DNA of 64,000 nt. Origin: Pigmentiphaga sp. NML030171 (GTDB taxonomy: Bacteria; Pseudomonadota; Gammaproteobacteria; Burkholderiales; Burkholderiaceae_B). Under the pieces are notes generated by a model, which did no database searches, was not told the origin of the DNA, and saw nothing but the letters and a program-made list of their open reading frames with translations. Location of the stretch: assembly GCF_002188635.1 (NCBI RefSeq), contig NZ_NINX01000024.1, forward strand, positions 62,001-126,000, in the 5' to 3' direction. Positions 1 to 64,000 of this stretch are shown piece by piece (position 1 is the stretch's first letter; every line of letters starts with the position of its first letter). Position numbers and translations under genes: made by a program.

Positions 1-528
1 CGGCAGGTGGTCCACGCCGGGCATCAGGTTGCCCGCATAGGCCTTGCGGTTGGCGCCGATGCCGCCCACCGACATGCCGCCGAAGCCCACTCCGTGATAG
101 CCGCGTTCGCGGCCGATGAAACGGGTGCGCTGGCCTTCGCCGCGCGCGCGGTGGTAGGCCAGCGCGATCTTGAGCGCGGTATCGACCGATTCGGACCCCG
201 AGTTCGTAAAGAAGATGCGGTCCAGCCCCGGAGGCATCAGCGCGGCCAGCCGGCCGGCGGCCTCGAACGCCAGCGGATGCCCCATCTGGAAAGGCGGCGC
301 ATAGTCCAGCGCGCGCATCTGCGCGTGCACGGCTTCGATGATCTCCTCGCGCCCGTGCCCGGCGTTGCAGCACCACAGGCCGGCGGTGCCGTCCAGGACC
401 CGGTGGCCATCGGCATCGGTGTAGTACATGCCCTTGGCCGACACCAGCAGCCTGGGCGCGGCCTTGAACTGGCGATTGGCGGTGAAGGGCATCCAGAGGG
501 ATTGCAGGTCGGGCAACTCGGCGGGCAT
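1..528 (-). CDS. Omega-amino acid (beta-alanine):pyruvate aminotransferase, C-terminal part outside window
   Basis: Class III PLP-dependent aminotransferase of the beta-alanine/omega-amino acid:pyruvate group, which moves an omega-amino group to pyruvate. Only the first 176 codons are present; the gene runs off the left edge. Visible family features are the N-terminal [11 protein letters not shown] block, the LDGTAGLWC segment, [24 protein letters not shown] near residue 100 and the RERGYHG segment; the PLP lysine lies outside the window. The ATG is preceded by CAGGAGCC, a good ribosome binding site. It is divergent from the hydroxylase gene 62 bp away. Confidence 0.9.
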
Positions 529-590
529 GCGGGGCTCCTGGTTGGGCGGCAAGGGTAAACTTGCCGGGATACCCACGAGGATACTCCGCC

Positions 591-1271
591 ATGATGCTGA
601 CCCTTCCCGACGTGCTGACGGCCGAGCAGGTGGCGCGCTGCCGGCAGGCGCTGGCGGGCGCCTCCTGGACCGATGGCCGAACCACGGCCGGCCACATGGC
701 GGTCCACGCCAAGCACAACCGGCAACTGGCCGCCGACGACCCGCTGGGCGCGCAACTGGGCAACCTGATCCTGGACGCGCTGGGCGCCAATCCGCTGTTC
801 ATTTCCGCCACGCTGCCGCTGAAGGTGCTGCCGCCGGCCTTCAATCGCTACGAAGGCGGCGGCAACTACGGCAATCACATCGACAATGCCATCCGCAGCC
901 TGCCCGGCACCGCGCACCGCGTGCGCACCGACATCTCCGCCACGCTGTTCCTGACGCCGCCCGAGGACTACGACGGCGGCGAGCTCGTGGTCGAGGACAC
1001 CTACGGCGCCCACCGCGTCAAGCTGCCCGCCGGCCACCTGGTGATCTATCCCGGCACCAGCCTGCACCGGGTCACCCCCGTGACCCGCGGCGCCCGCGTC
1101 TCGGCCTTCTTCTGGGTGCAGAGCCTGGTGCGCGACGAAATCCGGCGCGAAACTCTGTATCGAATGGACACGGCCATCCAGCAGTTGTCCCGCGAAGTCC
1201 CGGGCAGCGATGCCCTGGTCCAGTTGACCGGCATCTACCACAACCTGCTGCGGCAATGGTCGCAGACCTGA
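591..1271 (+). CDS. PKHD-type Fe(II)/2-oxoglutarate-dependent hydroxylase (PiuC/YbiX family)
   Basis: A 226-residue non-haem iron dioxygenase of the PiuC/YbiX family, often linked to iron uptake in other bacteria; its substrate is not known from sequence. The iron triad is H96-x-D98 (YGNHIDNA) and H159 (PGTSLHRV), and R169 is the expected 2-oxoglutarate-binding arginine. I chose the ATG at 591 because the protein then starts MMLTLPDVL, as in the family, and GAGGA lies about 10 bases upstream; a TTG 30 bases earlier is in frame but has no family match. No siderophore receptor gene is next to it. The next gene starts 20 bases downstream on the same strand. Confidence 0.88.
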
Positions 1272-1291
1272 CCCGGCGCCCGGGAACCGAC

Positions 1292-2407
1292 ATGCCGCTG
1301 CCTCCCCTGACGCAGATTCCGCCGCAGATCGCCGCCGTGGCCGACTACGAGGACTATGCGCGCGAGCGCATGAGCGATGCCGCCTGGGCCTATCTGTCGG
1401 GCGGCGCTGCCGACGAACACACGCTGCGCGCCAACCGCGAAGCCTATGTCCGCGTGCGCATCCAGCCCCGGGTGCTGCGTGACCTGGCCGGCGGCGGCAC
1501 CGGACTCGATCTGCTGGGCACGCCGCTGCCCTTCCCCGTCCTGCTCGCCCCGGTGGCCTACCAGAAGCTGGTCCATCCTCAGGGCGAACTGGCCAGCGTG
1601 CTGGCGGCATCGGCCATGAAAACCGTGATGGTGGCCAGTACGCAGTCGAGCATCGGCCTCGAGGACATGGCGCGGGCGGCCGAGGCGCCGCTGTGGTTCC
1701 AGCTTTATTTCCAGCGCGAGCGCGACGATACCCTGCGGCTGGTCCGGCGCGCCGAGGCCGCCGGGTACCGCGCACTGGTGGTCACCGTGGACGCGCCCAT
1801 CAACGGCGTGCGCAACCGCGAACAGCGGCTGGGCTTCGGCCTGCCGCCGGACGTGGAAGCCGTCAACCTGCGGGGCATGCGCCCCATGGCGGGCGCCGTG
1901 GCGCGGGCCGGCGAAAGCGCCATCTTCGGCAGCGGCGCGCTGGACGGCGCCCCGTCCTGGGACGACATCGCCTGGCTGCGCTCGGCCACCCGGCTGCCCC
2001 TGGTGCTCAAGGGCATCCTGGCGCCGGCCGATGCCCGGCTGGCGATCGACGCCGGCGCGGCCGCCATCGTCGTGTCCAATCACGGCGGCCGCGGCCTGGA
2101 CACGGTGCCCGCCACGCTGGAGGCCCTGCCCTGGGTCGCGGCCGAAGTGGCCGGCCGCCTGCCCGTCCTGATGGATGGCGGCATCCGGCGCGGCACCGAC
2201 GTCTTCAAGGCACTGGCGCTGGGCGCCACCGCCGTGATGGTGGGCCGGGGCTACGTGCATGGATTGGCGGCGGCCGGTGCCGTCGGCGTCATCCACGTGC
2301 TGCACATGCTGCGCACCGAGTTCGAGATCGCGATGGCCCTGGCTGGCTGCCGCACGCTGCAGGACATCGGCCGCAACGCGCTCTGGCCCCACCCGGCCAT
2401 CGCCTGA
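1292..2407 (+). CDS. FMN-dependent alpha-hydroxy-acid oxidase/dehydrogenase
   Basis: A 371-residue TIM-barrel flavoprotein of the LldD / lactate oxidase / glycolate oxidase family, which oxidises 2-hydroxy acids to 2-oxo acids. Near residue 265 SNHGGRGLD holds the catalytic histidine and FMN/substrate arginine. The phosphate-binding end DGGIRRGTDVFKALALGA followed by VGRGYVHGLA is fully conserved, as are the early YLSGGAADEHTLRAN and LLAPVAYQKL segments. No membrane-anchoring loop is obvious, so a soluble oxidase is more likely than a respiratory dehydrogenase. It may be transcribed with the hydroxylase 20 bases upstream. It ends 4 bases before a convergent Bug gene. Confidence 0.88.
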   Translation: MPLPPLTQIPPQIAAVADYEDYARERMSDAAWAYLSGGAADEHTLRANREAYVRVRIQPRVLRDLAGGGTGLDLLGTPLPFPVLLAPVAYQKLVHPQGELASVLAASAMKTVMVASTQSSIGLEDMARAAEAPLWFQLYFQRERDDTLRLVRRAEAAGYRALVVTVDAPINGVRNREQRLGFGLPPDVEAVNLRGMRPMAGAVARAGESAIFGSGALDGAPSWDDIAWLRSATRLPLVLKGILAPADARLAIDAGAAAIVVSNHGGRGLDTVPATLEALPWVAAEVAGRLPVLMDGGIRRGTDVFKALALGATAVMVGRGYVHGLAAAGAVGVIHVLHMLRTEFEIAMALAGCRTLQDIGRNALWPHPAIA

Positions 2408-2411
2408 AGCC

Positions 2412-3392
2412 TTACATCGGCTCGATGCCCGCGGCCTTCACGAGCTGGGCGTTCGACTCGATTTCATCCTTGATGTAGGCATCGAACTTCTCGGGCGTCA
2501 GCACGAAGGCATCGGCGCCCACCGCGGCGAAGCGCGTCTTGACTTCTTCCGTGGCCAGCGCCTTGGCGACCTCGGCCTGCAGCTTGTTGACGATGGAGCG
2601 CGGCGTCTTGGACGGCACCATCATGCCTATCCAGAAGTTGAACTCCGATCCCGGCACGCCCGCTTCCGCGGTGGTCGGCACGTCGGGCAGGATGCTGGAG
2701 CGGCGCGGCGACCCGACCGCCAGCGGCACCAGGTGGCCTTCCTTGATCTGGCCGATGACCGGCGCCACCGGCGAGAAGTAATAATCGACGCGGCCGCTGA
2801 TGACCTCGGCGACGGCCTCGGGCGATCCCTTGAAGGGGATGTGCGTGGCATCGATCTTGGCCTGCAGCCGGAAGCGCTCGGCGTTCAGGTGCGTGGCGCT
2901 GCCGGTGCCCGACGATGCGTAGTTGAGCGTGCCCGGGCGGCTGCGCGCGGTGGACAGCAGTTGCGACAAGGACTTGATGTTCTTGGACGGCGCGATCACC
3001 AGCACGTTGGGCAGCGTCGAGATCGGTGTCACGCCGGCGAAGTCCTTCACCGTGTCGAAAGGCAGCTTGGCGAAGGTGGACGGGTTGACCGTATGCGACG
3101 AGGAGTGGATCAGGATCGTGTAGCCGTCGGGCGTGGCCTGGGCGACCTGGGCCGCGCCTATGGTGCCGCCGGCCCCGGCCCGGTTCTCGACCACCACCGG
3201 CTGGCCCAGGCTGGCGCCGAGCTTGTCGGTGATGGCGCGGGCGATGATGTCGGTCGTGCTGCCCGCCGTGAACGGCACGATCACGCGGATGGGCTTGGTC
3301 GGGTAGGCGGCATCCTGGGCACCGGCCGGCGCGTGGGCCAGGGCGATCAGGCACGATACCGGAGCGAGTGCTGCGGCGCGGACGAAGTTCAT
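2412..3392 (-). CDS. Bug-family (TctC-type) periplasmic solute receptor 1
   Basis: A 326-residue tripartite tricarboxylate transporter receptor. The N-terminus has a Sec signal peptide ending near AGA-QDAAYP. Then come the first-domain core RVIVPFTAGSTTDIIARA and the ligand-loop block VVENRAGAGGTIGA...ATPDGYT typical of Bug proteins, which bind small carboxylates or amides. The ATG follows AGGAGACAACC. A -10-like TATAAA lies at 3415-3420, and a 20-base palindrome sits further upstream at 3468-3487. No tctAB genes accompany it, so its transporter must be elsewhere or absent. The formaldehyde dehydrogenase upstream ends in its own terminator, so this gene probably has its own promoter. Confidence 0.93.
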   Translation of the reverse strand: MNFVRAAALAPVSCLIALAHAPAGAQDAAYPTKPIRVIVPFTAGSTTDIIARAITDKLGASLGQPVVVENRAGAGGTIGAAQVAQATPDGYTILIHSSSHTVNPSTFAKLPFDTVKDFAGVTPISTLPNVLVIAPSKNIKSLSQLLSTARSRPGTLNYASSGTGSATHLNAERFRLQAKIDATHIPFKGSPEAVAEVISGRVDYYFSPVAPVIGQIKEGHLVPLAVGSPRRSSILPDVPTTAEAGVPGSEFNFWIGMMVPSKTPRSIVNKLQAEVAKALATEEVKTRFAAVGADAFVLTPEKFDAYIKDEIESNAQLVKAAGIEPM

Positions 3393-3467
3393 GGTTGTCT
3401 CCTGGTGCGGTGTCTTTATACGCATGCGACCGGTGCGGCACGAACGCCGGACCAGCCGTTCGCGCTT

Positions 3468-3487
3468 AATTCACCTTTTGGTGAATT
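3468..3487. promoter_or_regulatory. Perfect 8-bp inverted repeat, possible operator of the Bug gene
   Basis: AATTCACC and GGTGAATT are separated by TTTT. The site lies 76-95 bases upstream of the Bug start and just beyond the fdhA terminator. The symmetry suggests a regulator site, but which regulator binds is unknown. Confidence 0.4.
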
Positions 3488-3506
3488 GCAGGAGAATAAT
3501 GAAACA

Positions 3507-3540
3507 CGGCGCCCCCAACGTCAATCGTTGGCGGGCGCCG
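3507..3540 (-). terminator. Rho-independent terminator after formaldehyde dehydrogenase
   Basis: A 14-bp stem (8 bp CGGCGCCC/GGGCGCCG plus 6 bp CCAACG/CGTTGG) has one bulged base and a 5-base loop. It sits about 60 bases after the stop of the minus-strand dehydrogenase gene and is followed on that strand by the T-rich GTGTTTCATTATT. Confidence 0.75.
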
Positions 3541-3601
3541 TGGGCCTCGGTACATTCCCTAGGGTGGAGGAAACGCGGGCGCGAGCCCGCGTCCAGGACG
3601 G

Positions 3602-4804
3602 TCAGGCGGCCTTGGGCAACTGGCCGTGCGGATCGATGACGAATTTCTTGGGCGCGCCGGCGTCGAATTCGGCATAGCCCTTGGGCGCCTCGTCCAGCGT
3701 GATGACTTCCACGCCGACGACCTCGGCGATCTTGATGCGGTCCCACAGGATGGCCTGCATCAGCGCACGGTTGTACTTCATCACCGGCGTCTGGCCCGTG
3801 AAGAAGCTGTGCGACTTGGCCCAGCCCAGGCCCAGGCGGATGCTGAGCGAACCGTGCTGGGCGGCCTTGTCGACGCCGCCGGGATCGTCCGTCACGTACA
3901 GGCCGGGAATGCCGATCTTGCCGGCGGCGCGCGTGACTTCCATCAGCGAATTGAGCACGGTGGCCGGCGCCTCGTGGCGAGCACCCTCGTGTCCATGCCC
4001 CCGGGCCTCGAAGCCCACCGCGTCGACGGCGCTGTCCACCTCGGGTACGCCCAGGATCTGCGCGATCTGATCGCCCAGCGACGCATCCTGCGAGAGGTCC
4101 ACGGTTTCGAAGCCCACCTTGCGCGCGTGCACCAGCCGCGCGGGGTTCACGTCACCGACGATCACCACCGCCGCGCCCAGCAGGCGGGCCGAGGCGGCGG
4201 CGGCCAGGCCCACCGGCCCCGCGCCGGCCACGTACACCGTACTGCCCGGCCCCACGCCCGCCGTGACCGCCCCGTGATACCCGGTCGGCAGGATGTCCGA
4301 CAGGCAGGTCAGGTCGCGGATCTTGGCCAGGGCCTGGTCGCGGTCGGGAAACTTCAACAGGTTGAAGTCGGCGTACGGCACCATGACGTATTCGGCCTGC
4401 CCACCTATCCACCCGCCCATGTCGACGTAGCCGTACGCGCCGCCGGCGCGCGAGGGATTGACGTTCAGGCAGACGCCGGTCTGCTGTTCCTTGCACAGCC
4501 GGCAGCGGCCGCATGCCACGTTGAACGGCACCGAGACGATGTCGCCCTTCTTCAGGGTCTCGACGTCGCGCCCGGCCTCGAGCACCTCGCCGGTGATCTC
4601 GTGGCCCAGCACCAGTCCCGCCGGCGCGGTGGTCCGCCCCCGCACCATGTGCTGGTCCGAACCGCAGATGTTGGTGGAGAGAACCTTGAGGATGACTCCA
4701 TGCTCGATGGACTTGCCGGCCGGATTCACCAGTTTGGGGAAGGCGATGCCTTGCACCTCTACCTTGCCTGGACCTACGTAGACGACACCGCGATTGGACG
4801 ACAT
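3602..4804 (-). CDS. fdhA: Glutathione-independent formaldehyde dehydrogenase (zinc, NAD)
   Basis: A 400-residue zinc alcohol dehydrogenase of the Pseudomonas FdhA type, which converts formaldehyde to formate with tightly bound NAD. The N-terminus MSSNRGVVYVGPGKVEV, the catalytic zinc region NICGSDQHM with LGHEITGEV, the structural zinc cysteines in CGRCRLCKEQQTGVC, the nucleotide fold VAGAGPVGLAAA, and the HGHEGARHE insertion all match the family at full length. It is the last gene of the minus-strand lig/liv series, 67 bases after the hydrolase gene. I infer that it detoxifies formaldehyde released by demethylation of a methoxylated substrate. Confidence 0.93.
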   Translation of the reverse strand: MSSNRGVVYVGPGKVEVQGIAFPKLVNPAGKSIEHGVILKVLSTNICGSDQHMVRGRTTAPAGLVLGHEITGEVLEAGRDVETLKKGDIVSVPFNVACGRCRLCKEQQTGVCLNVNPSRAGGAYGYVDMGGWIGGQAEYVMVPYADFNLLKFPDRDQALAKIRDLTCLSDILPTGYHGAVTAGVGPGSTVYVAGAGPVGLAAAASARLLGAAVVIVGDVNPARLVHARKVGFETVDLSQDASLGDQIAQILGVPEVDSAVDAVGFEARGHGHEGARHEAPATVLNSLMEVTRAAGKIGIPGLYVTDDPGGVDKAAQHGSLSIRLGLGWAKSHSFFTGQTPVMKYNRALMQAILWDRIKIAEVVGVEVITLDEAPKGYAEFDAGAPKKFVIDPHGQLPKAA

Positions 4805-4824
4805 GTGAGTCTCCTCTGTGATGA

Positions 4825-4861
4825 CTTCGCGCCGCGGGCCGCGAGCCGGCCCCGCGCGAAG
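4825..4861 (-). other. Intercistronic hairpin between hydrolase and fdhA genes
   Basis: CTTCGCGC (4825-4832) pairs with GCGCGAAG (4854-4861), with an inner GGGCC/GGCCC stem. It has no T-tract, so an RNA-processing or stability structure inside the operon is more likely than a terminator. Confidence 0.4.
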
Positions 4862-4871
4862 GGTTGCGAAA

Positions 4872-5606
4872 TCAGTGGCGAACCTCCGACCCCAGCCATT
4901 GCGCGAGGGCTTCGTTGACCGCGCCGGGTTGCTCCATCGTGGTCATGTGGCCGGCGTCCTCGATGGCGACCAGCGTCGCGCCCGGGATCGCGGCGGCCAG
5001 CGTCTCGTGGCGCGACAAGGGGCTCCAGGTGTCCTGCCGCCCGCACAGCACCAGCGTCGGGCAGGCGATGCCCGCCAGTTGGCCCGAGGCGTCGGGCCGG
5101 TTCAGCAGGGCATGGATCTGCGCTTCGAACACCTCGGGGGTACGGCGCTCGATCATGTCCAGCACGGCCTCGAACACCGGGCCGTCCAGCCGGTCGGGAT
5201 GCACCATGCCGCGTGCCCAGACCCGCCCCATTTCGCGCATGCCCGATTCGCGCGCGGTCTTGAGCAGCGCCAGCCGCCCGGCGCGCTCGGACTCTCCCGC
5301 GATGCCCTTGGCCAGGCCCTGGTAGCCGGTATCCATCAACGCCAGGCGCAGCACGCGCTGCGGCGCCAGGCGCGTGACCTCCAGGGCGACGCGCCCGCCC
5401 ATGGAATGGCCGGCCAGGTTGAACCGCTCGGCCGGCGCATGCCGCAGCACGTGCTCGGCCATCGCCGTGAGCGTATCCAGCGTGCCATAGTCGGGCACCT
5501 GGCATTCGCACTGCGCGCCGAAGCGCGCGCGCTGCCCTTCCCAGACAGCGGCATCGCACAGCAGGCCCGGCAGCAGCACCAGGGGCGGATTCGACAGACT
5601 GCTCAT
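4872..5606 (-). CDS. Alpha/beta-fold hydrolase
   Basis: A 244-residue serine hydrolase of the MenH / 3-oxoadipate enol-lactonase-like type. The nucleophile elbow is GHSMGG near residue 78, the acid lies in LVLCGRQDTWSP and the histidine in EDAGHMTTMEQP. Its ATG overlaps the stop of livF in an ATGA, so translation is coupled to the importer genes. Substrate is unknown; within this operon a lactone or ester formed from, or imported with, the aromatic substrate is plausible. No signal peptide is visible. Confidence 0.85.
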   Translation of the reverse strand: MSSLSNPPLVLLPGLLCDAAVWEGQRARFGAQCECQVPDYGTLDTLTAMAEHVLRHAPAERFNLAGHSMGGRVALEVTRLAPQRVLRLALMDTGYQGLAKGIAGESERAGRLALLKTARESGMREMGRVWARGMVHPDRLDGPVFEAVLDMIERRTPEVFEAQIHALLNRPDASGQLAGIACPTLVLCGRQDTWSPLSRHETLAAAIPGATLVAIEDAGHMTTMEQPGAVNEALAQWLGSEVRH

Positions 5607-6316
5607 TGCACTTCCTCCAAACCTATCAACGACGCCAGCCGCTCCGGATCGCCGCGCAGATCGGGGCTGGCGCCCTGCCAGACGATGCGTCCCCGATCCA
5701 GTACCACGGCGCGCTCGGTCAGGTCCAGCGCCAGTTCGGCATGCTGCTCGACCAGCACGATGGACAGCGCGCCGCCCTCGCGCAGCTTGCCGAACGCCTC
5801 GACCAGCGCATCGACGATCACCGGCGCCAGCCCTTCGAAGGGTTCGTCCAGCAGCAGCACCCTGGGGTTGCCGATCAGCGCGCGGCCGATCGCCAGCATC
5901 TGCTGTTCGCCGCCCGACAACTGGTAGCCCAGGTTGCGCCGCCGCTGCGCCAGACGCGGAAACAATTCGTACACCCGCTCCAGGGTCCAGGTTCCCGCCG
6001 TCGCCGCCACGGTCAGGTTCTCCTGCACGGTCAACGACGGGAAGATCTCCCGCTCCTGCGGCACCAGCCCCAGGCCCTTGCGCGCGCGCACGTGCGCCGG
6101 CCAGGCGGCGATGTCCTGGCCCACGTAGCGCACGCTGCCGCCGTGCACCGTGTTCAGGCCCAGCAGGGTGGTCAGCAGCGTGGTCTTGCCCACGCCGTTG
6201 CGGCCCAGCAGCGCCAGCGCCTCGCCGGCGTCCACGTGCAGCGACACGTCCTCCAGCACCACGGTCTCGCCGTAGCCGGCGCACAGGTCGCGCAGTTCCA
6301 ATACTCGTTCAGTCAT
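5603..6316 (-). CDS. livF: Branched-chain-type ABC transporter ATP-binding protein LivF
   Basis: A 237-residue ABC ATPase of the LivF type. Walker A is GRNGVGKTT near residue 38, the signature is LSGGEQQMLAIGRAL, Walker B is VLLLDEPFEGLAP, and the H-loop region is LVEQHAEL. It overlaps livG upstream by 8 bases and the hydrolase gene downstream by 4 bases. The LivF/LivG ATPases and LivH/LivM permeases form one HAAT-family importer; the neighbouring ring-cleavage genes suggest an aromatic acid substrate rather than leucine. Confidence 0.92.
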   Translation of the reverse strand: MTERVLELRDLCAGYGETVVLEDVSLHVDAGEALALLGRNGVGKTTLLTTLLGLNTVHGGSVRYVGQDIAAWPAHVRARKGLGLVPQEREIFPSLTVQENLTVAATAGTWTLERVYELFPRLAQRRRNLGYQLSGGEQQMLAIGRALIGNPRVLLLDEPFEGLAPVIVDALVEAFGKLREGGALSIVLVEQHAELALDLTERAVVLDRGRIVWQGASPDLRGDPERLASLIGLEEVQ

Positions 6317-7067
6317 GATGCCCCCGCTTGCCCAGGTAGACGTCGCGCACGCGCGGATCCGTCCGGACCTCGTCCACGCCGCCCTCGAGCAGTACCGCTC
6401 CCTCGACCAGCACGGTGATGCGCCGCGCGAAACGGAACACCAGGCTCATGTCGTGCTCGATCACCAGCACGGCGACGTCCTGCGGCAGGCGCTCCAAGAG
6501 TTCGAACAGACGCTTGCCCTCGGTGGACGGCACGCCCGCCACCGGCTCGTCCAGCAGCAGTACCCGGGGCTTGAGCGCCAGGGCCAGCGCGATCTCGATC
6601 TGGCGGCGCTGGCCGTAGGCCAGTTCGCTCACCCGCTTGCCCGCCAGGTCGAGCAGCCCCAGTTCGCGCAGGCATTCCACCGCTTCCTGGACGAATGCCG
6701 GGCGCGCCGGCAACGGCCGCCCGATACGGCCGTCCAGGCCGCGATGCGCGGACAGCGCCAGGCCGATGTTCTCGGCGACGGTCAGGTGGTTGAACAGCGA
6801 GTTGATCTGGAAGGTTCGCGCCAGCCCGAGCTTGACGCGTTTCTCGGCCGGCATGGCGGTGACGTCCCTGCCCTCCAGCAGGACCTTGCCCGCATTGGGC
6901 CGGATCACGCCGGTGATCTGGTGCACCAGCGTGCTCTTGCCGGCGCCGTTGGGGCCGATCAGCGCGTGGCGCGCGCCCGCCTCCAGCGTCAGGTTCACGT
7001 CGCGGGTCACGCTCAGCGCGCCGTACTGCTTGCACAAGCCCACGAGTTGCAGCGGAGGGTTACTCAT
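6309..7067 (-). CDS. livG: Branched-chain-type ABC transporter ATP-binding protein LivG
   Basis: A 252-residue LivG-type ATPase with Walker A GPNGAGKST, the LivG-specific LARTFQINSLFNHLTVAEN block, signature AYGQRRQIEIALAL, Walker B VLLLDEPVAGVPS and H-loop VIEHDMSLV. The signature has AYGQ where LSGGQ is canonical, a common LivG variant, and the D-loop region reads AGVPSTE where AGLNPxE is usual. The start overlaps the livM stop (shared bases 7064-7067), and SD-like bases GGAGGG lie upstream on the coding strand's far side only weakly; the family N-terminus supports this ATG. Confidence 0.92.
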   Translation of the reverse strand: MSNPPLQLVGLCKQYGALSVTRDVNLTLEAGARHALIGPNGAGKSTLVHQITGVIRPNAGKVLLEGRDVTAMPAEKRVKLGLARTFQINSLFNHLTVAENIGLALSAHRGLDGRIGRPLPARPAFVQEAVECLRELGLLDLAGKRVSELAYGQRRQIEIALALALKPRVLLLDEPVAGVPSTEGKRLFELLERLPQDVAVLVIEHDMSLVFRFARRITVLVEGAVLLEGGVDEVRTDPRVRDVYLGKRGHHD

Positions 7068-8050
7068 TGCGCGCCCCCCCTGCTCGTCCACCGGGCCAGG
7101 CAGCCCGACAGCCCGGTGGGCGCGAAGCGCACCACGACGATCAGCAGCACGCCCAGCGCCGCCAGCCAGTTGGTCGGGTCCAGCGCCGCCGCGCGGTCGG
7201 CCAGCAGCATGAAGACGATGGCCCCCAGGAAGGCGCCGTACAGCCGGCCCGTGCCCCCCAGCGCAAGCATGACCAGCACGTTGGCCGACATGGTGAAGCC
7301 CAGGCTGTCCAGCCCGACGATGTTGTTGACCTGCGCCGACAGCGCGCCCGCGGCCCCGCCCAGCGCGGCCGAGATCGCATACAGCGTCAGCAGGCGCCGG
7401 CGCACCGGCACGCCCAGCAGCGCCATGCGCGTCGGGTTCTCGCGCACGCCCTGCGCGGTGAGACCCAGCGGCGAGCTGACCAGGAACTTGCAAAAGACAT
7501 AGACCAGCACCAGCACGGCCAGCGCATACCAATAGGCGGTGCGGCCTTCGATGTCGAACTGGAACAGGCCCAGCACCGGGGCGATCGAATAGCCGGTCAG
7601 GCCGTCGTCGCCCATGGTGAGCGGCTTGGCCACGTTGGCCAGCTCCAGCAGCAGCGTCGCGCAGACCAGGGTCAGCATGATCTGGGTCAGACCCGCGGTG
7701 CGCAGCACCGCCAGGCCGGACAGCAGCCCCACGACGGCGGCCGCCGCCATGCCCACGAACAGGCCAGAGATCGGCTCGGACGAGACGTGCATGGCGTACA
7801 GGCCGGCGGCATAGGCGCCGGTGCCGAAGAAGGCCGCGTGGCCCAGGGTCTCGATGCCGCCGTAGCCCTGCGCGATGTCCAGCGACAGCGCGAACACGAT
7901 CATGATCAGCACGGCGGTGGCCAGGGCCAGGTACAGGTCGGCCAGGAAGAAGGTCGCGACCGCCGCGCCCAGCAGCACCAGGTCCAGCAGGTTGTAGCGA
8001 TGGCGCGAGAACGCGCGCGCGACGGATGAGTTCAGGGAAGGTGTCGTCAT
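7064..8050 (-). CDS. livM: Branched-chain-type ABC transporter permease LivM
   Basis: A 328-residue polytopic inner-membrane permease of the LivM type with about eight to ten hydrophobic segments. Family motifs are GYGGIETLGHAAFFGTGAYAAGL near residue 65, the cytoplasmic ATPase-contact loop LGLTAQGVRENPTRMALLGVPV near residue 190, and GGTGRLYGAFLGAIVF near residue 275. It starts 2 bases after the livH stop and ends in a 4-base overlap with livG, so the four importer genes are tightly coupled. Confidence 0.92.
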   Translation of the reverse strand: MTTPSLNSSVARAFSRHRYNLLDLVLLGAAVATFFLADLYLALATAVLIMIVFALSLDIAQGYGGIETLGHAAFFGTGAYAAGLYAMHVSSEPISGLFVGMAAAAVVGLLSGLAVLRTAGLTQIMLTLVCATLLLELANVAKPLTMGDDGLTGYSIAPVLGLFQFDIEGRTAYWYALAVLVLVYVFCKFLVSSPLGLTAQGVRENPTRMALLGVPVRRRLLTLYAISAALGGAAGALSAQVNNIVGLDSLGFTMSANVLVMLALGGTGRLYGAFLGAIVFMLLADRAAALDPTNWLAALGVLLIVVVRFAPTGLSGCLARWTSRGGAQ

Positions 8051-8052
8051 GA

Positions 8053-8922
8053 TCAGTTCGCCACGAGGCCACGGGGGCGCACCAGCAGAATCGCCAGCAC
8101 CGCCAGGTAGATCACGAAAGCGCCCAGCGCGGGCAGGTAGTAGCGGCCCAATGTGTCGATCAGGCCCAGCAGCAGGGCCGCGTACAGCGAGCCGCGCAGG
8201 CTGCCCAGGCCGCCCACGGCCACCACGATCAGCACGATGACCAGATACTTCAGGCCATAGTAGGGCTCGAGCGGCAGCATGGGGCTGCCCAGCGCGCCGC
8301 CCAGCGCCGCCAGCCCACAGCCGATGGCGAACGTGACCGAGAACACCGCCGGCACGTTGATGCCCACGCAGCGCGCCATGCGCTGGTTGTCGACCGCGGC
8401 GCGCAGGCGCGCGCCGAAAGCCGTGCGTTCGATACCCAGCCACAGCGCGAGCGCGACGGCGGCGCTGGCCACGATCAGGAAGGCGCGATAGACCGACAGG
8501 TTGAGCGGCCCCACGCTGAAGTTGCCCTGCAGCGAAGATGGTAGCGGCAGGGATTGCAGCTGCGTGCCGGCCAGGTTCTTGACGATGGCCGTGATGACGA
8601 AGGTCAGGCCGATGGTCATCAGCAACTGGCCCAGTCCGTGGGTGCCGTAGACCCAGCGGTACAGCGTGCGTTCCAGCAGCGCGCCGATGGCCATCGTGGC
8701 CACGACCGCCAGCGGCACGGCCAGGAAGAAATGGACGCCCGCGCGCTGGATGAACCAGAGCGCGATGTAGCCCCCGATCATGGCGAAGGCCGAATGCGTC
8801 AGGTTGACCACGCGCATCACGCCCAGCGTGATGGTCAGGCCGACCGAGATGAGGAACAGCATCATGCCGTAGGCGATACCGTCCACGGCAAGACTCAGGA
8901 AAGTGGCGAGCGTCGATGTCAT
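8053..8922 (-). CDS. livH: Branched-chain-type ABC transporter permease LivH
   Basis: A 289-residue inner-membrane permease of the LivH type. It has the N-terminal GIAYGMMLFLISVGLTITLGVMRVVNLTHSAF segment (here split by position: residues 16-47), the ATPase-contact loop FGARLRAAVDNQRMARCVGI near residue 173, and GGLGSLRGSLYAALLLGL near residue 236. Hydrophobic segments cover most of the chain. It follows the solute-receptor gene by 64 bases, which contain an 11-bp hairpin. Confidence 0.92.
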   Translation of the reverse strand: MTSTLATFLSLAVDGIAYGMMLFLISVGLTITLGVMRVVNLTHSAFAMIGGYIALWFIQRAGVHFFLAVPLAVVATMAIGALLERTLYRWVYGTHGLGQLLMTIGLTFVITAIVKNLAGTQLQSLPLPSSLQGNFSVGPLNLSVYRAFLIVASAAVALALWLGIERTAFGARLRAAVDNQRMARCVGINVPAVFSVTFAIGCGLAALGGALGSPMLPLEPYYGLKYLVIVLIVVAVGGLGSLRGSLYAALLLGLIDTLGRYYLPALGAFVIYLAVLAILLVRPRGLVAN

Positions 8923-8950
8923 GCGTCATCCGGCGCGAGGAAGGGATGGG

Positions 8951-8978
8951 GCGGACGCGGCGCCGGGGCCGCGTCCGC
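8951..8978 (-). other. Intercistronic hairpin between solute-receptor and livH genes
   Basis: GCGGACGCGGC pairs perfectly with GCCGCGTCCGC over 11 bp with a 6-base loop and no following T-tract. Stems at this position in importer operons commonly protect the receptor mRNA or partly stop transcription, giving more receptor than permease. Confidence 0.55.
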
Positions 8979-8986
8979 GCGGGGAA

Positions 8987-10168
8987 TCACTTGTTGATTT
9001 CGTGCCAGGGATCTTTCACGGCGGGATAGGTATGGAACACCTTGTTGCCGAGCTTGCCGTCGATCTTCTCGACCTTGCGCATGTAGACGTTCTGGACGAT
9101 TTCGCGGGTGCGCGGGTCGATGCTGACCGGGCCGCGCGGGCTATCCCACTTGTAGCCCTTGATGGCGGCCATGGCCTTGTCGCCGTCCTTCGCGCCGTTG
9201 GTGGCGCGTACCATCTGGTCGATCAGCCGCATGCCGTCATAGGCCGCCACCGACGCCACGCTCGGCAGCTCGTCCTTGCCATACTTGGCCTTGTAGGCGG
9301 TCACGAATTCCTTGTTCAGGGGCGTGTCCAGGTAGGGCGAGTAATGCAGCGCCGAGGTCAGGCCCAGCGCCGCGTCGCCGATCGGGGCGATGTCCTCTTC
9401 CTGGGCTTCGTTGGTCACCAGCAGCGTGATGCCGGCCTTGTCCAGTTCACGCTCCTTGAAGCTGCGGATCATGCCGGCCGACATGGGGCCCACCGGCATG
9501 AACATGAATACGGCCTGCGGCTTGAGATCGCGCACGCGCTGCAGGTAGCTGGAGAAATCGGTGGTGCCCATGGGCACCTTGATCTCGCCCACCACCTTGC
9601 CGCCCAGCTTGGTGAAGGTCTGGCCGAAGGCTTGCAGCGCGTCGTGCCCGGGGGCGTAGTCCGCCGCCAGGATCACGGCGTTCTTCATGCCCTGGTCATA
9701 GGCCCACTGCACCAGCGGGATGCTGACCGTCCACTGCGTGAAGCCGGCGCGCACGTAGTATTGCGACTTGTCGGTCACGCTGGAGGTGCCCGAGTTCAGG
9801 ATGACGTAGGGCGTCTTGGTCTGGTTGATGACATCGACCGCGCCCAGTACCGTGGGCGTGAAGACGCCGCCGATCAGGTACTGCACCTTGTCGCGCACCA
9901 CCAGTTCCTGCGACAACTGGCGCGCGCGCTGGGGATTGGATCCGGCCTCGTCGCGCGACAGCACCGTGACGGTATGTTCGCCGAACTTGCCGCCGTGCTG
10001 CGCCAGGTACAGGTCCACGCCGCGCTGATATTCCCGGCCCCACCAGGTGTAGGCGCCCGAGAACTGGCTCAGCAGTCCGACTTTGATCTCCGCCGCGGCG
10101 GCCGTTCCCGCCGCCGTCACGGCAGCGGCCGCGCACAGCAGCCCCGCCACGCGTTTCGCGATTCGCAT
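8987..10168 (-). CDS. ABC transporter substrate-binding protein (LivJ/LivK type)
   Basis: A 393-residue periplasmic type I binding protein (Peripla_BP_6). The signal peptide ends near GTAAAA-EIKVGLLSQ. The mature protein starts with the IKVGLLSQFSGAYTWWG block seen in this family's aromatic-acid and amide receptors, and contains RDEAGSNPQRARQLSQEL and the hinge YYVRAGFTQW. I chose the ATG at 10168 because it gives a proper signal peptide and has GGAGAGAG just upstream. It is the binding subunit for the livHMGF importer downstream, and follows ligA after a 219-base gap. Confidence 0.92.
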   Translation of the reverse strand: MRIAKRVAGLLCAAAAVTAAGTAAAAEIKVGLLSQFSGAYTWWGREYQRGVDLYLAQHGGKFGEHTVTVLSRDEAGSNPQRARQLSQELVVRDKVQYLIGGVFTPTVLGAVDVINQTKTPYVILNSGTSSVTDKSQYYVRAGFTQWTVSIPLVQWAYDQGMKNAVILAADYAPGHDALQAFGQTFTKLGGKVVGEIKVPMGTTDFSSYLQRVRDLKPQAVFMFMPVGPMSAGMIRSFKERELDKAGITLLVTNEAQEEDIAPIGDAALGLTSALHYSPYLDTPLNKEFVTAYKAKYGKDELPSVASVAAYDGMRLIDQMVRATNGAKDGDKAMAAIKGYKWDSPRGPVSIDPRTREIVQNVYMRKVEKIDGKLGNKVFHTYPAVKDPWHEINK

Positions 10169-10387
10169 AGTCTCTCTCCTTGGCGCGCTGCGCCTATCGT
10201 CGGTGGTGTTGCGATGTAATGGTGTAGCTAAGGCACAGTGGATCCGGCTCCGCTGGTCCGCCAGTGCCGCCCCCACGGGACCCAGCGCCGGGCCGCCCCA
10301 AGGCGGGTCCCGGCCCCCTCGGGGGGCTGCCGCGTAGCGGCTGGGGGCTCACCATGCTGGGCGCGCGAAGCGCGTACGGGGGGACCT
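10169..10387. repeat. GC-rich palindromic intergenic repeat region between ligA and the importer
   Basis: The gap contains several short hairpins: CCGGCCCCCTCGGGGGGC, CCGCGTAGCGG and GCGCGAAGCGCG followed by TACGGGGGG. A similar arrangement (palindrome, then TAGGGGGG) recurs near 38720-38795, so these look like dispersed REP-like elements. I see no gene here. They may separate ligBA expression from the importer genes. Confidence 0.5.
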
Positions 10388-10747
10388 CTACCTGGCGTCC
10401 GGCACCCGTCTCGTCTTCATGAACGCCTCGAAGCTCTCGCCCCGCATGATGGCGTAGATCTCGAGGTTGGTTTTCTTGACGACCCGGCCGAATTTCTCGA
10501 GCACGAAGAAGTTCACGCCGTGCCGGATGAGGCCGAGCCAGTCGCGGGCGCGCACCAGCGCCTTTTCCTCTTCCGTGAGCCCGGCCGCATCCATCGTGCC
10601 TTCCTCGTCGGCCACGAAGCGGTCACGCCAGTCGGCGCCTATCATGTTCCAGAAGAAGCGGTTGATCTTCAGCGTGCGGTTGCTGACGCGCAGGTCGAAC
10701 GCGTAGGTGCCCGGGATCTGCTCGATGCCTTCGAGTTGCGGATTCAT
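10388..10747 (-). CDS. ligA: Extradiol ring-cleavage dioxygenase small subunit (protocatechuate 4,5-dioxygenase alpha, LigA type)
   Basis: A 119-residue helical subunit of the LigA family that caps the active site of the LigB catalytic subunit. Typical segments are IPGTYAFDLRVSNRTLKINRF at the N-terminus (residues about 11-31), FVADEEGTMDAAGLTEEEKALVRARDW in the middle, and HGVNFFVLEKFGRV near residue 77. It starts 10 bases after ligB, so the two subunits are cotranscribed. The family attacks protocatechuate, gallate or related catechols; sequence alone does not decide which. Confidence 0.88.
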   Translation of the reverse strand: MNPQLEGIEQIPGTYAFDLRVSNRTLKINRFFWNMIGADWRDRFVADEEGTMDAAGLTEEEKALVRARDWLGLIRHGVNFFVLEKFGRVVKKTNLEIYAIMRGESFEAFMKTRRVPDAR

Positions 10748-10757
10748 CGGATGCTCC

Positions 10758-11642
10758 TCAGGCCACGGCCGCGGCGGCCGGACCGGTCTGCCGGGCGATG
10801 GGCTCGCCTTCCTCGTACAGCACCACGGTCATCGCGGTGGTGGTGGCCAGGTAATAGTTCTGGTGCAGCTTGCGCAGCGGGCCGGTGCCCAGCGCGCCCC
10901 GCATGGACAGCCACATGATCTGCTCCACGCTCTCGGCGCCGCCCAGGCGTACGTAGTCGGCGTGTTTCATCCGCATCAAGGCTTCGGGATCTTCTTCCAG
11001 CAGGCGCAGGAACTCCATGTCCCACTCGGTATTGTTGAAGCCGGTGCGCTCGCCATGGACCTGGTGGGACAGGCCGCCGGTGCCCACCACCACCACCTTC
11101 AGGTCCTCGGGATAGGATTCCACCGCGCGGCGCACGGCCTGCCCCAGGCGATAGCAGCGGCGCGCCGTGGGCAGCGGATATTGCAGCACGTTGATCGCGA
11201 CGGGCACCACGGTGCCCGGCCAGTCGGGCTGGTGCGGCCAGAGCAGCGGCAGCGGCGACGCACAGCCGTGGTCGATGGGCTTGTCCTGGAAGACGGTGAT
11301 GTCGAACTCGTCGTTCACCAGGGACTCGGCGATGTGGGCCTGGAAATCGACGTTGCCACGGATGGCGGGCAGGTTGCGCAGGCCCGCGCCCTCGTCGGCG
11401 ATGGGAAAGCGTTCGCCCACCCCCAGCGCGAACGTGGGATACATGTCGAAGAAAAAGGTCGTGCAGTGGTCGTTGTAGAAGAACACCAGCACGTCGGCCT
11501 GCTTCTCGGCCAGCCAGGCAGCCACCGGCTTGTAGCCGTCGAACAGCGGCGCCCAGGCCGGATCGTTCTGCTTGCCCTTGTCGTAGGCGACGCCTATGGT
11601 CGGCACGTGCGAGCTGCCGATGCCGCCGATGATTCTTGCCAT
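10758..11642 (-). CDS. ligB: Extradiol ring-cleavage dioxygenase catalytic subunit (protocatechuate 4,5-dioxygenase beta, LigB type)
   Basis: A 294-residue type III extradiol dioxygenase. The iron ligands expected from LigB are present as H12 (GSSHVPT), H59 (YNDHCTTFF) and E240 (AESVEQIMWL), and the catalytic acid-base histidine is H193 (GLSHQVHGE). It opens the ring of a catechol-type acid next to the hydroxyls. I used the ATG that begins MARIIGGIGSSH, as in the family. It is the first gene of a minus-strand operon whose promoter holds the GntR palindrome at 11724-11733. None of the later 4,5-cleavage genes (ligC, I, J, K) is in the window. Confidence 0.9.
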   Translation of the reverse strand: MARIIGGIGSSHVPTIGVAYDKGKQNDPAWAPLFDGYKPVAAWLAEKQADVLVFFYNDHCTTFFFDMYPTFALGVGERFPIADEGAGLRNLPAIRGNVDFQAHIAESLVNDEFDITVFQDKPIDHGCASPLPLLWPHQPDWPGTVVPVAINVLQYPLPTARRCYRLGQAVRRAVESYPEDLKVVVVGTGGLSHQVHGERTGFNNTEWDMEFLRLLEEDPEALMRMKHADYVRLGGAESVEQIMWLSMRGALGTGPLRKLHQNYYLATTTAMTVVLYEEGEPIARQTGPAAAAVA

Positions 11643-11717
11643 GATGCGTACTCCGTCTTTAGGAAGCCGGCGCGGCCGCATCGCCATGCGCCACCGACCT
11701 TTTTATGCGTAGCGGAG

Positions 11718-11733
11718 ATTATATGGGATCCCA
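11718..11733 (-). promoter_or_regulatory. ligB promoter -10 box with adjacent GntR-type operator
   Basis: On the minus strand TATAAT (11718-11723) directly follows the perfect palindrome TGGGATCCCA (11724-11733), which therefore lies in the -35/-10 spacer. The -35 is not clear. The inferred leader to ligB is about 70 bases. A bound repressor here would block RNA polymerase. Confidence 0.65.
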
Positions 11734-11769
11734 AAATAAAGCAATTAGGGGTTTTTTCGAGGCTCGATG

Positions 11770-11803
11770 CCCGTTTGGGATCCAATACGGGATCCCAAAC
11801 GGG
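11770..11803. promoter_or_regulatory. Large operator upstream of the GntR/FCD regulator
   Basis: CCCGTTTGGGATCC and GGATCCCAAACGGG form a perfect 14-bp inverted repeat with a 6-base spacer, and each arm contains the GGGATCC core shared with the ligB operator. A -10-like TATACT follows at 11807-11812, so the site covers the regulator's own promoter and suggests autoregulation. Confidence 0.7.
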
Positions 11804-11865
11804 TCTTATACTTGCATCCACCTCGTCAACCGCGGGGCGGCCGCATCATCACTCAGGGAGCACGC

Positions 11866-12594
11866 ATGCAGCAGACCACGACCATGCTGCATATTCGTGA
11901 AATGATCCTCCGGGGCGAACTCGCGCCGGGAGAACGGGTCCGGGAAGCCGACCTGGCCGAACGGCTGGGCACCTCGCGCACGCCCGTGCGCCAGGCGTTG
12001 CCCGCGCTCGCCCAGGAAGGGCTGCTGGTGCCGTCCGGCGCCCGCGGCTTCGCGGTGCGCGCCTTTTCCGCCCGCGAAAGCACGGAGGCCCTGCACGTGC
12101 GTGCCGCGCTGGAGGGGCTGGCGGCGCGCGCGCTGGCCACCAACGGCGCCAGCGCCGAACTGCTGGCCGAACTCAAGGACTGCCTGGCCCAGGGCGATCG
12201 CATCTTCACCGACCGCCGCCTGTCGGACGACGACGAGATCCGCTACGCGGAAATGAACGCGCGCTTCCATACGCTGATCCTGGAAGGCGCCGACATGCCG
12301 CTGCTGGCCAGCCTGGTCAGCCGCTGCAACATCGTGCCGTTCACCGACCCGCTCACGCTGGCGTTCGACACGCAGAGCCGGGACATGATGTTCAATTTCC
12401 TGTTCTACGCCCACCGGCAGCATCACGCCATCGTCACCGCCATAGAAAGCGGGCAGGCCGACCGGGCCGAGAACCTTTTCCGCGAGCACGCCTATACCCA
12501 GGTCCAGAGCCAGGGCGCGGATTTCGAGAAGGAAGCGGGACTGACCTCGGCCGCCGGAGCCCGGCGCCATCGCCCCGGGCCGAGGCTGGTCTAG
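11866..12594 (+). CDS. GntR-family transcriptional regulator with FCD ligand domain
   Basis: A 242-residue regulator. An N-terminal winged helix (residues about 5-70, including ELAPGERVREADLAERLGTSRTPVRQAL) is followed by an all-helical FCD domain, with metal/ligand-type residues in the NARFHTLIL and HRQHHAIV helices. The ATG follows CAGGGAGCACGC; an upstream in-frame ATG would place the operator inside the coding region and is unlikely. It is divergent from ligB, and the shared GGGATCC palindromes between them point to control of the lig/liv operon and itself. The effector is probably the imported aromatic acid or a ring-cleavage product. Confidence 0.9.
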   Translation: MQQTTTMLHIREMILRGELAPGERVREADLAERLGTSRTPVRQALPALAQEGLLVPSGARGFAVRAFSARESTEALHVRAALEGLAARALATNGASAELLAELKDCLAQGDRIFTDRRLSDDDEIRYAEMNARFHTLILEGADMPLLASLVSRCNIVPFTDPLTLAFDTQSRDMMFNFLFYAHRQHHAIVTAIESGQADRAENLFREHAYTQVQSQGADFEKEAGLTSAAGARRHRPGPRLV

Positions 12595-13697
12595 AGCCGC
12601 GCGTAGACCGCCAGCGCACCGCCCACGGCGAACAGCGCGACGACGGCGCGCCGCGCCACCGGATCCAGCGTCCGGCTCTCGACCAGCCGATGGAAGGCGG
12701 CGCCGCCGGCCAAGCTGACGAGCACCGCCACCCCCATGCCGAGGGCGTTGATGCCGGCCTGTTCCGGATAGAAGCGGAACACCAGCGCGCTGACCACCAG
12801 GCACAGCGGGAAATGCACCAGGAACACCGAATAGGAGATGCGCGCGAGCCGGCTCAGAAAATCCGGCACGCCGACGGTCTCGAGCCAGCCCGCCTGGCGG
12901 GCCGCCCCCAGCAGCAGCATGATGGCCGCCGCCACGACGATGCGTTCGCGGAAGTCCGTGGCCAGCGCCGCGGCCACCACCCCCGCCATGGCCACCAGCA
13001 GCAGGCCGCCCCTGGGACGGCCGGTCAGCCAGTAGGCGCAGCATCCCAGGCCGTAGTAGGCGAAGAAATAGAGCGCGGTCTCGTCCCAATAGGGATTGCG
13101 GTTGAAGACGAACAGCGACGCCAGCGTCAGCCCGCCTATCGCCGCGGCGCCCAGCCACCCCCAGGCGGGGCGGCGCAGGCTGATCCAGCGCGACAGTCCC
13201 AGCAGCAGCGCCATGACGCTGAACAGCTGGAAGTCGATGCCCACGTACCAGACGCCTGCCGACAGCGACTCCTGGCGCAGCAGGCCGTTGCTGAGCAGCA
13301 TGTGGGCCGCCAGTTGCGGCGCCGTGGGCGAGTCCGGGATGGAATCGTGCTGCATCCAGGCCCGCGCCAGCGCGGCGCAGGCCATGGCCAGCACCAGCGC
13401 CGCCATGAAGGGCACGGCCAGCCGGAAATACCGCCGCTTGATCACCGCCAGGGGCTGCTCCACCCGTGACACGCCCGCCGGGGCGAAGGCGCGGGCGGCC
13501 AGGAATCCCGACACCACGAAGAACGCCATGACGGCCATCCTGCCGTAATGCATCAGCGCATCCAGCACGCGCGGCATGAGGGGGTGGGCGATGTCGGACA
13601 TGGGGCCGTAGAAGGCCAGGTGATGAAGCACGATGGACAGGCAGGCGACGGCCTTGATCGCATCGATCAGGGGCATGCGGGGAGTGGCGGTGGACAT
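12591..13697 (-). CDS. Acyltransferase-3 family membrane protein (OafA/YrhL type)
   Basis: A 368-residue integral membrane O-acyltransferase with about ten hydrophobic segments. The N-terminal family signature includes LSIVLHHLAFYG (catalytic histidine region, residues about 20-31) and the VVSGFLAARAF block; YSVFLVHFPL near residue 290 is also typical. Such proteins acylate sugars of lipopolysaccharide, peptidoglycan or other glycans. It has no clear ribosome binding site, so the start (MSTATPRMPLI) is less certain. It is convergent with the GntR gene with a 4-base overlap of stops. No glycan genes are adjacent. Confidence 0.85.
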   Translation of the reverse strand: MSTATPRMPLIDAIKAVACLSIVLHHLAFYGPMSDIAHPLMPRVLDALMHYGRMAVMAFFVVSGFLAARAFAPAGVSRVEQPLAVIKRRYFRLAVPFMAALVLAMACAALARAWMQHDSIPDSPTAPQLAAHMLLSNGLLRQESLSAGVWYVGIDFQLFSVMALLLGLSRWISLRRPAWGWLGAAAIGGLTLASLFVFNRNPYWDETALYFFAYYGLGCCAYWLTGRPRGGLLLVAMAGVVAAALATDFRERIVVAAAIMLLLGAARQAGWLETVGVPDFLSRLARISYSVFLVHFPLCLVVSALVFRFYPEQAGINALGMGVAVLVSLAGGAAFHRLVESRTLDPVARRAVVALFAVGGALAVYARL

Positions 13698-13882
13698 GGC
13701 CAAGGGAGTGGCGAACCGGCGTTCGACGCGACGCGTTTGTTCGGAGGTGGCGCGTATCTTAGCGCCGGCGCCCCGCCCGGATCGGCGAAACGGCTTTTTT
13801 ACAACACTCTTCGGCCCGGCGGCACGGGGCCGGCATGCGGCTTGCGTCCGTAGCGGCTCCCGCACACGATCAGGGAAACGAC

Positions 13883-14650
13883 ATGAAACTCCAGGACAAG
13901 ATAGCTTGGGTGACCGGCGCCGACAGCGGCATCGGCCAGGCCGTGGCCGCGACGTTCGCCCGGGAAGGCGCCGACGTGCTGGTTCACTATCACCGGGACG
14001 AGGAAGGCGCGCGCGCCACGGCCTCGCAGGTGCGCGCGGCGGGACGGCGCGCCGAGATCCTGCAGGCGGATTTCTCGAATCCCTCCAAGACGCAGGCCTT
14101 CTTCGAACAGGCGTTCGAAAAAATGGGAGGCCTGCACGTGCTCGTGAACAACGCCGGCGCCGGATCCTCGCGCCAGAACTCGCTGGAGATCCCGCCCGAC
14201 GAGTTCTCGTGGATGCTGAACATTAATCTTGTGTCGCCCTGGCTGCTGTGCCAGGCCGCCGCGCGCCACATGCAGTCCGAGGGAGGGGGCGCCATCATAA
14301 ATATTACGTCGGTGCATGAAGAAATTTCCCTGCCCGGCAGCGCGTCCTACGACGCGGCCAAGGCGGGCTTGCGCTCGGTCACGCGGACGCTGGCCCTGGA
14401 ACTGGCGCCGCGCGGCATCCGCATCAACAATGTCGCCCCCGGCATGATCGCCACGCCCATGACGCAGGATCGCCTGAAGGATCCGGCCCAGGCGCGCGAA
14501 TCGGCTGCGCAGATTCCGCTGGGCCGCCCGGGCGACCCGCAGGAAGTGGCCAACGTCGTCCTCTTCCTGGCCTCGGACGAGGCCAGCTACGTCACGGGCA
14601 GCAGCTACTTCGTGGACGGCGGGCTGATGCGCAACATAGGGGGCACCTGA
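13883..14650 (+). CDS. Short-chain dehydrogenase/reductase (glucose 1-dehydrogenase-like)
   Basis: A 255-residue classical SDR. The coenzyme site is TGADSGIG near residue 12, NNAG is near residue 86, the catalytic serine is in NITSV and the YxxxK pair is in SYDAAKAG near residue 155. The end VTGSSYFVDGGLMRNIGG is typical of sugar or polyol dehydrogenases. ATG at 13883 follows CAGGGAAACGAC. It is divergent from the acyltransferase gene and convergent with hpaR. Substrate is not predictable. Confidence 0.88.
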   Translation: MKLQDKIAWVTGADSGIGQAVAATFAREGADVLVHYHRDEEGARATASQVRAAGRRAEILQADFSNPSKTQAFFEQAFEKMGGLHVLVNNAGAGSSRQNSLEIPPDEFSWMLNINLVSPWLLCQAAARHMQSEGGGAIINITSVHEEISLPGSASYDAAKAGLRSVTRTLALELAPRGIRINNVAPGMIATPMTQDRLKDPAQARESAAQIPLGRPGDPQEVANVVLFLASDEASYVTGSSYFVDGGLMRNIGGT

Positions 14651-14652
14651 TC

Positions 14653-14667
14653 CCCGGCGGCGCCGGG
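14653..14667. terminator. Short GC hairpin between convergent SDR and hpaR genes
   Basis: CCCGGC and GCCGGG flank a 3-base loop in the 25-base gap between the two stops. There is no T-run on either strand, so this is only a weak terminator candidate. Confidence 0.3.
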
Positions 14668-14675
14668 CGAGCGGT

Positions 14676-15137
14676 TCAACGGCGTCCGGGCGGCTCGCCG
14701 TCTCCGTCCCGCAAGCCGGCCAGCAGGCCATCCAGCACGTCGTAGGCGCGACGCATGGCCTCGACGCCCAGCAGCGCTTCCAGTTCCTGGTACTTGGCTT
14801 CCACCTTGGGCGCGATGGCCTTGGCGATGCGCTTGCCCTGCGCGGTCAGGGACACGCGCAGCCGGCGGCGGTCGCCCGGGACCGGCTGGCGCGCGATCAA
14901 ACCCATCTCCTCCATCCTGGCCAGCACGCCCGTGATGCTCGGGCTGGATATCTGGCAGCACTCGCCCAGTTGCCTGGGTTCGAGCTCGCCGCTGTCGTAC
15001 AGCGCGCGAACGATGCGCCATTGCTGGTCGGTCAATCCCTGCTCCTGCAGATAGGGCCGGAACTGGGCCATCAGGGCCTCGCGCGCCTGGAGCATCATGA
15101 GCGGAAGATTGCGATGGCGGAAAGGGGCTGGCGGCAT
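14676..15137 (-). CDS. hpaR: MarR-family repressor of homoprotocatechuate degradation, HpaR
   Basis: A 153-residue winged-helix MarR protein. The N-terminal FRHRNLPLMMLQAREALM stretch, the LTDQQWRIVRAL helix, and ISSPSITGVLARMEEMGLI with PGDRRRLRVSLT (the wing) are the pattern of HpaR/HpcR. HpaR represses the hpa meta-cleavage operon and is relieved by 4-hydroxyphenylacetate or homoprotocatechuate-type effectors. I used the ATG beginning MPPAPFRHRN. The gene is divergent from hpaG1, and a perfect 18-base palindrome lies between them. Confidence 0.9.
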   Translation of the reverse strand: MPPAPFRHRNLPLMMLQAREALMAQFRPYLQEQGLTDQQWRIVRALYDSGELEPRQLGECCQISSPSITGVLARMEEMGLIARQPVPGDRRRLRVSLTAQGKRIAKAIAPKVEAKYQELEALLGVEAMRRAYDVLDGLLAGLRDGDGEPPGRR

Positions 15138-15228
15138 GCGGTGAAAGGCGCGCGCGAGCGCACACCGGATTGGGGACCAGCCAATGTTATCACCGGGTAA
15201 ATACGGGTCCCCCGATGACGCGCGCAAA

Positions 15229-15258
15229 TTGACTTCACTAACATGTTAGTGATTAAAT
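15229..15258 (+). promoter_or_regulatory. hpa operon promoter with HpaR operator in its spacer
   Basis: -35 TTGACT (15229-15234) and -10 TTAAAT (15253-15258) are 18 bases apart. The spacer is exactly filled by the perfect palindrome TCACTAACATGTTAGTGA (15235-15252), a MarR-type site. HpaR bound here would block the promoter and could also control the divergent hpaR gene. Confidence 0.75.
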
Positions 15259-15304
15259 CCAGCCATCGGCGATGCGACAAGAACGAAACCAGGGAGACCT
15301 CCGC

Positions 15305-16090
15305 ATGAGGCTGTTCATCGAGGACACGCTGTTCCATGCCGCGGGCGCCCCGCTGCCGCTCGACCTTCCCCACGCGCGGGCATGCGATGCCCTGGCCACG
15401 GGCGAGCCGGCGCGGCCCCCCATGGCCGGCACGGTCTACGGCGTGCTGCACAACGACCCGGCGGCGCTGGCCGCGATGGGAGACCGGGTCCTGGCCCCGC
15501 CCTACAAGGCAGCCCCCAAGGCCCCCGTGCTCTACATCAAGCCTCGCAACACGCACCTGGGCCATGGCCGCGCCATCCCGCTCCCGCCCGGTGCCGAGGC
15601 CGTCCAGGTAGGCGCAGCGCTGGGCGCGGTCATCGGCCGCACCGCCTGCCGCGTCGCCCCCGGCGACGCGCTGGACTACGTGGCCGGCTATACCGTGGTC
15701 AACGACGTCACCCTTCCCCACCGCGAGTTCTACCGGCCGTCGCTGCGGCTGCGCGTACGCGACGGCTTCTGCCCCATGGGCCCCTGGGTGCGCGCGGCGC
15801 GGCAGGTCGGCAATCCGGACGCGCTCGACCTGCGCGTCTGGATAGACGGCGCCCTGCGCCTGCGGTCGAGCACCCGGGGCTTCCTGCGGCCCCTGCCCCA
15901 GCTCATCGCCGACGTGACCGACTTCATGACCCTGCAGCCGGGCGACGTCCTGCTGACCGGCCTGCCCTGGCCGGGCGATTTCGACGGACCGCTGGCGCAC
16001 GACGGGCAGCGCGTGGCCATCGAGATCGAGAACGTCGGCCGGCTCGAGAACCCGGTCGTCCGCGCGTCGGTCCAGGGAGGTTCGGCATGA
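15305..16090 (+). CDS. hpaG1: HpaG N-terminal-type subunit (fumarylacetoacetate hydrolase family)
   Basis: A 261-residue FAH-fold protein equal to the first half of the bifunctional HpaG of enteric bacteria, which isomerises and decarboxylates 5-oxopent-3-ene-1,2,5-tricarboxylate. The metal-binding E-x-E of the family is missing: the aligned segment reads VGAALGAVIG, where HpaG2 reads ECELAVVIG. GYTVVNDVT and LQPGDVLLTGLPWPG are conserved. The start follows GGGAGACCTCCGC. The stop overlaps hpaG2 in an ATGA, which fits a two-subunit enzyme with one metal-bearing partner. Confidence 0.88.
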   Translation: MRLFIEDTLFHAAGAPLPLDLPHARACDALATGEPARPPMAGTVYGVLHNDPAALAAMGDRVLAPPYKAAPKAPVLYIKPRNTHLGHGRAIPLPPGAEAVQVGAALGAVIGRTACRVAPGDALDYVAGYTVVNDVTLPHREFYRPSLRLRVRDGFCPMGPWVRAARQVGNPDALDLRVWIDGALRLRSSTRGFLRPLPQLIADVTDFMTLQPGDVLLTGLPWPGDFDGPLAHDGQRVAIEIENVGRLENPVVRASVQGGSA

Positions 16091-16845
16091 AGACCGCCCG
16101 CGTCGCCTACTCCGGCGCCATCCACACCGCCACGCCTTACGACGACAGCCGGCTGCGCCTGGCGGACGGCCGCATCGTCCTGCACGACGACGTCGTCTGG
16201 CTGCCGCCGTTCGAGGCGGGCACCATCGTCGCGCTCGGCCTGAACTACGCGGAGCATGCCAAGGAACTCAGCTTCGGCGCCCAGCAGGAACCGCTGGCCT
16301 TCCTGAAGGGGCCGGGCGCGCTGATCGGCCATCGCGGGCACACGCGCCGCCCGGCCGACGCCACCTTCATGCACTACGAGTGCGAGCTGGCCGTGGTCAT
16401 CGGCCGCAGCGCCGCCGGCGTCCGCCGCGACTGCGCCATGGATTACGTGGCCGGCTACACCGTGGCCAACGACTACGCCATCCGCGACTACCTGGAAAAC
16501 TGGTACCGCCCCAACCTGCGCGTCAAGAACCGCGACACGTGCACCGTGCTTGGCCCCTGGTTCGTCGACGCGGCCGACGTGCCCGACCCGCATGCGCTGG
16601 CGTTGCGCACCCTGGTCAATGGCGTCGTCACACAGCAGGGCAACACCCGCGACATGGTGTTCGACATCCCCGCGCTGATCGAATACCTGAGCGGCTTCAT
16701 GACCCTGGCCCCCGGCGACGTCATCCTGACCGGCACGCCGGACGGCGTGGTCGACGTCAAGCCCGGCGACGAAGTCATTACCGAGATAGACGGCATCGGC
16801 AGCCTGCGCAACACCATCGTGGGCGACGACGTGTTCGGCCGCTGA
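16087..16845 (+). CDS. hpaG2: HpaG C-terminal-type subunit, metal-dependent isomerase/decarboxylase
   Basis: A 252-residue FAH-family enzyme equal to the second half of HpaG. The metal ligands are present: E-x-E in HYECELAVV (near residue 99) and the aspartate in ANDYAIRDYLE. LAPGDVILTGTPDGV near the C-terminus is the family signature. It acts after HpaE in homoprotocatechuate breakdown, decarboxylating 5-oxopent-3-ene-1,2,5-tricarboxylate. It is translationally coupled to hpaG1. Confidence 0.92.
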   Translation: MKTARVAYSGAIHTATPYDDSRLRLADGRIVLHDDVVWLPPFEAGTIVALGLNYAEHAKELSFGAQQEPLAFLKGPGALIGHRGHTRRPADATFMHYECELAVVIGRSAAGVRRDCAMDYVAGYTVANDYAIRDYLENWYRPNLRVKNRDTCTVLGPWFVDAADVPDPHALALRTLVNGVVTQQGNTRDMVFDIPALIEYLSGFMTLAPGDVILTGTPDGVVDVKPGDEVITEIDGIGSLRNTIVGDDVFGR

Positions 16846-16877
16846 ACTTCCTTTCCGCCGTTCAACAGGACTCCATC

Positions 16878-18341
16878 ATGTCCCTGCACATTTCCCACCT
16901 GATCGATGGCCGCGAGGTCGACAGCGACCAGGCCTTCGACACCGTCAACCCGGCCGACCAGTCCGTGCTGGCCACCGTCGCCTCGGGCGGCGAAGCCGAG
17001 GTCCGGGCTGCCGTCGCGGCGGCCCGGGCCGCCTTTCCCCGGTGGGCCGCCACTCCCGCCGCCGATCGCGGCCGCATCATGCGCAAGCTGGGAGAACTGA
17101 TCCAGCGCCACGTGCCCGAGCTGGCCGATTGGGAAACGCGCGACACGGGCCAGGTCATCGCCCAGACCGGCAAGCAGCTGGTGCCGCGCGCCGCCGACAA
17201 CTTCAGCTACTTCGCCGAGATGTGCACGCGGGTGGACGGCCACACCTATCCCACGCCCACGCACCTGAACTACACGCTCTACCATCCCGTGGGCGTATGC
17301 GCGCTGATCTCCCCGTGGAACGTGCCGTTCATGACGGCCACCTGGAAGATCGCGCCGGCGCTGGCCTTCGGCAATACCGCCGTGCTGAAGATGAGCGAGC
17401 TCTCGCCCATCACCGCGTGGCGGCTGGGGCAGCTCGCGCTCGAGGCCGGCGTGCCCCCAGGCGTGCTGAACGTGGTGCACGGCTATGGCAGGACGGCGGG
17501 CGAGGCGCTGGTGCGCCACCCGGACGTCGCCGCCATATCGTTCACCGGCAGCACCGCCACCGGCAACCGCATCATCCAGTCCGCGGGCCTGAAGAAGTTC
17601 TCGATGGAACTGGGCGGCAAGAGCCCCTTCGTCGTGTTCGAGGACGCCGACTGGGAACGGGCCATGGACGCGGCCGTATTCATGATCTTCTCGAACAACG
17701 GCGAACGCTGCACCGCCGGCTCGCGCATCCTGGTCCAGCGGTCGATCTACCGCCGCTTCGCGGAGGAGTTCGCGGCCCGCGCCGCGCGCATCACCGTGGG
17801 CGACCCGCTCGATGCCGGCACCATCGTCGGTCCCATGATCTCCCGCGACCACCTGGCCAAGGTCCGCCGCTACATCGAACTGGGCCAGGACGAAGGAGCG
17901 GAACTCCTGGCCGGCGGGCTGGACGCGCCCGATCTTCCCGCGGAGGTCCGCGCCGGCAACTTCGTGCGCCCCACGGTGTTCGGCAACGTTGGCAACGACA
18001 TGAAGATCGCGCAGGACGAGATCTTCGGTCCGGTCGCCTGCCTGATCCCCTTCGACGACGAGGCCCACGCCATCCGCCTGGCCAACGACATCCGCTATGG
18101 GCTGTCGTCGTACGTGTGGACCCGGGACCTCGCGCGCGCCCATCGCGTGGCGGCGGCCATCGAGGCCGGCATGTGCTTCGTCAACAGCCAGAACGTGCGC
18201 GACCTGCGCCAGCCTTTCGGCGGCACCAAGGCCTCCGGCACCGGCCGCGAGGGCGGCACCTGGAGCTACGAGGTCTTCCTGGAGCCCAAGAACGTCTGCG
18301 TCTCGATCACCGACCATCACATCCCGCACTGGGGCCGTTGA
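16878..18341 (+). CDS. hpaE: 5-carboxymethyl-2-hydroxymuconate semialdehyde dehydrogenase
   Basis: A 487-residue NAD-dependent aldehyde dehydrogenase. PWNVPFMTATWKIAPALA, FTGSTATGNRII, MELGGKSP (general-base glutamate) and NNGERCTAGSRI (nucleophilic cysteine) are in order, and the N-terminus and the ending SITDHHIPHWGR match HpaE. It oxidises the semialdehyde made by HpaD. It starts 32 bases after hpaG2 and is followed 33 bases later by a Bug receptor gene. Confidence 0.93.
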   Translation: MSLHISHLIDGREVDSDQAFDTVNPADQSVLATVASGGEAEVRAAVAAARAAFPRWAATPAADRGRIMRKLGELIQRHVPELADWETRDTGQVIAQTGKQLVPRAADNFSYFAEMCTRVDGHTYPTPTHLNYTLYHPVGVCALISPWNVPFMTATWKIAPALAFGNTAVLKMSELSPITAWRLGQLALEAGVPPGVLNVVHGYGRTAGEALVRHPDVAAISFTGSTATGNRIIQSAGLKKFSMELGGKSPFVVFEDADWERAMDAAVFMIFSNNGERCTAGSRILVQRSIYRRFAEEFAARAARITVGDPLDAGTIVGPMISRDHLAKVRRYIELGQDEGAELLAGGLDAPDLPAEVRAGNFVRPTVFGNVGNDMKIAQDEIFGPVACLIPFDDEAHAIRLANDIRYGLSSYVWTRDLARAHRVAAAIEAGMCFVNSQNVRDLRQPFGGTKASGTGREGGTWSYEVFLEPKNVCVSITDHHIPHWGR

Positions 18342-18374
18342 GTCCCGGCGCACCCACGACAACCAGGAGACGAC

Positions 18375-19373
18375 ATGACCCAAGCCCCCCTCCCCGTGTC
18401 CCGCCGCGCCCTGCTCCGGCTCGCGGCGGGCGGCGCCCTGTCGGGCCTCGCCCTGCGCGGCGCGCGCGCCCAGCAATCGTCCTATCCGAACCGGGCGGTG
18501 CGCATCATCGTGCCGTTCACGCCCGGCGGCACGACCGACGTGGTCACGCGGCTGGTCGCGGCCGAGCTGGGCCGCCAACTGGGGCAATCCTTCATCGTCG
18601 AGAACAAGCCGGGGGCCGGCACGGTCGTGGGCGTGGAAGCCGCGGCCAAGTCCGCCCCCGACGGCTACACCCTGATCACCGTGGCCAACAGCTTCTGCGC
18701 CAACACCTCGCTGGTGAAAAAGCTGCCCTACGACCCCGCCGACCTGCGTCCGGTGGCGCTGATGGGCATGTCCGAACACGTGCTGGCGGCCAACCCCAAG
18801 AGCGGCCTGCGCAATCTGGCGGACCTCGTCGCCGCCGCGCGCAAGGCGCCCGGCTCGCTCAGCTATGCCTCCTTCGGCAACGGCACCTCGGCCCACCTGG
18901 CGGGCGAGATGCTCAAGATGCAGGCCGGCATCGACCTGCTGCACGTGCCCTACAAGGGCCAGGCGCCGGCGCTGAACGACCTGCTGGGCGGGCAGGTGAC
19001 GGTGATGTTCGGCAACTGGCCGGAATTCCGCGGCCACGTGGACGCCGGCCGGCTGGTGGCGCTGGGCATGGCCACGGCCGAACGCTCCGTGTACGCGCCG
19101 CAGGTGCCGACCCTGGCCGAACAGGGCGTGCCGCTGGAATCCAATTCGTGGCAAGGCGTGCTGGCGCCGGCGCGCGTGCCGGAGGCCATCGTGGCGCAGC
19201 TCAACGGCGCGATCAATGCCAGCCTGCAGGCCCCCAAGGTCCAGGCAACGATGCGCGACGGCGGCATCGCGTCGATGGCGGGATCGGTGGACCGGTTCGA
19301 CGCCTTCCTCAAGAGCGAGACCGCCCGATACGCCGAGGTGGTGCGCCGCGCGGGCATCACGGTGGACGTCTGA
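18375..19373 (+). CDS. Bug-family solute receptor 2, inside the hpa operon, with Tat-type signal
   Basis: A 332-residue TctC-type receptor. The leader reads VSRRALLRLAAGGAL, a twin-arginine motif followed by a hydrophobic stretch and an ARA-QQ cleavage region, so export by the Tat system is likely; the other Bug proteins here have Sec-type leaders. The core RIIVPFTPGGTTDVVTRL and VENKPGAGTVVGVEAAAKSAPDGYT is conserved. AGGAGACGAC precedes the ATG. Its place between hpaE and hpaD suggests it binds 4-hydroxyphenylacetate, homoprotocatechuate or a related acid. Confidence 0.92.
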   Translation: MTQAPLPVSRRALLRLAAGGALSGLALRGARAQQSSYPNRAVRIIVPFTPGGTTDVVTRLVAAELGRQLGQSFIVENKPGAGTVVGVEAAAKSAPDGYTLITVANSFCANTSLVKKLPYDPADLRPVALMGMSEHVLAANPKSGLRNLADLVAAARKAPGSLSYASFGNGTSAHLAGEMLKMQAGIDLLHVPYKGQAPALNDLLGGQVTVMFGNWPEFRGHVDAGRLVALGMATAERSVYAPQVPTLAEQGVPLESNSWQGVLAPARVPEAIVAQLNGAINASLQAPKVQATMRDGGIASMAGSVDRFDAFLKSETARYAEVVRRAGITVDV

Positions 19374-19390
19374 CGAGGCCGGGAGCAGAT

Positions 19391-20284
19391 ATGGGAACAC
19401 TCGCCCTGGCCGCCAAGATCACCCACGTGCCGTCCATGTACCTGTCGGAACTGGACGGGCCGCACAAGGGCTGCCGGCAGGCCGCCATCCACGGGCACGT
19501 CGAGATCGGCCGGCGGTGCCGCGAACTGGGCGTGGACACCATCGTGGTGTTCGACGTCCACTGGCTGGTCAACAGCGAATACCACATCAATTGCGCGCCG
19601 CGTTTCTCGGGCTGCTACACCAGCAACGAGCTGCCGCACTTCATCAAGAACCTGTCCTACGAGTACCCCGGCAACCCCGAACTGGGCCACCTGATCGCCG
19701 ACGTCGCCAACGAGATGGGCGTGCCTACTCGCGCGCACAGCGCCACCACGCTTGAACTGGAGTACGGCACGCTGGTTCCCATGCGCTACATGAACGCGGA
19801 CCGGCACTTCAAGGTCGTGGGCATGTCCGGATGGTGCGTCTGGCACGACCTGGCCGCCAGCGCCCGGCTGGGGCTGGCGGTGCGCCGCGCGATCGAGGAA
19901 CGCTACGACGGCACGGTGGCCATCTTCGCCAGCGGCTCGCTCAGCCACCATTTCGCGCAGAACGGCATGGCGCCCGAGTTCATGCACAAGGTATGGGATC
20001 CGTTCCTGGAGCAGGTGGACCGGCGAGTGGTGGAACTGTGGGAACGGGGAGACTGGCGAACCTTCTGCCCCATGCTGCCCATGTACAACGAGAAGTGCTG
20101 GGGCGAAGGCGGCATGCACGACACGGCCATGCTGCTGGGCGCCCTGGGCTGGACCGCCTACGACCAGCCGGTGGAGATCGTCACCCCCTATTTCGGCAGT
20201 TCCGGCACCGGCCAGATCAACGCCATCTTCCCGGTGACGCCGCTGCCGCCGGATACCTTCCTCGACACGCCCCCGGGAACCTGA
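19391..20284 (+). CDS. hpaD: 3,4-dihydroxyphenylacetate (homoprotocatechuate) 2,3-dioxygenase
   Basis: A 297-residue type III extradiol dioxygenase of the LigB fold, HpaD/HpcB group. KITHVPSMYLSE gives the first iron histidine (H12), DVHWLVN the second, and SGSLSHHFAQNG near residue 180 the catalytic histidine region; YGTLVPMRYMN and the late GEGGMHDTAMLLGALGW segment are typical. It cleaves the ring of homoprotocatechuate to 5-carboxymethyl-2-hydroxymuconate semialdehyde. Its stop is 1 base before hpaF. Confidence 0.93.
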   Translation: MGTLALAAKITHVPSMYLSELDGPHKGCRQAAIHGHVEIGRRCRELGVDTIVVFDVHWLVNSEYHINCAPRFSGCYTSNELPHFIKNLSYEYPGNPELGHLIADVANEMGVPTRAHSATTLELEYGTLVPMRYMNADRHFKVVGMSGWCVWHDLAASARLGLAVRRAIEERYDGTVAIFASGSLSHHFAQNGMAPEFMHKVWDPFLEQVDRRVVELWERGDWRTFCPMLPMYNEKCWGEGGMHDTAMLLGALGWTAYDQPVEIVTPYFGSSGTGQINAIFPVTPLPPDTFLDTPPGT

Positions 20285-20285
20285 C

Positions 20286-20693
20286 ATGCCCCACCTCGTC
20301 CTGCTCTACAGCCCGGACATCGAGCGCGATGCCGACATGCCCTCACTGTGCCGCAAGCTGGCCGACACCCTGATCGCCCAACGCGACGAGCAAGGCCGCC
20401 AGGTCTTCCCCACCGGCGGCACCCGCGTGCTGGCCTATCCGGCGGCGCATGCCGCCGTCGCCGACGGCGCGGGCGACTATGGCTTCCTGTACGCCAACCT
20501 GCGCATGGCGCCGGACCGCAGCCCGGCGGTGCACCGGGCGGTGGGCGACGCGCTGGCCGCCACGCTGCGCGATGCGCTGAACCCGCTGCTGGCGCGCCGC
20601 CCGGTCGGCATCACGGTCCAGGTCGACGAAAGCCGCGACCAGGTCTACGACGCCAAGCACAGCAGCCTGCATCCCCTGTTCAACCGGAAATGA
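20286..20693 (+). CDS. hpaF: 5-carboxymethyl-2-hydroxymuconate delta-isomerase
   Basis: A 135-residue member of the tautomerase superfamily. Proline directly follows the start methionine (MPHLVLLYS), supplying the N-terminal catalytic base after methionine removal; DYGFLYANLRMAPDRS and LHPLFNRK at the end are typical of HpaF. It isomerises the HpaE product. It starts 1 base after hpaD and stops 6 bases before hpaH. Confidence 0.92.
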   Translation: MPHLVLLYSPDIERDADMPSLCRKLADTLIAQRDEQGRQVFPTGGTRVLAYPAAHAAVADGAGDYGFLYANLRMAPDRSPAVHRAVGDALAATLRDALNPLLARRPVGITVQVDESRDQVYDAKHSSLHPLFNRK

Positions 20694-20699
20694 CCCTCC

Positions 20700-21503
20700 A
20701 TGATTAGCGAAACCCGCATCGCCGAGCTGGCGGCCGAATTGCACCAGGCCGAGAAAAGCCGCAGCCAGGTCGGACACTTCTCCAAGCGCTTCCCCGACAT
20801 GACGATCGAGGACGGCTACGCCGTCTCGCGCGCCTGGGTCCGTACCAAGATCCAGGAAGGCCGCGTCGTGCGCGGTCACAAGATAGGCCTGACCTCGCGC
20901 GCCATGCAGTTGTCCAGCCAGATCGACGAGCCCGACTACGGCACGCTGCTGGACGACATGTTCTTCCACGACGGCACCGACATCCCCGCCGAACGCTTCA
21001 TCGCGCCTCGCATCGAGGTGGAGCTGGGCTTCATCCTGGGCCGTCCCCTGCGCGGACCAGGCGTGACGCTGTTCGACGTGATGGCCGCCACCGATTACGT
21101 CGTGCCCGCCGTCGAGATCATCGACGCGCGCATCGAACAGTTCGACCGCGACACGCGCGCGCCGCGCAAGGTGGTGGACACCATTTCCGATAACGCCGCC
21201 AATGCCGGCATCGTCACGGGCGGGCGGCCGGTCCGGCCCGACGCGGTGGATCTGCGCTGGGTCGGCGCGCTGCTCTACAAGAACGGCGTGATCGAGGAAT
21301 CGGGCATCGCCGCCGCCGTCCTGAACCACCCCGGCAACGGCATCGCGTGGCTGGCCAACAAGCTGGCTCCCTGGGGCGAGTCGCTGCAGGCCGGACAGAT
21401 CGTGCTGGCGGGCTCGTTCACCCGCCCCGTGCCCGCCCGGCCCGGCGACGCCTTCCACGCCGACTACGGGCCCCTGGGCTCCATCGCCTTTCGCATCGCC
21501 TGA
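20700..21503 (+). CDS. hpaH: 2-oxohept-4-ene-1,7-dioate hydratase
   Basis: A 267-residue hydratase of the MhpD/HpaH family within the FAH-related fold. Conserved segments are [12 protein letters not shown] near residue 60, [24 protein letters not shown] (metal-binding E-x-E) and [15 protein letters not shown] at the end. It hydrates the diene acid to 4-hydroxy-2-oxoheptanedioate, the substrate of HpaI. No strong ribosome binding site precedes the ATG, so coupling to hpaF is likely. Confidence 0.92.
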
Positions 21504-21517
21504 TGCCGGGAGCCGCC

Positions 21518-22333
21518 ATGCAACTGCCCATCAATACCTTCAAGCGCGCGCTGCGCGATGGTCCGCCGCAGATCGGCCTGTGGGTCGGCCTGGCCGACGG
21601 CTGCGCCGCCGAGATGCTGGCCGGCGCCGGCTTCGACTGGCTGCTGATCGACTGCGAGCACGCCCCCAACGACGTACGCACGGTGCTGTCGCAATTGCAG
21701 GCCGTGGCGCCCTACCCGGTCCATCCCGTGGTGCGGCCGGTGACCGGCGATCCCGCGCTGATCAAGCAATACCTGGACGTCGGCGCCCAGACCCTGCTGG
21801 TGCCCATGGTCGAGACCGCCGAACAGGCCGCGCGCATGGTGGCCGCCACGCGCTATCCACCGCACGGTATCCGCGGCGTCGGCAGCGCGCTGGCGCGCGC
21901 CTCGCGCTGGAACGGCGTGGAAGGCTACCTACACCGCGCCGACGACGAGATGTGCGTGCTGGTCCAGGTGGAATCCAAGGCCGCGCTGGCCAACCTCGAG
22001 GCGATCGCCGCCACCGAGGGCGTGGACGGCGTGTTCTTCGGCCCCTCCGATCTCTCGGCCTCGATGGGGTTCATCGGCCGGCCGGGCGAACCGGAGGTCC
22101 AGCGGGCCATCGCCGACGGCATCGCCGCCGTGCGGGCGGCGGGCAAGGCCGCCGGCATCCTGTCGGCCGATCCGGTGCTGGCCAGGCGCTACCTGGAAAT
22201 GGGCGCGCGCTTCGTCGCCGTGGGCGTGGACATCACCTTGCTGGCCCAGGCCGCGCGCCGCCTGGCCGCAGGTTTCAAGACCGGGCAGCCTCCGGCCGCC
22301 TCCGCCGATCCGCCGGCGGGCAGCGTGTACTGA
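21518..22333 (+). CDS. hpaI: 4-hydroxy-2-oxoheptane-1,7-dioate aldolase
   Basis: A 271-residue metal-dependent class II aldolase. [10 protein letters not shown] near residue 44, PVVRPVTGD (pyruvate-binding arginine), [11 protein letters not shown] (metal glutamate) and [12 protein letters not shown] (metal aspartate) are all present. It splits the substrate into pyruvate and succinate semialdehyde, ending the pathway. I chose ATG 21518 because the family starts M-x-LPxNTFKRAL; an ATG overlapping the hpaH stop (21503) would add five residues. Confidence 0.92.
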
Positions 22334-22360
22334 GCGCCCCAACCACCAAGGAGACGACAG

Positions 22361-23350
22361 ATGAAATCCCCCCACCGCGCCCGGCGTGGCGCACTATCGA
22401 GGGCGATGGCCGGACTTGCGGCACTGCTGCTGACGGCGCCGCTGGCCTGGGCCCAGGACTCGAGGCCCATCGAATGGGTCGTCGGCATGGCACCCGGCGG
22501 TGGCACCGACACCGTCGCGCGCGTGCTGGCCGAGGCCATGGGACGCACGCTGCAACAGAGCATCGTGGTCGTCAACAAACCGGGCGCGGCCCACAACATC
22601 GCCACCGACTATGTCGTCCGTTCCAAGGACTACGGCCACGTCATGGTCACCGCCGACTACGCCACCCTGGCCACCAACCCCTTCCTGTACAGCAAGCTCA
22701 CCAACGATGCCGAGCGCGACCTGCGCCCGGTGGGCATGCTGGTCCGCTTTCCGCTCATCCTGGTCGTGCGCGCCGACTCGCCCATCAAGGACTTCAAGGG
22801 CTTCATGGCCTGGGCCCGCACCCAGCAACAGGGCGTCAGCTACGGTTCGCCCGGCCCCGGCACGCCGCATCACCTGGCCACCGAACTCCTGCGCGAGCGC
22901 ACCGGCCTGAACCTCGTGCACGTGCCGTATCGCGGCGCGGCCCCGGCCATCCAGGACATCATGGCCGGCCAGATCCCGTTCATGTTCGTCGAAAGCGGCA
23001 GCGGCATCCCCTACATCACCGGCGGCAAGCTGCGTCCGCTGGCCGTCGCCAGCGCCCGGCGCATCGAGTCGCTGCCGGACACGCCCACGCTGCAGGAGGA
23101 AGGGCTGAAGGACTTCGTCGCCTTCGCCTGGCAGGGCCTGTCGGTCCCCACCGGCACGCCGCAGGCCACCATCGACCGCCTGAACCAGGCGCTGGTGGGC
23201 GCGCTGCAATCGGCGCCGGTAAAAGCGCGCTTCGAGGCCCTGGGTATCGAGGCCATGCCCACCACCCCGGCCGAGATGGCCAGCTTCTCGCACGCCGAGA
23301 AGGAGCGCTGGGGCAAGCTGATACGGCAGATCGGGTTGAAGATCGACTGA
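22361..23350 (+). CDS. Bug-family solute receptor 3, downstream of hpaI
   Basis: A 329-residue TctC-type receptor with a signal peptide ending near LAWA-QDSRPIEW. Its first core reads IEWVVGMAPGGGTDTVARVL, differing from the usual IVPF version, and the ligand loop reads VVNKPGAAHNIATDYV, lacking the usual GxxG, so it is a divergent Bug subgroup. AAGGAGACGACAG precedes the ATG. It lies 27 bases after hpaI and is probably the last gene of the hpa operon. Confidence 0.9.
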   Translation: MKSPHRARRGALSRAMAGLAALLLTAPLAWAQDSRPIEWVVGMAPGGGTDTVARVLAEAMGRTLQQSIVVVNKPGAAHNIATDYVVRSKDYGHVMVTADYATLATNPFLYSKLTNDAERDLRPVGMLVRFPLILVVRADSPIKDFKGFMAWARTQQQGVSYGSPGPGTPHHLATELLRERTGLNLVHVPYRGAAPAIQDIMAGQIPFMFVESGSGIPYITGGKLRPLAVASARRIESLPDTPTLQEEGLKDFVAFAWQGLSVPTGTPQATIDRLNQALVGALQSAPVKARFEALGIEAMPTTPAEMASFSHAEKERWGKLIRQIGLKID

Positions 23351-23435
23351 GCCCGCCCTAGCCAAGCCCCGCCCCAACTGGCAAGATGGGATCGCCGCAG
23401 GGGCGTCGGGCGTTCCAGGCATGGGGGCAGGGACA

Positions 23436-25013
23436 ATGGCAAGGACAAGAACGAGGCACCGGGGCCGGCATGGCCACCCCCGGGCGGCGGCGGTCGCCGC
23501 CCTTCTTTTGGCCGGTTGCGGTGGCGGTTCGGACGAGGGCGATACGGCCGCGAGCAAGAACCTGGCCGCCACCACCGTGGCCGTCGCCGCACCCGACTGG
23601 CGGGCTTGCGAAACGGTCTTTCCGGACGGCACCGTGCCGTCCCGGGTCGACGGCGAACGCTACGACTGCGCCGTGGTCCGGGTCCCGCTCGACTACGCGG
23701 ACCCCAAGGGCAAGACCCTGGACCTGGCCCTGCGCCGCCGGCCGGCCGACGACGCACGGAACAGGATAGGCTCGCTCGTCATCGAACCCGGCGGACCGGG
23801 CGGCTCCGGCGTCGGCGCCGTCCCGGACTTCGCCGGCAAGCTGTCGGCGCAAGTGCGGCAACGCTTCGACATCGTCGGCTTCGATCCGCGCGGCGTCGGC
23901 CACACCCGTCCCACCGGCTCGCCGCCGGACGCGCCCGCCTTGCGCTGCGGCGGCGCGCTGGCGACGTACTTCGCCCACGACCTGGGCGACACCACCGCCG
24001 TCGGCGCCAAGGCGCTCGACGCCGCCGCGGCCGCCTACGCCCGCACCTGCCGCGACGACCCCGTTTTCCCCCTGATGGGCACGATGAACGTGGTCCGCGA
24101 CGTCGAAGTGCTGCGCCGCGCCCTGGGCGACGCCAGGCTGACCTACCTGGGCGTGTCCTACGGTACCGAGGTCGGGATCGTCTACGCCGACCTCTATCCT
24201 TCGCACATCCGCGCGATGATCATCGACGGCGTCGTCAATCCCGCCCAGTCCGGGACCACGATACTGGTGAACCAGGCAGTCTCCTGGAACCGGGGGCTGG
24301 AGCGATTCTTCTCCTGGTGCGCCGGCAACGCCGGGCAATGTCCGATGCGCGACCAGGCCGAAGGGCAGTTCAGGGAAATGCTGGCCCGGGCGCATGCCGC
24401 GCCGGCGCGGATGGATTACAAGGGCACGCCCATCCCGCTTTCCACCGGCTGGCTGACGCTGGTCTCCGTGCTGAGCATCTACGAACCGGTGGCCTATCCG
24501 TCCCTGGCCGTCGCCATCGGCGCCGCGGCGCAGACGCCGGCGGACTGGGATCCCATGCGGGCGCAAGCCTCCGGACTGGCGAACAGCGAATCGCTCGGCC
24601 CGGCGGTCTGGACGACGTGCATGGACCAGCCCCTGCCGCAGGGCGCGGCGTTCGAGGACATCGTGGCGCAAGCCGCCGCCGCGGCGCCGCTGACCGGCGC
24701 GGTACAGGCCAACATCAACCGGCCCTGCGCCCACCTGCCCGTGGCGCCCGATCCCGTGCCCACCAACTACCGGGCGCAGGGCTCGCCCCCCATCATGGTG
24801 TGGGGCACGACCGGCGACCCCGCCACCCCGTTCCAGAGCTCCAAGGACGTGGTGGCGCAGCTCGCGAACGCATCGCTGTTCGTCTTCGAAGCGGACCAGC
24901 ACGTGGCCATGGGAGGAGGTCCCGGCAGGAAGGCCTGCGTGGTCGACGTGCAGTCGGACTACCTGCTGACCGCCACGCTGGTGCCGCAGAAGAACGCCTG
25001 CCGGGGAGATTGA
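23436..25013 (+). CDS. Lipoprotein alpha/beta hydrolase, tripeptidyl-aminopeptidase (TAP)-like
   Basis: A 525-residue exported serine peptidase-like protein. The N-terminus has a basic stretch, a hydrophobic core and the lipobox LLAGC, so it should be lipid-anchored. EPGGPGGSG is the oxyanion segment, GVSYGTEVG holds the nucleophile, WGTTGDPATPF the acid and EADQHVAMGG the histidine, in the order of the SCO7095/TAP family. I prefer ATG 23436 (GCAGGGACA just upstream) to the in-frame ATG 15 bases earlier. It probably releases short peptides or hydrolyses esters in the envelope. Confidence 0.85.
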   Translation: MARTRTRHRGRHGHPRAAAVAALLLAGCGGGSDEGDTAASKNLAATTVAVAAPDWRACETVFPDGTVPSRVDGERYDCAVVRVPLDYADPKGKTLDLALRRRPADDARNRIGSLVIEPGGPGGSGVGAVPDFAGKLSAQVRQRFDIVGFDPRGVGHTRPTGSPPDAPALRCGGALATYFAHDLGDTTAVGAKALDAAAAAYARTCRDDPVFPLMGTMNVVRDVEVLRRALGDARLTYLGVSYGTEVGIVYADLYPSHIRAMIIDGVVNPAQSGTTILVNQAVSWNRGLERFFSWCAGNAGQCPMRDQAEGQFREMLARAHAAPARMDYKGTPIPLSTGWLTLVSVLSIYEPVAYPSLAVAIGAAAQTPADWDPMRAQASGLANSESLGPAVWTTCMDQPLPQGAAFEDIVAQAAAAAPLTGAVQANINRPCAHLPVAPDPVPTNYRAQGSPPIMVWGTTGDPATPFQSSKDVVAQLANASLFVFEADQHVAMGGGPGRKACVVDVQSDYLLTATLVPQKNACRGD

Positions 25014-25207
25014 CCCCGCTTCCGGGTGCGGGCGGCACAAGCCGGCCCCTGCCGCCCGCCCCCGGCAAGAGTGACCATTCCAATAGTACTATTATTAGAA
25101 CGTTTCCCGCGCTTCCTGCCTAGAATGGCTGGCAATCCATCCCGCGCGAACGGACATCCCGGTCGCCTCGATGCGTCGTCCACGTTCTTTCAAAGGGGGC
25201 CAGGGTC

Positions 25208-25915
25208 ATGCTCGAACTCATCGAGACGCTTCATTGGGGCGCCGTCTTCCAGATCATCCTGATCGACATCCTGCTGGGAGGCGACAACGCCATCGTCATC
25301 GCCCTGGCCTGCCGCAACCTGCCTCACGGACAACGGATAAAGGGCATCCTGTGGGGCACCGCCGGCGCCATCCTGCTGCGCGTCCTGCTGATCGCCTTCG
25401 CGCTGGCGCTGCTCAGCATGCCCTTCCTGAAGATCGTGGGCTGTGCGCTTCTCATCTGGATAGGCATCAAGCTGCTGGCCCAGGAGAAGGACGCGCATGG
25501 CGACATCGATGGCGGCACGTCCGTCTTCGGCGCCATCCGGACCATCATCATCGCCGACTTCGCCATGAGCCTGGACAACGTCATCGCCATCGCCGGCGCG
25601 GCCGAAAGCGCCCACCTCGGGCACCAGCTGTACTACGTGATCTTCGGCCTGTGCGTCAGCGTACCCGTGATCGTCTGGGGCAGCACGCTGGTGCTCAAGC
25701 TGATAGACCGCTTCCCCGTGATCGTCACGCTGGGCGCGGGCATGCTGGGCTGGATCGCCGGCGGCATGCTGATCAGCGACACCTTCGTGCTCGAACACGT
25801 GGGCGAACCCGGCCCCATGGTCGAACTCGCGGTGCAGATCGTCGCCGCGCTGTCCGTCATCGCGGTGGGCAAGTGGCTGGTCATGCATCGGCGGCACCAG
25901 CCGTCCATCGGCTAG
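25208..25915 (+). CDS. TerC/YjbE-family integral membrane protein
   Basis: A 235-residue membrane protein with about seven hydrophobic segments. The conserved acidic transmembrane motifs of the family, LLGGDNAIVIALACRNLP near residue 22 and FAMSLDNVIAIAGAA near residue 118, are intact. Relatives export Mn(II) or load metals onto exported enzymes, so metal homeostasis is the likely role. The ATG follows GGGGGCCAGGGTC. The 194-base upstream gap contains the palindrome AATAGTACTATT (25082-25093) but no riboswitch I can recognise. Confidence 0.87.
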   Translation: MLELIETLHWGAVFQIILIDILLGGDNAIVIALACRNLPHGQRIKGILWGTAGAILLRVLLIAFALALLSMPFLKIVGCALLIWIGIKLLAQEKDAHGDIDGGTSVFGAIRTIIIADFAMSLDNVIAIAGAAESAHLGHQLYYVIFGLCVSVPVIVWGSTLVLKLIDRFPVIVTLGAGMLGWIAGGMLISDTFVLEHVGEPGPMVELAVQIVAALSVIAVGKWLVMHRRHQPSIG

Positions 25916-25946
25916 GCCGATCGGCGGCTGTGAGCACAGCACGAAC

Positions 25947-26906
25947 CTACAGGTGGAAATCCCCGGCGGCTTCCGGCTGGTAAAGCACTTTCTCGATGCA
26001 GATACGGCGGGTGCGGTCCGAAATCCGCCAATCGATGGCATCTCCCTCCTGGTAGCCCAGGATCGCCGCGCCGACGTCGGAGCACACCGACAGCTTCCCG
26101 GCACTGCCGTCCGCGTCCTCGGGGTAGACCAGGGCCACCTCCACTTCCTCGTCGTCCAGATGCAGCAAGGCGCGGGAATTCATCGTGACGACGCTCCGCG
26201 CCACTTGCCGCGGATCGACGACGATGGCTCGCTCGATCTCGTGCTCGAGATCGACCACGGCCGGCCCCTGCTCGAGCGCGATCAGGCTGCTGAGCCGGGC
26301 CTTGTCGATTTCGGTGATATGGATATCGGTGGAATCGCCCACGGCGTTTTCGCGCAAGAGCCGGAGATAGTGCTCGACAGTCATGGAAAACGACTTCAGC
26401 GTCGGCGTTTCGCTTTCAGGCAGGAAGCCGCAGCGCAGGAAGGCTTTCAGCGAACGCGCGTTGTCCGGGTGGATCTTGGCGATGAGTTTCTCGGCCCGCA
26501 TGTCGAAGAAGGCGAGCTTCATGCCTTCGAGGATGGCGCTGGCGCCGAGCTTGCGACCCCAGTTGTCGCGATCCCCGATGACCAGGACTATCTCGCAGTC
26601 CGGCCCCGTCTTGACGAGGCGCACGAAGCCCACCGGCACATCGTGCCGGTCGTAGGCCATGAAGAATCGGCCGCCCTGGTTGAACAGATGGGTCAGGATG
26701 GGCAACTGGACCCGGCCGATGACCTGTTCGATGAAGCGGGAGACATGGCGCGAATCGCTCAGATAGCGGATGACGCGCTCATCTTCCAACCAGTCCATCA
26801 GAGTCAGCGCGTCTGCCCGAGTGATCTCTGGACATAGCGAAATGAAAGGCTTGTTCATCTTCACCACACGTGGCTGCGAATGAAAGCCCTTCATGGCCAC
26901 GGCCAT
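25947..26906 (-). CDS. Fusion of GNAT acetyltransferase with Rnk/GreA-C-terminal-like domain
   Basis: A 319-residue two-domain protein. Residues about 25-185 are a GNAT fold (DERVIRYLSDS, VPVGFVRLVK, WGRKLGASAILEGMKLAFFDM as the acetyl-CoA region, HPDNARSLKAFLRCGF). Residues about 200-315 match Rnk and the GreA/GreB C-terminal domain (VVTMNSRALLHLDDEEVEVALVYP by position 245-268, then SVCSDVGAAILGYQEGDAIDWRI). Rnk-like domains bind RNA polymerase secondary-channel or nucleoside diphosphate kinase targets. The start is uncertain: ATGs at 26906, 26891 and 26858 are in frame. It is read just after tRNA-Lys but beyond its terminator. Confidence 0.85.
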   Translation of the reverse strand: MAVAMKGFHSQPRVVKMNKPFISLCPEITRADALTLMDWLEDERVIRYLSDSRHVSRFIEQVIGRVQLPILTHLFNQGGRFFMAYDRHDVPVGFVRLVKTGPDCEIVLVIGDRDNWGRKLGASAILEGMKLAFFDMRAEKLIAKIHPDNARSLKAFLRCGFLPESETPTLKSFSMTVEHYLRLLRENAVGDSTDIHITEIDKARLSSLIALEQGPAVVDLEHEIERAIVVDPRQVARSVVTMNSRALLHLDDEEVEVALVYPEDADGSAGKLSVCSDVGAAILGYQEGDAIDWRISDRTRRICIEKVLYQPEAAGDFHL

Positions 26907-26932
26907 GACGGTTCTTTCGACAAAAAACGCAC

Positions 26933-26971
26933 AAAAGAAAAACGCCCTAGGCCGCCGGGCGCCTAAGGCGT
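26933..26971 (-). terminator. Rho-independent terminator of tRNA-Lys
   Basis: An 11-bp stem (ACGCCTTAGGC/GCCTAGGGCGT, one wobble pair) with an 8-base loop is followed by TTTTTCTTTT on the minus strand, starting about 19 bases after the tRNA CCA. Confidence 0.88.
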
Positions 26972-26989
26972 CTTTCCTTGCTGAATTCT

Positions 26990-27065
26990 TGGTGGGCTGT
27001 GAGTGGCTCGAACACTCGACCTACGGATTAAGAGTCCGCTGCTCTACCAACTGAGCTAACAGCCC
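26990..27065 (-). tRNA. tRNA-Lys (anticodon CTT), CCA encoded
   Basis: A 76-base cloverleaf: acceptor GGGCTGT/ACAGCCC with discriminator A and encoded CCA; D arm GCTC/GAGC; anticodon stem GCGGA/TCCGT with loop CTCTTAA (anticodon CTT); T arm GAGTG-TTCGAGC-CACTC. It has its own promoter and terminator. Confidence 0.96.
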
Positions 27066-27079
27066 TGCAAAGAAGCAAG

Positions 27080-27109
27080 ATTATAACGACTTTTTTCGAC
27101 TTGTGCGAA
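27080..27109 (-). promoter_or_regulatory. Promoter of tRNA-Lys
   Basis: On the minus strand TTCGCA (27104-27109) and a perfect TATAAT (27080-27085) are 18 bases apart, ending 14 bases before the tRNA 5' end. Confidence 0.7.
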
Positions 27110-27218
27110 TCAAGGCCTGCCGCTCCCTTTCCGGCCGGCATCGACTTCCGCGGCCGCCCCCGCCAAGCCGCCCGCGCGGCTGGGTAGAATCGCCCTATCC
27201 CCTCTTCAGACCGCCCCC

Positions 27219-29516
27219 ATGCAGACACGACGCCCACGCCCCTGGACCGCCCTCGCCCTGCTGTGCCTGGCCCTCTGGATGTCGCGGCCGGCCGACGCCG
27301 CCGCTCCCGACCCCGCGGCCGTGACGCCGGCCCAGGCGCGCCAGGTCCTGGACCTGCTGCGCGACGACGCCCGGCGGGCGGAACTGGAGCAGACGCTGAG
27401 CGTCATCGCCGAGGCGACGGAGCAGCAGGCCGCCCCGCCGGCGGCCGCGCCCGCCGCGCCGGAAGCGCCGGTCGCCCTGGAGAAGGACGGGCTCATCGCC
27501 CAGGCCTTCACGCAGGCGGGCAAGTGGGTGGACTCGGCGCTGGGCGAACTGCGGCTGACGGGAGCGACGCTGTGGTCGCTGCGGTCGGCGGGCGCCTGGT
27601 GGCAGTACTACCTCGGCACGCCGGAGGCCCGCACGGCGACCTTCCAGGGCCTGGGCACGATTCTGTTGATCCTGGCCGTGGCCCTGGGCGTGGAAGCGGG
27701 TATCGGGCGACTGCTGCGCCGGCCGCGCGCGATGCTGCTGGCCTACGCGGAACGCCGGTACATCCCGGATACCGTTCCGCCCTCCGCGCCCGACCCCGAC
27801 ACGGAAACGCCCGCCGAGCCCGACCAGCACCTGCGCATCGTGCGCCGGCTGCCCGCCGCGCTGGCGCATGCCATCCTGGCCCTGGTGCCGCTGGCCGGCT
27901 TCCTGGTGGTGGCGACGATACTGATGAGGCTGTTCGGCGCGCCGGCCGCCGGCTTCTATCCGTTCATCCTGCCGCTGATCGGCGCCTACCTCGCCATGCG
28001 GCTGACGATGACCGCGCTGCGCCTGCTGACCTCGCCGTCGGGTGCCTGCCTGCGCCTGTCCCGGCTGGGCGACGAATCGGCGCGCTATCTGGACACCTGG
28101 CTGCGGCGCGTGGTGGCGGTCGGCGCCTTCGGCGTGGCCGCGACCGAGATCGCCTACCTGCTGGGGGCCGGCGACGATGCGCGCAACGCGCTGTCCAAGC
28201 TGGTGGGCCTGGCCGTGCACGCGATGCTGATCGTCATGGTGGTCCAGCGGCGGCGCCAGGTGTCGCGCTGGATACGCGGACAGGAACACGAGGGGCTGCG
28301 GGCGGTGCTGGCCAATGTCTGGGCGCCCACCGCCATCGCGGTCATCGCCGGACTCTGGGTGGTATGGGCGCTGGGCACGGCCAGCGGGCTGTCGCAGTTG
28401 CTGCACTATGTCTGGCGCACGGCGCTGGTCATGCTGGCGGCTACCGTCCTCAGCATGATCCTGCTGGGGGCGCTGGACCGCGCCTTCTACAGCGACGCCC
28501 CCGCGGCGGGCGGCGGCCAGCCGGGCCGGCGGCCCTACCAGACGCTGGCGCAGCGTGTCGTGATGATCCTGGTCTTCGTCGCCACCGCGATCGCGCTGCT
28601 GGAGGTCTGGGGCGTGCACGCGCTGGACTGGTTCGAGGCCGGCACGGTGGGCCGCAGGCTGGTCTCGGCCACCGCGACCATCGCGGTGGCCTGCGTCCTC
28701 GCGCTGGTCGCCTGGGAAGCCGCCAATCTGTCGATCAACCGCCGAATGGAGCGCTGGACCCGGGCCGGCGATCTCGCCCGCGCCACGCGGCTGCGCACGC
28801 TGGTCCCCATCCTGCGCACGACGCTGTTCATCGTAATCGCGCTGATCGTGCTGTTCACCGCGCTCAACGAACTGGGCATCAACATCGCGCCCCTGCTGGC
28901 CGGCGCCAGCATCATCGGCGTGGCCATCGGCTTCGGCTCGCAAAAGCTGGTGCAGGATTTCATCACCGGCATCTTCCTGCTGATGGAGAACGCGATGCAG
29001 GTGGGCGATTCGGTGACGCTGGCGGGGGTATCGGGCACGGTCGAGTACCTGTCCATACGCACGGTGCGGCTGCGCGCGGGCGACGGCGCCCTGCACGTGG
29101 TCCCCTTCAGCGCCGTGGGCACGGTCTCGAACAGCAACCGCGGCATCGGCAACGCCTCCGTGCGGGTCAGCGTCAGCGCCGACTCGGACCTGGACGAGGT
29201 CATCGCCGCGATCCGCAACGTGGGCGAGGAAATGCGCAACGACCCCGACCTGGGTCCGCTGATGCTGGCCGACCTGGACCTGTGGGGCGTGGACCAGGTG
29301 GACGGCGCCTCGGTCACCCTGGCCGGACAGATCCGCACGCTGGATCGCGGCAAGGCCGCGGTGCAGCGCGGCTTCAACCAGCGTCTCTATCGCCGTTTCA
29401 AGCAGTTGGGAATACAGTTTGCAAATCCGCAGGCCAGTTTCGTCCGCCGCCTGGACGGCGACGGACGGCAGGCCGCGGCGCCGCAACCGTCGGCGGGCGG
29501 CGGCTCGGAGGCTTGA
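27219..29516 (+). CDS. MscS-family mechanosensitive channel, large YbiO-like form
   Basis: A 765-residue inner-membrane channel. A cleavable signal (ending near RPADA) is followed by a periplasmic helical part with an Ala/Pro-rich linker (residues about 65-90), many hydrophobic segments, and the C-terminal MscS core: pore helix LLAGASIIGVAIGFGSQKLV near residue 565, then QDFITGIFLLMENAMQVGDSV and the beta domain. Length and layout resemble the moderate-conductance YbiO channels, which release solutes at hypo-osmotic shock. The C-terminal tail is Ala/Gly/Ser-rich. No strong ribosome binding site is visible. Confidence 0.9.
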   Translation: MQTRRPRPWTALALLCLALWMSRPADAAAPDPAAVTPAQARQVLDLLRDDARRAELEQTLSVIAEATEQQAAPPAAAPAAPEAPVALEKDGLIAQAFTQAGKWVDSALGELRLTGATLWSLRSAGAWWQYYLGTPEARTATFQGLGTILLILAVALGVEAGIGRLLRRPRAMLLAYAERRYIPDTVPPSAPDPDTETPAEPDQHLRIVRRLPAALAHAILALVPLAGFLVVATILMRLFGAPAAGFYPFILPLIGAYLAMRLTMTALRLLTSPSGACLRLSRLGDESARYLDTWLRRVVAVGAFGVAATEIAYLLGAGDDARNALSKLVGLAVHAMLIVMVVQRRRQVSRWIRGQEHEGLRAVLANVWAPTAIAVIAGLWVVWALGTASGLSQLLHYVWRTALVMLAATVLSMILLGALDRAFYSDAPAAGGGQPGRRPYQTLAQRVVMILVFVATAIALLEVWGVHALDWFEAGTVGRRLVSATATIAVACVLALVAWEAANLSINRRMERWTRAGDLARATRLRTLVPILRTTLFIVIALIVLFTALNELGINIAPLLAGASIIGVAIGFGSQKLVQDFITGIFLLMENAMQVGDSVTLAGVSGTVEYLSIRTVRLRAGDGALHVVPFSAVGTVSNSNRGIGNASVRVSVSADSDLDEVIAAIRNVGEEMRNDPDLGPLMLADLDLWGVDQVDGASVTLAGQIRTLDRGKAAVQRGFNQRLYRRFKQLGIQFANPQASFVRRLDGDGRQAAAPQPSAGGGSEA

Positions 29517-29528
29517 CCCCGGGCATGA

Positions 29529-29798
<270 letters not shown>

Positions 29799-29885
29799 CC
29801 GATCCTCCGGCGGGTCCGTTTCCTGCTGGAGTCCCGGACCGGGCCCGGTGTGGCCCGGTTCATTCGGACTACCCAGGAGACGAAG

Positions 29886-30335
29886 ATGGCCCGAGATGTG
29901 ACGACAGTACTGAACGACTTGATCGAGACCTGCAAGGACGGCGAGTACGGCTTTCGGCAAGCTGCCCAGGACGCCCACGATCCCGAGTTGAAGACACTTT
30001 TTTCCCGGCGCGCGGGCGACTGCTCGACAGCCGCGGCCCAGTTGCAGGAGCAGGTCGCGGCGCTGGGCGACCAGCCCGAGGAAGGCGGTACCGCGGCCGG
30101 CGCGCTGCACCGCGGCTGGCTGGGGCTGAAATCGGCGGTGGCGGGGCGTACGGACCTCGCCATCCTGGAGGAATGCGAACGCGGCGAGGACGTGGCCAAG
30201 AGCCGCTACCAGGCTGCCCTGCGCGAGGAACTCCCGCCCCAGCTCCTGGCCCTGGTACAGGTGCAATACGAGGGCGTCGTGCGCAATCACGACCAGGTGA
30301 AGGAACTGCGCGACCGGATGCGCGCACACGCGTAG
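29886..30335 (+). CDS. PA2169/DUF2383-family four-helix-bundle protein
   Basis: A 149-residue helical protein. VTTVLNDLIETCKDGEYGFRQAAQD at the N-terminus (residues 5-29), a LHRGWLGLKSAV segment and ILEECERGEDVAKSRYQAAL are the usual blocks of the family, which is ferritin-like in fold and often stress-induced. No transmembrane segment or signal is present. The ATG follows CCAGGAGACGAAG, a strong ribosome binding site. Function is unknown. Confidence 0.85.
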   Translation: MARDVTTVLNDLIETCKDGEYGFRQAAQDAHDPELKTLFSRRAGDCSTAAAQLQEQVAALGDQPEEGGTAAGALHRGWLGLKSAVAGRTDLAILEECERGEDVAKSRYQAALREELPPQLLALVQVQYEGVVRNHDQVKELRDRMRAHA

Positions 30336-30343
30336 CCGTGGAC

Positions 30344-30369
30344 GGAGGGCGGCCTGCCGGCCGCCTTCC
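30344..30369. terminator. Hairpin between convergent DUF2383 and sensor-kinase genes
   Basis: An 11-bp stem (GGAGGGCGGCC/GGCCGCCTTCC, one G-T pair) with a 4-base loop fills the 36-base gap. It may terminate both genes, but there is no T-run. Confidence 0.5.
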
Positions 30370-30371
30370 CG

Positions 30372-32359
30372 CTAGCGCCGCTCCAGGAAAGCGGTTCGCG
30401 CCAGGTTGTTTATCAATCCGACCAGTTGCGGAAACTCCACCGGCTTGGCCAGGTAGACCTGGAAGCCCGCCGCCAGCGCGCCGATACGGTCCTCGCACCG
30501 GCTGGCCGAGGTCAGGGCGACGGCGGGAGTCGGGGTGGGAAAGCGATCGGGCGCGCCGCGCTCGAGTTCGCGGATCCGGGCCAGCGTATCGCTGCCGTCC
30601 ATGCCCGGCAGGGTCATGTCGCTGACGATGACATGGGGCAGGCCGTCCGAGTCCGCCCTGCGCAGGTACTCCAGGGCCGACCCGCCGGATTCGCACGCGA
30701 CGACCTCTCCTCCCGCCTGCTTCAAGGAGTCGGCCAGTTCGCCGCGCGCCTCGGCATGCCCCTCGACCAGGAGGATACGCACGTCGTTCAGGGTCGCGGG
30801 TGAGGCCGCTCGCGTGCCGGTCCCCGCGGCCGGCCCGGGCGCCTGGCCTTCGCCGGCCAGCGGCAGGTAGATGGAGAAGAGCGCGCCCTGGCCTTCGCCT
30901 CCGCTCTGGGCGGCTACCCTGCCGCCCTGCAGCTCGGCCAGATGCCGCACCAGCGTCAACCCCAGGCCCAGCCCGTCGGGACGGCGGGCACGGAAGGCAT
31001 CGAGCTGGCGGAACGGATCGAACAGATAAGGCATGACGTCGGCCGCGATGCCCTTGCCGGTGTCCCCGACGGCGATCCTGGCCTCGGTCTGCGTCGCCTC
31101 GACCCGTACCGAGACCTGGCCGTCGGGCAGGCTGAACTTGATGGCGTTGTCCAGCAGGTGCCCCACCATCTGCTCGATGCGCTCGGCGCTGCCCCAGACC
31201 CGGACCTCGCCGGGCGGCAGCTCGGCGCGCAGGTTCACATTGCGTTCGGCGGCCTTCGGAGCGGCCTGCGCGACCGCGCGTTCGACGATGGGCGCCAGCG
31301 CTTCCAGCCTCATCGAAAGCTGGAGGCGGCCCGTCATCGCGTGGGTGGCGTCGAGCAATTCGTCGATCAGCCTGACCTGCTGCTGCACGCCGGTCCTGAT
31401 GCCCGCCAGCGCTCGCGCCACCGTCGGCACGCCGGCGTCGACGCGGCTCTCGAGCACGTGGGCCCAACTCTGGATGCCGTTGAGCGGGGACCGCAGTTCG
31501 TGGGAAACCATGGACAGGAACTGGTCGCGTACCCCGATCGCCGTTTCCGCCTGCGTCCGCGCCGCCTGTTCGCGCAGCAGCAGCGTGTCGAGCTCCACCT
31601 GGGCGCGCACCCACGCGCTGACATCCACGGTCGCCGCCAAGGCGCGCCCGCCGGCGCCGTCGGCCACGACGCGGACGCGGAAGTGGCGGGTGGAGGATCC
31701 GGTGTCTATGCGATAGTCGAAGGTCTGGGCCTTTCCCGTGGCCAGCGCGTCCGCCACCGCCTGCTCGTAGGCCGACGCGATGTAGGGCGCCACGCCGAGC
31801 TCGCGCGCGGTCTTGCCGACAAACGCCACCGGCTCGATGCCGAACAACTCGCCGGCCGCCCGGTTGGCGTACAGATAGCGCAAGGATGCGTCGTAGGCGA
31901 CGAGGGCATGAGGCAGCAGGTCCAGCAGCCGGCCCTCGTCGGCCTGGTTGCCATCAGGCGGGCGCGCCGCGGCGGACTCGCGCGCGGGCAGGCAGGTGCC
32001 GCTGAACCCCACGAATTGCCGGTTGGCCTCCAGGCTGGGGTGGGCCAGGGTATGCGCGTCCACCTGCCGCCGTCGGCGGTGGCCACCCGGTGCGCCACGT
32101 CGAAAGGAGCCGCATCGGCGGCTCCCTTGGCGACGGCGGCCCGGACCCGCTCGCGCTGGTCGGCCGGCACGCATGCCAGCCAGCCCCAGCCCAGGGCCGC
32201 CTCGGCGGATTGCCCCGTCAGGCGGGTCCAGGCGGGATTCACATACACCCACTCCCCCGTCGTGGAAGCGGACCAGAGCACGCCCGGGGCGTGCTCCGCC
32301 AAAATGCGATAGGAAGGACCGGACGGCCCGGCCGCCTGCGAAACGCGTCGTGCAACCAT
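30372..32359 (-). pseudogene. Hybrid sensor kinase (PAS-PAS-HisKA-HATPase-REC) with a frameshift in the first PAS domain
   Basis: Read from ATG 32359, the first PAS domain (ILAEHAPGVLWSAS...WVYVNPAWTRLTG) is open to ADGGRW near 32070, after which the frame runs into unrelated sequence. The match resumes one frame over as LAHPSLEANRQFVGFSGTC, so one base appears to be missing near 32050-32070. The rest is intact: second PAS, H-box SMVSHELRSPLNG, N-box LLDNAIKFS, DTGKGI and GLGLGLTLV, then a receiver with phospho-acceptor in SDMTLPGMDG and lysine in AKPVE. The receiver's acidic pair reads EG rather than DD/ED. It may be a true pseudogene, a sequencing error, or a shorter kinase starting inside. 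Confidence 0.65.
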
Positions 32360-32412
32360 GTTCAACCGCGAAAAAGGCGCTGCATGTTCATCGGTTTTTT
32401 TGCCCTCCGCGG

Positions 32413-32607
32413 TCAGCGGGACCATTCGCCCTCATAGCCCTCTTCCGTCTCCTCGGGGGACCGGACGAAGAAGGTGGCCAGGAACGCTCCCAGCGAAACC
32501 AGGAACAGGACGAAGGCGATATTGGCGGCACCGGCCGCGAAATCGCCGAGTCCCACGACGGCAACCAGCAAGGGGATCACGAAAAAGATAGTAGCCCAGC
32601 GCAACAT
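32413..32607 (-). CDS. DUF1328 (YtjA-type) small membrane protein
   Basis: A 64-residue protein: MLRWATIFFVIPLLVAVVG followed by a second hydrophobic stretch IAFVLFLVSLGAFLATFFV, giving two membrane helices, then an acidic tail (EETEEGYEGEW). This is the DUF1328/YtjA pattern, unusual only in the longer acidic end. GGAGAAGAACC precedes the ATG. It lies 53 bases upstream of the frameshifted kinase on the same strand. Confidence 0.85.
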   Translation of the reverse strand: MLRWATIFFVIPLLVAVVGLGDFAAGAANIAFVLFLVSLGAFLATFFVRSPEETEEGYEGEWSR

Positions 32608-32885
32608 GGTTCTTCTCCTTGGCTTTCCCGTAAAGACGCGTCCCGCTGACGGCGGGCTCTGTTCGACGCGTTGGACGTCGTGCCGGATGACGAGCACATT
32701 CCGTACCATGCCGCGCTTGCCCTTTGAAAAGCCTGTTGCACTGGGTAATCGGGGGGTCTCTTATAAGATTTGCACGGTGCCCTGTCCCGCCTCAGGTAAG
32801 AATTACATGTAAATCTTGCAAGCGATCCGCAGGCTGCCTTCTCCGGCTACAAGTTCTACACTGGAGGCTGACCCGGGAGCCCCTC

Positions 32886-34325
32886 ATGGACCTGTCCGAC
32901 CTCGCCGCGGTGCTGGCGCGCCGCTATGACGATGAACTGATCCCCCTCTTGGCCGACTACGTGCGCGTGCCCGCCAAGTCGCCCATGTTCGATCCCAATT
33001 GGGCCGAGCACGGTCACCTGGCCGCGGTGGTGGACGCGGCGGCGAAGTGGGCGCGCGCTCAGCCGGTCACGGGGCTGCAGGTCGAGATCGTCGCCATCCC
33101 GGGCCGCACGCCCTGCCTGTATTTCGAGGCGCCGGCCACCCAGGGCCTGGGGGGCGACCGCACCGTGCTGTTCTACGGCCACCTGGACAAGCAGCCCGAG
33201 ATGACCGGCTGGCGCCAGGACCTGGGTCCGTGGACGCCGAAGATCGAGGACGGCAAGCTGTACGGTCGCGGCAGCGCGGACGACGGCTACGCCGTCTATG
33301 CCGCCCTGGCCACGCTGGCCGCGATGGACGCCCAGGACATACCCCGCCCCCGCTGCGTGGGGCTGATCGAGACCTGCGAGGAAAGCGGCAGCTATGACCT
33401 GCCCGCCTACCTGGACCTGCTCGCCCCGCGCATCGGTCCGCCGACGCTGGTGGTGGGCCTGGACTCGGGTTGCGGCAACTACGAGCAACTGTGGGTGACG
33501 ACCTCGTTGCGCGGACTGACCGGCGGCGTGCTGACGGTCGAGATCCTGGACGAGGGCGTCCATTCGGGCATGGCCAGCGGCCTGGTGCCCTCGTCGTTCC
33601 GGATCGCGCGCCAGCTGCTCAACCGGATCGACGACCCGGCCACCGGCCGCGTGCTGCTGCCTGAACTGCATGCCGCCATCCCCGGGGAACGCCTGGCCCA
33701 GGCCCGTACCGCCGGCGCCATCCTGGGCGACCAGGTGTGGAAGCAGTTTCCCTGGGTAGGATGCTCGCACGGCGCCGACGGCCACGCCCATGCCCTGCCC
33801 ACCACCACCGACCCGGTCGAGGGCATCCTGAACCGCACCTGGCGGCCGGCGCTGTCCGTCACCGGCGCGGCCGGCCTGCCGTCCATCGACGCCGCGGGCA
33901 ACGTGTTGCGCCCCAAGACCTCGCTCAAGCTCAGCATGCGCCTGCCGCCCACGGTGGACGCCGACCGCGCGACGCGGGCGATGAAGGCCGCGCTGGAGCA
34001 GGACCCTCCCTACCAGGCCCGGGTCCGGTTCGAAAGCGAGGGTGGCGCCGGCGGCTGGAACGCGCCGCCGACCGCGCCCTGGCTCGCACGCGCCCTGGAC
34101 GCGGCCTCGCAGTCGGCCTTCGGGCAGGGCACGGCGTGGATAGGCGAAGGCGGCACCATACCCTTCATGGGCATGCTGGGCGCGAAATTCCCCGAGGCCC
34201 AGTTCCTGATCACCGGCGTGCTGGGCCCCCGGTCCAACGCCCACGGACCCAACGAGTTCCTGCACATTCCCTACGTGAAGAAGCTGACCGCGGCCGTGGC
34301 CCACGTCATCGCCCAGGTCCGCTAG
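32886..34325 (+). CDS. M20-family metallopeptidase (dipeptidase/deacylase type)
   Basis: A 479-residue di-zinc peptidase. FYGHLDKQPE (zinc histidine), GRGSADDGYA (bridging aspartate), TCEESGS (catalytic and zinc glutamates), GLDSGCGNY (zinc aspartate) and, near the C-terminus, SNAHGPNEFLHIPY (last zinc histidine) are all present, so it should be active. A dimerisation/lid domain with GLTGGVLTVEILDEGVHSG lies between. No signal peptide. The ATG follows CGGGAGCCCCTC. It is convergent with an MFS gene, sharing 4 bases at the stops. Confidence 0.88.
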   Translation: MDLSDLAAVLARRYDDELIPLLADYVRVPAKSPMFDPNWAEHGHLAAVVDAAAKWARAQPVTGLQVEIVAIPGRTPCLYFEAPATQGLGGDRTVLFYGHLDKQPEMTGWRQDLGPWTPKIEDGKLYGRGSADDGYAVYAALATLAAMDAQDIPRPRCVGLIETCEESGSYDLPAYLDLLAPRIGPPTLVVGLDSGCGNYEQLWVTTSLRGLTGGVLTVEILDEGVHSGMASGLVPSSFRIARQLLNRIDDPATGRVLLPELHAAIPGERLAQARTAGAILGDQVWKQFPWVGCSHGADGHAHALPTTTDPVEGILNRTWRPALSVTGAAGLPSIDAAGNVLRPKTSLKLSMRLPPTVDADRATRAMKAALEQDPPYQARVRFESEGGAGGWNAPPTAPWLARALDAASQSAFGQGTAWIGEGGTIPFMGMLGAKFPEAQFLITGVLGPRSNAHGPNEFLHIPYVKKLTAAVAHVIAQVR

Positions 34326-35530
34326 CCCCGCGCGCGTAACAGCCAGCTGGCGCAGAACAGCGCGGGAATCACCAGCAGCCCGTATGCCCAGGCATAGCCG
34401 GGCTGGCCGGCCTCGCCCGCCAGCGATGCCACGTAGCTGAACAGGGGTTGGCCCACGAGCACCCCGAAATAGGTGAACAGCAGCGTCCCGCCCGTGGCCG
34501 CGCCGGCCTGGCCCGCCGGCGAGCGCCGAGCGACCTCGGCCAGGAACACACCGTTCCAGCCTATCGCTGAAGCGCCGAACACGACGGCGACGGCGGCCAC
34601 CAGGATCCATGGCGTGGACGCCTGGAGGCAGGCGGTGGCGACGCAGCTTCCCGCCATCGTCAGGGCCAGTCCGCCCAGGACCTTGCGTGGCGGGGCCCAG
34701 CGATCGGCCACGATGCCCCACAGGATCCGTCCGGCCACGCCGGCCACCTGGGACAAGGACAGGATGACGCCCGCCGCGATCAGGGTCCATCCCAGCGACA
34801 GGTTCAGGTAGGTCACCAGATAGGCGGTGATCGCCAGCTGGATGAAGGAGAACAGCAGCGAACACACGGCCATGAGGCGCAGCGCGGGCGTGCGCCAGAC
34901 CAGTCCGACCGGCCGCGCCAGGTCTTGCCAGCGCCACGGTGCGGCGGCCTCGCCCGGCGCGTCCAGGCTGCGCCGCACGCTCTGCGCGACCAGCATGCAC
35001 AGCAGGCAGGCCGCGGCGCATACCCCCAGCGCCCACCGCCAGCCCAGCACGTGCTCGATCTGCGGACTGACGAGCGCGGCCAGCACGCCGCCCAGCGGCA
35101 CGCCGGTCTGCTTGATCGAGAACACCAGCGACATGCGGTGGGCGGGCGTGCTGCGCATCAAGAGGTAGGAACTCGATGGCGTGATGGGCCCATACCCGGC
35201 GCCGATGACCAGGGCCCCGAGGGCGGCGGCCGCGGGTCCGCCGCTGCACAGCAGGCCCATGCCCAGGCCGCACAGCAGCAGGGCCGCCTGGCTGCATCGC
35301 ACCGCGCCCAGGCGGTTGACCAGGGTGCCGCCGACCACGCTGGTGAACATGGCGCCCAGGTAGACCAGGGCCATGTAGAAACCGATGGCGCTCGAGGGCA
35401 GGCCGAGTTCGCGCGTGGCCACCGGGCCGACCACCGCCGGCGCGATGGTCGCCGCCGAGGCCAGGGACTGGATCGCCAGCGTGACGGCCAACACCCACGC
35501 CGTGGAAGGTTGGCGCGGGCTATGCTTCAT
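34322..35530 (-). CDS. MFS transporter
   Basis: A 402-residue major facilitator with 12 predicted membrane segments. The loop 2-3 motif appears as GGTLVNRLGAVR, and the second half repeats it as WGIVADRWAPPRK. The sequence resembles the CynX/NimT and OFA-like groups, but substrate cannot be told. Its start overlaps the end of the polyphosphate:AMP phosphotransferase gene by 11 bases, so the two are probably cotranscribed. Confidence 0.85.
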   Translation of the reverse strand: MKHSPRQPSTAWVLAVTLAIQSLASAATIAPAVVGPVATRELGLPSSAIGFYMALVYLGAMFTSVVGGTLVNRLGAVRCSQAALLLCGLGMGLLCSGGPAAAALGALVIGAGYGPITPSSSYLLMRSTPAHRMSLVFSIKQTGVPLGGVLAALVSPQIEHVLGWRWALGVCAAACLLCMLVAQSVRRSLDAPGEAAAPWRWQDLARPVGLVWRTPALRLMAVCSLLFSFIQLAITAYLVTYLNLSLGWTLIAAGVILSLSQVAGVAGRILWGIVADRWAPPRKVLGGLALTMAGSCVATACLQASTPWILVAAVAVVFGASAIGWNGVFLAEVARRSPAGQAGAATGGTLLFTYFGVLVGQPLFSYVASLAGEAGQPGYAWAYGLLVIPALFCASWLLRARG

Positions 35531-37016
35531 CCATGGCCTTCACGATGTGTTCCAGGACCTTGACCCGGGCGGTGCGCTTGTCGTCGTCGGCGATCACGAT
35601 CCAGGGCGCGTGCGCGGTGTCCGTGCGCGCGATCATGTCGCGCGCGGCCGACATGTAGTCGTCCCACTTGCGCCGGTTGCGCCAATCGTCCGGCGTGAGC
35701 TTGAAGTTCTTGAAGGGGGAATCGCGGCGCTCCTTGAAGCGGCGCAGTTGCTCCTGGCGCGAGACCGACAGCCAGAACTTCAGCACCACCGCGCCGCCGC
35801 GGCGCAACTGGTCCTCGAAATCGTTGATCTCGTCATAGGCGCGCCGCCACGTGGCGGGCGGGATCAGGGACTCGACCCGCTCGACCAGCACCCGGCCATA
35901 CCAGGAGCGATCGAAGATGCACACCCGGCCATGCAGCGGCAGGTGGCGCCAGAACCGCCACAGATACGGATGGGCCAGCTCGTCGTCGCTGGGCGCGGAG
36001 ATGGGGACGATATCGAAGTCACGCACGTCCAGCGCGTGCGAGACGCGCCGGATCGCGCCGCCCTTGCCCGCGGCATCCACGCCCTCGAACACCAGTACCA
36101 GCGAGCGCTTGCGAAAGCGCTTGGCGCGGACCTGCTCCGACAGGCGCGCCTGCCAGCGGGCCAGTTGCCTTTCGTAATCGACCTCGTCCAGCTTGCTGCC
36201 GCCCGGCGCGGGCTCCAGCATCGCCCTGGACCGGTCACCATGGCGCGCGGCCTGCAGCGGCGGCCGGCGCGGCGCGCGCGGCAACGGCTCGCGCATCGCC
36301 TGCAATACCGCCGCAGCGGTCTCGACGGCGCGCAGCCGGGCATCGGCGCTCGGCACCACCCGCCAGGGCGTATAGGCCGCGTCGGTGGCGCCCAGCACGA
36401 TCTCGCCAGCCGTGCGCAGCCGGTCGAATTTTTTGCGGACCTTCAGGTCGGCCTCGGACACTCGCCAGGCCGTGGCGGGGTCGGCCAGTTGCGCATCGAT
36501 GCGGGCGATCTGCGCGCCGCGCGACAGGTGATACCAGAGCTTGAGCATCCGCACCCGCTCGCTGGCCAGCATGGCCTCGAAGCGCAGGATCTCGGCGGCC
36601 ATCGCCCCGATGCGGTCCATGTCGGGCTTCTTGCGCGCCGCCTCCTTGAAAAGCGGCGCATACCAGGAACCGAAGACGATGCCGGTCTGTCCCAGCGCGG
36701 GCAGCGCGTTCCAGTAGCGCCACATGGCCGGCCGCTGTGCCTCGTCCACGCTCGGATCGCCGAAGGCCAGGGTACGGATGTGGCGCGGGTCCATCCACTC
36801 GTTGAGCAGGTTGATCGCCGACCCCTTGCCCGCGCCATCGATCCCCGCCACCACGATCAGCACCGCACGGTCGCGTTGCTTCAGGAGCTCGTACTGCTGT
36901 TGGAGCAGTTCCGTCCTGAGCACGAGCTCGCGCCGCTCGTACTCCCGCTCGTCCATGGACGGGTCCCGCTCGGCTCGTTCGAACACGAAAAGCTCCCTGG
37001 TTCTGGCATCGCTCAT
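35520..37016 (-). CDS. pap: Polyphosphate:AMP phosphotransferase (tandem PPK2)
   Basis: A 498-residue protein made of two PPK2 domains. The N-domain (residues about 20-235) has Walker A GIDGAGKGS; the C-domain (about 270-495) has GVDAAGKGG, then FDRSWYGRVLVERV and the lid ERRDSPFKNFKLTPDDW. This two-domain form (class II PPK2) phosphorylates AMP to ADP using polyphosphate. The start codon is followed by SDARTRELFVFE as in relatives. It is divergent from fumC about 100 bases away. Confidence 0.92.
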   Translation of the reverse strand: MSDARTRELFVFERAERDPSMDEREYERRELVLRTELLQQQYELLKQRDRAVLIVVAGIDGAGKGSAINLLNEWMDPRHIRTLAFGDPSVDEAQRPAMWRYWNALPALGQTGIVFGSWYAPLFKEAARKKPDMDRIGAMAAEILRFEAMLASERVRMLKLWYHLSRGAQIARIDAQLADPATAWRVSEADLKVRKKFDRLRTAGEIVLGATDAAYTPWRVVPSADARLRAVETAAAVLQAMREPLPRAPRRPPLQAARHGDRSRAMLEPAPGGSKLDEVDYERQLARWQARLSEQVRAKRFRKRSLVLVFEGVDAAGKGGAIRRVSHALDVRDFDIVPISAPSDDELAHPYLWRFWRHLPLHGRVCIFDRSWYGRVLVERVESLIPPATWRRAYDEINDFEDQLRRGGAVVLKFWLSVSRQEQLRRFKERRDSPFKNFKLTPDDWRNRRKWDDYMSAARDMIARTDTAHAPWIVIADDDKRTARVKVLEHIVKAMDEA

Positions 37017-37123
37017 CCTTTACCACAGTCGCTTGCAGGGACACAAGCCGATGCGCGCAAGGCTTCTGCTAACCTGGAATCATCCAGGCCCGCAGGCCGG
37101 GCCGGGCAGGCAAGGAGATGAAC

Positions 37124-38503
37124 ATGCAAACCCGAGTTGAAAAGGACACCTTCGGTCCGATCGACGTTCCCGCCCAGCATTTATGGGGCGCCCAGACCCA
37201 GCGATCGCTGCAGTTCTTCGCGATCTCGCACGAGAAGATGCCCGCGCCGCTGATCACGGCCCTGGCCCAGGTCAAGCGCGCCGCCGCCCGCGTCAACGCC
37301 GAACTGGGCCTGCTCGACGGCCGTGCGGCCCACGCCATCGAGGCGGCGGCCGACGAAATCATCGCCGGCCGCTGGCCGGACGAATTCCCGCTTAGCGTCT
37401 GGCAGACCGGCTCGGGCACGCAGACCAACATGAACGTCAACGAGGTACTGGCCAACCGGGCCTCGGAACTGCTGGGCGGCGAACGGGGCGAGGCGCGCCT
37501 GGTCCATCCCAACGATCACGTCAACCGCGGCCAATCCTCCAACGACGTGTTTCCCACGGCCATGCACGTGGCGGCGGCGTTGCAGATCCACGCCCGCCTG
37601 CTGCCCGCCCTGGCGCGGCTGCGCAAGACGCTGGGGGACAAGGCTCGGGCCTATGCGGACATCGTCAAGATCGGCCGTACCCACCTGCAGGATGCCACGC
37701 CCCTGACCCTGGGGCAGGAACTGTCGGGCCACGAGGCCCAGCTCCTCCTGGCCGAAGAACAGATCCGCCATGCCCAGCGCAGCCTGCTGCAGCTGGCCAT
37801 AGGCGGCACCGCGGTCGGCACCGGCCTGAACACCCATCCGGAATTCGGCGCGAAGGTGGCCGCCGAACTGGCCCGCGAAACCGGCCTGCCGTTCGAGTCG
37901 GCGCCCAACAAGTTCCAGGCGCTGGCCTCGCACGAGGGCCTGCTGTTCTCGCACGGGGCCCTCAAGACCCTGGCGGCCGGCCTGATCAAGCTGGCCAACG
38001 ACGTGCGCTGGCTCGCCAGCGGCCCGCGCTCCGGGCTGGGCGAGATCAGCATCCCCGAGAACGAGCCCGGCAGCTCCATCATGCCCGGCAAGGTCAACCC
38101 GACGCAGTCCGAGGCCCTGACCATGCTCGGCGCCCAGGTCCTGGGCAACGACGTCGCCATCAACATCGGCGGCGCCAGCGGCAACTTCGAGCTGAATGTC
38201 TTCAAGCCCATGCTGATCCACAACTTCCTGCAGTCGGTACGCCTGCTGGCCGACGGCATGGAAAGCTTCGAGAAGAACTGCGTGGCCGGCCTGGAACCCA
38301 ACCGCGACCGCATCGCCGAACTGGTGGAACGCTCCCTGATGCTCGTCACCGCCCTCAATCCCCACATCGGCTACGACAAGGCCGCCCAGATCGCCAAGAA
38401 GGCCCACAAGGAAAACCTGTCCCTGCGCGAATCCGCGCTGGCCCTGGGCTACGTGACGAACGAGCAGTTCGACGCCTGGGTCGTCCCGAAAAACATGGTG
38501 TAG
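37124..38503 (+). CDS. fumC: Class II fumarate hydratase
   Basis: A 459-residue iron-independent fumarase of the TCA cycle. Key blocks are [36 protein letters not shown] by position 128-149, [12 protein letters not shown] and the signature [11 protein letters not shown] with the flexible loop. Two ATGs lie 6 bases apart; AAGGAG ends directly at the first (37118), leaving no spacing, but is 6 bases from the second, so I chose 37124. A long inverted repeat follows the gene. Confidence 0.95.
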
Positions 38504-38774
38504 AGGCGAAGCCCCCCCTACGCCCTTCGGGCGCCCCCCAGGGGGCGAAACCGGCGGACTGGCGGAGCCAGATCCGCGGTTTCCTGGGTCTAGGGAAACT
38601 GTCTTGGACTGAATCACCGGTGCTTCACTGGTAGCCAGCGAAGCACCGGCGCCACAACCCAAGACAGCGGTACTAGACCCAGGATGCGGTGGATCCGGCT
38701 TTGCCGGTCCACCCGCATCGCCCCCTTGAGGGGGCCCGCGCAAGCGGGTAGGGGGTGGGTTTCCCTTGCGCGCG
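38504..38774. repeat. Intergenic region with long imperfect inverted repeat and GC-rich repeats
   Basis: The gap between convergent fumC and the efflux gene contains a nested inverted repeat: 38583-38593 pairs with 38673-38683 (CCTGGGTCTAG, 11 bp), 38599-38607 with 38659-38667 (CTGTCTTGG, 9 bp), 38617-38626 with 38640-38649 (CCGGTGCTTC, 10 bp). It is flanked by REP-like palindromes, including CGCCCTTCGGGCG at 38521-38533 and CCGGCTTTGCCGG at 38695-38707. It could act as a bidirectional terminator; no gene is visible. Confidence 0.7.
38515..38536. repeat. 22-base repeat, copy 1
   Basis: Identical to 53862-53883. It centres on CGCCCTTCGGGCG, preceded by CCCCTA and extended by CCC. Confidence 0.75.
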
Positions 38775-40226
38775 TCAGCGCGTAGGGGGGGGCTCCCGCC
38801 TTCCGCTGACGGCGGAGCCGGCGTTGGCGGAAAGACGGCGGAAGAAAATCACGGACATCATCATCGTGATGCCGATGACCAGGAAGCCGGGGATCACGTC
38901 GTAGGCATCGAGCGTGGAGGTGCCGCGCGCGGCCATGCTGACCTTGAGGGCGAAGGCGGCCACGGCCACGCCCAGGCTGATAGCCAGTTGCTGGACCGCG
39001 CTGGCCATGCCGGTGGCCCAGCCCATCTGCTCGGGGCCGATGTCTGCATAGGCGAGCGAATTGACGCCGGTCAGCTGTAGCGACCGGAAGAAACCGCCCA
39101 GCAGCAGCACGATGATGATGACGGCGTGCGGGGTGGCCGAGGTGAACAGCACGCAGCCGATGATGGACACCCCGGTCAGGAAGGCGTTGACCACCAGGGT
39201 ACGGCGGAATCCGAAGCGCTTGATGATGGGACTGGCGCTCATCTTCATCATCAGCGCGCCCAGCGCGCCGGCGAAGGTCAGCATCCCCGCGGCGAAGGGC
39301 CCCATGCCGAACGCCACCTGCAGCTGCATGGCCAGCAGGAAGGGCACGGCGCCGACCGCCAGCCGGCAAAGGTTGCCGCCCAGCAGCGCGATGGAGAAGG
39401 TCGGGATCTTCAGCAGGCGGAAGTCCAGGATGGGATGCGGCGACCGCCCCGCATGCCTGACATACAGCAATCCGCATACGCCCCCCAGCGCCAGCATCGC
39501 CAGCACCATGGGCGTCGACAGCACGCCGTGGCCCACGGCCTCGAAGCAGAACACCAGCGTGCCCAGGCAGACGGCGGTCAGCAGGAAGCCGATGATATCC
39601 AGCGGCTGCGGCTGGCCCGCCTCGGTATCGTGGATGTAGCGCAGCGCCAGGATCACGCCCAGGACGCCGATGGGCAGGTTCATGAAGAAGATCCAGCGCC
39701 AGGATCCGTATTCGACCAGGAAGCCTCCCACGGCCGGCCCGAAGATGGGCCCCAGCAAGGCGGGCATGCTGAGGAAGGACATGGCGCGCACCAGTTCCGA
39801 CTTGGACACGGTGCGCAGCAGCACGATGCGTCCCACCGGGACCATCATCGCGCCGGCGAACCCCTGCAGCATCCGGCCCGCCACCATCTGGCCCAGGGTC
39901 TGCGACAGGCCGCACAGCGTGGAGCTGAGGGTGAACAGGACGATGGCGGAGGCGAACACCTGGCGCGCGCCGAACCGGTCGGCGGCCCAGCCGCAGATGG
40001 GCACGAACACGGCGGCGCTGAGCAGGTAGGCGGTGATCGCGACGTTGAGCCTGACCGGATCCTCGCCGAAGGAATGCGCCATCGAGGGCAAGGCCGTGGC
40101 GATGACGGTGGAGTCCAGCATCTGCATGAACAGCGCGCAGCCGACGATGAGCGGCACGACCATGGGCCCGAGCCGCTGCGTGATCCGGGCGATGAACGGG
40201 GAGTGATCGTTGGTGGACAAGGCCAT
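38775..40226 (-). CDS. DHA2-family multidrug efflux MFS transporter (EmrB type)
   Basis: A 483-residue transporter with 14 predicted membrane segments. QMLDSTVIATALPSMAHSF near residue 31 and GRMLQGFAGAMMVPVGRIVL near residue 110 are drug:H+ antiporter-2 signatures, and WRWIFFMNLPIG follows near residue 170. I prefer ATG 40226, which has GGGGAG eight bases upstream, to the in-frame GTG nine bases earlier. It overlaps no gene but starts 5 bases after the MarR stop, so the repressor and pump form one operon. Confidence 0.9.
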   Translation of the reverse strand: MALSTNDHSPFIARITQRLGPMVVPLIVGCALFMQMLDSTVIATALPSMAHSFGEDPVRLNVAITAYLLSAAVFVPICGWAADRFGARQVFASAIVLFTLSSTLCGLSQTLGQMVAGRMLQGFAGAMMVPVGRIVLLRTVSKSELVRAMSFLSMPALLGPIFGPAVGGFLVEYGSWRWIFFMNLPIGVLGVILALRYIHDTEAGQPQPLDIIGFLLTAVCLGTLVFCFEAVGHGVLSTPMVLAMLALGGVCGLLYVRHAGRSPHPILDFRLLKIPTFSIALLGGNLCRLAVGAVPFLLAMQLQVAFGMGPFAAGMLTFAGALGALMMKMSASPIIKRFGFRRTLVVNAFLTGVSIIGCVLFTSATPHAVIIIVLLLGGFFRSLQLTGVNSLAYADIGPEQMGWATGMASAVQQLAISLGVAVAAFALKVSMAARGTSTLDAYDVIPGFLVIGITMMMSVIFFRRLSANAGSAVSGRREPPPTR

Positions 40227-40231
40227 GTCTT

Positions 40232-40669
40232 TCACTCCCCAAGGTGCTGCAGGGCTTTGGCCGCGCGGCCAAGCGCGGCGCGGTCGTCGGGATCGAGCTT
40301 GGCGATGCGGCCCGCCAGCCAGTCGGTGCGGCGCTTGCGCACCTCGGCCACCAGCCGGCGTCCCTCCGGGGTCACGGCCAGTCCCACGCGGCGCTTGTCC
40401 GCGTGCAGGGTCTGGTCGCGCTGGATGTAGCCGGCGGCCTCGAGCTGCTTGATGTGGTTGCTCATGCTGGCGGCGCGCATGTTCTCGCGATTGGCCAGGT
40501 CGTTGACGCCTATGCCCGGCTCCTTGTCGATGGCCGACACCAGCATGACCATGAGCGGCGATACGCCGAAGGTCTGGGTCTCGCGCCGCAAGAGCCTGTT
40601 CAGCCGCAGGATGGCCGGCCGCAATTGCGCGGCCAGGTCGATCGATTCGTTACCGGTGGGGTCCAACAT
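40232..40669 (-). CDS. MarR-family transcriptional regulator
   Basis: A 145-residue winged-helix protein: ILRLNRLLRRETQTFG helix, GIGVNDLANRENMRAASMSNHIKQLEAAGYI (HTH, residues 50-80) and the wing DKRRVGLAVTPEG. It lies just upstream of the DHA2 pump gene in the same operon, and a near-perfect 19-base palindrome lies upstream of its own start, the usual plan for a self-regulating efflux repressor released by the pump's substrate. Confidence 0.9.
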   Translation of the reverse strand: MLDPTGNESIDLAAQLRPAILRLNRLLRRETQTFGVSPLMVMLVSAIDKEPGIGVNDLANRENMRAASMSNHIKQLEAAGYIQRDQTLHADKRRVGLAVTPEGRRLVAEVRKRRTDWLAGRIAKLDPDDRAALGRAAKALQHLGE

Positions 40670-40712
40670 GATCCTGGCGGGGGCGCACGCATGGGCGCCG
40701 CGCCCAATAAGT

Positions 40713-40731
40713 TAGTTAGTTGAACTAACTA
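40713..40731. promoter_or_regulatory. MarR operator
   Basis: TAGTTAGTT and AACTAACTA flank one G, a perfect 9-bp inverted repeat 44 bases upstream of the MarR start; AT-rich CTATATAG adjoins it on the outer side, as a -10 would. AGTT is repeated a third time at 40710-40713. Confidence 0.7.
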
Positions 40732-40786
40732 TATAGGCGCAGGCCGGCGATTGCAAGTCCCGCCGCGGACCAAGGTCCGCGCCGCG

Positions 40787-41560
40787 TCACATGACCGAGG
40801 AGGCTCCGCCGTCCAGGTTGACGCTGGAGCCGGTCACATAGCTGGCCGCGCCGGAGGCAAGGAAGACGATGACGTTGGCGGCTTCCTCGGCTTCGCCCAC
40901 CCGTCCCAGAGGAATGTCCTGAGCGAATTCGCGGTACAGGTCGTCGGCATCCCGGCCCTTGGAGGCGGCGGCGCGCTCGTGCTGTCCGGCCTTGATCTTG
41001 CCGATGCAGACGGCGTTCACCAGGATGTTGTCGGCCGCGAACTCGCGCGACAGCGCCTTGGTCAGGGCCAGTCCGGCCGCGCGGGAGACCGAGGTCGGCA
41101 TGGACGTGGCGGCGGGCTGCTTGCCGCCTATGGTCGAGATGTTGACGATGCGGCCGCCCCCTTGTTTCTTCATGTGCTGGACGGCCAGGCGCGAACAGCG
41201 GATCGCCCCGTACAGCTTCAGTTCGAGATCGGCATCCCAGTCGGCGTCGCTGACCTTCAGGAACGGGCCGCGCATCGAGGTGCCGGCATTGTTGACCAGG
41301 ATGTCGATGCGGCCGAAATGATCCGCCACGGCCGTGAAGAAACGCTCGATTTCCTCGGGCCTGGAGATGTCCGTGGCCAGCCCGAAGACGTCGCCGCCCT
41401 TGGCGCGCAACAGTTCCACGGTGGCCGCCAGCTTGTCCGCGCTGCGGGCGCAGATCGCCACCCGGGCGCCCTCTTCCACGAATTTCAGCGCGGACGCCAG
41501 GCCTATGCCGGCCGTCGCGCCCGTCACCACCGCCACTTTTCCTTTCAATCCCAGATCCAC
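40787..41560 (-). CDS. SDR-family oxidoreductase with altered catalytic motif
   Basis: A 257-residue SDR starting at GTG 41560: this gives MDLGLKGKVAVVTG, the common family start, with GGAG 7-8 bases upstream; a GTG 15 bases earlier lacks such a site. TGATAGIG binds coenzyme and NNAG and NIST are intact. Where YxxxK should follow, the sequence reads TSVSR (in MPTSVSRAAGLALTK), so both tyrosine and lysine are replaced. The end VTGSSVNLDGGASSVM is normal. A group of such SDRs exists, but ordinary reductase chemistry is doubtful. Confidence 0.85.
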   Translation of the reverse strand: MDLGLKGKVAVVTGATAGIGLASALKFVEEGARVAICARSADKLAATVELLRAKGGDVFGLATDISRPEEIERFFTAVADHFGRIDILVNNAGTSMRGPFLKVSDADWDADLELKLYGAIRCSRLAVQHMKKQGGGRIVNISTIGGKQPAATSMPTSVSRAAGLALTKALSREFAADNILVNAVCIGKIKAGQHERAAASKGRDADDLYREFAQDIPLGRVGEAEEAANVIVFLASGAASYVTGSSVNLDGGASSVM

Positions 41561-41662
41561 TTGTCGCTCCGTCACATAGAATCCATACAGGACGCGGCAC
41601 CGCCGCGCCTTGCTCTCTTTCGTTCACCACCGCGGTCCGCACCGCCATCCAGGCCCCAAGCC

Positions 41663-42028
41663 ATGCAGGCAGACTTCCACGACACCGGCATCATTCGCGC
41701 ATTCCATGCCCATGTCTACTACGACCCCGCCACCACCCGCGACGTCGCCGCGATCGTGCGCGAGGAAGCCGTCGCGCGCTTCCCCCTGCGCGCCGGCCGC
41801 TGGCACGACGTACCCGTCGGCCCGCATACCCAGGCCATGTACCAGTTGCTGTTCGACCCCGCCGTCTTCGCCTCGCTCGTACCCTGGCTCATGCTGAACC
41901 GGCGCGGCCTGGACGTACTGGTGCATCCGGACACCGGACTTCCGCGCCGCGACCACCTAGTGCATGGGTTCTGGCTGGGCAGGGTGCTGCCGCTGAAGGC
42001 CGAGCGCCTGCCCGAGCGGGACGATTGA
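41663..42028 (+). CDS. DOPA 4,5-dioxygenase-family protein
   Basis: A 121-residue protein of the DOPA 4,5-dioxygenase family (PF08883). [12 protein letters not shown] near residue 10 and VLVHPDTG...[11 protein letters not shown] near residue 90 hold the conserved histidines; [15 protein letters not shown] is also typical. Plant and fungal members open catechol rings; bacterial ones are mostly untested. It is divergent from the SDR gene, 102 bases away, and convergent with the flavin monooxygenase gene 6 bases downstream. Confidence 0.85.
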
Positions 42029-42034
42029 CCCCCC

Positions 42035-43045
42035 TCACGCCGCGTTTTCCATCCACCCCAGCCGAGCTCCCGCGGCGGCGGTGATCTCGAACGATCGCAG
42101 GCGCGCGGCGTGGTCGTAGACCTGCGCGGTCACCATCAGCTCGTCGGCCCCATGCCGGCGCGCGAACTCGTCCAGTCCGGCCTCGACGTCCTCCGACGTT
42201 CCCACCACCGCGCAGGACAGCGAGCGCTCGATGTGCGCCTTCTCGGCCCCGCTCCAGATCTCCTCGATGTTGTCCACGGGGGCGTTCAGCTTGCCGGGCG
42301 TCCCCCGGATCAGGTTGACGAATTGCAGTTGCAGCGACGTGAACAGGCGGCGCGCCTCGCCCCGGGTGTCCGCGGCGAACACGTTGATGCCCAGCATCAC
42401 ATAGGGTTGGCGCAAGGCCTCGGAAGGCTGGAAGCGCGTGCGGTAGAGGTCCAGCGCCGCCGTGAGGTAGCCCGGCGCGAAGTGCGAGGCGAAGGCGAAG
42501 GGCAGCCCCATCTGCGCCGCCAGCTGCGCGCTGAAAAGACTGGATCCGAGCAGCCACAGCGGCACGTCCAGACCGCCGCCGGGCACGGCCTGCACCGCCT
42601 GCCCCGGGCTCGGCGCCCGGAAATAGTGCTGCAGCTCGGCCACGTCCTGGGGAAAGCGGTCGGCGGTATCGCCCTGCCCCCGGCGCAGCGCGCGGGCGGT
42701 GGCCTGGTCCGAGCCGGGCGCGCGGCCCAGGCCGAGGTCGATGCGGCCCGGGTATAGCGAGGCCAGCGTGCCGAACTGTTCGGCGATGACCAGCGGCGCA
42801 TGGTTGGGCAGCATGACGCCGCCCGCGCCCACCCGCATGTGCCGCGTCCCGGCGGCCACGTGGGAAATCACGAGGGCCGTTGCGGCGCTGGCGATGCCGG
42901 GCATGTTGTGATGCTCGGCCAGCCAGTAGCGGCGATAGCCCCAGCGTTCGGCATGCTGGGCCAGGTCGAGGGTGTTGCGGAACGCGTCGGCGGCGGTGCC
43001 GCCGGCGCAGATGGGTGACAGATCCAGTACGGACAGTGCGGTCAT
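42035..43045 (-). CDS. LLM-class flavin-dependent oxidoreductase (luciferase-like)
   Basis: A 336-residue bacterial luciferase-like monooxygenase. [19 protein letters not shown] by residue 43, [24 protein letters not shown] and [16 protein letters not shown] are the family blocks, and the ending with [19 protein letters not shown] is typical of the group sharing one catch-all luciferase domain. I used the ATG giving [11 protein letters not shown]. It should use FMNH2 and oxygen on an unknown substrate. It is divergent from a Bug gene. Confidence 0.87.
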
Positions 43046-43196
43046 TTCGTTCTCGTGCAAGGAATGCGCCCGGCGGGAAAGCGGGCGGTGGCCACGCTGC
43101 GTTAACCGAAGGTTGACGAGGCTTGAAAAGACGTCGCTCGTCAGGCGGACAGGCGCTCAATACACTCATCGTACCCTTCACCCCGGACTCCCTTCG

Positions 43197-44174
43197 ATGA
43201 AAACCTTACCCGCCATAAGCCTATGGGCCGCGCTGGCCATCGCCCTTGCCCCGGCCGCCCACGCGCAATCCGGCGCTTATCCCTCCCGTCCCGTCAAGAT
43301 GGTGGTCGGGTGGTCGCCCGGCGGCGCGACCGATCTGCTGGCCCGCATGGTTTCCACGGAACTGAGCCAGCAGCTCGGCCAGCAGGTGGTGGTGGACAAC
43401 CGGCCCGGCGCCAACGGCACGATCGGCCACGCCCAGGTGGCGGCCGCCCCGGCCGACGGCTACACGCTGATCCTGGCCACCAACAGCACCTACGCCATCG
43501 CCGAGCACCTGTACAAATCGCTGCCGTACCGGCACGAACGCGACCTCGCCCCGATCTCGCTGCTGGCCTCGAGCCCGCTTATCCTGGCGGTACGCCCCAC
43601 GCTGGAGGCCGGCGGCGTGAAGGAATTGCTGGCCCTGGCCCGCAAGCAGCCCGGCCGCCTGAACGTCGCCTCGGGCGGCAACGGCTCGACCAGCCACCTG
43701 GCGGCCGAGCTGTTCATGAGCCTGACGGGCATTTCCATGACGCATGTCCCCTACAAGGGCGGCGGTCCGGCCAACAACGCGGTGGCCGCCGGAGAAGTCG
43801 ACGCGGCCTTCCTGGACCTGGGCGTCGCCCTGCCCTTCGCTTCCGCCGGCCGCCTGAAGGCCATCGCCGTGACGGGCACCGCCCGCTCACCCTTGCTGCC
43901 CGAGGTTCCCACCGTGGGCGAATCGGGCGTGCCCAGCTTCGAGTCGACGACCAACTTCGCGCTGTTCGCGCCCGCGGGAACGCCGCGCCCGGTCATCGAC
44001 CGCCTGCACCAGGCCGTGCACAAGGTGCTGGCGGGCAGCGACCTGCGCGACAAGCTGCGCCGGCAGGGCGTGGAGATCGTCGACAGTTCGCCCGACGAGC
44101 TTCGCCGCGCCGCGGCCGCGGAAAGCGCCAAGTGGGCCCGCATCATCCGCGAACGCCACATCTCCCTGGACTAG
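43197..44174 (+). CDS. Bug-family solute receptor 4
   Basis: A 325-residue TctC-type receptor: signal peptide ending [13 protein letters not shown], first core [20 protein letters not shown], ligand loop [26 protein letters not shown], and [19 protein letters not shown] near residue 185. It ends 1 base before an opine-dehydrogenase-like gene, so the pair is one operon, and the ligand may be that enzyme's substrate or a related amino-acid derivative. Confidence 0.93.
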
Positions 44175-44175
44175 G

Positions 44176-45282
44176 ATGGCCTCGCATTCCCACCCCGCGC
44201 TCGACGTCGCAGTCGTCGGCGCCGGGCCCATCGGCTGCGCCACCGCAGCCTATCTGCTTCGTCACGGACACCGTCCCTTCCTGTGGTCTCCCACCGCATC
44301 GCAGCTCGAACGCCGCGGCGGCATGGCGCGCATCGCCTGCACCGGCGCCCTGGACGGCGACGTGGAGATCGAGCTGCTGGCCGCGCCTGAACGGCTGGCC
44401 GGGTTCGATACCGTCATCGTCTGCCTGCCGGGCAACGCCTATGCCGACGTGCTGGGACGGCTGGCACCGCTGTGGCGCGACGGCCAGACCGTCATCGTCA
44501 GCGGCGCGCTCAGCCTAGCGCCGCTCTGGCTGCGCGAGCGCGCGGCGCGGCGCGGCTGCGAGCTGCATGCCGCGGGCTGGGCCACGACGCCCACGACCGC
44601 CCACTTCCTGCCCGACGGCCGGCTGCACGCGAATCCGCTGCGCCATCGCATCGACATGGCCTCGACCGGAGATGGCGGCCGCATCCTGGCGCTTTGCGCC
44701 GCCTTGCTGGGCGAGCGCTTCGTCGACGCCGGCGACCTGCTGGCGCCGACGCTGGCCAACATCAACCCCATCGCCCACGCCGCCGAGGTCATCCCCAACC
44801 TGACCCGCATGGACCGGGGCGAGGACTGGCCACTGTTCGGCTGCTTCACGCCGGTGGTCGGCCGCCTGGCCGAAGGGCTCGATCGGGAACGCCTGGCCAC
44901 CGCCGCGGCGCTGGGCTTCGCCCTTCCCACGCTGGCCGAGCATTACAGCCGGTCCTACCATATCGAAGCCGGGCCGCTGCACGAGATGGCCGCGGCCATC
45001 CAGGCGCGCGGCATGGGTCCATCGGGCCCCGCCCGCCTGGACCACCGCTACGTGCTGGAGGACGCCCCCTTCGGGCTGGTGTTCCAGGAAGCGCTGGCCC
45101 GGGCCGCGGGCGTGGACACGCCGCTGCTGTCGGCCTGCATCGACATCCTGGAATCCGTCTATGCGCGCAACTTCCGGGCCGAGAACTTCCTGGTGGACGA
45201 ACTGGGACTGGCCTCGGGCGGCGTGGCCGCGCTGCGCAGCCGCTGCGCCGCCTCGCGCAGCGCCGACACGCCCCCGCGATGA
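44176..45282 (+). CDS. Opine dehydrogenase-like NAD(P)-binding protein
   Basis: A 368-residue protein with a Rossmann domain (VAVVGAGPIGCATAAYLLRHGH, residues 10-31 by position) and a C-terminal helical domain of the octopine/nopaline dehydrogenase family, with LANINPIAHAAEVIPNLTRM near residue 195 carrying the histidine expected at the active site. Such enzymes oxidise or form N-(carboxyalkyl) amino acids. The stop region overlaps the 3' end of a convergent LysR gene by 124 bases. GGAT directly precedes the ATG. Confidence 0.8.
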   Translation: MASHSHPALDVAVVGAGPIGCATAAYLLRHGHRPFLWSPTASQLERRGGMARIACTGALDGDVEIELLAAPERLAGFDTVIVCLPGNAYADVLGRLAPLWRDGQTVIVSGALSLAPLWLRERAARRGCELHAAGWATTPTTAHFLPDGRLHANPLRHRIDMASTGDGGRILALCAALLGERFVDAGDLLAPTLANINPIAHAAEVIPNLTRMDRGEDWPLFGCFTPVVGRLAEGLDRERLATAAALGFALPTLAEHYSRSYHIEAGPLHEMAAAIQARGMGPSGPARLDHRYVLEDAPFGLVFQEALARAAGVDTPLLSACIDILESVYARNFRAENFLVDELGLASGGVAALRSRCAASRSADTPPR

Positions 45283-46172
45283 GCGCCGCTGAAGCGGTAG
45301 ACCATCGCGATCGGTACCGGCGCGGGCAGGTCTTCCATGCCGATCTCCACCAGGGTGCCGCGCCGCAGGCGATCCTCGATCACGCAACGCGCCGCCAGGG
45401 TCACGCCCAGCGCCTGTTCGGCCAGTTGCAGGTTGGTGATGGCATTGGTGGATTCGATGCGAGGCACGATGGGCGCCAGGCCGTGCTGCAGCATGACCTG
45501 CTCGACCATCATGCGGGCATTGGTCGGCCGGGGCGGCAGGATCCACGCTTCGTCGCGCAACGACCGCCACGCGTGGCGCCGCCGGCGGTCCGCGGCCAGC
45601 GGATGCTTGGGCGCGCACACCACGGTCCACTCCTCGACTCCTATCTGCTCGATGACGAAACCGTCCGGCCTCAGCCCGCCAAGCTCGGACGGCGTGTTCA
45701 TCGTGACCAGCACGTCGAGGTCGCCGGCCTCCAGCTTCTGGCACATGTCGGCCAGCCGGCCCTCGACGATGCGCACGGGCGGCAGGCCCCCATGGGCCGC
45801 CAGGTCACGCAGCAGCCTGGGTACCAGCGTCCAGGCGATGAAGGGCGGCGCGCCCAGCCGCATGCCCTGGTCGGCCGGCATGCCATGCGCGGCCAGTTCG
45901 TCCGCCAGCTGGGCCACCTCGCCCAGCAGCACCCGCGCACGCTGGACGATCAGGTCGCCGGCCGCGGTCGTGACCACGCCGCGCGGCAGGCGATGGAAGA
46001 TGGCCGTGCCGAACAGCGCCTCCACTTCGCGCAGCCCCTTGCTGACCGCGGCCGTGCTCAGATGCAGCCGCTGGCCCGCCGCCCGCATGTTGCCGGCATC
46101 GGCCAGGGTACTGATGAGTTCGAGCTGGCGCATCCTGAGCGCGGCCAGCAGGCGGTGTGTCGCATCGTGCAT
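45159..46172 (-). CDS. LysR-family transcriptional regulator
   Basis: A 337-residue LysR protein. The HTH (residues about 13-72) reads MRQLELISTLADAGNMRAAGQRLHLSTAAVSKGLREVEALFG by position, then the substrate domain with MRLGAPPFIAWTLVPRLLRDL. It is longer than the usual 300 residues: the Ser/Arg-rich tail (PSSSTRKFSARKLRA) lies wholly in the 124 bases that overlap the convergent dehydrogenase gene. It is divergent from asparaginase, 65 bases away, and may control it or the Bug/dehydrogenase pair. Confidence 0.88.
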   Translation of the reverse strand: MHDATHRLLAALRMRQLELISTLADAGNMRAAGQRLHLSTAAVSKGLREVEALFGTAIFHRLPRGVVTTAAGDLIVQRARVLLGEVAQLADELAAHGMPADQGMRLGAPPFIAWTLVPRLLRDLAAHGGLPPVRIVEGRLADMCQKLEAGDLDVLVTMNTPSELGGLRPDGFVIEQIGVEEWTVVCAPKHPLAADRRRRHAWRSLRDEAWILPPRPTNARMMVEQVMLQHGLAPIVPRIESTNAITNLQLAEQALGVTLAARCVIEDRLRRGTLVEIGMEDLPAPVPIAMVYRFSGAHRGGVSALREAAQRLRSAATPPEASPSSSTRKFSARKLRA

Positions 46173-46237
46173 ACGGATAGTCCTGGCAGGGGGGCGCGAC
46201 TGCGCGTCCCCACGCGAGCATACTCCGCGGAGGCCGC

Positions 46238-47215
46238 ATGACGCGCCGACCCGCCTCCGTGCGCATCGTGGCCACCGGCGGCACCATCGCCGGCGCCGCG
46301 CCATCGCCGCGGGACACCAGCGGCTACCGCGCCGGCGCCCTTCCGGCCGCCGCGCTGCTGGCCGACCTTCCCCTTCAGGACGACATCCGCCTGGATGCGC
46401 GGCAACTGGCTTCGCTGGACAGCAAGGACGCGCTGCCCGAGTTATGGCAAATGCTGGCGCGGGAACTGGAGCAGGCACAGTCGGACCCCGGCGTCGATGG
46501 CGTGGTGCTGACCCACGGCACCGACACCCTGGAGGAGACGGCCTGGTTCCTGCACCTGACCCTGGCCCTGGCCAAGCCGCTGGTCATCACCGGCGCCATG
46601 CGCCCCGCCACCGCGATCTCCGCCGACGGTCCCATGAACCTGCTGCAGGCCGTGCAGGTGGCGGCGTGCCCGTGGGTGGCGCGGCACGGCGTCGTTGCCG
46701 TCCTGAACGGCCGGGTCCACCACGCCCGCCATCTGCGCAAGGCGCACACGCATCGCGTGGACGCCTTCGATAGCGGGGAAGCCGGCGCCGCCGGCTTCGT
46801 CCAGGATGGCTACGTGGGCTGGCTCTCGCCGCCCCGCCGCCGGCCGCCACGTTTCCCGCCGGACACGCCGCTGGCGCCCGTGGACATCCTGTTCGACTAC
46901 CCCGGCATCTCCACCTCGATGGTCGATGCGGTCCTGCGCGCCGGCGCGCGCGGGCTGGTCTGGGCCGGCTACGGCAACGGTTCCATCAGCGGCCGCATCG
47001 AGCCGCTGTTGCGCGAGGCCGGACGCCGCGGCCTGGCGATCGTGCGCGCCACCCGTACCGGCGCCGGCCGGGTGGCACATCCGGGCACCGGCGATTTCAT
47101 CCAGGCCGCCGGCCTGGACCCATACAAGGCGCGCATCGCGCTGATGCTGGCGCTGGGCGCCGGCACGCCGCCGGCGGCCTTGCAAGCGCTGTTCGACACC
47201 CTGTCCTACGAATGA
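46238..47215 (+). CDS. L-asparaginase (type II-like fold)
   Basis: A 325-residue asparaginase/glutaminase. ATGGTIAG at residue 12 supplies the nucleophilic threonine and GVVLTHGTDTLEETAWFLHL near residue 88 the second threonine-aspartate pair; GAMRP and SADGPMNL follow as usual. No signal peptide is present, so it should be cytoplasmic although its sequence resembles the periplasmic type. GCGGAGGCCGC precedes the ATG. Confidence 0.9.
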   Translation: MTRRPASVRIVATGGTIAGAAPSPRDTSGYRAGALPAAALLADLPLQDDIRLDARQLASLDSKDALPELWQMLARELEQAQSDPGVDGVVLTHGTDTLEETAWFLHLTLALAKPLVITGAMRPATAISADGPMNLLQAVQVAACPWVARHGVVAVLNGRVHHARHLRKAHTHRVDAFDSGEAGAAGFVQDGYVGWLSPPRRRPPRFPPDTPLAPVDILFDYPGISTSMVDAVLRAGARGLVWAGYGNGSISGRIEPLLREAGRRGLAIVRATRTGAGRVAHPGTGDFIQAAGLDPYKARIALMLALGAGTPPAALQALFDTLSYE

Positions 47216-47226
47216 ATGAAGCAAGC

Positions 47227-47256
47227 GGCGCGCCCGGGGTTTTCCCCCAGCGCGCC
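47227..47256 (+). terminator. Hairpin after asparaginase gene
   Basis: GGCGCGC/GCGCGCC (7 bp) encloses GGGG-TTTT-CCCC. It sits 12 bases after the stop; no T-run follows, so terminator strength is uncertain. Confidence 0.45.
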
Positions 47257-47284
47257 ATCGTTGAAAGCGGCAACTTGTTACGGT

Positions 47285-47309
47285 ATAGTTGATAAAATCC
47301 ATAGTTGAT
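47285..47309. promoter_or_regulatory. Direct repeat upstream of Bug gene 5
   Basis: ATAGTTGAT occurs at 47285-47293 and 47301-47309, 16 bases apart start to start, in an AT-rich stretch 72-96 bases before the Bug start. It could be a regulator site or promoter region. Confidence 0.4.
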
Positions 47310-47380
47310 TTAAGCAACAATCTGGCTTTTCCCCGGCAAGGACGAGAAGTCCTCCGGACAGCCGCCATCGAGGAGACAGC

Positions 47381-48364
47381 ATGAAGACCCGTTTCGCCCT
47401 CCGGCTGGGAGCCGTCGCGGCTGCCTTGGCGACGACGCTGCCCGCATGGGCGCAAAGCGAATCCGCGGCCAATTATCCGTCGCGGCCGATACGCATCATC
47501 GTTCCCTACACGCCGGGCGCGATCAATGACGTACTGGCGCGCCGCATCGCGCAGCAGTTGTCCGAAGCGCTCAAGCAATCGGTCGTCGTGGAGAACAAAC
47601 CCGGCGGCGGCACCGTCATCGGCACCGAATACGTCGCACGCGCCGAACCCGACGGCTACACGCTGCTGCAGACGGCAGCCTCGCACTCGATCAATCCGAG
47701 CCTGGTTCCCAAGCTGCCCTACGACTCCATCAAGAGCTTCAGCTTCATCACCCTGGTGGGAACCTCCCCCTACGTGATGACCGCCACCCCCAGCCTGCCC
47801 GCCAACACGCTCCCCGAGCTGATCGCGCTGGCCAAGTCGCAACCGGGCAAGATCTCGTACGCCTCGACCGGCAACGGCGGCAGCGCCCACCTGATGGGCG
47901 AGCTGCTCAAGGACATGGCCCAGATCGACCTGATGCACATTCCCTACAAGGGCCTGGCGCAAGGCCTGAACGACGTCGCCAGCGGACAGGTGCAACTGAC
48001 GTTCAGCACCTATACGGGCGCGATGGCCTACCTGCAGCCCGGCCGCGTGAAGGCGATTGCCGTCACGGGCAAGGAACGCATGTCGGTGCTGCCCAACGTG
48101 CCCACCATCGCCGAAACCCTGCCCGGCTACGATGCCTCGGGCTGGTGGGGCTATGTCGCGCCGGCCGGCACGCCCAAGCCCATCGTCGACAAGCTCAATC
48201 GCGAGTTGAACAAGATCGTGCAATCGGCCGACTTCAAGGAGCACTTCAAGTCCCAGGGGGTCGAGATGCTGGGCACCACGCCTGACGAGTTCCGGACCCA
48301 CGTCGAGCGCGAGATGGAAACCTGGCGCAAGCTGATCAAGAAAGCCAACATCACGATGGGCTGA
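47381..48364 (+). CDS. Bug-family solute receptor 5
   Basis: A 327-residue TctC-type receptor. Signal peptide ends near PAWA-QSESAANYPSRP; core RIIVPYTPGAINDVLARRIA; ligand loop VVENKPGGGTVIGTEYVARAEPDGYT by position; HIPYKGLAQGLNDVASGQV near residue 185. GAGGAGACAGC precedes the ATG. It ends 9 bases before an enolase-superfamily gene, forming a receptor-enzyme pair likely to handle the same carboxylate. Confidence 0.93.
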   Translation: MKTRFALRLGAVAAALATTLPAWAQSESAANYPSRPIRIIVPYTPGAINDVLARRIAQQLSEALKQSVVVENKPGGGTVIGTEYVARAEPDGYTLLQTAASHSINPSLVPKLPYDSIKSFSFITLVGTSPYVMTATPSLPANTLPELIALAKSQPGKISYASTGNGGSAHLMGELLKDMAQIDLMHIPYKGLAQGLNDVASGQVQLTFSTYTGAMAYLQPGRVKAIAVTGKERMSVLPNVPTIAETLPGYDASGWWGYVAPAGTPKPIVDKLNRELNKIVQSADFKEHFKSQGVEMLGTTPDEFRTHVEREMETWRKLIKKANITMG

Positions 48365-48373
48365 CCCCCTGCC

Positions 48374-49480
48374 ATGAAGATCGCCCGCTGGTCGCTGGAC
48401 TTCTACCACCTGGCCTATCGCCGCCAGGTGGTCTGGGCCAACGCGATCGAGGACGCCGGCGTCTACGCCCTGCTGCGCATCGAGTCGGACGACGGCCTGG
48501 CCGGCATGGCCGAAGGCACAGTCAAGGCGACCTGGTCCGGCGTCTCGCCGGCCTCGCTGGCCGCGGCCTTCCGCGACCTGGTGATGCCTGCGGCGGCGGG
48601 CCTGGACGTATCCGACCCGGCCGCGCTGCGCCAGGCGCTGGCTCCCCTGCCGGAGAATCGACTGGCCAAGGGCATGCTGGAGACCGCCTGCTGGATGCTG
48701 CGCGCCGCCCGCGCCGGGCAGCCGCTGTGGCAATTCTGGGGCGGCACGCCCGAGGTCGAGGTGACCTGGACCGTGACCCGCCAGCCTCCGGAGGTCATGG
48801 CCCGCGAAGCCGCGGGCGCGGCCGAGCGCCATGGCATCCGCGCGTTCAAGATCAAGGGCGGACAGGGGATGGACGTCGACCGGCGGGCGCTGCGCGCCAT
48901 ACGGCGGGCCGTGGGCGACGGCGCGGTCTTCAACGTGGACGCCAACTCGGCCTACGCGCCGGACGAGGCCGCGGCCTACCTGCGCCTGCTCGAGGACGAA
49001 GGGGTCGAGACCGCGGAAGATCCCTGCCCGCTGCGCCCGGATGCCCATTTCGAGGCCTTGCAGCGGGGCACCGCCCTGCCCATCCTGGTGGACAGCCCCT
49101 GCGCCACGGTCGCCGACGCCGCGCTGTTCCTGGAACGGGGCGCGCGCTCGCTCAGCGCCAAGCCCGGGCGCATAGGCATGACCGAGACGCTGGCCATCGG
49201 CGACCTGGCGCGCAAGTACGGAGCCCGGATCGCCACCGGCATCTATGCGGAAAGCGCGCTCGGTACCCTGATCAACCTGCAACAAGCCGGGGCCGTGCCT
49301 GCCGCCGACTGCGCCTTCGCCGCGGAACAGACTTTCTTCCTGACCCTGGCCGAGCAGGTCGTGCCGGCCGAACCCGTCATCCGGCGCGGCCGCGTGGCGC
49401 TGCCGCCGTCCCCTTGCGTGGACGACTGGATAGACCGCGAGCGGCTGGAGCGGTACCGCCTGCCCGTGTCCGCGTCCTGA
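48374..49480 (+). CDS. Enolase-superfamily enzyme (muconate lactonizing/dipeptide epimerase-like)
   Basis: A 368-residue enolase-superfamily protein. The catalytic lysine is in AFKIKGG near residue 160, the metal ligands in NVDANSAY (D), AEDP (E) and LVDSP (D), and the second lysine in SAKPGRIGM. This pattern fits the muconate-lactonizing-enzyme subgroup (cycloisomerase, racemase or dehydratase). Its 3' end overlaps the convergent LysR gene by 104 bases. With the Bug gene upstream it makes a two-gene operon of unknown substrate. Confidence 0.88.
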   Translation: MKIARWSLDFYHLAYRRQVVWANAIEDAGVYALLRIESDDGLAGMAEGTVKATWSGVSPASLAAAFRDLVMPAAAGLDVSDPAALRQALAPLPENRLAKGMLETACWMLRAARAGQPLWQFWGGTPEVEVTWTVTRQPPEVMAREAAGAAERHGIRAFKIKGGQGMDVDRRALRAIRRAVGDGAVFNVDANSAYAPDEAAAYLRLLEDEGVETAEDPCPLRPDAHFEALQRGTALPILVDSPCATVADAALFLERGARSLSAKPGRIGMTETLAIGDLARKYGARIATGIYAESALGTLINLQQAGAVPAADCAFAAEQTFFLTLAEQVVPAEPVIRRGRVALPPSPCVDDWIDRERLERYRLPVSAS

Positions 49481-50366
49481 GGGATGCGGTCTGCGCCTGC
49501 AGCCAGGCGCGAAAATCCGCCAGCACCGGGTCGCCGGCGTTCTCGACCGGATAGGCGAAGTAGTAGGCGCCTTCGCTGCGCACGGCCAGGTCCGACAACA
49601 CCTTGAGCTTGCCCGAGCGCAGCTGGTCGCCGATCAGGAAACGCGGCAGCAGCGCCACGCCCAGGCCGGCGCAGGCGGCGCTGATCAGCATGGACTGGAT
49701 CTCGAAGCGCGGCCCCCGCATGACGTTGACGTCGGGCAGGCCAGCCGCCGAGCACCAGTGGCGCCAGGCCTCGGGGCGGGTCATCAGGTGCAGCAGCCGG
49801 CAGCCTACGATGTCTCGCGGACCGGGCGCGGCGGCGCCCCGCAGCAATGCCGGGCTGCCCACCGGCAGCAGCACCTCGTCGAACAAGTGGTCGATCCCCG
49901 CGCCGGGCCAGTCGGGCGCGCCGAAATACAGGGCGCCGTCCAGCGCGCTTTCGCTGAAGAAGAAGCGCGTGCTGCGCGCGCTGACGTGCACGGTGGCCCC
50001 GGGCTGGTCGTCGTAGAACGAGGCCAGCCTGGGCACCAGCCATTGCGATCCCACGGTCGGCAGGGCGGCGATCTCGAGCACCACGCCGCCTCCCTCGTGC
50101 CCCATGACTTCCTGCGTATCGCGCTCGATGCGTTCGATGGTCTGCATCACCCGCTCGCCATACATGGCTCCCGCACGCGTGAGCGAGATGCGCTTCTTGA
50201 TGCGGTGGAACAGCCGCACGCCGAGTTGTTCCTCTAACAGCGAGATCTGGCGCGACACGGCGCTTTCGGTCAGTGACAGCTCGGCCGCCGCGCGGGTGAT
50301 GCTGAGGTGGCGCGCCGCCGCGTCGAAGGCGGTCAACGCACCGATGCTGGGCAGCCTGCGTCGCAT
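49377..50366 (-). CDS. LysR-family transcriptional regulator (GcvA-like)
   Basis: A 329-residue LysR regulator. RRRLPSIGALTAFDAAARHLSITRAAAELSLTESAVSRQISLLEEQLG (by position, residues 2-50) is the HTH of the GcvA-like group, followed by a substrate domain with GAALPTVGSQWLVPRL-type sequence. The last ~35 residues are Arg/Ala-rich and lie in the 104-base overlap with the enolase-superfamily gene. It is divergent from the FAD monooxygenase gene, 102 bases away, the usual position for its regulator. Confidence 0.9.
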   Translation of the reverse strand: MRRRLPSIGALTAFDAAARHLSITRAAAELSLTESAVSRQISLLEEQLGVRLFHRIKKRISLTRAGAMYGERVMQTIERIERDTQEVMGHEGGGVVLEIAALPTVGSQWLVPRLASFYDDQPGATVHVSARSTRFFFSESALDGALYFGAPDWPGAGIDHLFDEVLLPVGSPALLRGAAAPGPRDIVGCRLLHLMTRPEAWRHWCSAAGLPDVNVMRGPRFEIQSMLISAACAGLGVALLPRFLIGDQLRSGKLKVLSDLAVRSEGAYYFAYPVENAGDPVLADFRAWLQAQTASLRTRTRAGGTAPAARGLSSRPRKGTAAAPRGRAG

Positions 50367-50468
50367 TGGGTCATTCCAAAAACTCAAGATGTCTCCAGAA
50401 TAAATCGTTTGTCGGACCGCGGACAAGACTCCTAGGATGTGTCCCGTTCCTCCACATTCCTGCATGCC

Positions 50469-51677
50469 ATGACCGCAAACAACGAACGAGTCCTGATCGC
50501 CGGCGCCGGCCCCGTGGGCCTGGTGGCCGCCAACGTGCTGGCGGATGCCGGCATCCCCGTGACGGTGTTCGAGGCCGAGGCCAGCCTGCCGCAGACCTTG
50601 CGCGCCTCGACCTTCCAGCCTTCCACGCTGGACCTGCTCGCTCGCCTGGATATTTCGAAATTACTCATCAACATGGGCCTGGTGGCCCCGCGCATGCAGT
50701 ACCGCGACCGCCAGGGCTGGGTGGCAGAGTTCAACTTCGGCGCCATCGGCGACGAGACCGCGCACCCCTATCGCCTCCAGTGCGAGCAGTTCAAGCTGAA
50801 CGGCCTGCTGGTCGAACGCCTGGCGCGCATCCCGCATGCCGAGGTCCGCTTCGACGCGCGCGCGACCGACGTCCGGCAGGATGCGGACGGCGTCACGCTT
50901 ACGCTCCAGGGCGCCGACGGCGCCACGACGACGGAACGCGGCACCTGGCTGATCGGCGCCGACGGCGGCCGCAGCGCGGTGCGCGACCTGCTGGGCGTGG
51001 TGCTGGAAGGCTTCACCTGGACCGAACGCTTCCTGGTGGCCAGCACCCCTTTCGATTTCGCCGACGTCATCCCCGGCCTGGCCGAAGTCAGCTACTTCGC
51101 CGATCCCGAGCAGTGGTTCTTCCTCTTGCGCGTGCCCGGCCTCTGGCGCGTGATGCTGCCGGTGGGCGCGGACGAGACCGATGCCGACATCCTGTCGGAC
51201 GCCAGCATCCAGCGCCGCCTGCAATGCGTGCACCCGAACCCGGCCGGCTACGCCATCGAGCACCGCACCATCTATTCCGTGCACCAGCGCGTGGCGCCGC
51301 GATACCGGGTGGGCCGGGCCTTCCTGGCGGGCGACGCGGCCCACCTGAACAATCCGCTGGGCGGCATGGGCATGAACGGTGGCATACATGATGCTTTCAA
51401 TCTTGCCGACAAGCTGGCCCGCGTCTGCCTGGGGCAGGCCGGCGAGGCCCTGCTGGACAGGTACGAGGCGGAACGGCGGCCCGTGGCGCTCGACTACGTG
51501 AACAAGATCACCATCGCCAACAAGAACAACCTGGAGACGCGGGACGAGGCGCGGCAGAAGACCTGGCGCGAAGAAATGACCCGCACGGCCGGCGACGGGC
51601 AACTGGCCAGGGAGTACCTGTTGAAGGTGTCCATGATCAGCAGCCTGCGGCGGCCGGAGATGCACCAGGGCGCGTGA
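50469..51677 (+). CDS. FAD-dependent aromatic hydroxylase (PHBH/MhpA-like)
   Basis: A 402-residue group A flavoprotein monooxygenase. LIAGAGPVGLVAANVLADAG (residues about 8-27) binds FAD, IGADGGRSAVRDLLG near residue 155 is the DG motif, and FLAGDAAHLNNPLGGMGMNGG near residue 285 is the GD motif. It lacks the C-terminal thioredoxin-like domain of phenol hydroxylases. It should hydroxylate an aromatic acid or heterocycle. I used ATG 50469 over an upstream GTG. It is the first gene of a five-gene plus-strand series with Bug, DUF2848, cupin and amidase. Confidence 0.88.
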   Translation: MTANNERVLIAGAGPVGLVAANVLADAGIPVTVFEAEASLPQTLRASTFQPSTLDLLARLDISKLLINMGLVAPRMQYRDRQGWVAEFNFGAIGDETAHPYRLQCEQFKLNGLLVERLARIPHAEVRFDARATDVRQDADGVTLTLQGADGATTTERGTWLIGADGGRSAVRDLLGVVLEGFTWTERFLVASTPFDFADVIPGLAEVSYFADPEQWFFLLRVPGLWRVMLPVGADETDADILSDASIQRRLQCVHPNPAGYAIEHRTIYSVHQRVAPRYRVGRAFLAGDAAHLNNPLGGMGMNGGIHDAFNLADKLARVCLGQAGEALLDRYEAERRPVALDYVNKITIANKNNLETRDEARQKTWREEMTRTAGDGQLAREYLLKVSMISSLRRPEMHQGA

Positions 51678-51726
51678 CCCGCAGTATGCGCTCCCCTTCC
51701 CTACCATCCTCCATCGGGAGTTCAGC

Positions 51727-52695
51727 ATGTTCAGCAAATTCGCACTAGGCAGTATGCTCGCGCTGGTGTCGGCCACGGCTCCGGCCTGGGCCGACTCTTA
51801 TCCCAGCCGTCCCATCACCATCGTGACGCCGTTCCCCCCGGGCAGCACCAGCGATATCATTCCCCGCCTGCTGGCCCCCCATGTCTCGAAGGCCCTGGGC
51901 GCCACGGTGGTCGTCGAGAACCGCGCCGGCGCCAACGGCTCGCTGGGCGCCGCGAAAGTGGCGACCTCGCCGGCCGACGGCTACACGCTGCTGATGGCCA
52001 CGACCGGCGTGCTGGCCATCAATCCCTGGGTGTACGGCAAGCTGTCGTACGCCCCGGCCAAGGACTTCGATCCCGTCATCAACGCCGCGTCCACCCCCAA
52101 CCTGCTGGTGGCCCACCCCGGCATCGCGGCCTCCAACCTGAAGGAACTGGTCGACCTGGCGCGCAAGCGTCCCGGCGAGCTGACTTTCGCCTCGGCCGGC
52201 AACGGCAGCACCAGCCACCTGTGCGGCGAATCGCTGAAGGCGGCCACCGGCGTGGACCTGGTGCACGTGCCCTACCAGGGACCGGCCCCGGCCATGCAGG
52301 ACGTCCTGAGCGGCCGCGTCAGCCTGATGTGCGACAACCTCTCGAACGTCCTCCAGTACGTCAAGAGCGGCCGCCTGAAGGCCATCGCGCTGACCGGCAA
52401 GGAACGCAGCCCGCAGGCGCCCGACATCCCGACCTCGGCCGAGGCCGGCTACCCCGACGTGCAGGCCGGCAACTGGTACAGCTTCGTCGCGCCCGCGGGC
52501 ACGCCGCGCTCCATCGTCGACCGGCTGAACACCGAGTTCGCCAAGGCCTTGCACGACCCCGCCGTCACCTCCCGGCTGGAATCGCTGGGGCTGACCATCA
52601 TCGCCGACAAGCCCGACGAGTTCCGCGCCTTCATCGCGCAGGAATCGGCCCATTGGCAGAAGGTGGTCAAGGCCGCCAATGCCAGGCTGGACTGA
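51727..52695 (+). CDS. Bug-family solute receptor 6
   Basis: A 322-residue TctC-type receptor. Signal peptide ends near PAWA-DSYPSRP; core ITIVTPFPPGSTSDIIPRLL; ligand loop VVENRAGANGSLGAAKVATSPADGYT by position; HVPYQGPAPAMQDVLSGRV near residue 180. ATCGGGAG precedes the ATG by 8 bases. It lies 49 bases after the FAD hydroxylase gene, so it probably feeds that enzyme's pathway. Confidence 0.93.
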   Translation: MFSKFALGSMLALVSATAPAWADSYPSRPITIVTPFPPGSTSDIIPRLLAPHVSKALGATVVVENRAGANGSLGAAKVATSPADGYTLLMATTGVLAINPWVYGKLSYAPAKDFDPVINAASTPNLLVAHPGIAASNLKELVDLARKRPGELTFASAGNGSTSHLCGESLKAATGVDLVHVPYQGPAPAMQDVLSGRVSLMCDNLSNVLQYVKSGRLKAIALTGKERSPQAPDIPTSAEAGYPDVQAGNWYSFVAPAGTPRSIVDRLNTEFAKALHDPAVTSRLESLGLTIIADKPDEFRAFIAQESAHWQKVVKAANARLD

Positions 52696-52759
52696 CGGCC
52701 CGCCCGATCCGGCCGCCATGTCCGCATGCGCGGCCGCCACGTTTTCCGATGGATACACG

Positions 52760-53440
52760 ATGCTCCTGAACTTCATCACCGGCGCGGGCACCGCCTCGCG
52801 CGACACCGCCATCTCGCACGCAGTCATCGCCGGCTGGACCGGCCGCGACCGCGAGGCCATGGAGAAACACATCGCCGAGCTGGAGGCCCTGGGTGTCCCG
52901 CGCCCGGCCGCCACCCCCATGTACTACCGCGTCGCGGCCTCCCGCCTGACCACACGCGACCGCATCGAGGTCTGCGGCACCGACTCCAGCGGCGAGGTCG
53001 AGTTCGTCATGCTGCGCGCGGGCGGGCGGTTGTGGGTAGGCATAGGCTCGGACCACACCGACCGCAAGGTCGAGACCATGGGCGTGGCGATCTCCAAGCA
53101 GTTGTGCGAGAAACCCGTGGGCGCTGACTGGTGGCTGTTCGACGATGTGGCCGCGCACTGGGACCGGCTGCTGCTGCGCGCCTTCATCGAGGAAGACGGC
53201 CGGCGCGTGCCCTACCAGGACGGCCCGGTGACGGCCATGCGCCATCCGCTCGAGCTGATCGCCGGCTATGCCGACGGCGGTGGCGCCCTGCCCGAAGGCG
53301 GCGCGATGTTCTGCGGCACGCTGCCCGCCCACGGCGGCATCCGCCACTCGGCCCGCTTCGATTTCGAACTGCACGACCCCGTGCTGGACCGCACGCTGCG
53401 CCACGGCTATCTCGCCGAGTCGCTGCCCGTGGCCGGCTGA
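52760..53440 (+). CDS. DUF2848-family protein
   Basis: A 226-residue protein of the uncharacterised DUF2848 family. Conserved blocks are MYYRVAASRLTTRD near residue 54, WVGIGSDHTDRKVETMGVAISKQLCEKP near residue 95 (by position) and GGAMFCGTLPAHGGI near residue 188. The last block resembles the PGD-ILTGTP region of fumarylacetoacetate hydrolases, so an FAH-like fold is possible (my inference). The start is uncertain; an ATG 42 bases upstream is also in frame. It is followed 28 bases later by the cupin gene. Confidence 0.8.
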   Translation: MLLNFITGAGTASRDTAISHAVIAGWTGRDREAMEKHIAELEALGVPRPAATPMYYRVAASRLTTRDRIEVCGTDSSGEVEFVMLRAGGRLWVGIGSDHTDRKVETMGVAISKQLCEKPVGADWWLFDDVAAHWDRLLLRAFIEEDGRRVPYQDGPVTAMRHPLELIAGYADGGGALPEGGAMFCGTLPAHGGIRHSARFDFELHDPVLDRTLRHGYLAESLPVAG

Positions 53441-53468
53441 TTCCCTTTCATATCAGGAGTCCCTTTTT

Positions 53469-53855
53469 ATGCCCGTGAACAAACTGCACGACGAATTCCA
53501 TAACGTGGACATGGAGAACGGCTGGCAATTGCCCGAAGGCTACGACCCCGCCTCCGGCGCCCGCGAGAAGATCCTGGCCGGCGCGCTGGACGTCCTGAAC
53601 AAGCGGGGCAGCCGCACCCGCCTCCTGCGCTTCCCGCCCGGACTCCACACGCGGGAGGCCATCGTCCATGACCATTGGGAGGAAGTCTTCCTGGTCTCCG
53701 GCGACCTCACGGTGGGCAACGACGCCGACGGCAACGGCGGCACGCCGTTCTCCGGCTACACCTACGCGGTGCGCCCGCCCGGCGCCTGGCACGGCCCGTT
53801 CAAGTCCAACGGCGGCTGTCTCCTTCTGGAAATACACTACTACGACCCTGCCTGA
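53469..53855 (+). CDS. Cupin-domain protein
   Basis: A 128-residue single-cupin protein. The metal-site motifs are visible: IVHDHWEEVFLVSGDL (H-x-H and E, near residues 69-75) and PPGAWHGPF (histidine, near residue 107). Such small cupins act as isomerases, lyases, dioxygenases or sensors. ATCAGGAGTCCC precedes the ATG. It sits between DUF2848 and the amidase in one apparent operon. Confidence 0.82.
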   Translation: MPVNKLHDEFHNVDMENGWQLPEGYDPASGAREKILAGALDVLNKRGSRTRLLRFPPGLHTREAIVHDHWEEVFLVSGDLTVGNDADGNGGTPFSGYTYAVRPPGAWHGPFKSNGGCLLLEIHYYDPA

Positions 53856-53861
53856 GGCCCA

Positions 53862-53883
53862 CCCCTACGCCCTTCGGGCGCCC
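53862..53883. repeat. 22-base repeat, copy 2
   Basis: Identical to 38515-38536 and located between the cupin and amidase genes; it contains the hairpin CGCCCTTCGGGCG, which may modulate read-through. Confidence 0.75.
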
Positions 53884-53903
53884 AGCACGCATGGATGATT
53901 GAT

Positions 53904-55259
53904 ATGACTCCGCCCGACAAGTCCCTAGAACACCTGAGCGCCGAGCTGGACGCCGGCCGCGTCACCAGCCGCGCGCTGGTGGAAGACTGCCTGGCGCGCA
54001 TCGCCGACCCCTCCGGCGAAGGCGCGCGCGTCTATACCCTGGTGGACGCCGATGGCGCGCGGCGGGCCGCCGACGCGATCGACGCGGCGCGCGCGCGAGG
54101 GGAAAGCACCCGGCGCCTGGCGGGTATTCCCATCTCGATCAAGGACTTGTTCGACATCGAAGGCCAGGTCACGACGGCGGGCTCGCGCGTGCTGGCCGAG
54201 GCCCCGCCCGCCGCGCGCGACGCCGAGGCGGTCGCCCGCCTGCGCGAGGCGGGCTTCGTCGTCATGGGCCGCACGAACATGACGGAGTTCGCCTATTCGG
54301 GGCTGGGACTCAATCCCCACCACGGCACGCCGCTCAACCCCTACGACCGCAAGACCGGCCGGATTCCCGGCGGCTCGTCCTCGGGCGCGGCGGTGTCGGT
54401 CACGGACGGCATGGCGGCCGTGGGCCTGGGCACCGATACCGGAGGCTCGTGCCGCATCCCCGCCGCGCTGACCGGCCTGACCGGCTTCAAGCCCACCGCC
54501 GCGCGCGTACCCGCCACCGGCGCCTTCCCGCTGTCGACCACGCTGGACAGCATAGGCGGCATCGGCCGCACGGTGAATTGCTGCGCCATCGTCGACGCCA
54601 TCCTGTCCGGCGATCCGGTTTACCCGAACGAGCGTGCGTCCCTGGCCGGACTGCGCATGGGCGTGCCGCAGACACTGGTGCTGGACGGCATGGACCATGA
54701 CGTGGCCTCGGCCTTCCAGGACGCGCTGCGGCGGCTGTCGCAAGCCGGCGCGGCCATCGTGGACGTGCCCTTCGCGGAGTTCGCGGAACTGGCCGCCATC
54801 AATGCCAAGGGCGGCTACACGGCCGCCGAGTCCTATCCGCTGCACCGGGACATGATGGCCCGGCATGGCGACCTGTACGACCCGCGCGTCAAGGTGCGCA
54901 TCGAGAAAGGCGCGCAGCTGACCGCGCAGGACCTCGCCGAATTGCACGCCCGCCGCGCCGACTGGATACGGCGCACGAGCCGCCACTTCGAGACGCTGGA
55001 CGCCATCGCCTGCCCCACGGTGCCCGTGATCGCGCCGGCGCTGGGTGAACTGGCCGACGACGAGGCCTATGGCCGGACCAACCTGCTGGTGCTGCGCAAC
55101 CCGACCTTCATCAACTTCCTGGACGGGTGCGCCATTTCGCTGCCCTGCCACGCACCGGGCACGGCGCCGGTCGGCCTCATGCTGGCCGCGCCGGGCGGCC
55201 AGGACCGCCGCCTGCTGGCGGTGGCGCGCGCCGTCGAGGCCCTGCTCGCGGCGCGCTGA
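53904..55259 (+). CDS. Amidase signature-family enzyme
   Basis: A 451-residue amidase with the Ser-cisSer-Lys triad: K80 (PISIKDLFD), the serine cluster IPGGSSSGAAVS near residue 158 and the nucleophile S182 (GTDTGGSCRIPAA). It hydrolyses an amide, releasing ammonia and an acid; similar proteins include the AtzF/GatA-like group. Two in-frame ATGs exist (53895, 53904); GGAT lies at a better distance from the second. It closes the hydroxylase-Bug-DUF2848-cupin series. Confidence 0.9.
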   Translation: MTPPDKSLEHLSAELDAGRVTSRALVEDCLARIADPSGEGARVYTLVDADGARRAADAIDAARARGESTRRLAGIPISIKDLFDIEGQVTTAGSRVLAEAPPAARDAEAVARLREAGFVVMGRTNMTEFAYSGLGLNPHHGTPLNPYDRKTGRIPGGSSSGAAVSVTDGMAAVGLGTDTGGSCRIPAALTGLTGFKPTAARVPATGAFPLSTTLDSIGGIGRTVNCCAIVDAILSGDPVYPNERASLAGLRMGVPQTLVLDGMDHDVASAFQDALRRLSQAGAAIVDVPFAEFAELAAINAKGGYTAAESYPLHRDMMARHGDLYDPRVKVRIEKGAQLTAQDLAELHARRADWIRRTSRHFETLDAIACPTVPVIAPALGELADDEAYGRTNLLVLRNPTFINFLDGCAISLPCHAPGTAPVGLMLAAPGGQDRRLLAVARAVEALLAAR

Positions 55260-55270
55260 GCCGGCGGCCG

Positions 55271-56431
55271 CTACTTGCGCCGCGCGAACTCCAGGTACTC
55301 CGGGTCGAAGCTCATGCCCCATCCCGGCGCGGTCGGCAGCGTGTAGAACCCATCGACGAACGGCCGGGCCGGCTGGTTCGCGATCAGCTTGTAGAAGAAC
55401 GGATCGCGCCAGGGAAGCATGACTTCGGCATAGCGGCCGTTGACCACGCCCGCCGACATCATCAGGCCGATCTGCGGCTCCAGGTGCTGCATGACCGAGA
55501 CGTTGAAGGCCGAGGCCAGCATCGCCACGCGCCGCCACTCGGTCGGACCGCCGCCCCAGCTCGCATCGAAGTTGCAAATGTCGATGGCGCCCGCCGTCAG
55601 CAGGTCGCGGCAACCGAAGCGCGACAGCTCGCTCTGCCCCGCGGCCACCGGCACGCCGCCCACGGTCCGCACCACCGCCATGTCGGCGCGGTCGTTGTCC
55701 CAGCGGCAGGGCTCCTCGAACCAGGCCAGGTTCAGGTCGCGCGTCCGGCGCACGAACTCCAGCGCCTCTTCGCGGCTCCATCCCTGGTTGGCGTCGCAAG
55801 CCAGCACGAAGCCATCGCCGCCGGCCCGGCGCACGGTCTGGGCGCGCAGGGCGTCCTCGGCGGGCGTCTTGCCCCCCAGCTTGAGCTTCAGGCCATGGAT
55901 GCCGAAGGCCTTCAGTTCGGCCACTTCGTCCGCCAGGGCCTCCAGGTCGCCGCTCTGGCGGTAGTACCCGCCCAGCGCGACCACCGGCACCCGCTCGCGC
56001 GCGCCGCCCCACAACAGGTGCAGCGGCAGGCCGGCCAGCTTGCCCACGGCATCGTGCAGCGCGCTGTCCACGCAGGCCTGGGCCCGCAGCGCCACCCGGC
56101 GGTCGCGCAGGAAAGGCTCGGTCGCGCGCCGCGTGGCGGCCCAGGCGTCGTCGATGGCCGCCACGCGGCGGCCCTTGAGCAAGGGCTCCAGTTCATCGTG
56201 GATCAGCCGGATGATGGCCGGCTGAAGTTCGTCGTCGTTGCCGTTGAAGCACTCGCCCACCACGCCGGCGTCGGTGTGCACGCGCGTGACGATGGTGCAG
56301 CGATGGGTCAGCTTCAGGGTCGAACCCGTGGCCGGCCGCTCCAGCTCCACCCTCAGCGGAATGGTCTCGATGCGGGTGATGCGGGCGTCCACCAGGGCAG
56401 GCACGCCGCCTTGTCTGATTGCGGAAGTCAT
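55271..56431 (-). CDS. Mandelate racemase-like enolase-superfamily enzyme
   Basis: A 386-residue enzyme of the mandelate racemase subgroup: K-x-K in GLKLKLGGK near residue 185, metal ligands in LACDANQGW (D), WFEEPCRWDND (E) and AGQSELSRFG (E), and a C-terminal histidine in VMQHLEPQ. Most relatives dehydrate or racemise sugar acids or hydroxy acids. CTAGGAGCGAT precedes the ATG, and the start overlaps the stop of the upstream gene in an ATGA, so they are coupled. Confidence 0.9.
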   Translation of the reverse strand: MTSAIRQGGVPALVDARITRIETIPLRVELERPATGSTLKLTHRCTIVTRVHTDAGVVGECFNGNDDELQPAIIRLIHDELEPLLKGRRVAAIDDAWAATRRATEPFLRDRRVALRAQACVDSALHDAVGKLAGLPLHLLWGGARERVPVVALGGYYRQSGDLEALADEVAELKAFGIHGLKLKLGGKTPAEDALRAQTVRRAGGDGFVLACDANQGWSREEALEFVRRTRDLNLAWFEEPCRWDNDRADMAVVRTVGGVPVAAGQSELSRFGCRDLLTAGAIDICNFDASWGGGPTEWRRVAMLASAFNVSVMQHLEPQIGLMMSAGVVNGRYAEVMLPWRDPFFYKLIANQPARPFVDGFYTLPTAPGWGMSFDPEYLEFARRK

Positions 56432-57054
56432 ATCGCTCCTAGGCCGGGTTCGAGTACGTAGATCCGTTCGCACATGACCCGGCGCGTGTTCTGGAAATGC
56501 GGGCGCACGCGGCTGCTCCAGCCGGTCGCGCGCACCGCCAGCCAGGCGGGATCCTGCTGGATGGCGGGCGTGGTCAGGTCGTAGCAGGCCAGCGAGCGCT
56601 GGCTGCCGTCGGGATTGTCCGCCACCAGCCGGCGCGCGCGCACGTTGCCCGTCACGGCGGCCAGCCCGGGCAGGTGTTCCTGCCCATACCAGTTCGACAG
56701 ATCCTCGGCCACATCGGGACGCACGTCGGTCTCGACCACGTAGTGGTGCGTGACCGGCTGGCCCTGCGAGACGCCGGGCAGGTCCTGCACCGGCGACAGC
56801 AGCAGGACGTCAGGCGCCTGGCCGGGCAGCAGCCTGCCGGCCCGCTCGGCGATGGCGCCGGCCAGTTCCAGGCCGCCGGGCCGCGCCGACCAGAAGTACA
56901 GGTACAGATGGGAGCCATCCAGCGCACGGTTCGCGTCCACGCGCTCGAAGCATCCGGGGTGGGCGGCCACCACCTCGGCCGCCAGTCGTTCGATGGCCGC
57001 CAGGTCGGCGGGCACCGGGGAATACCGCAATAACACCGCGGCGGGTCTGCTCAT
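56428..57054 (-). CDS. Protein with EthD/dimeric alpha-beta-barrel-like C-terminal half, unknown function
   Basis: A 208-residue protein I do not recognise by name. The C-terminal half (about 100-200) has HHYVVETDVRPDVAEDLSNWYGQEHLPGLAAV by position and RARRLV, a pattern like ferredoxin-fold EthD/DUF-type dimeric barrels (W-Y-x2-EHLP), and the N-terminal half may be a degenerate repeat of it. No signal peptide. It lies 34 bases after the Bug gene on the minus strand and is coupled by ATGA to the enolase-superfamily gene, so it probably acts on the same substrate. Confidence 0.75.
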   Translation of the reverse strand: MSRPAAVLLRYSPVPADLAAIERLAAEVVAAHPGCFERVDANRALDGSHLYLYFWSARPGGLELAGAIAERAGRLLPGQAPDVLLLSPVQDLPGVSQGQPVTHHYVVETDVRPDVAEDLSNWYGQEHLPGLAAVTGNVRARRLVADNPDGSQRSLACYDLTTPAIQQDPAWLAVRATGWSSRVRPHFQNTRRVMCERIYVLEPGLGAI

Positions 57055-57088
57055 AGATGCATCTTCCAGAAATTGCCTGCCGGACGCG

Positions 57089-58063
57089 TCAATCGGCCTG
57101 GATGCCCAGCCGCTTGATCAGCTCCGCCCACTTGGTCGTCTCGCCGGCCATGAACTTGCCGAAGGGCTCCGGCGACAGATAGGCCACCGACGCGCTCTCG
57201 GCCTCCAGGCGCTGGCGCATGTCCGGCTCGGCCAGGATGTCGCCGATGGCCTTGCTCAGCTTGTCGACGATGGCCGGCGGCGTGCCGGCCGGCGCCAGGA
57301 TGCCCCACCAGTTGTCGCCGTCGTAGCCGGCCAGGCCCGCTTCCTGGACCGTGGGCACCTCGGGCAGCACGGGTTGGCGCTTGGAACCGCTGACGGCCAG
57401 CGGCCGCAGGCGGTTGGCCTTGACGTGCGGCAGGGCCTGCAGCACGGTGCCGACGGACACCTGGGCATGGCCCGCGGCAACGTCGGTCAGGGCGGCGCCG
57501 GCGCCCTTGTAGGGCACGTGCGTCATCGAGATGCCGGCCCGGATCTCGAACAGTTCGCTGACCAGGTGCTGCGAGCTGCCCACGCCGGACGACACGTAGT
57601 TGAGCTTGCCGGGATTGGCCTTGGCGTAGGCGATCAGGTCCGACAGCGTCTTCACGGGCAGGCCCGGATAGACCGAGATCAACAGCGGCGCGGTCGCCAG
57701 CCGGGCAACGGGCGAGAAGTCCTTGGCCGGATCGTAGGGCAGCTTCTTGTACAGCGTCGAATTCGCCGTGTGCGGCGTCGAGATCAGCAACAGCGTATAG
57801 CCGTCCGGACGGGACTTGGCCACCACTTCGGTGCCGATGGTGCCGCCCGCTCCGCCCCGGTTGTCGACGATGAACGGCTGCCCCAGGCGCTTGGTCAGCT
57901 CCTCGCCGATCAGGCGGCCGACGATGTCATTGCTGCCACCGGGCGCGAACGGGATCACGATGCGCACCGGCCGGGCGGGGTAGTCCTCGGCGCGCGCGGC
58001 GCCGAGCGTGGAAGCCAGCGCCAGGGCAACGGCCGGGACCAGGAACTTGCGGGACATCTGCAT
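57089..58063 (-). CDS. Bug-family solute receptor 7
   Basis: A 324-residue TctC-type receptor. Signal peptide ends near GAARA-EDYPARP; core RIVIPFAPGGSNDIVGRLIG; ligand loop VDNRGGAGGTIGTEVVAKSRPDGYT by position; HVPYKGAGAALTDVAAGHA near residue 180. GAGGAGACCCC precedes the ATG. It heads a minus-strand operon with the alpha/beta-barrel protein and the mandelate racemase-like enzyme, and is divergent from a LysR regulator. Confidence 0.93.
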   Translation of the reverse strand: MQMSRKFLVPAVALALASTLGAARAEDYPARPVRIVIPFAPGGSNDIVGRLIGEELTKRLGQPFIVDNRGGAGGTIGTEVVAKSRPDGYTLLLISTPHTANSTLYKKLPYDPAKDFSPVARLATAPLLISVYPGLPVKTLSDLIAYAKANPGKLNYVSSGVGSSQHLVSELFEIRAGISMTHVPYKGAGAALTDVAAGHAQVSVGTVLQALPHVKANRLRPLAVSGSKRQPVLPEVPTVQEAGLAGYDGDNWWGILAPAGTPPAIVDKLSKAIGDILAEPDMRQRLEAESASVAYLSPEPFGKFMAGETTKWAELIKRLGIQAD

Positions 58064-58195
58064 GGGGTCTCCTCGTGCATGCCGCCTTGGCGGAATCCCG
58101 CTGGCGGCGTTTAGTCAAGAGGCGGCATTGTGCGCACGCGTGCCATTTTCATCAATAAAATAGCTTCTACATCTGATATCCATAAATCAAATACC

Positions 58196-59122
58196 ATGGA
58201 CCTGCAGCAGCTGGAATCCTTCGTGCGCGTGGCCGAACTGGGCAGCCTGACCCGCGCCGCGCTGGTGGCGGGCGTCTCCCAGCCCACGCTCAGCCGCCAC
58301 ATCCGCCTGCTGGAACTCGAGCTGAAATCCCATCTGCTGGTCCGCACCGGCCGCGGCGTGGAACTGACCGAATCCGGCAAGTGCCTGCTTTCCTACGGCA
58401 ACGCCATCCTGAAGCTGACACGGCAGGCCCGCGCCGACATCCAGGCGCTGCGCGAACAGCCCACCGGCAGGCTGACCGTGGGCCTGCCTCCGCGCATCGC
58501 GCATGTGCTGACGCCGGAACTCGTCAAGCAATTCCGCCAGCGCTATCCCGAGGCATCGATTTCCGTTTCCGAGGGCCTGAGCGTCGCGCTGCGCGAGGAC
58601 CTGATACTGGGCAAGATCGAGATCGCGCTGCTGTTCGATCCTCCGCCCAGCCCCCGGCTCGAATACCGCAGCCTGTATCGCGAAGACATGGTGCTGTGCG
58701 GCCGCCCCAAGCCCGCCTTTCCGCTGCCGGCGCGGCTGGCGGCACGGGAGCTGGAGCGCTATCCGGTCCTGGTGCCCAGCATTCCGAACGCCGTGCGCAA
58801 CGTGATCGAGGCCGGCTGCCGGCCCCATGGCATCAAGCTGAACGTCGTGGCCGAGGTCGACGCCGTGCATACCCTGCTCAAGCTCGCGCTGAGCGGACAG
58901 GGCTATGCCATCGTGCCGCGCAGCGCGGCGCCCATCGCCAGCACGGTCGAAGGCGGCCCGTTCAGGATCTCCGCCATCGGCTCGCCCCGCATGCGCAACA
59001 ACCTCGTATTGGCCACCGCCCGCGAGCGGCCGCTGTCGCAGCTCGCGCAGGGAACGGTGGAACTGCTGGCGGCACAGGACATCGGCCGCCTGCTGGACGC
59101 CGGGCGGCGCATCAACGGATAG
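58196..59122 (+). CDS. LysR-family transcriptional regulator (Nac/CbbR-like)
   Basis: A 308-residue LysR protein. MDLQQLESFVRVAELGSLTRAALVAGVSQPTLSRHIRLLELEL (by position, residues 1-43) is the HTH; the effector domain includes LTVGLPPRIAHVLTPELVKQF and YAIVPRSAA. It is divergent from the Bug operon, with a 132-base AT-rich gap holding ATCTGATATCCAT near 58171-58183, a candidate site. By position it should control the Bug/barrel/racemase operon. Confidence 0.9.
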   Translation: MDLQQLESFVRVAELGSLTRAALVAGVSQPTLSRHIRLLELELKSHLLVRTGRGVELTESGKCLLSYGNAILKLTRQARADIQALREQPTGRLTVGLPPRIAHVLTPELVKQFRQRYPEASISVSEGLSVALREDLILGKIEIALLFDPPPSPRLEYRSLYREDMVLCGRPKPAFPLPARLAARELERYPVLVPSIPNAVRNVIEAGCRPHGIKLNVVAEVDAVHTLLKLALSGQGYAIVPRSAAPIASTVEGGPFRISAIGSPRMRNNLVLATARERPLSQLAQGTVELLAAQDIGRLLDAGRRING

Positions 59123-59129
59123 GCATGCC

Positions 59130-59879
59130 CTAGCGGATGCGTCCCGCCCCGGGTTTGTGGGCCACCACGTCGCCGAACTCTTTCGATTCGAGTATGGCCA
59201 GCCGCGCGTCGTCGATGGCGGCGGCATGCTCGCGGGCGCGGCGCCGGCGCTCCAGCAGGATCAGTCGCTTGGTCTGCGCCACCGCCGCCGCGGAATTCGA
59301 CGCGATGCGCCGCGCAAGCGCCATCGCGGCCGCGAGGCTGTCGGGCACGACCTCGTCCACCAGCCCGATGCGCAGCGCTTCCCGCGGTTCGATCAGCCGG
59401 GCCGTCAGCATCAGGTCCAGCGCGCGCGGTTCGCCCACCAGCCCCGGCAGCGTGACGGCGCTGACGCCCGAGAGCATGCCGTGCTGGACTTCGGGGAATC
59501 CCAGCTTGCCGGTCTCGGCGGCGATGCGGAAATCGGCATGGATGGCCAGGGTCAGCCCCATGCCTATGGTGAAGCCGTGCAGCGCCGCCACGACCGGCTT
59601 GTGCAGCTCCACGCCTATGCCGGGAATCGCGTCCATCAGCGTCGGCGTGTCGACCATGGTGCCGGTCGCCTGCATCTCCTTGATGTCCGAGCCGGCGCAG
59701 AAGGCCTTCTCGCCGGCTCCGCGCAGCACCAGTACCGATACGGCGGGGTCCTGCGCCGCGTCGCGCCAGATGCGGCCCAGTTCCCGCTTCGCGGGCACGT
59801 CCAGCGCGTTCATGCGCTCCGGGCGGTTGATGACGATCTCGTGGATGCCGCCCTCGAGCGGACGATAGTCGATACCCAT
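59130..59879 (-). CDS. Enoyl-CoA hydratase/isomerase (crotonase) family protein
   Basis: A 249-residue crotonase. The oxyanion-hole segments are LRGAGEKAFCAGSDIKEM near residue 52 and HGFTIGMGLTLAIHADFRIA near residue 100; GFPEVQHGMLSGVSAV carries the usual catalytic glutamate region. It acts on an acyl-CoA by hydration, isomerisation or ring cleavage. It is divergent from the alcohol dehydrogenase/CoA ligase operon and shares the intergenic operator at 59971-59993, so it probably belongs to the same pathway. Confidence 0.88.
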   Translation of the reverse strand: MGIDYRPLEGGIHEIVINRPERMNALDVPAKRELGRIWRDAAQDPAVSVLVLRGAGEKAFCAGSDIKEMQATGTMVDTPTLMDAIPGIGVELHKPVVAALHGFTIGMGLTLAIHADFRIAAETGKLGFPEVQHGMLSGVSAVTLPGLVGEPRALDLMLTARLIEPREALRIGLVDEVVPDSLAAAMALARRIASNSAAAVAQTKRLILLERRRRAREHAAAIDDARLAILESKEFGDVVAHKPGAGRIR

Positions 59880-59970
59880 GCAGGCCTCTTCCGTTGAATG
59901 ACGCCGGCGACACGTTGACAGGCCGGTGCCGGCTATGCAAACTATACCGCATATGTGTAAATAGTAAACA

Positions 59971-59993
59971 TTATGTGCATATAATGCACAAAC
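59971..59993. promoter_or_regulatory. IclR-type operator copy A
   Basis: TTATGTGC, seven bases (ATATAAT), then GCACAAAC. Eleven of the first 12 bases and the GCACA half match the site at 63542-63564. It lies between the divergent crotonase and alcohol dehydrogenase genes; a further ATATGTGTAAATAG sits just upstream. Confidence 0.65.
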
Positions 59994-60010
59994 CTAGGAC
60001 ACACCTACTC

Positions 60011-61039
60011 ATGAAAGCCGTCATCCTTTCCGCCTTCGGCGCACCCGATACCCTGGAAATCCGCGAGGTTCCCACCCCCTCCCCCGCGGCCGGCGAAGTG
60101 CTGGTCCAGGTCAGGGCAGCCGGCATCTGTCACCACGACGTCCTGCACCGCGCCGGCAAGCTGCCGGGCGCGCGCGCCGGCGTCGTCCTGGGCCACGAGA
60201 CCGCGGGCGAAGTCGTCGCGGTAGGAGACGGCGTGATCACGCATCGCGTAGGCGACCCCGTGGTCATCTACCAGCGCCAGTTTTGCGGCCTGTGCCGCAA
60301 CTGCCTGCGCGGCCGGCAGGACATGTGCCGTGCCCTGGGCCTGCCGGCGGTCGATACCGTGGGCGGCTACGCCGAATATGTCTGCGTGCCCGCGCCCATG
60401 GCCATTCCCGTGCCGCGCGGCCTGCCCTGGGAGGCCGCGGCGCTGTCGTGCTGCCCGATAGGCACCAGCCTGCGCGCGCTGCGCATCCTGGCCGGCACCA
60501 GTCCCGGCGACACGGTCCTCATCACTGGCGCAAGCGGCGGCCTGGGCATGCATCAGATCCAGATCGTGCGCGCCCTGGGTGCCCGCTCCATCGCCGTCAC
60601 CTCGAGTCCGGCCAAGGCCGCGCACCTGAAATCGCTCGGAGCGGACGAGGTGATCGTGTCGCCCGACCTGAAATTCAGCGCCCAGGCCTGGCAGCTCACC
60701 GGCAAGCAGGGCGTGGACATCGCCATCGACAACCTGGGCCTGTCCCTGCCCGAGACCCTGCGCAGCATGGCCCAGGGCGGCACGGTGGTGGTGCTGGGCA
60801 ACATCGACGGCCAGGCGGTGGACGTGCTGCCCGGCCTGTTGATCGGCCGGCGGATACGCGTCATGGGATCGGGCAGCGGCACGCTGGAGGACATCCGCCA
60901 GGCGCTGGCGATGCTGGCTTGCGGCCAGATCCGCCCCGTCATTTCCGCCACCCTGCCCTTCGACGAGATCCGCCGCGCGCACGAGCTACTCGACACCAAG
61001 GCCGTGGAGGGCCGCGTGATCATGCAGGGCTGGCTATGA
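60011..61039 (+). CDS. Zinc-dependent alcohol dehydrogenase
   Basis: A 342-residue medium-chain dehydrogenase. Catalytic zinc residues are in AGICHHDVL and LGHETAGEV, the structural zinc cysteines in FCGLCRNCLRGRQDMC, and the nucleotide site in ITGASGGLGMHQ. The SGGLG version is seen in quinone-reductase-like and acyl-CoA-modifying members as well as alcohol dehydrogenases. Its stop overlaps the CoA ligase start in an ATGA. The start MKAVILSAFG is the family form; longer in-frame starts would run through the operator. Confidence 0.88.
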   Translation: MKAVILSAFGAPDTLEIREVPTPSPAAGEVLVQVRAAGICHHDVLHRAGKLPGARAGVVLGHETAGEVVAVGDGVITHRVGDPVVIYQRQFCGLCRNCLRGRQDMCRALGLPAVDTVGGYAEYVCVPAPMAIPVPRGLPWEAAALSCCPIGTSLRALRILAGTSPGDTVLITGASGGLGMHQIQIVRALGARSIAVTSSPAKAAHLKSLGADEVIVSPDLKFSAQAWQLTGKQGVDIAIDNLGLSLPETLRSMAQGGTVVVLGNIDGQAVDVLPGLLIGRRIRVMGSGSGTLEDIRQALAMLACGQIRPVISATLPFDEIRRAHELLDTKAVEGRVIMQGWL

Positions 61040-62529
61040 ACATCGGTGCCCTGCTTCAACGGTGCGCGCAGCACTGGCCCGGCCGGCCCGCGATCGTGGA
61101 CGCGCGCGACGGCGGCGTCCTGGACTTCCGCGCATTCGCCGCGCGCGTGTTCGGACTGGGCCACGCGCTGCGCGCGGACGGGCTCGGCGACGGCGACCGC
61201 GTCGCCATCCTGGGGGACAACACGCCCGCCTACCTCTTGTGGGACTACGGCGCGATGTCGGCGGGACTGGTCCGCGTGCCGCTCGATCCGGCGCTCAGCG
61301 CCGATGAACAAGCCGCGCAACTGATCGACGCCCAGGCCCTCATGCTGGCCCACGGGGCCGAATATGCCGATCGCGCGCGCGAACTGGCCGCCCGCGTGCC
61401 GGGCCTGCGGCTGCGCCCGTTGGAGACCGACGCCGGCAGCCGCGAGACCCCGGCGGCCACCCCCGCCGCCCAGGCCATGGCCTCGCTCAACTACACGGGC
61501 GGCAGTACCGGGACGCCGAAAGCGGTGGTCATCACCCATGGCAGCCTTACCTCCGCCTTGCAGAACATCGTCTTGGCCCGAGGCCAGCACCCCGGCGACG
61601 TCATGCTCAACATGCGGCCACTGTGGCCGATCGCCGCCATCATCGTGCTGGCCCAGCTGGCCGCGGGGGGCACCGTCGTGCTGGCCGGCCGCTTCGAGCC
61701 GACGCGCTTCCTGGAGCTGCTGGCGCACTACCGCGCCACGTCCACGTCCCTGGTCCCCACGCACCTGGTGCGGCTGCTGAAGGAAACCCGGCCCGCCGAC
61801 CACGACCTGGGCGCGCTGCGCAGCATGGACGTAGGCGCCGCCGCCATTCCGCCCGATACCTTCCTGGCCGCCATCCAGGCGTTCGGACCTCGCTTCGGCA
61901 TTCTGTACGGGCTGACCGAAGCCTCGTGGAGCTGCTACCAGCCGCCACAGGTGCTGGCCGATCCGGCCACCCGGGCCCAGGCCATACGCAGCGTGGGCCG
62001 TCCGCTGTTCGGCTGCGAAATCCGCATCGAAAGCGAGGGGGAAACCGCGCCGGCAGGCACCGAAGGCGAAGTGCTGATACGCGGCGCCCACGTCGCGGCG
62101 GGCTACTGGCGGCAACCGGAACTGACCGCCGGGGTCTTCCGCGACGGCTGGTTCCGCACCGGGGATCTCGGCATCCTGGATGCCTCGGGCGTGCTGCGCA
62201 TCACCGGCCGCCTGAAGGAAGTGATACGCAGCGGCGGCAAGTCCATTCTGCCGGACGAGGTGGAGCGCGCGCTGTGCAGCCACCCGGCCGTGGCCGAAGC
62301 GGCCGCCGCCGGCCTGCCCGATCCCGAGTGGGGCGAGATCGTCGGCGCCGCCGTCGTGCTGCGCGCGGGCGCGGCGGCCACGGCCGAGGAACTGATGGAA
62401 CACTGCCGCCGGTCGCTCTCGGGCTTCAAGAAGCCGCGCGTGATCCGCTTCGCTCCGGCCATCCCCAAGTCCCACTACGGCAAGGTGCAGCGGGCCAAGG
62501 TACGGGCCTTGCTCGCGGAGCCGGCCTGA
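61036..62529 (+). CDS. Acyl-CoA synthetase / AMP-dependent ligase
   Basis: A 497-residue class I adenylate-forming enzyme. NYTGGSTGTPKAVVITHG near residue 155 is the AMP-binding loop, YGLTEASW near 295 the A5 motif, FRTGDLGILDASGVLRITGRLKEVIRSGG (by position, about 374-402) the A7-A8 hinge and PKSHYGKVQR near the end the catalytic lysine region. It activates a carboxylic acid to its CoA thioester, presumably the compound taken up through the Bug gene downstream. It is coupled to the dehydrogenase gene. Confidence 0.9.
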   Translation: MNIGALLQRCAQHWPGRPAIVDARDGGVLDFRAFAARVFGLGHALRADGLGDGDRVAILGDNTPAYLLWDYGAMSAGLVRVPLDPALSADEQAAQLIDAQALMLAHGAEYADRARELAARVPGLRLRPLETDAGSRETPAATPAAQAMASLNYTGGSTGTPKAVVITHGSLTSALQNIVLARGQHPGDVMLNMRPLWPIAAIIVLAQLAAGGTVVLAGRFEPTRFLELLAHYRATSTSLVPTHLVRLLKETRPADHDLGALRSMDVGAAAIPPDTFLAAIQAFGPRFGILYGLTEASWSCYQPPQVLADPATRAQAIRSVGRPLFGCEIRIESEGETAPAGTEGEVLIRGAHVAAGYWRQPELTAGVFRDGWFRTGDLGILDASGVLRITGRLKEVIRSGGKSILPDEVERALCSHPAVAEAAAAGLPDPEWGEIVGAAVVLRAGAAATAEELMEHCRRSLSGFKKPRVIRFAPAIPKSHYGKVQRAKVRALLAEPA

Positions 62530-62544
62530 GAGCCGGACTTCCCG

Positions 62545-63516
62545 TCACTGCTCGGCGATGTTGGCCAGCTTCACGATCTCGCGCGACTTGGCCGTTTCCT
62601 GGTCGATGAAGGCCCGGAAGCGGGCGCCCGACACGCCCGAAGGCTCGAGCCCCTGGCGCTCGAACCAGGCGCGCGTGTCGGGCTCCGCCACGAAGCGCTT
62701 GACGGCGGCCTCCAGCTTGTCCACCACCGAGGCCGGCAATCCCGCCGGCCCCCACAAGCCATACCAGGTCGAGAAGTTGACCTCGGGATAGCCCGCTTCG
62801 GCGAACGTCGGCACGTCGGGAGCCAGCGCGCTGCGCTTGCTCCCCGTGATGGCCAGCGCCTTGAGCTTGCCGGCCTTGACCGGCGGCAGCGACGACAGCA
62901 GCGGATCGATCATGCCGCTGACCTGGCCGCCCATCAGGTCGACCAGCGCCGGCCCGGTGCCCTTGTAGAGCACGGTGGGCACGGCCAGGCCGGCCCGGTA
63001 CTTGAAGGACTCCACCGCCAGGTGGCCCGCCGCGCCGAAACCGCCTACCGCGAAGCTGAACCGGTCGGGCGTTGCCTTGACCTTGGCCACGAAATCCTGG
63101 ACCGATTCGGCCGGCGCGGACGCGGGCGTGACGAACAGCAGCGGTCCGGACGCGACCAGCGCCAGATGCGTCAGGTCCCTGGCCGGATCGAAAGGCGGCT
63201 TGTCCTTCATGATCAGCGGATTGACGACCAGGGTCGAAGCCGTGAACAGCAGCGTGTAGCCGTCGGCCGGTGCCCTGACCACCGCCTCGGCGCCGATGTT
63301 GCCCGAGGCGCCGGCGCGGTTCTCGACCACCACCTTCTGCGAGAACTGTTCGGACAGCCGGAGCGCCAGCGTACGCGCGACCGCGTCCACCGCGCCGCCG
63401 GCCGCGAAGGGCACGACCAGCCTGACCGGCCGGGAGGGATATCCATCCGCCGCGGCGGCGGAGGCCGTAGCCAGCAGGAGAAACGACGCAAACCAGGAAA
63501 CACGCAGGGACGACAT
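62545..63516 (-). CDS. Bug-family solute receptor 8
   Basis: A 323-residue TctC-type receptor. Signal peptide ends near SAAAA-DGYPSRP; core RLVVPFAAGGAVDAVARTLA; ligand loop VVENRAGASGNIGAEAVVRAPADGYT by position; the usual HVPYKG near residue 180 is replaced by TVLYKGTGPALVDLM. GAGAGGTTGTCGCC precedes the ATG. It is convergent with the CoA ligase gene and divergent from the IclR regulator across the operator at 63542-63564. Confidence 0.93.
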   Translation of the reverse strand: MSSLRVSWFASFLLLATASAAAADGYPSRPVRLVVPFAAGGAVDAVARTLALRLSEQFSQKVVVENRAGASGNIGAEAVVRAPADGYTLLFTASTLVVNPLIMKDKPPFDPARDLTHLALVASGPLLFVTPASAPAESVQDFVAKVKATPDRFSFAVGGFGAAGHLAVESFKYRAGLAVPTVLYKGTGPALVDLMGGQVSGMIDPLLSSLPPVKAGKLKALAITGSKRSALAPDVPTFAEAGYPEVNFSTWYGLWGPAGLPASVVDKLEAAVKRFVAEPDTRAWFERQGLEPSGVSGARFRAFIDQETAKSREIVKLANIAEQ

Positions 63517-63541
63517 GGCGACAACCTCTCATGACCGTTGG

Positions 63542-63564
63542 TTATGTGCATATTACGCACATAA
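63542..63564. promoter_or_regulatory. IclR-type operator copy B
   Basis: A perfect 8-bp inverted repeat, TTATGTGC and GCACATAA, separated by ATATTAC; a further half-site TAATACGCAC follows at 63571-63580. It lies between the divergent Bug and IclR genes and matches copy A at 59971. Confidence 0.75.
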
Positions 63565-63633
63565 AGCTTGTAATACGCACTTGGAGATTAGCGATACCAT
63601 GTCGCGACGTCAACGATTCCCGCGACCTTTTCC

Positions 63634-64000
63634 ATGCCCCGCCCGTCCATCCCTTCCGCAGCTCCGCCCGGCAATCGGGTGCAGGTCATCGACCGGGCCA
63701 TGCTCCTGCTCGACGTGCTGATGCGGATGCCGCGAGGCGCGACGGCGCTCGAACTGGCACAGGCGACGGAACTGGACCGCACCACGGTCCATCGCGTGCT
63801 CCGCACCCTGGCCTTCTGGGGCATGGTGCAGGCACGGGAAGGGGTCTATGCGCTGGGACCCAAGTGCCTGGTGCTGGGAACGGCCCAGCACGACCGGCTC
63901 GGCATACGGCGCGCCGCCCTGCCGCATGCGATCGAGCTCCAGGAAAAAGGCGTGGGCAAGCGCCGCGCGATCGTCTCCATCTCCGTGCCGGCGCTGGACG
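63634..64000 (+). CDS. IclR-family transcriptional regulator, 3' end outside window
   Basis: The first 122 codons of an IclR regulator. VQVIDRAMLLLDVLMRMPRGATALELAQATELDRTTVHRVLRTLAFWGMVQ by position (residues 18-68) is the IclR winged helix, followed by YALGPKCLVLG and the start of the effector domain (LGIRRAALPHAIELQEKG, RRAIVSISVPALD). The frame is open to the window edge. The ATG beginning MPRPSIPS is the best start. It is divergent from Bug gene 8 and should bind the repeated operator described at 59971 and 63542. Confidence 0.88.
   Translation, partial: MPRPSIPSAAPPGNRVQVIDRAMLLLDVLMRMPRGATALELAQATELDRTTVHRVLRTLAFWGMVQAREGVYALGPKCLVLGTAQHDRLGIRRAALPHAIELQEKGVGKRRAIVSISVPALD

Follow-up and report, generated by a model that had tools for sequence, protein, structure and literature searches.

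The locus and its products

Five collinear plus-strand genes stand opposite a divergent LysR gene in the stretch of Pigmentiphaga DNA analysed here (the window; 64,000 nucleotides), separated in order by 49, 64, 28 and 39 nt (Table 1). An earlier note, made from the sequence alone, had located six genes at these coordinates and taken them to act as one unit; both points are borne out, the families being confirmed by Pfam and, for the cupin, through its predicted structure. The DUF2848 start was refined to 52760, the start that matches its relatives, and comparison with relatives likewise makes 50366 a more likely start for LysR than 50465. A convergent gene follows the amidase gene after a gap of 11 nt, and the region downstream (55271-59122) holds MR_MLE, 208-aa, Bug and LysR genes. 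We exclude all four from the unit, since cupin loci outside Pigmentiphaga-type genomes lack them; moreover, MR_MLE, 208-aa and Bug run convergently to it, with the LysR gene on their far side. A sigma-70 scan of the locus gave no promoter, and the terminator-like sites from a scan were all within the LysR gene.

Table 1. Features of the Pigmentiphaga locus, with positions in the window
Feature	Positions	Strand	Remarks
LysR-type regulator	49377..50366	-	divergent; Pfam HTH_1 and LysR_substrate
Conserved operator-like block	50373..50411		LysR-hydroxylase intergenic region; ends ATTC-N21-GAAT here
FAD-dependent hydroxylase, class A type, 402 aa	50469..51677	+	FAD_binding_3 4.2e-65
Bug/TctC-type extracytoplasmic receptor	51727..52695	+	TctC 2.3e-70
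DUF2848 protein, 226 aa, predicted FAH-superfamily fold	52760..53440	+	Pfam DUF2848 1.5e-83
Small single-domain cupin, 128 aa	53469..53855	+	predicted structure; sub-threshold Cupin_7
Amidase-signature (AS) amidase, 454 aa	53895..55259	+	Pfam Amidase 8e-85

The operator-like block is recognisable in all eight of the intergenic regions that were chosen by hand and aligned. Even in the most divergent region (L073, where the hydroxylase is 71% identical), 35 of its 39 bases are identical; the first base of its ATTC end is altered in L067. The operon would be under the control of the LysR protein, whose closest NCBIfam model is GcvA, at a score under the model's cut-off.

The hydroxylase has the FAD_binding_3 domain and the GAGPVG, GADGGRS and AGDAAH motifs of class A flavoprotein hydroxylases, and its best solved relatives are PnpA (8e-63), followed by HspB (2.1e-45). 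Genes with FAD_binding_3 are abundant in this genome (65 places, 24 of them above 180 bits). The N-terminus of the Bug receptor resembles, by eye, a signal peptide. Ser-cisSer-Lys motifs mark the AS family, and the amidase possesses them along with the AS domain: SIKD, GGSSSG and DTGGS start at residues 81, 159 and 181, and NCBIfam model PRK07056 is matched at 671.7 bits (cut-off 447).

The DUF2848 protein takes the FAH fold in its predicted structure. Its AlphaFold2 model (pLDDT 92.9) has 31 Foldseek matches with E<1e-3 and TM-scores of 0.51-0.69 by query length, all recognisable as members of the FAH superfamily, several of them despite a silent entry title; fumarylpyruvate hydrolase and maleylpyruvate hydrolase are among them. 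The FAH-like end that the sequence had first suggested is thus upheld and, by predicted fold, extends over the full length, although sequence profiles do not confirm it. When 11 FAH proteins encoded in the same genome were compared with it by profile-profile alignment (hhalign), the result was not significant (probability 0.5%, E 0.11), and searches of the PDB by sequence or profile returned no significant match. The FAH motif comprises metal residues, E-x-E and a more distant D, and a catalytic lysine. E79, E81, D98 and K113 are identical in 36 of 36 sequences, the first three as putative metal residues and K113 as the putative catalytic lysine; the weak hhalign alignment places E-x-E and the lysine, but not D98, in register with the FAH proteins. 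Enzymes of the superfamily are metal-dependent hydrolases, hydratases or decarboxylases; the DUF2848 protein would be a hydrolase or hydratase, probably metal-dependent.

The cupin reaches Cupin_7 at 23.6 bits only (cut-off 27), and Foldseek gives a cupin fold for its model (pLDDT 93.0). H67, E72 and H108, invariant across all 99 aligned rows (seven of them second gene copies), are putative ligands of a 2-His-1-Glu metal site; this assignment of ligands leans on the cupin motif, the first histidine of which is absent from the present cupin.

Conservation and reshuffling of the gene set

The earlier note had named a lack of linkage in other genomes as a finding that would refute it; DUF2848, cupin and amidase genes are in fact conserved neighbours there. 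The best 80 of 559 cupin relatives were kept, so that near relatives are over-represented, and the 65 of these 80 loci that span at least 18 kb serve as the denominator; genes in relatives were labelled by BLAST against reference proteins, with Pfam and NCBIfam checks on examples. A flavin monooxygenase is present in 63 of the 65 loci and DUF2848 in 51. Cupin loci without a related monooxygenase accordingly number two among the 65, against 4/19 in the family to which the Pigmentiphaga genome belongs and 5/9 in a phylum sample, where the flank is only 1.5 kb. Of 73 loci, 50 have the monooxygenase gene no more than 150 bp from the cupin gene, and 70 have both genes on one strand. The linkage holds among same-family relatives, across the phylum sample and across the GTDB genome collection, and among the best 80 relatives the set occurs in Burkholderia, Paraburkholderia, Caballeronia, Pandoraea, Bradyrhizobium and Tardiphaga, among other genera of Pseudomonadota. 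It is also found on plasmids. A cupin match occurs in 21 plasmid records, six of which were examined: three annotated records have a flavin reductase, an HpaB-type enzyme, the cupin, the amidase and DUF2848 together, one unannotated record bears the set by BLAST labels, a Vibrio plasmid has DUF2848 and the cupin and nothing else of the set, and in one the set is absent.

That the neighbourhood arose by chance is practically negligible as an explanation. FAD_binding_3 genes are so many in this genome that one nearby would be unremarkable, yet the conserved linkage of exactly these families contradicts it.

The five-gene set of the earlier note needs one correction: two of its parts, the FAD hydroxylase and the Bug receptor, can be exchanged. 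In most cupin loci (among the best 80 of 559 relatives) the place of the hydroxylase is taken by an unrelated HpaB-type enzyme, whose best solved relatives are 4-hydroxyphenylacetate 3-monooxygenases; 4-nitrophenol monooxygenase 9j9j also matches, ranked below them. The recurring core is therefore the cupin, DUF2848 and, less constantly, the amidase, fed by either of two unrelated flavin monooxygenases. On the cupin tree, which is poorly resolved, the two types are intermixed, with 10 switches by parsimony when the nine rows lacking a related monooxygenase are left out; the label is nonetheless clustered, and well-supported branches alone require two changes. For this tree, seven rows that repeat a genome were dropped, the states of 12 family rows were set by hand, and L103 was scored as FAD type. 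A swap of unrelated monooxygenases before a near-identical cupin is a clue that their products may be of one kind. PnpA and HspB, however, hydroxylate different ring positions from the 4-hydroxyphenylacetate 3-monooxygenases, so a single product from both types is not assured.

An IscS-like gene adjoins many of the HpaB-type loci. A molybdenum hydroxylase partner of the xanthine-dehydrogenase type, sought because of this gene, was dropped when the neighbouring genes tested proved to encode a sigma-54 regulator, DNA polymerase III tau, a TPR/glycosyltransferase protein and an efflux system.

The set also comes apart into two modules. Monooxygenase and cupin occur without DUF2848 or amidase in 13 of the 65 loci of at least 18 kb (best 80 of 559). 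Nine of the 13 were searchable, in eight genomes, and all eight genomes have DUF2848 elsewhere; the search also took in a short locus from a ninth genome. DUF2848 lies at 11 such places: at six it adjoins an amidase, with neither cupin nor TRAP genes nearby, and at one it adjoins an amidase in a TRAP operon. Conversely, DUF2848 and amidase without a related monooxygenase or cupin are frequent in further genomes (20 loci lacking the cupin were hand-picked from about 130 such places), and an AS amidase adjoins DUF2848 in 26 of 30 loci from the phylum-wide sample (30 of 37 places examined, the Pigmentiphaga locus included). Across 398 phylum genomes, DUF2848 is present in seven of eight other cupin genomes (E<=1e-12) vs 34/397 overall (Fisher P 1.4e-7, kinship uncorrected).

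The independence of the modules at many loci is what would be expected if one transcript served two unrelated functions, DUF2848 and amidase acting on an imported non-aromatic amide and monooxygenase and cupin having another purpose. We regard this as very unlikely, because joint loci recur with reshuffled gene order in beta- and alphaproteobacteria, and nearly all searched cupin genomes also have DUF2848.

A possible catabolic pathway

Our proposal is that the operon, under LysR control, serves the breakdown of a hydroxylated ring compound whose nitrogen is either part of the ring or in a carboxamide. Breakdown would proceed through hydroxylation, ring opening, hydrolysis or hydration, and deamidation; we judge the chances of this proposal to be about evenly balanced. 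The Bug receptor would bind the substrate for uptake, and the FAD hydroxylase, or in most relatives the HpaB-type two-component enzyme, would hydroxylate a phenol or pyridinol ring. The small cupin, probably a metal enzyme, would open the hydroxylated ring, most likely with O2. The resulting oxo-acid would be hydrolysed or hydrated by the FAH-fold, probably metal-dependent DUF2848 protein, and the AS amidase would free ammonia from the leftover carboxamide. We infer the reactions, the step order, the metals and the substrate class alike. FAH enzymes often act after ring cleavage, which together with the predicted fold of DUF2848 favours this scheme, and the separable modules support the step order without proving it. 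Several observations speak against the scheme: the non-significant profile comparison of DUF2848, the mostly non-dioxygenase fold matches of the cupin, the differing relatives of the two monooxygenase types and their clustering on the tree, the cupin loci that lack a related monooxygenase, a distant cupin with TRAP and hydro-lyase neighbours, the Vibrio plasmid with its two genes, and the Burkholderia and Pandoraea loci that have no AS amidase.

The amidase could instead act first, with an imported aromatic amide deamidated, the free acid hydroxylated, the ring opened by the cupin and the product split by DUF2848. AS amidases often use aryl amides, and the amidase gene is within 150 bp of the cupin gene in 31 of the 35 loci that bear it. 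It is absent from 10 of 10 Burkholderia and six of six Pandoraea loci (among the best 80 of 559 relatives), which keep the rest, as would suit a substrate-specific first step. A DUF2848-amidase pair without a related monooxygenase or cupin, however, suits adjacent steps at the lower end rather than the two ends of a pathway, and we consider this order rather unlikely. The gene that follows DUF2848 in Burkholderia was considered as a substitute amidase, but at the locus tested (L113, from a cluster of eight loci) it is a methyltransferase. Some loci also have an NMT1-like gene, a possible decarboxylase, for which a PDB search gave no match.

A second alternative concerns the cupin, which might open or rearrange a lactam- or hemiacetal-like ring by KdgF-like hydration or tautomerisation, downstream of a monooxygenase that yields an unstable hydroxy-ring. 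Its top fold matches are mostly non-dioxygenases: TM1459 and KdgF rank above acetylacetone dioxygenase (ChrR is found by profile). A distant cupin adjoins D-glutamate-cyclase-like and TRAP genes, with no related monooxygenase in the 3.4 kb seen, and the cupin LumY works between a hydrolase and a retroaldolase in lumichrome breakdown, according to passages of PMC12746152. The O2-using enzyme near the cupin in nearly all close loci (the 63 of 65 above, from the best 80 of 559) fits hydroxylation followed by oxygenolysis, albeit indirectly, and a non-dioxygenase cupin is in our view unlikely.

For DUF2848, a domain of unknown function, the analysis provides a predicted fold, a conserved partner and residues that are candidates for catalysis. 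Monooxygenase, cupin, DUF2848 and amidase make up a compact test set for a putative catabolic pathway in many genera of Pseudomonadota, which turns an annotation gap into an assayable question. A bolder version is possible but doubtful: DUF2848 would be a new FAH-superfamily enzyme with an AS amidase as its usual partner, the small cupin would be a new ring-opening enzyme, and both, with a swappable flavin monooxygenase, would belong to an undescribed pathway of wide occurrence that acts on a hydroxylated N-heteroaromatic common in soils and roots.

Comparison with known systems

The pathway that combines these families is probably undescribed; the gene set occurs, in varying forms, across many bacteria. 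The earlier note knew of no pathway with this set, and our full-text literature search by family combinations agreed, finding none described. The lumichrome/riboflavin cluster of Nocardioides simplex resembles the present locus in that a single catabolic cluster combines a cupin, LumY, with lumV, a gene for a putative fumarylacetoacetate hydrolase. Its route, however, runs via a P450, a xanthine oxidase, a Rieske dioxygenase and an extradiol catechol dioxygenase, the passages seen do not name DUF2848, and on these passages it does not match (PMC12746152). Searches on pyrrole-2-carboxylate, on hydroxypyridine with cupin and on Pigmentiphaga clusters likewise gave no matching pathway, and those on DUF2848/PF11010 gave nothing relevant, the titles matched (malaria, heart device) being chance string matches.

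The hydroquinone branch of p-nitrophenol degradation employs PnpA, PnpB and the hydroquinone dioxygenase PnpCD, and its first step is carried out by a single-component or an HpaB-like two-component monooxygenase. The present set has the same choice of monooxygenase, and PnpA is the best solved relative of its hydroxylase. In contrast, none of the five plus-strand products is assigned by Pfam to a quinone reductase, a hydroquinone dioxygenase of the PnpC/PnpD kind or a maleylacetate reductase, and we know of no counterpart of the cupin, DUF2848 or amidase in that pathway.

The nicotine and nicotinate route through 2,5-dihydroxypyridine relies on HspB, NicX, NicD, NicF and NicE. HspB is the second-best solved relative of the hydroxylase, and both schemes place amide hydrolysis near the end; however, none of the NicX-, NicD-, NicF- or NicE-type enzymes fits the Pfam assignments of the five operon products, and cupin, FAH-fold and AS-family proteins fill comparable places.

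In gentisate-type pathways, a cupin dioxygenase is followed by an FAH-family fumarylpyruvate or maleylpyruvate hydrolase. The present cupin is a single domain of 128 aa, whereas the gentisate type is a bicupin; the present set adds an amidase, and DUF2848 differs in lacking a significant PDB sequence match. What the two would share is ring opening by a cupin and then the action of an FAH-fold hydrolase.

Layout and control of the locus

The six genes at 49377-55259, which an earlier note had put forward as a candidate undescribed pathway, lie where that note placed them and belong, by Pfam, to the families it named; the genome is 5.86 Mb in size. Gaps of 49, 64, 28 and 39 nt, in order, separate the five plus-strand genes, no terminator-like sites were found among them, and the run stops 11 nt short of a convergent gene. 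A 39-bp block 5′ of the hydroxylase gene is well conserved across eight intergenic regions, taken from loci that we chose for their divergent LysR/hydroxylase pair; even in L073, a comparison locus whose hydroxylase is 71% identical, 35 of the 39 bases are the same. Because of this conservation, the divergent LysR protein probably controls the five-gene unit. Our scan gave no consensus sigma-70 promoter.

Other groups of genes lie on either side of the set. The one that follows the amidase gene is kept in several Pigmentiphaga-type genomes and is missing at all the other cupin loci.

Coordinates of features in the window and at comparison loci (L handles, loci fetched from other genomes or records)
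Feature	Position	Strand	Remarks
LysR gene	49377..50366	-	start suggested by relatives
Conserved block	50373-50411		
FAD hydroxylase gene	50469..51677	+	
Bug receptor gene	51727..52695	+	
DUF2848 gene	52760..53440	+	start suggested by relatives
Cupin gene	53469..53855	+	
Amidase gene	53895..55259	+	
Neighbouring unit	55271-59122		MR_MLE enolase-like gene, 208-aa protein (no Pfam match), Bug receptor, further LysR gene
Group ahead of LysR gene	46238-49480		asparaginase-like, Bug and another MR_MLE-like gene (putative, named by eye)
Overlap of that MR_MLE-like gene with LysR gene	49377-49480		end to end
FAA_hydrolase family matches	15431-16821; 20919-21497		away from the set
IscS-type cysteine desulfurase gene	L113:6426-7778, and relatives		adjoins the set in 31 of the best 80 loci for the cupin, chiefly in Burkholderiaceae; Ottowia (L139) and Ramlibacter (L140) have it too
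NMT1-like protein	L138:8973-9980; L147, L151, L154, L160, L165, L173, L178, L107		encoded among enzymes
Vibrio maritimus plasmid group	L195:6039-8354		aminotransferase-like gene, DUF2848 and cupin adjoining, without monooxygenase or amidase; transposase genes adjacent

Linkage of the set in other genomes

Pigmentiphaga is a member of the Alcaligenaceae. Among 250 genomes of the window's bacterial family, DUF2848 is present in 143 and the cupin in 27, weak matches counted. At the 19 strong cupin places (14 genomes) taken for neighbourhood comparison, DUF2848 and the amidase are both in the stretch at 16, and a related flavin monooxygenase at 15 (the exceptions are L068, L069, L078 and L079). 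It is the FAD type of the window at 12, once separated from the cupin by about 8.5 kb, and the unrelated HpaB type at three, assigned by clustering with a Pfam check on one. A related monooxygenase is at none of 20 cupin-free DUF2848 loci that we picked from about 130 (L080-L099). These carry TRAP genes (19/20; exception L090), an amidase (18/20; exceptions L098 and L099) and a D-glutamate-cyclase-like hydro-lyase gene (15/20), the families being checked on one example. TRAP transporter, DUF2848 and amidase form a recurring operon in this family, for which we found no described function.

Scanning the cupin alignment against one genome per GTDB species gave at least 559 relatives, of which the best 80 were kept; gene content was counted at the 65 of these loci that are at least 18 kb long. 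The nearest copies among named genomes in the 80 are from Pigmentiphaga and a Burkholderiales MAG. A related monooxygenase is present at 63 of the 65 (FAD type 20, HpaB type 44, both at one), DUF2848 at 51, the amidase at 31, both of the latter at 30 and neither at 13. In all 80, the monooxygenase is found at 73 (no more than 150 bp away from the cupin in 50, on its strand in 70) and the amidase at 35 (within 150 bp in 31); all 10 Burkholderia and all six Pandoraea loci are without amidase. The fullest HpaB version, found in Caballeronia, Ralstonia, Trinickia and one Paraburkholderia locus, comprises a MarR regulator, flavin reductase, HpaB-type enzyme, cupin, amidase, DUF2848 and branched-chain-type ABC transporter, with an IscS-like gene on the opposite strand. 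Three annotated plasmid records (Caballeronia, Roseateles and Thioclava) contain the set.

In a tree of 92 cupins built on 128 columns, FAD-type and HpaB-type neighbours are partly intermixed, with 10 changes by parsimony, although well-supported branches by themselves require just two; the labels are also clustered (18 changes for all three labels versus a shuffled mean of 33.9). Because the exchanged monooxygenases come from unrelated families, a simple reading is that the cupin receives one and the same kind of product from either. This is not assured, since the HpaB-type protein tested is nearest to 4-hydroxyphenylacetate 3-monooxygenases.

DUF2848 also occurs apart from the set. Twelve loci were chosen for a search for DUF2848 at other places in their genomes. 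Ten of them, from nine genomes, were searchable, and all nine genomes have DUF2848 elsewhere, at 11 places: next to an amidase but with no cupin or TRAP genes (six), in a TRAP operon with amidase (one), on a stretch that also contains a cupin/HpaB-type set (two) or in none of these settings (two, one just 4.1 kb long). In a phylum sample of 398 genomes (cupin cut-off E ≤ 1e-12), DUF2848 is in 35 and the cupin in nine; an amidase adjoins DUF2848 in 26 of 30 loci examined among 37 places, the window's own counted, about one third of the DUF2848 loci coming from one genus group. Seven of the eight other cupin genomes contain DUF2848, compared with 34 of all 397 (Fisher P = 1.4e-7, without correction for relatedness). 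A related monooxygenase lies within 1.5 kb at four of nine cupin places outside the window, all closer relatives, and is absent from that distance at the other five. This modular structure supports monooxygenase and cupin as an upper module, and DUF2848 and amidase as a lower one.

Predicted proteins and a possible pathway

The hydroxylase has FAD_binding_3 with its flavin motifs, and its closest relatives of solved structure are PnpA and HspB, enzymes that add a hydroxyl group para to one already on the ring. The amidase has the motifs of the amidase signature and is an ordinary member of that family. The predicted structure of the cupin (pLDDT 93.0) is most like TM1459 and KdgF, with acetylacetone dioxygenase lower on the list; H67, E71, E72, R102, H108 and C117 are the same in all 99 aligned rows, seven of which duplicate a gene that is already in the count.

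The predicted structure of DUF2848 (pLDDT 92.9) gave 31 Foldseek matches with E < 1e-3, each recognisable as an FAH-superfamily protein, several of them presumptively. E79, E81, D98 and K113, invariant in 36 sequences, resemble the FAH metal triad and lysine. Counting against an FAH-like nature is a non-significant profile-profile comparison (probability 0.5%) against 11 FAH proteins from this genome, in which E-x-E and the lysine are in register and D98 is not. Neither the single sequence nor a profile found anything significant in the PDB. FAA_hydrolase family matches are listed at 40 places across the whole genome.

In the pathway we propose, a nitrogen-bearing ring compound would be taken up and hydroxylated on the ring, the cupin would open the ring, DUF2848 would hydrolyse or hydrate the product in FAH fashion, and deamidation would follow. 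The analysis shows sequence, predicted fold, residues and linkage; the reactions and the sequence in which they run are inferred, as are the metals and the nitrogen-bearing ring as substrate. At some loci a UbiD-type gene or the NMT1-like protein accompanies the set. The latter, whose N-terminus is unlike a signal peptide, might be a decarboxylase like 4,5-dihydroxyphthalate decarboxylase; a decarboxylase in the set would fit an aromatic acid substrate.

We found no described pathway with this set in open-licence PubMed Central full text, a search that could miss subscription papers. By its parts, the set fits the known broad scheme of 'hydroxylate, open the ring, hydrolyse'; what is new is the combination of families, together with DUF2848.
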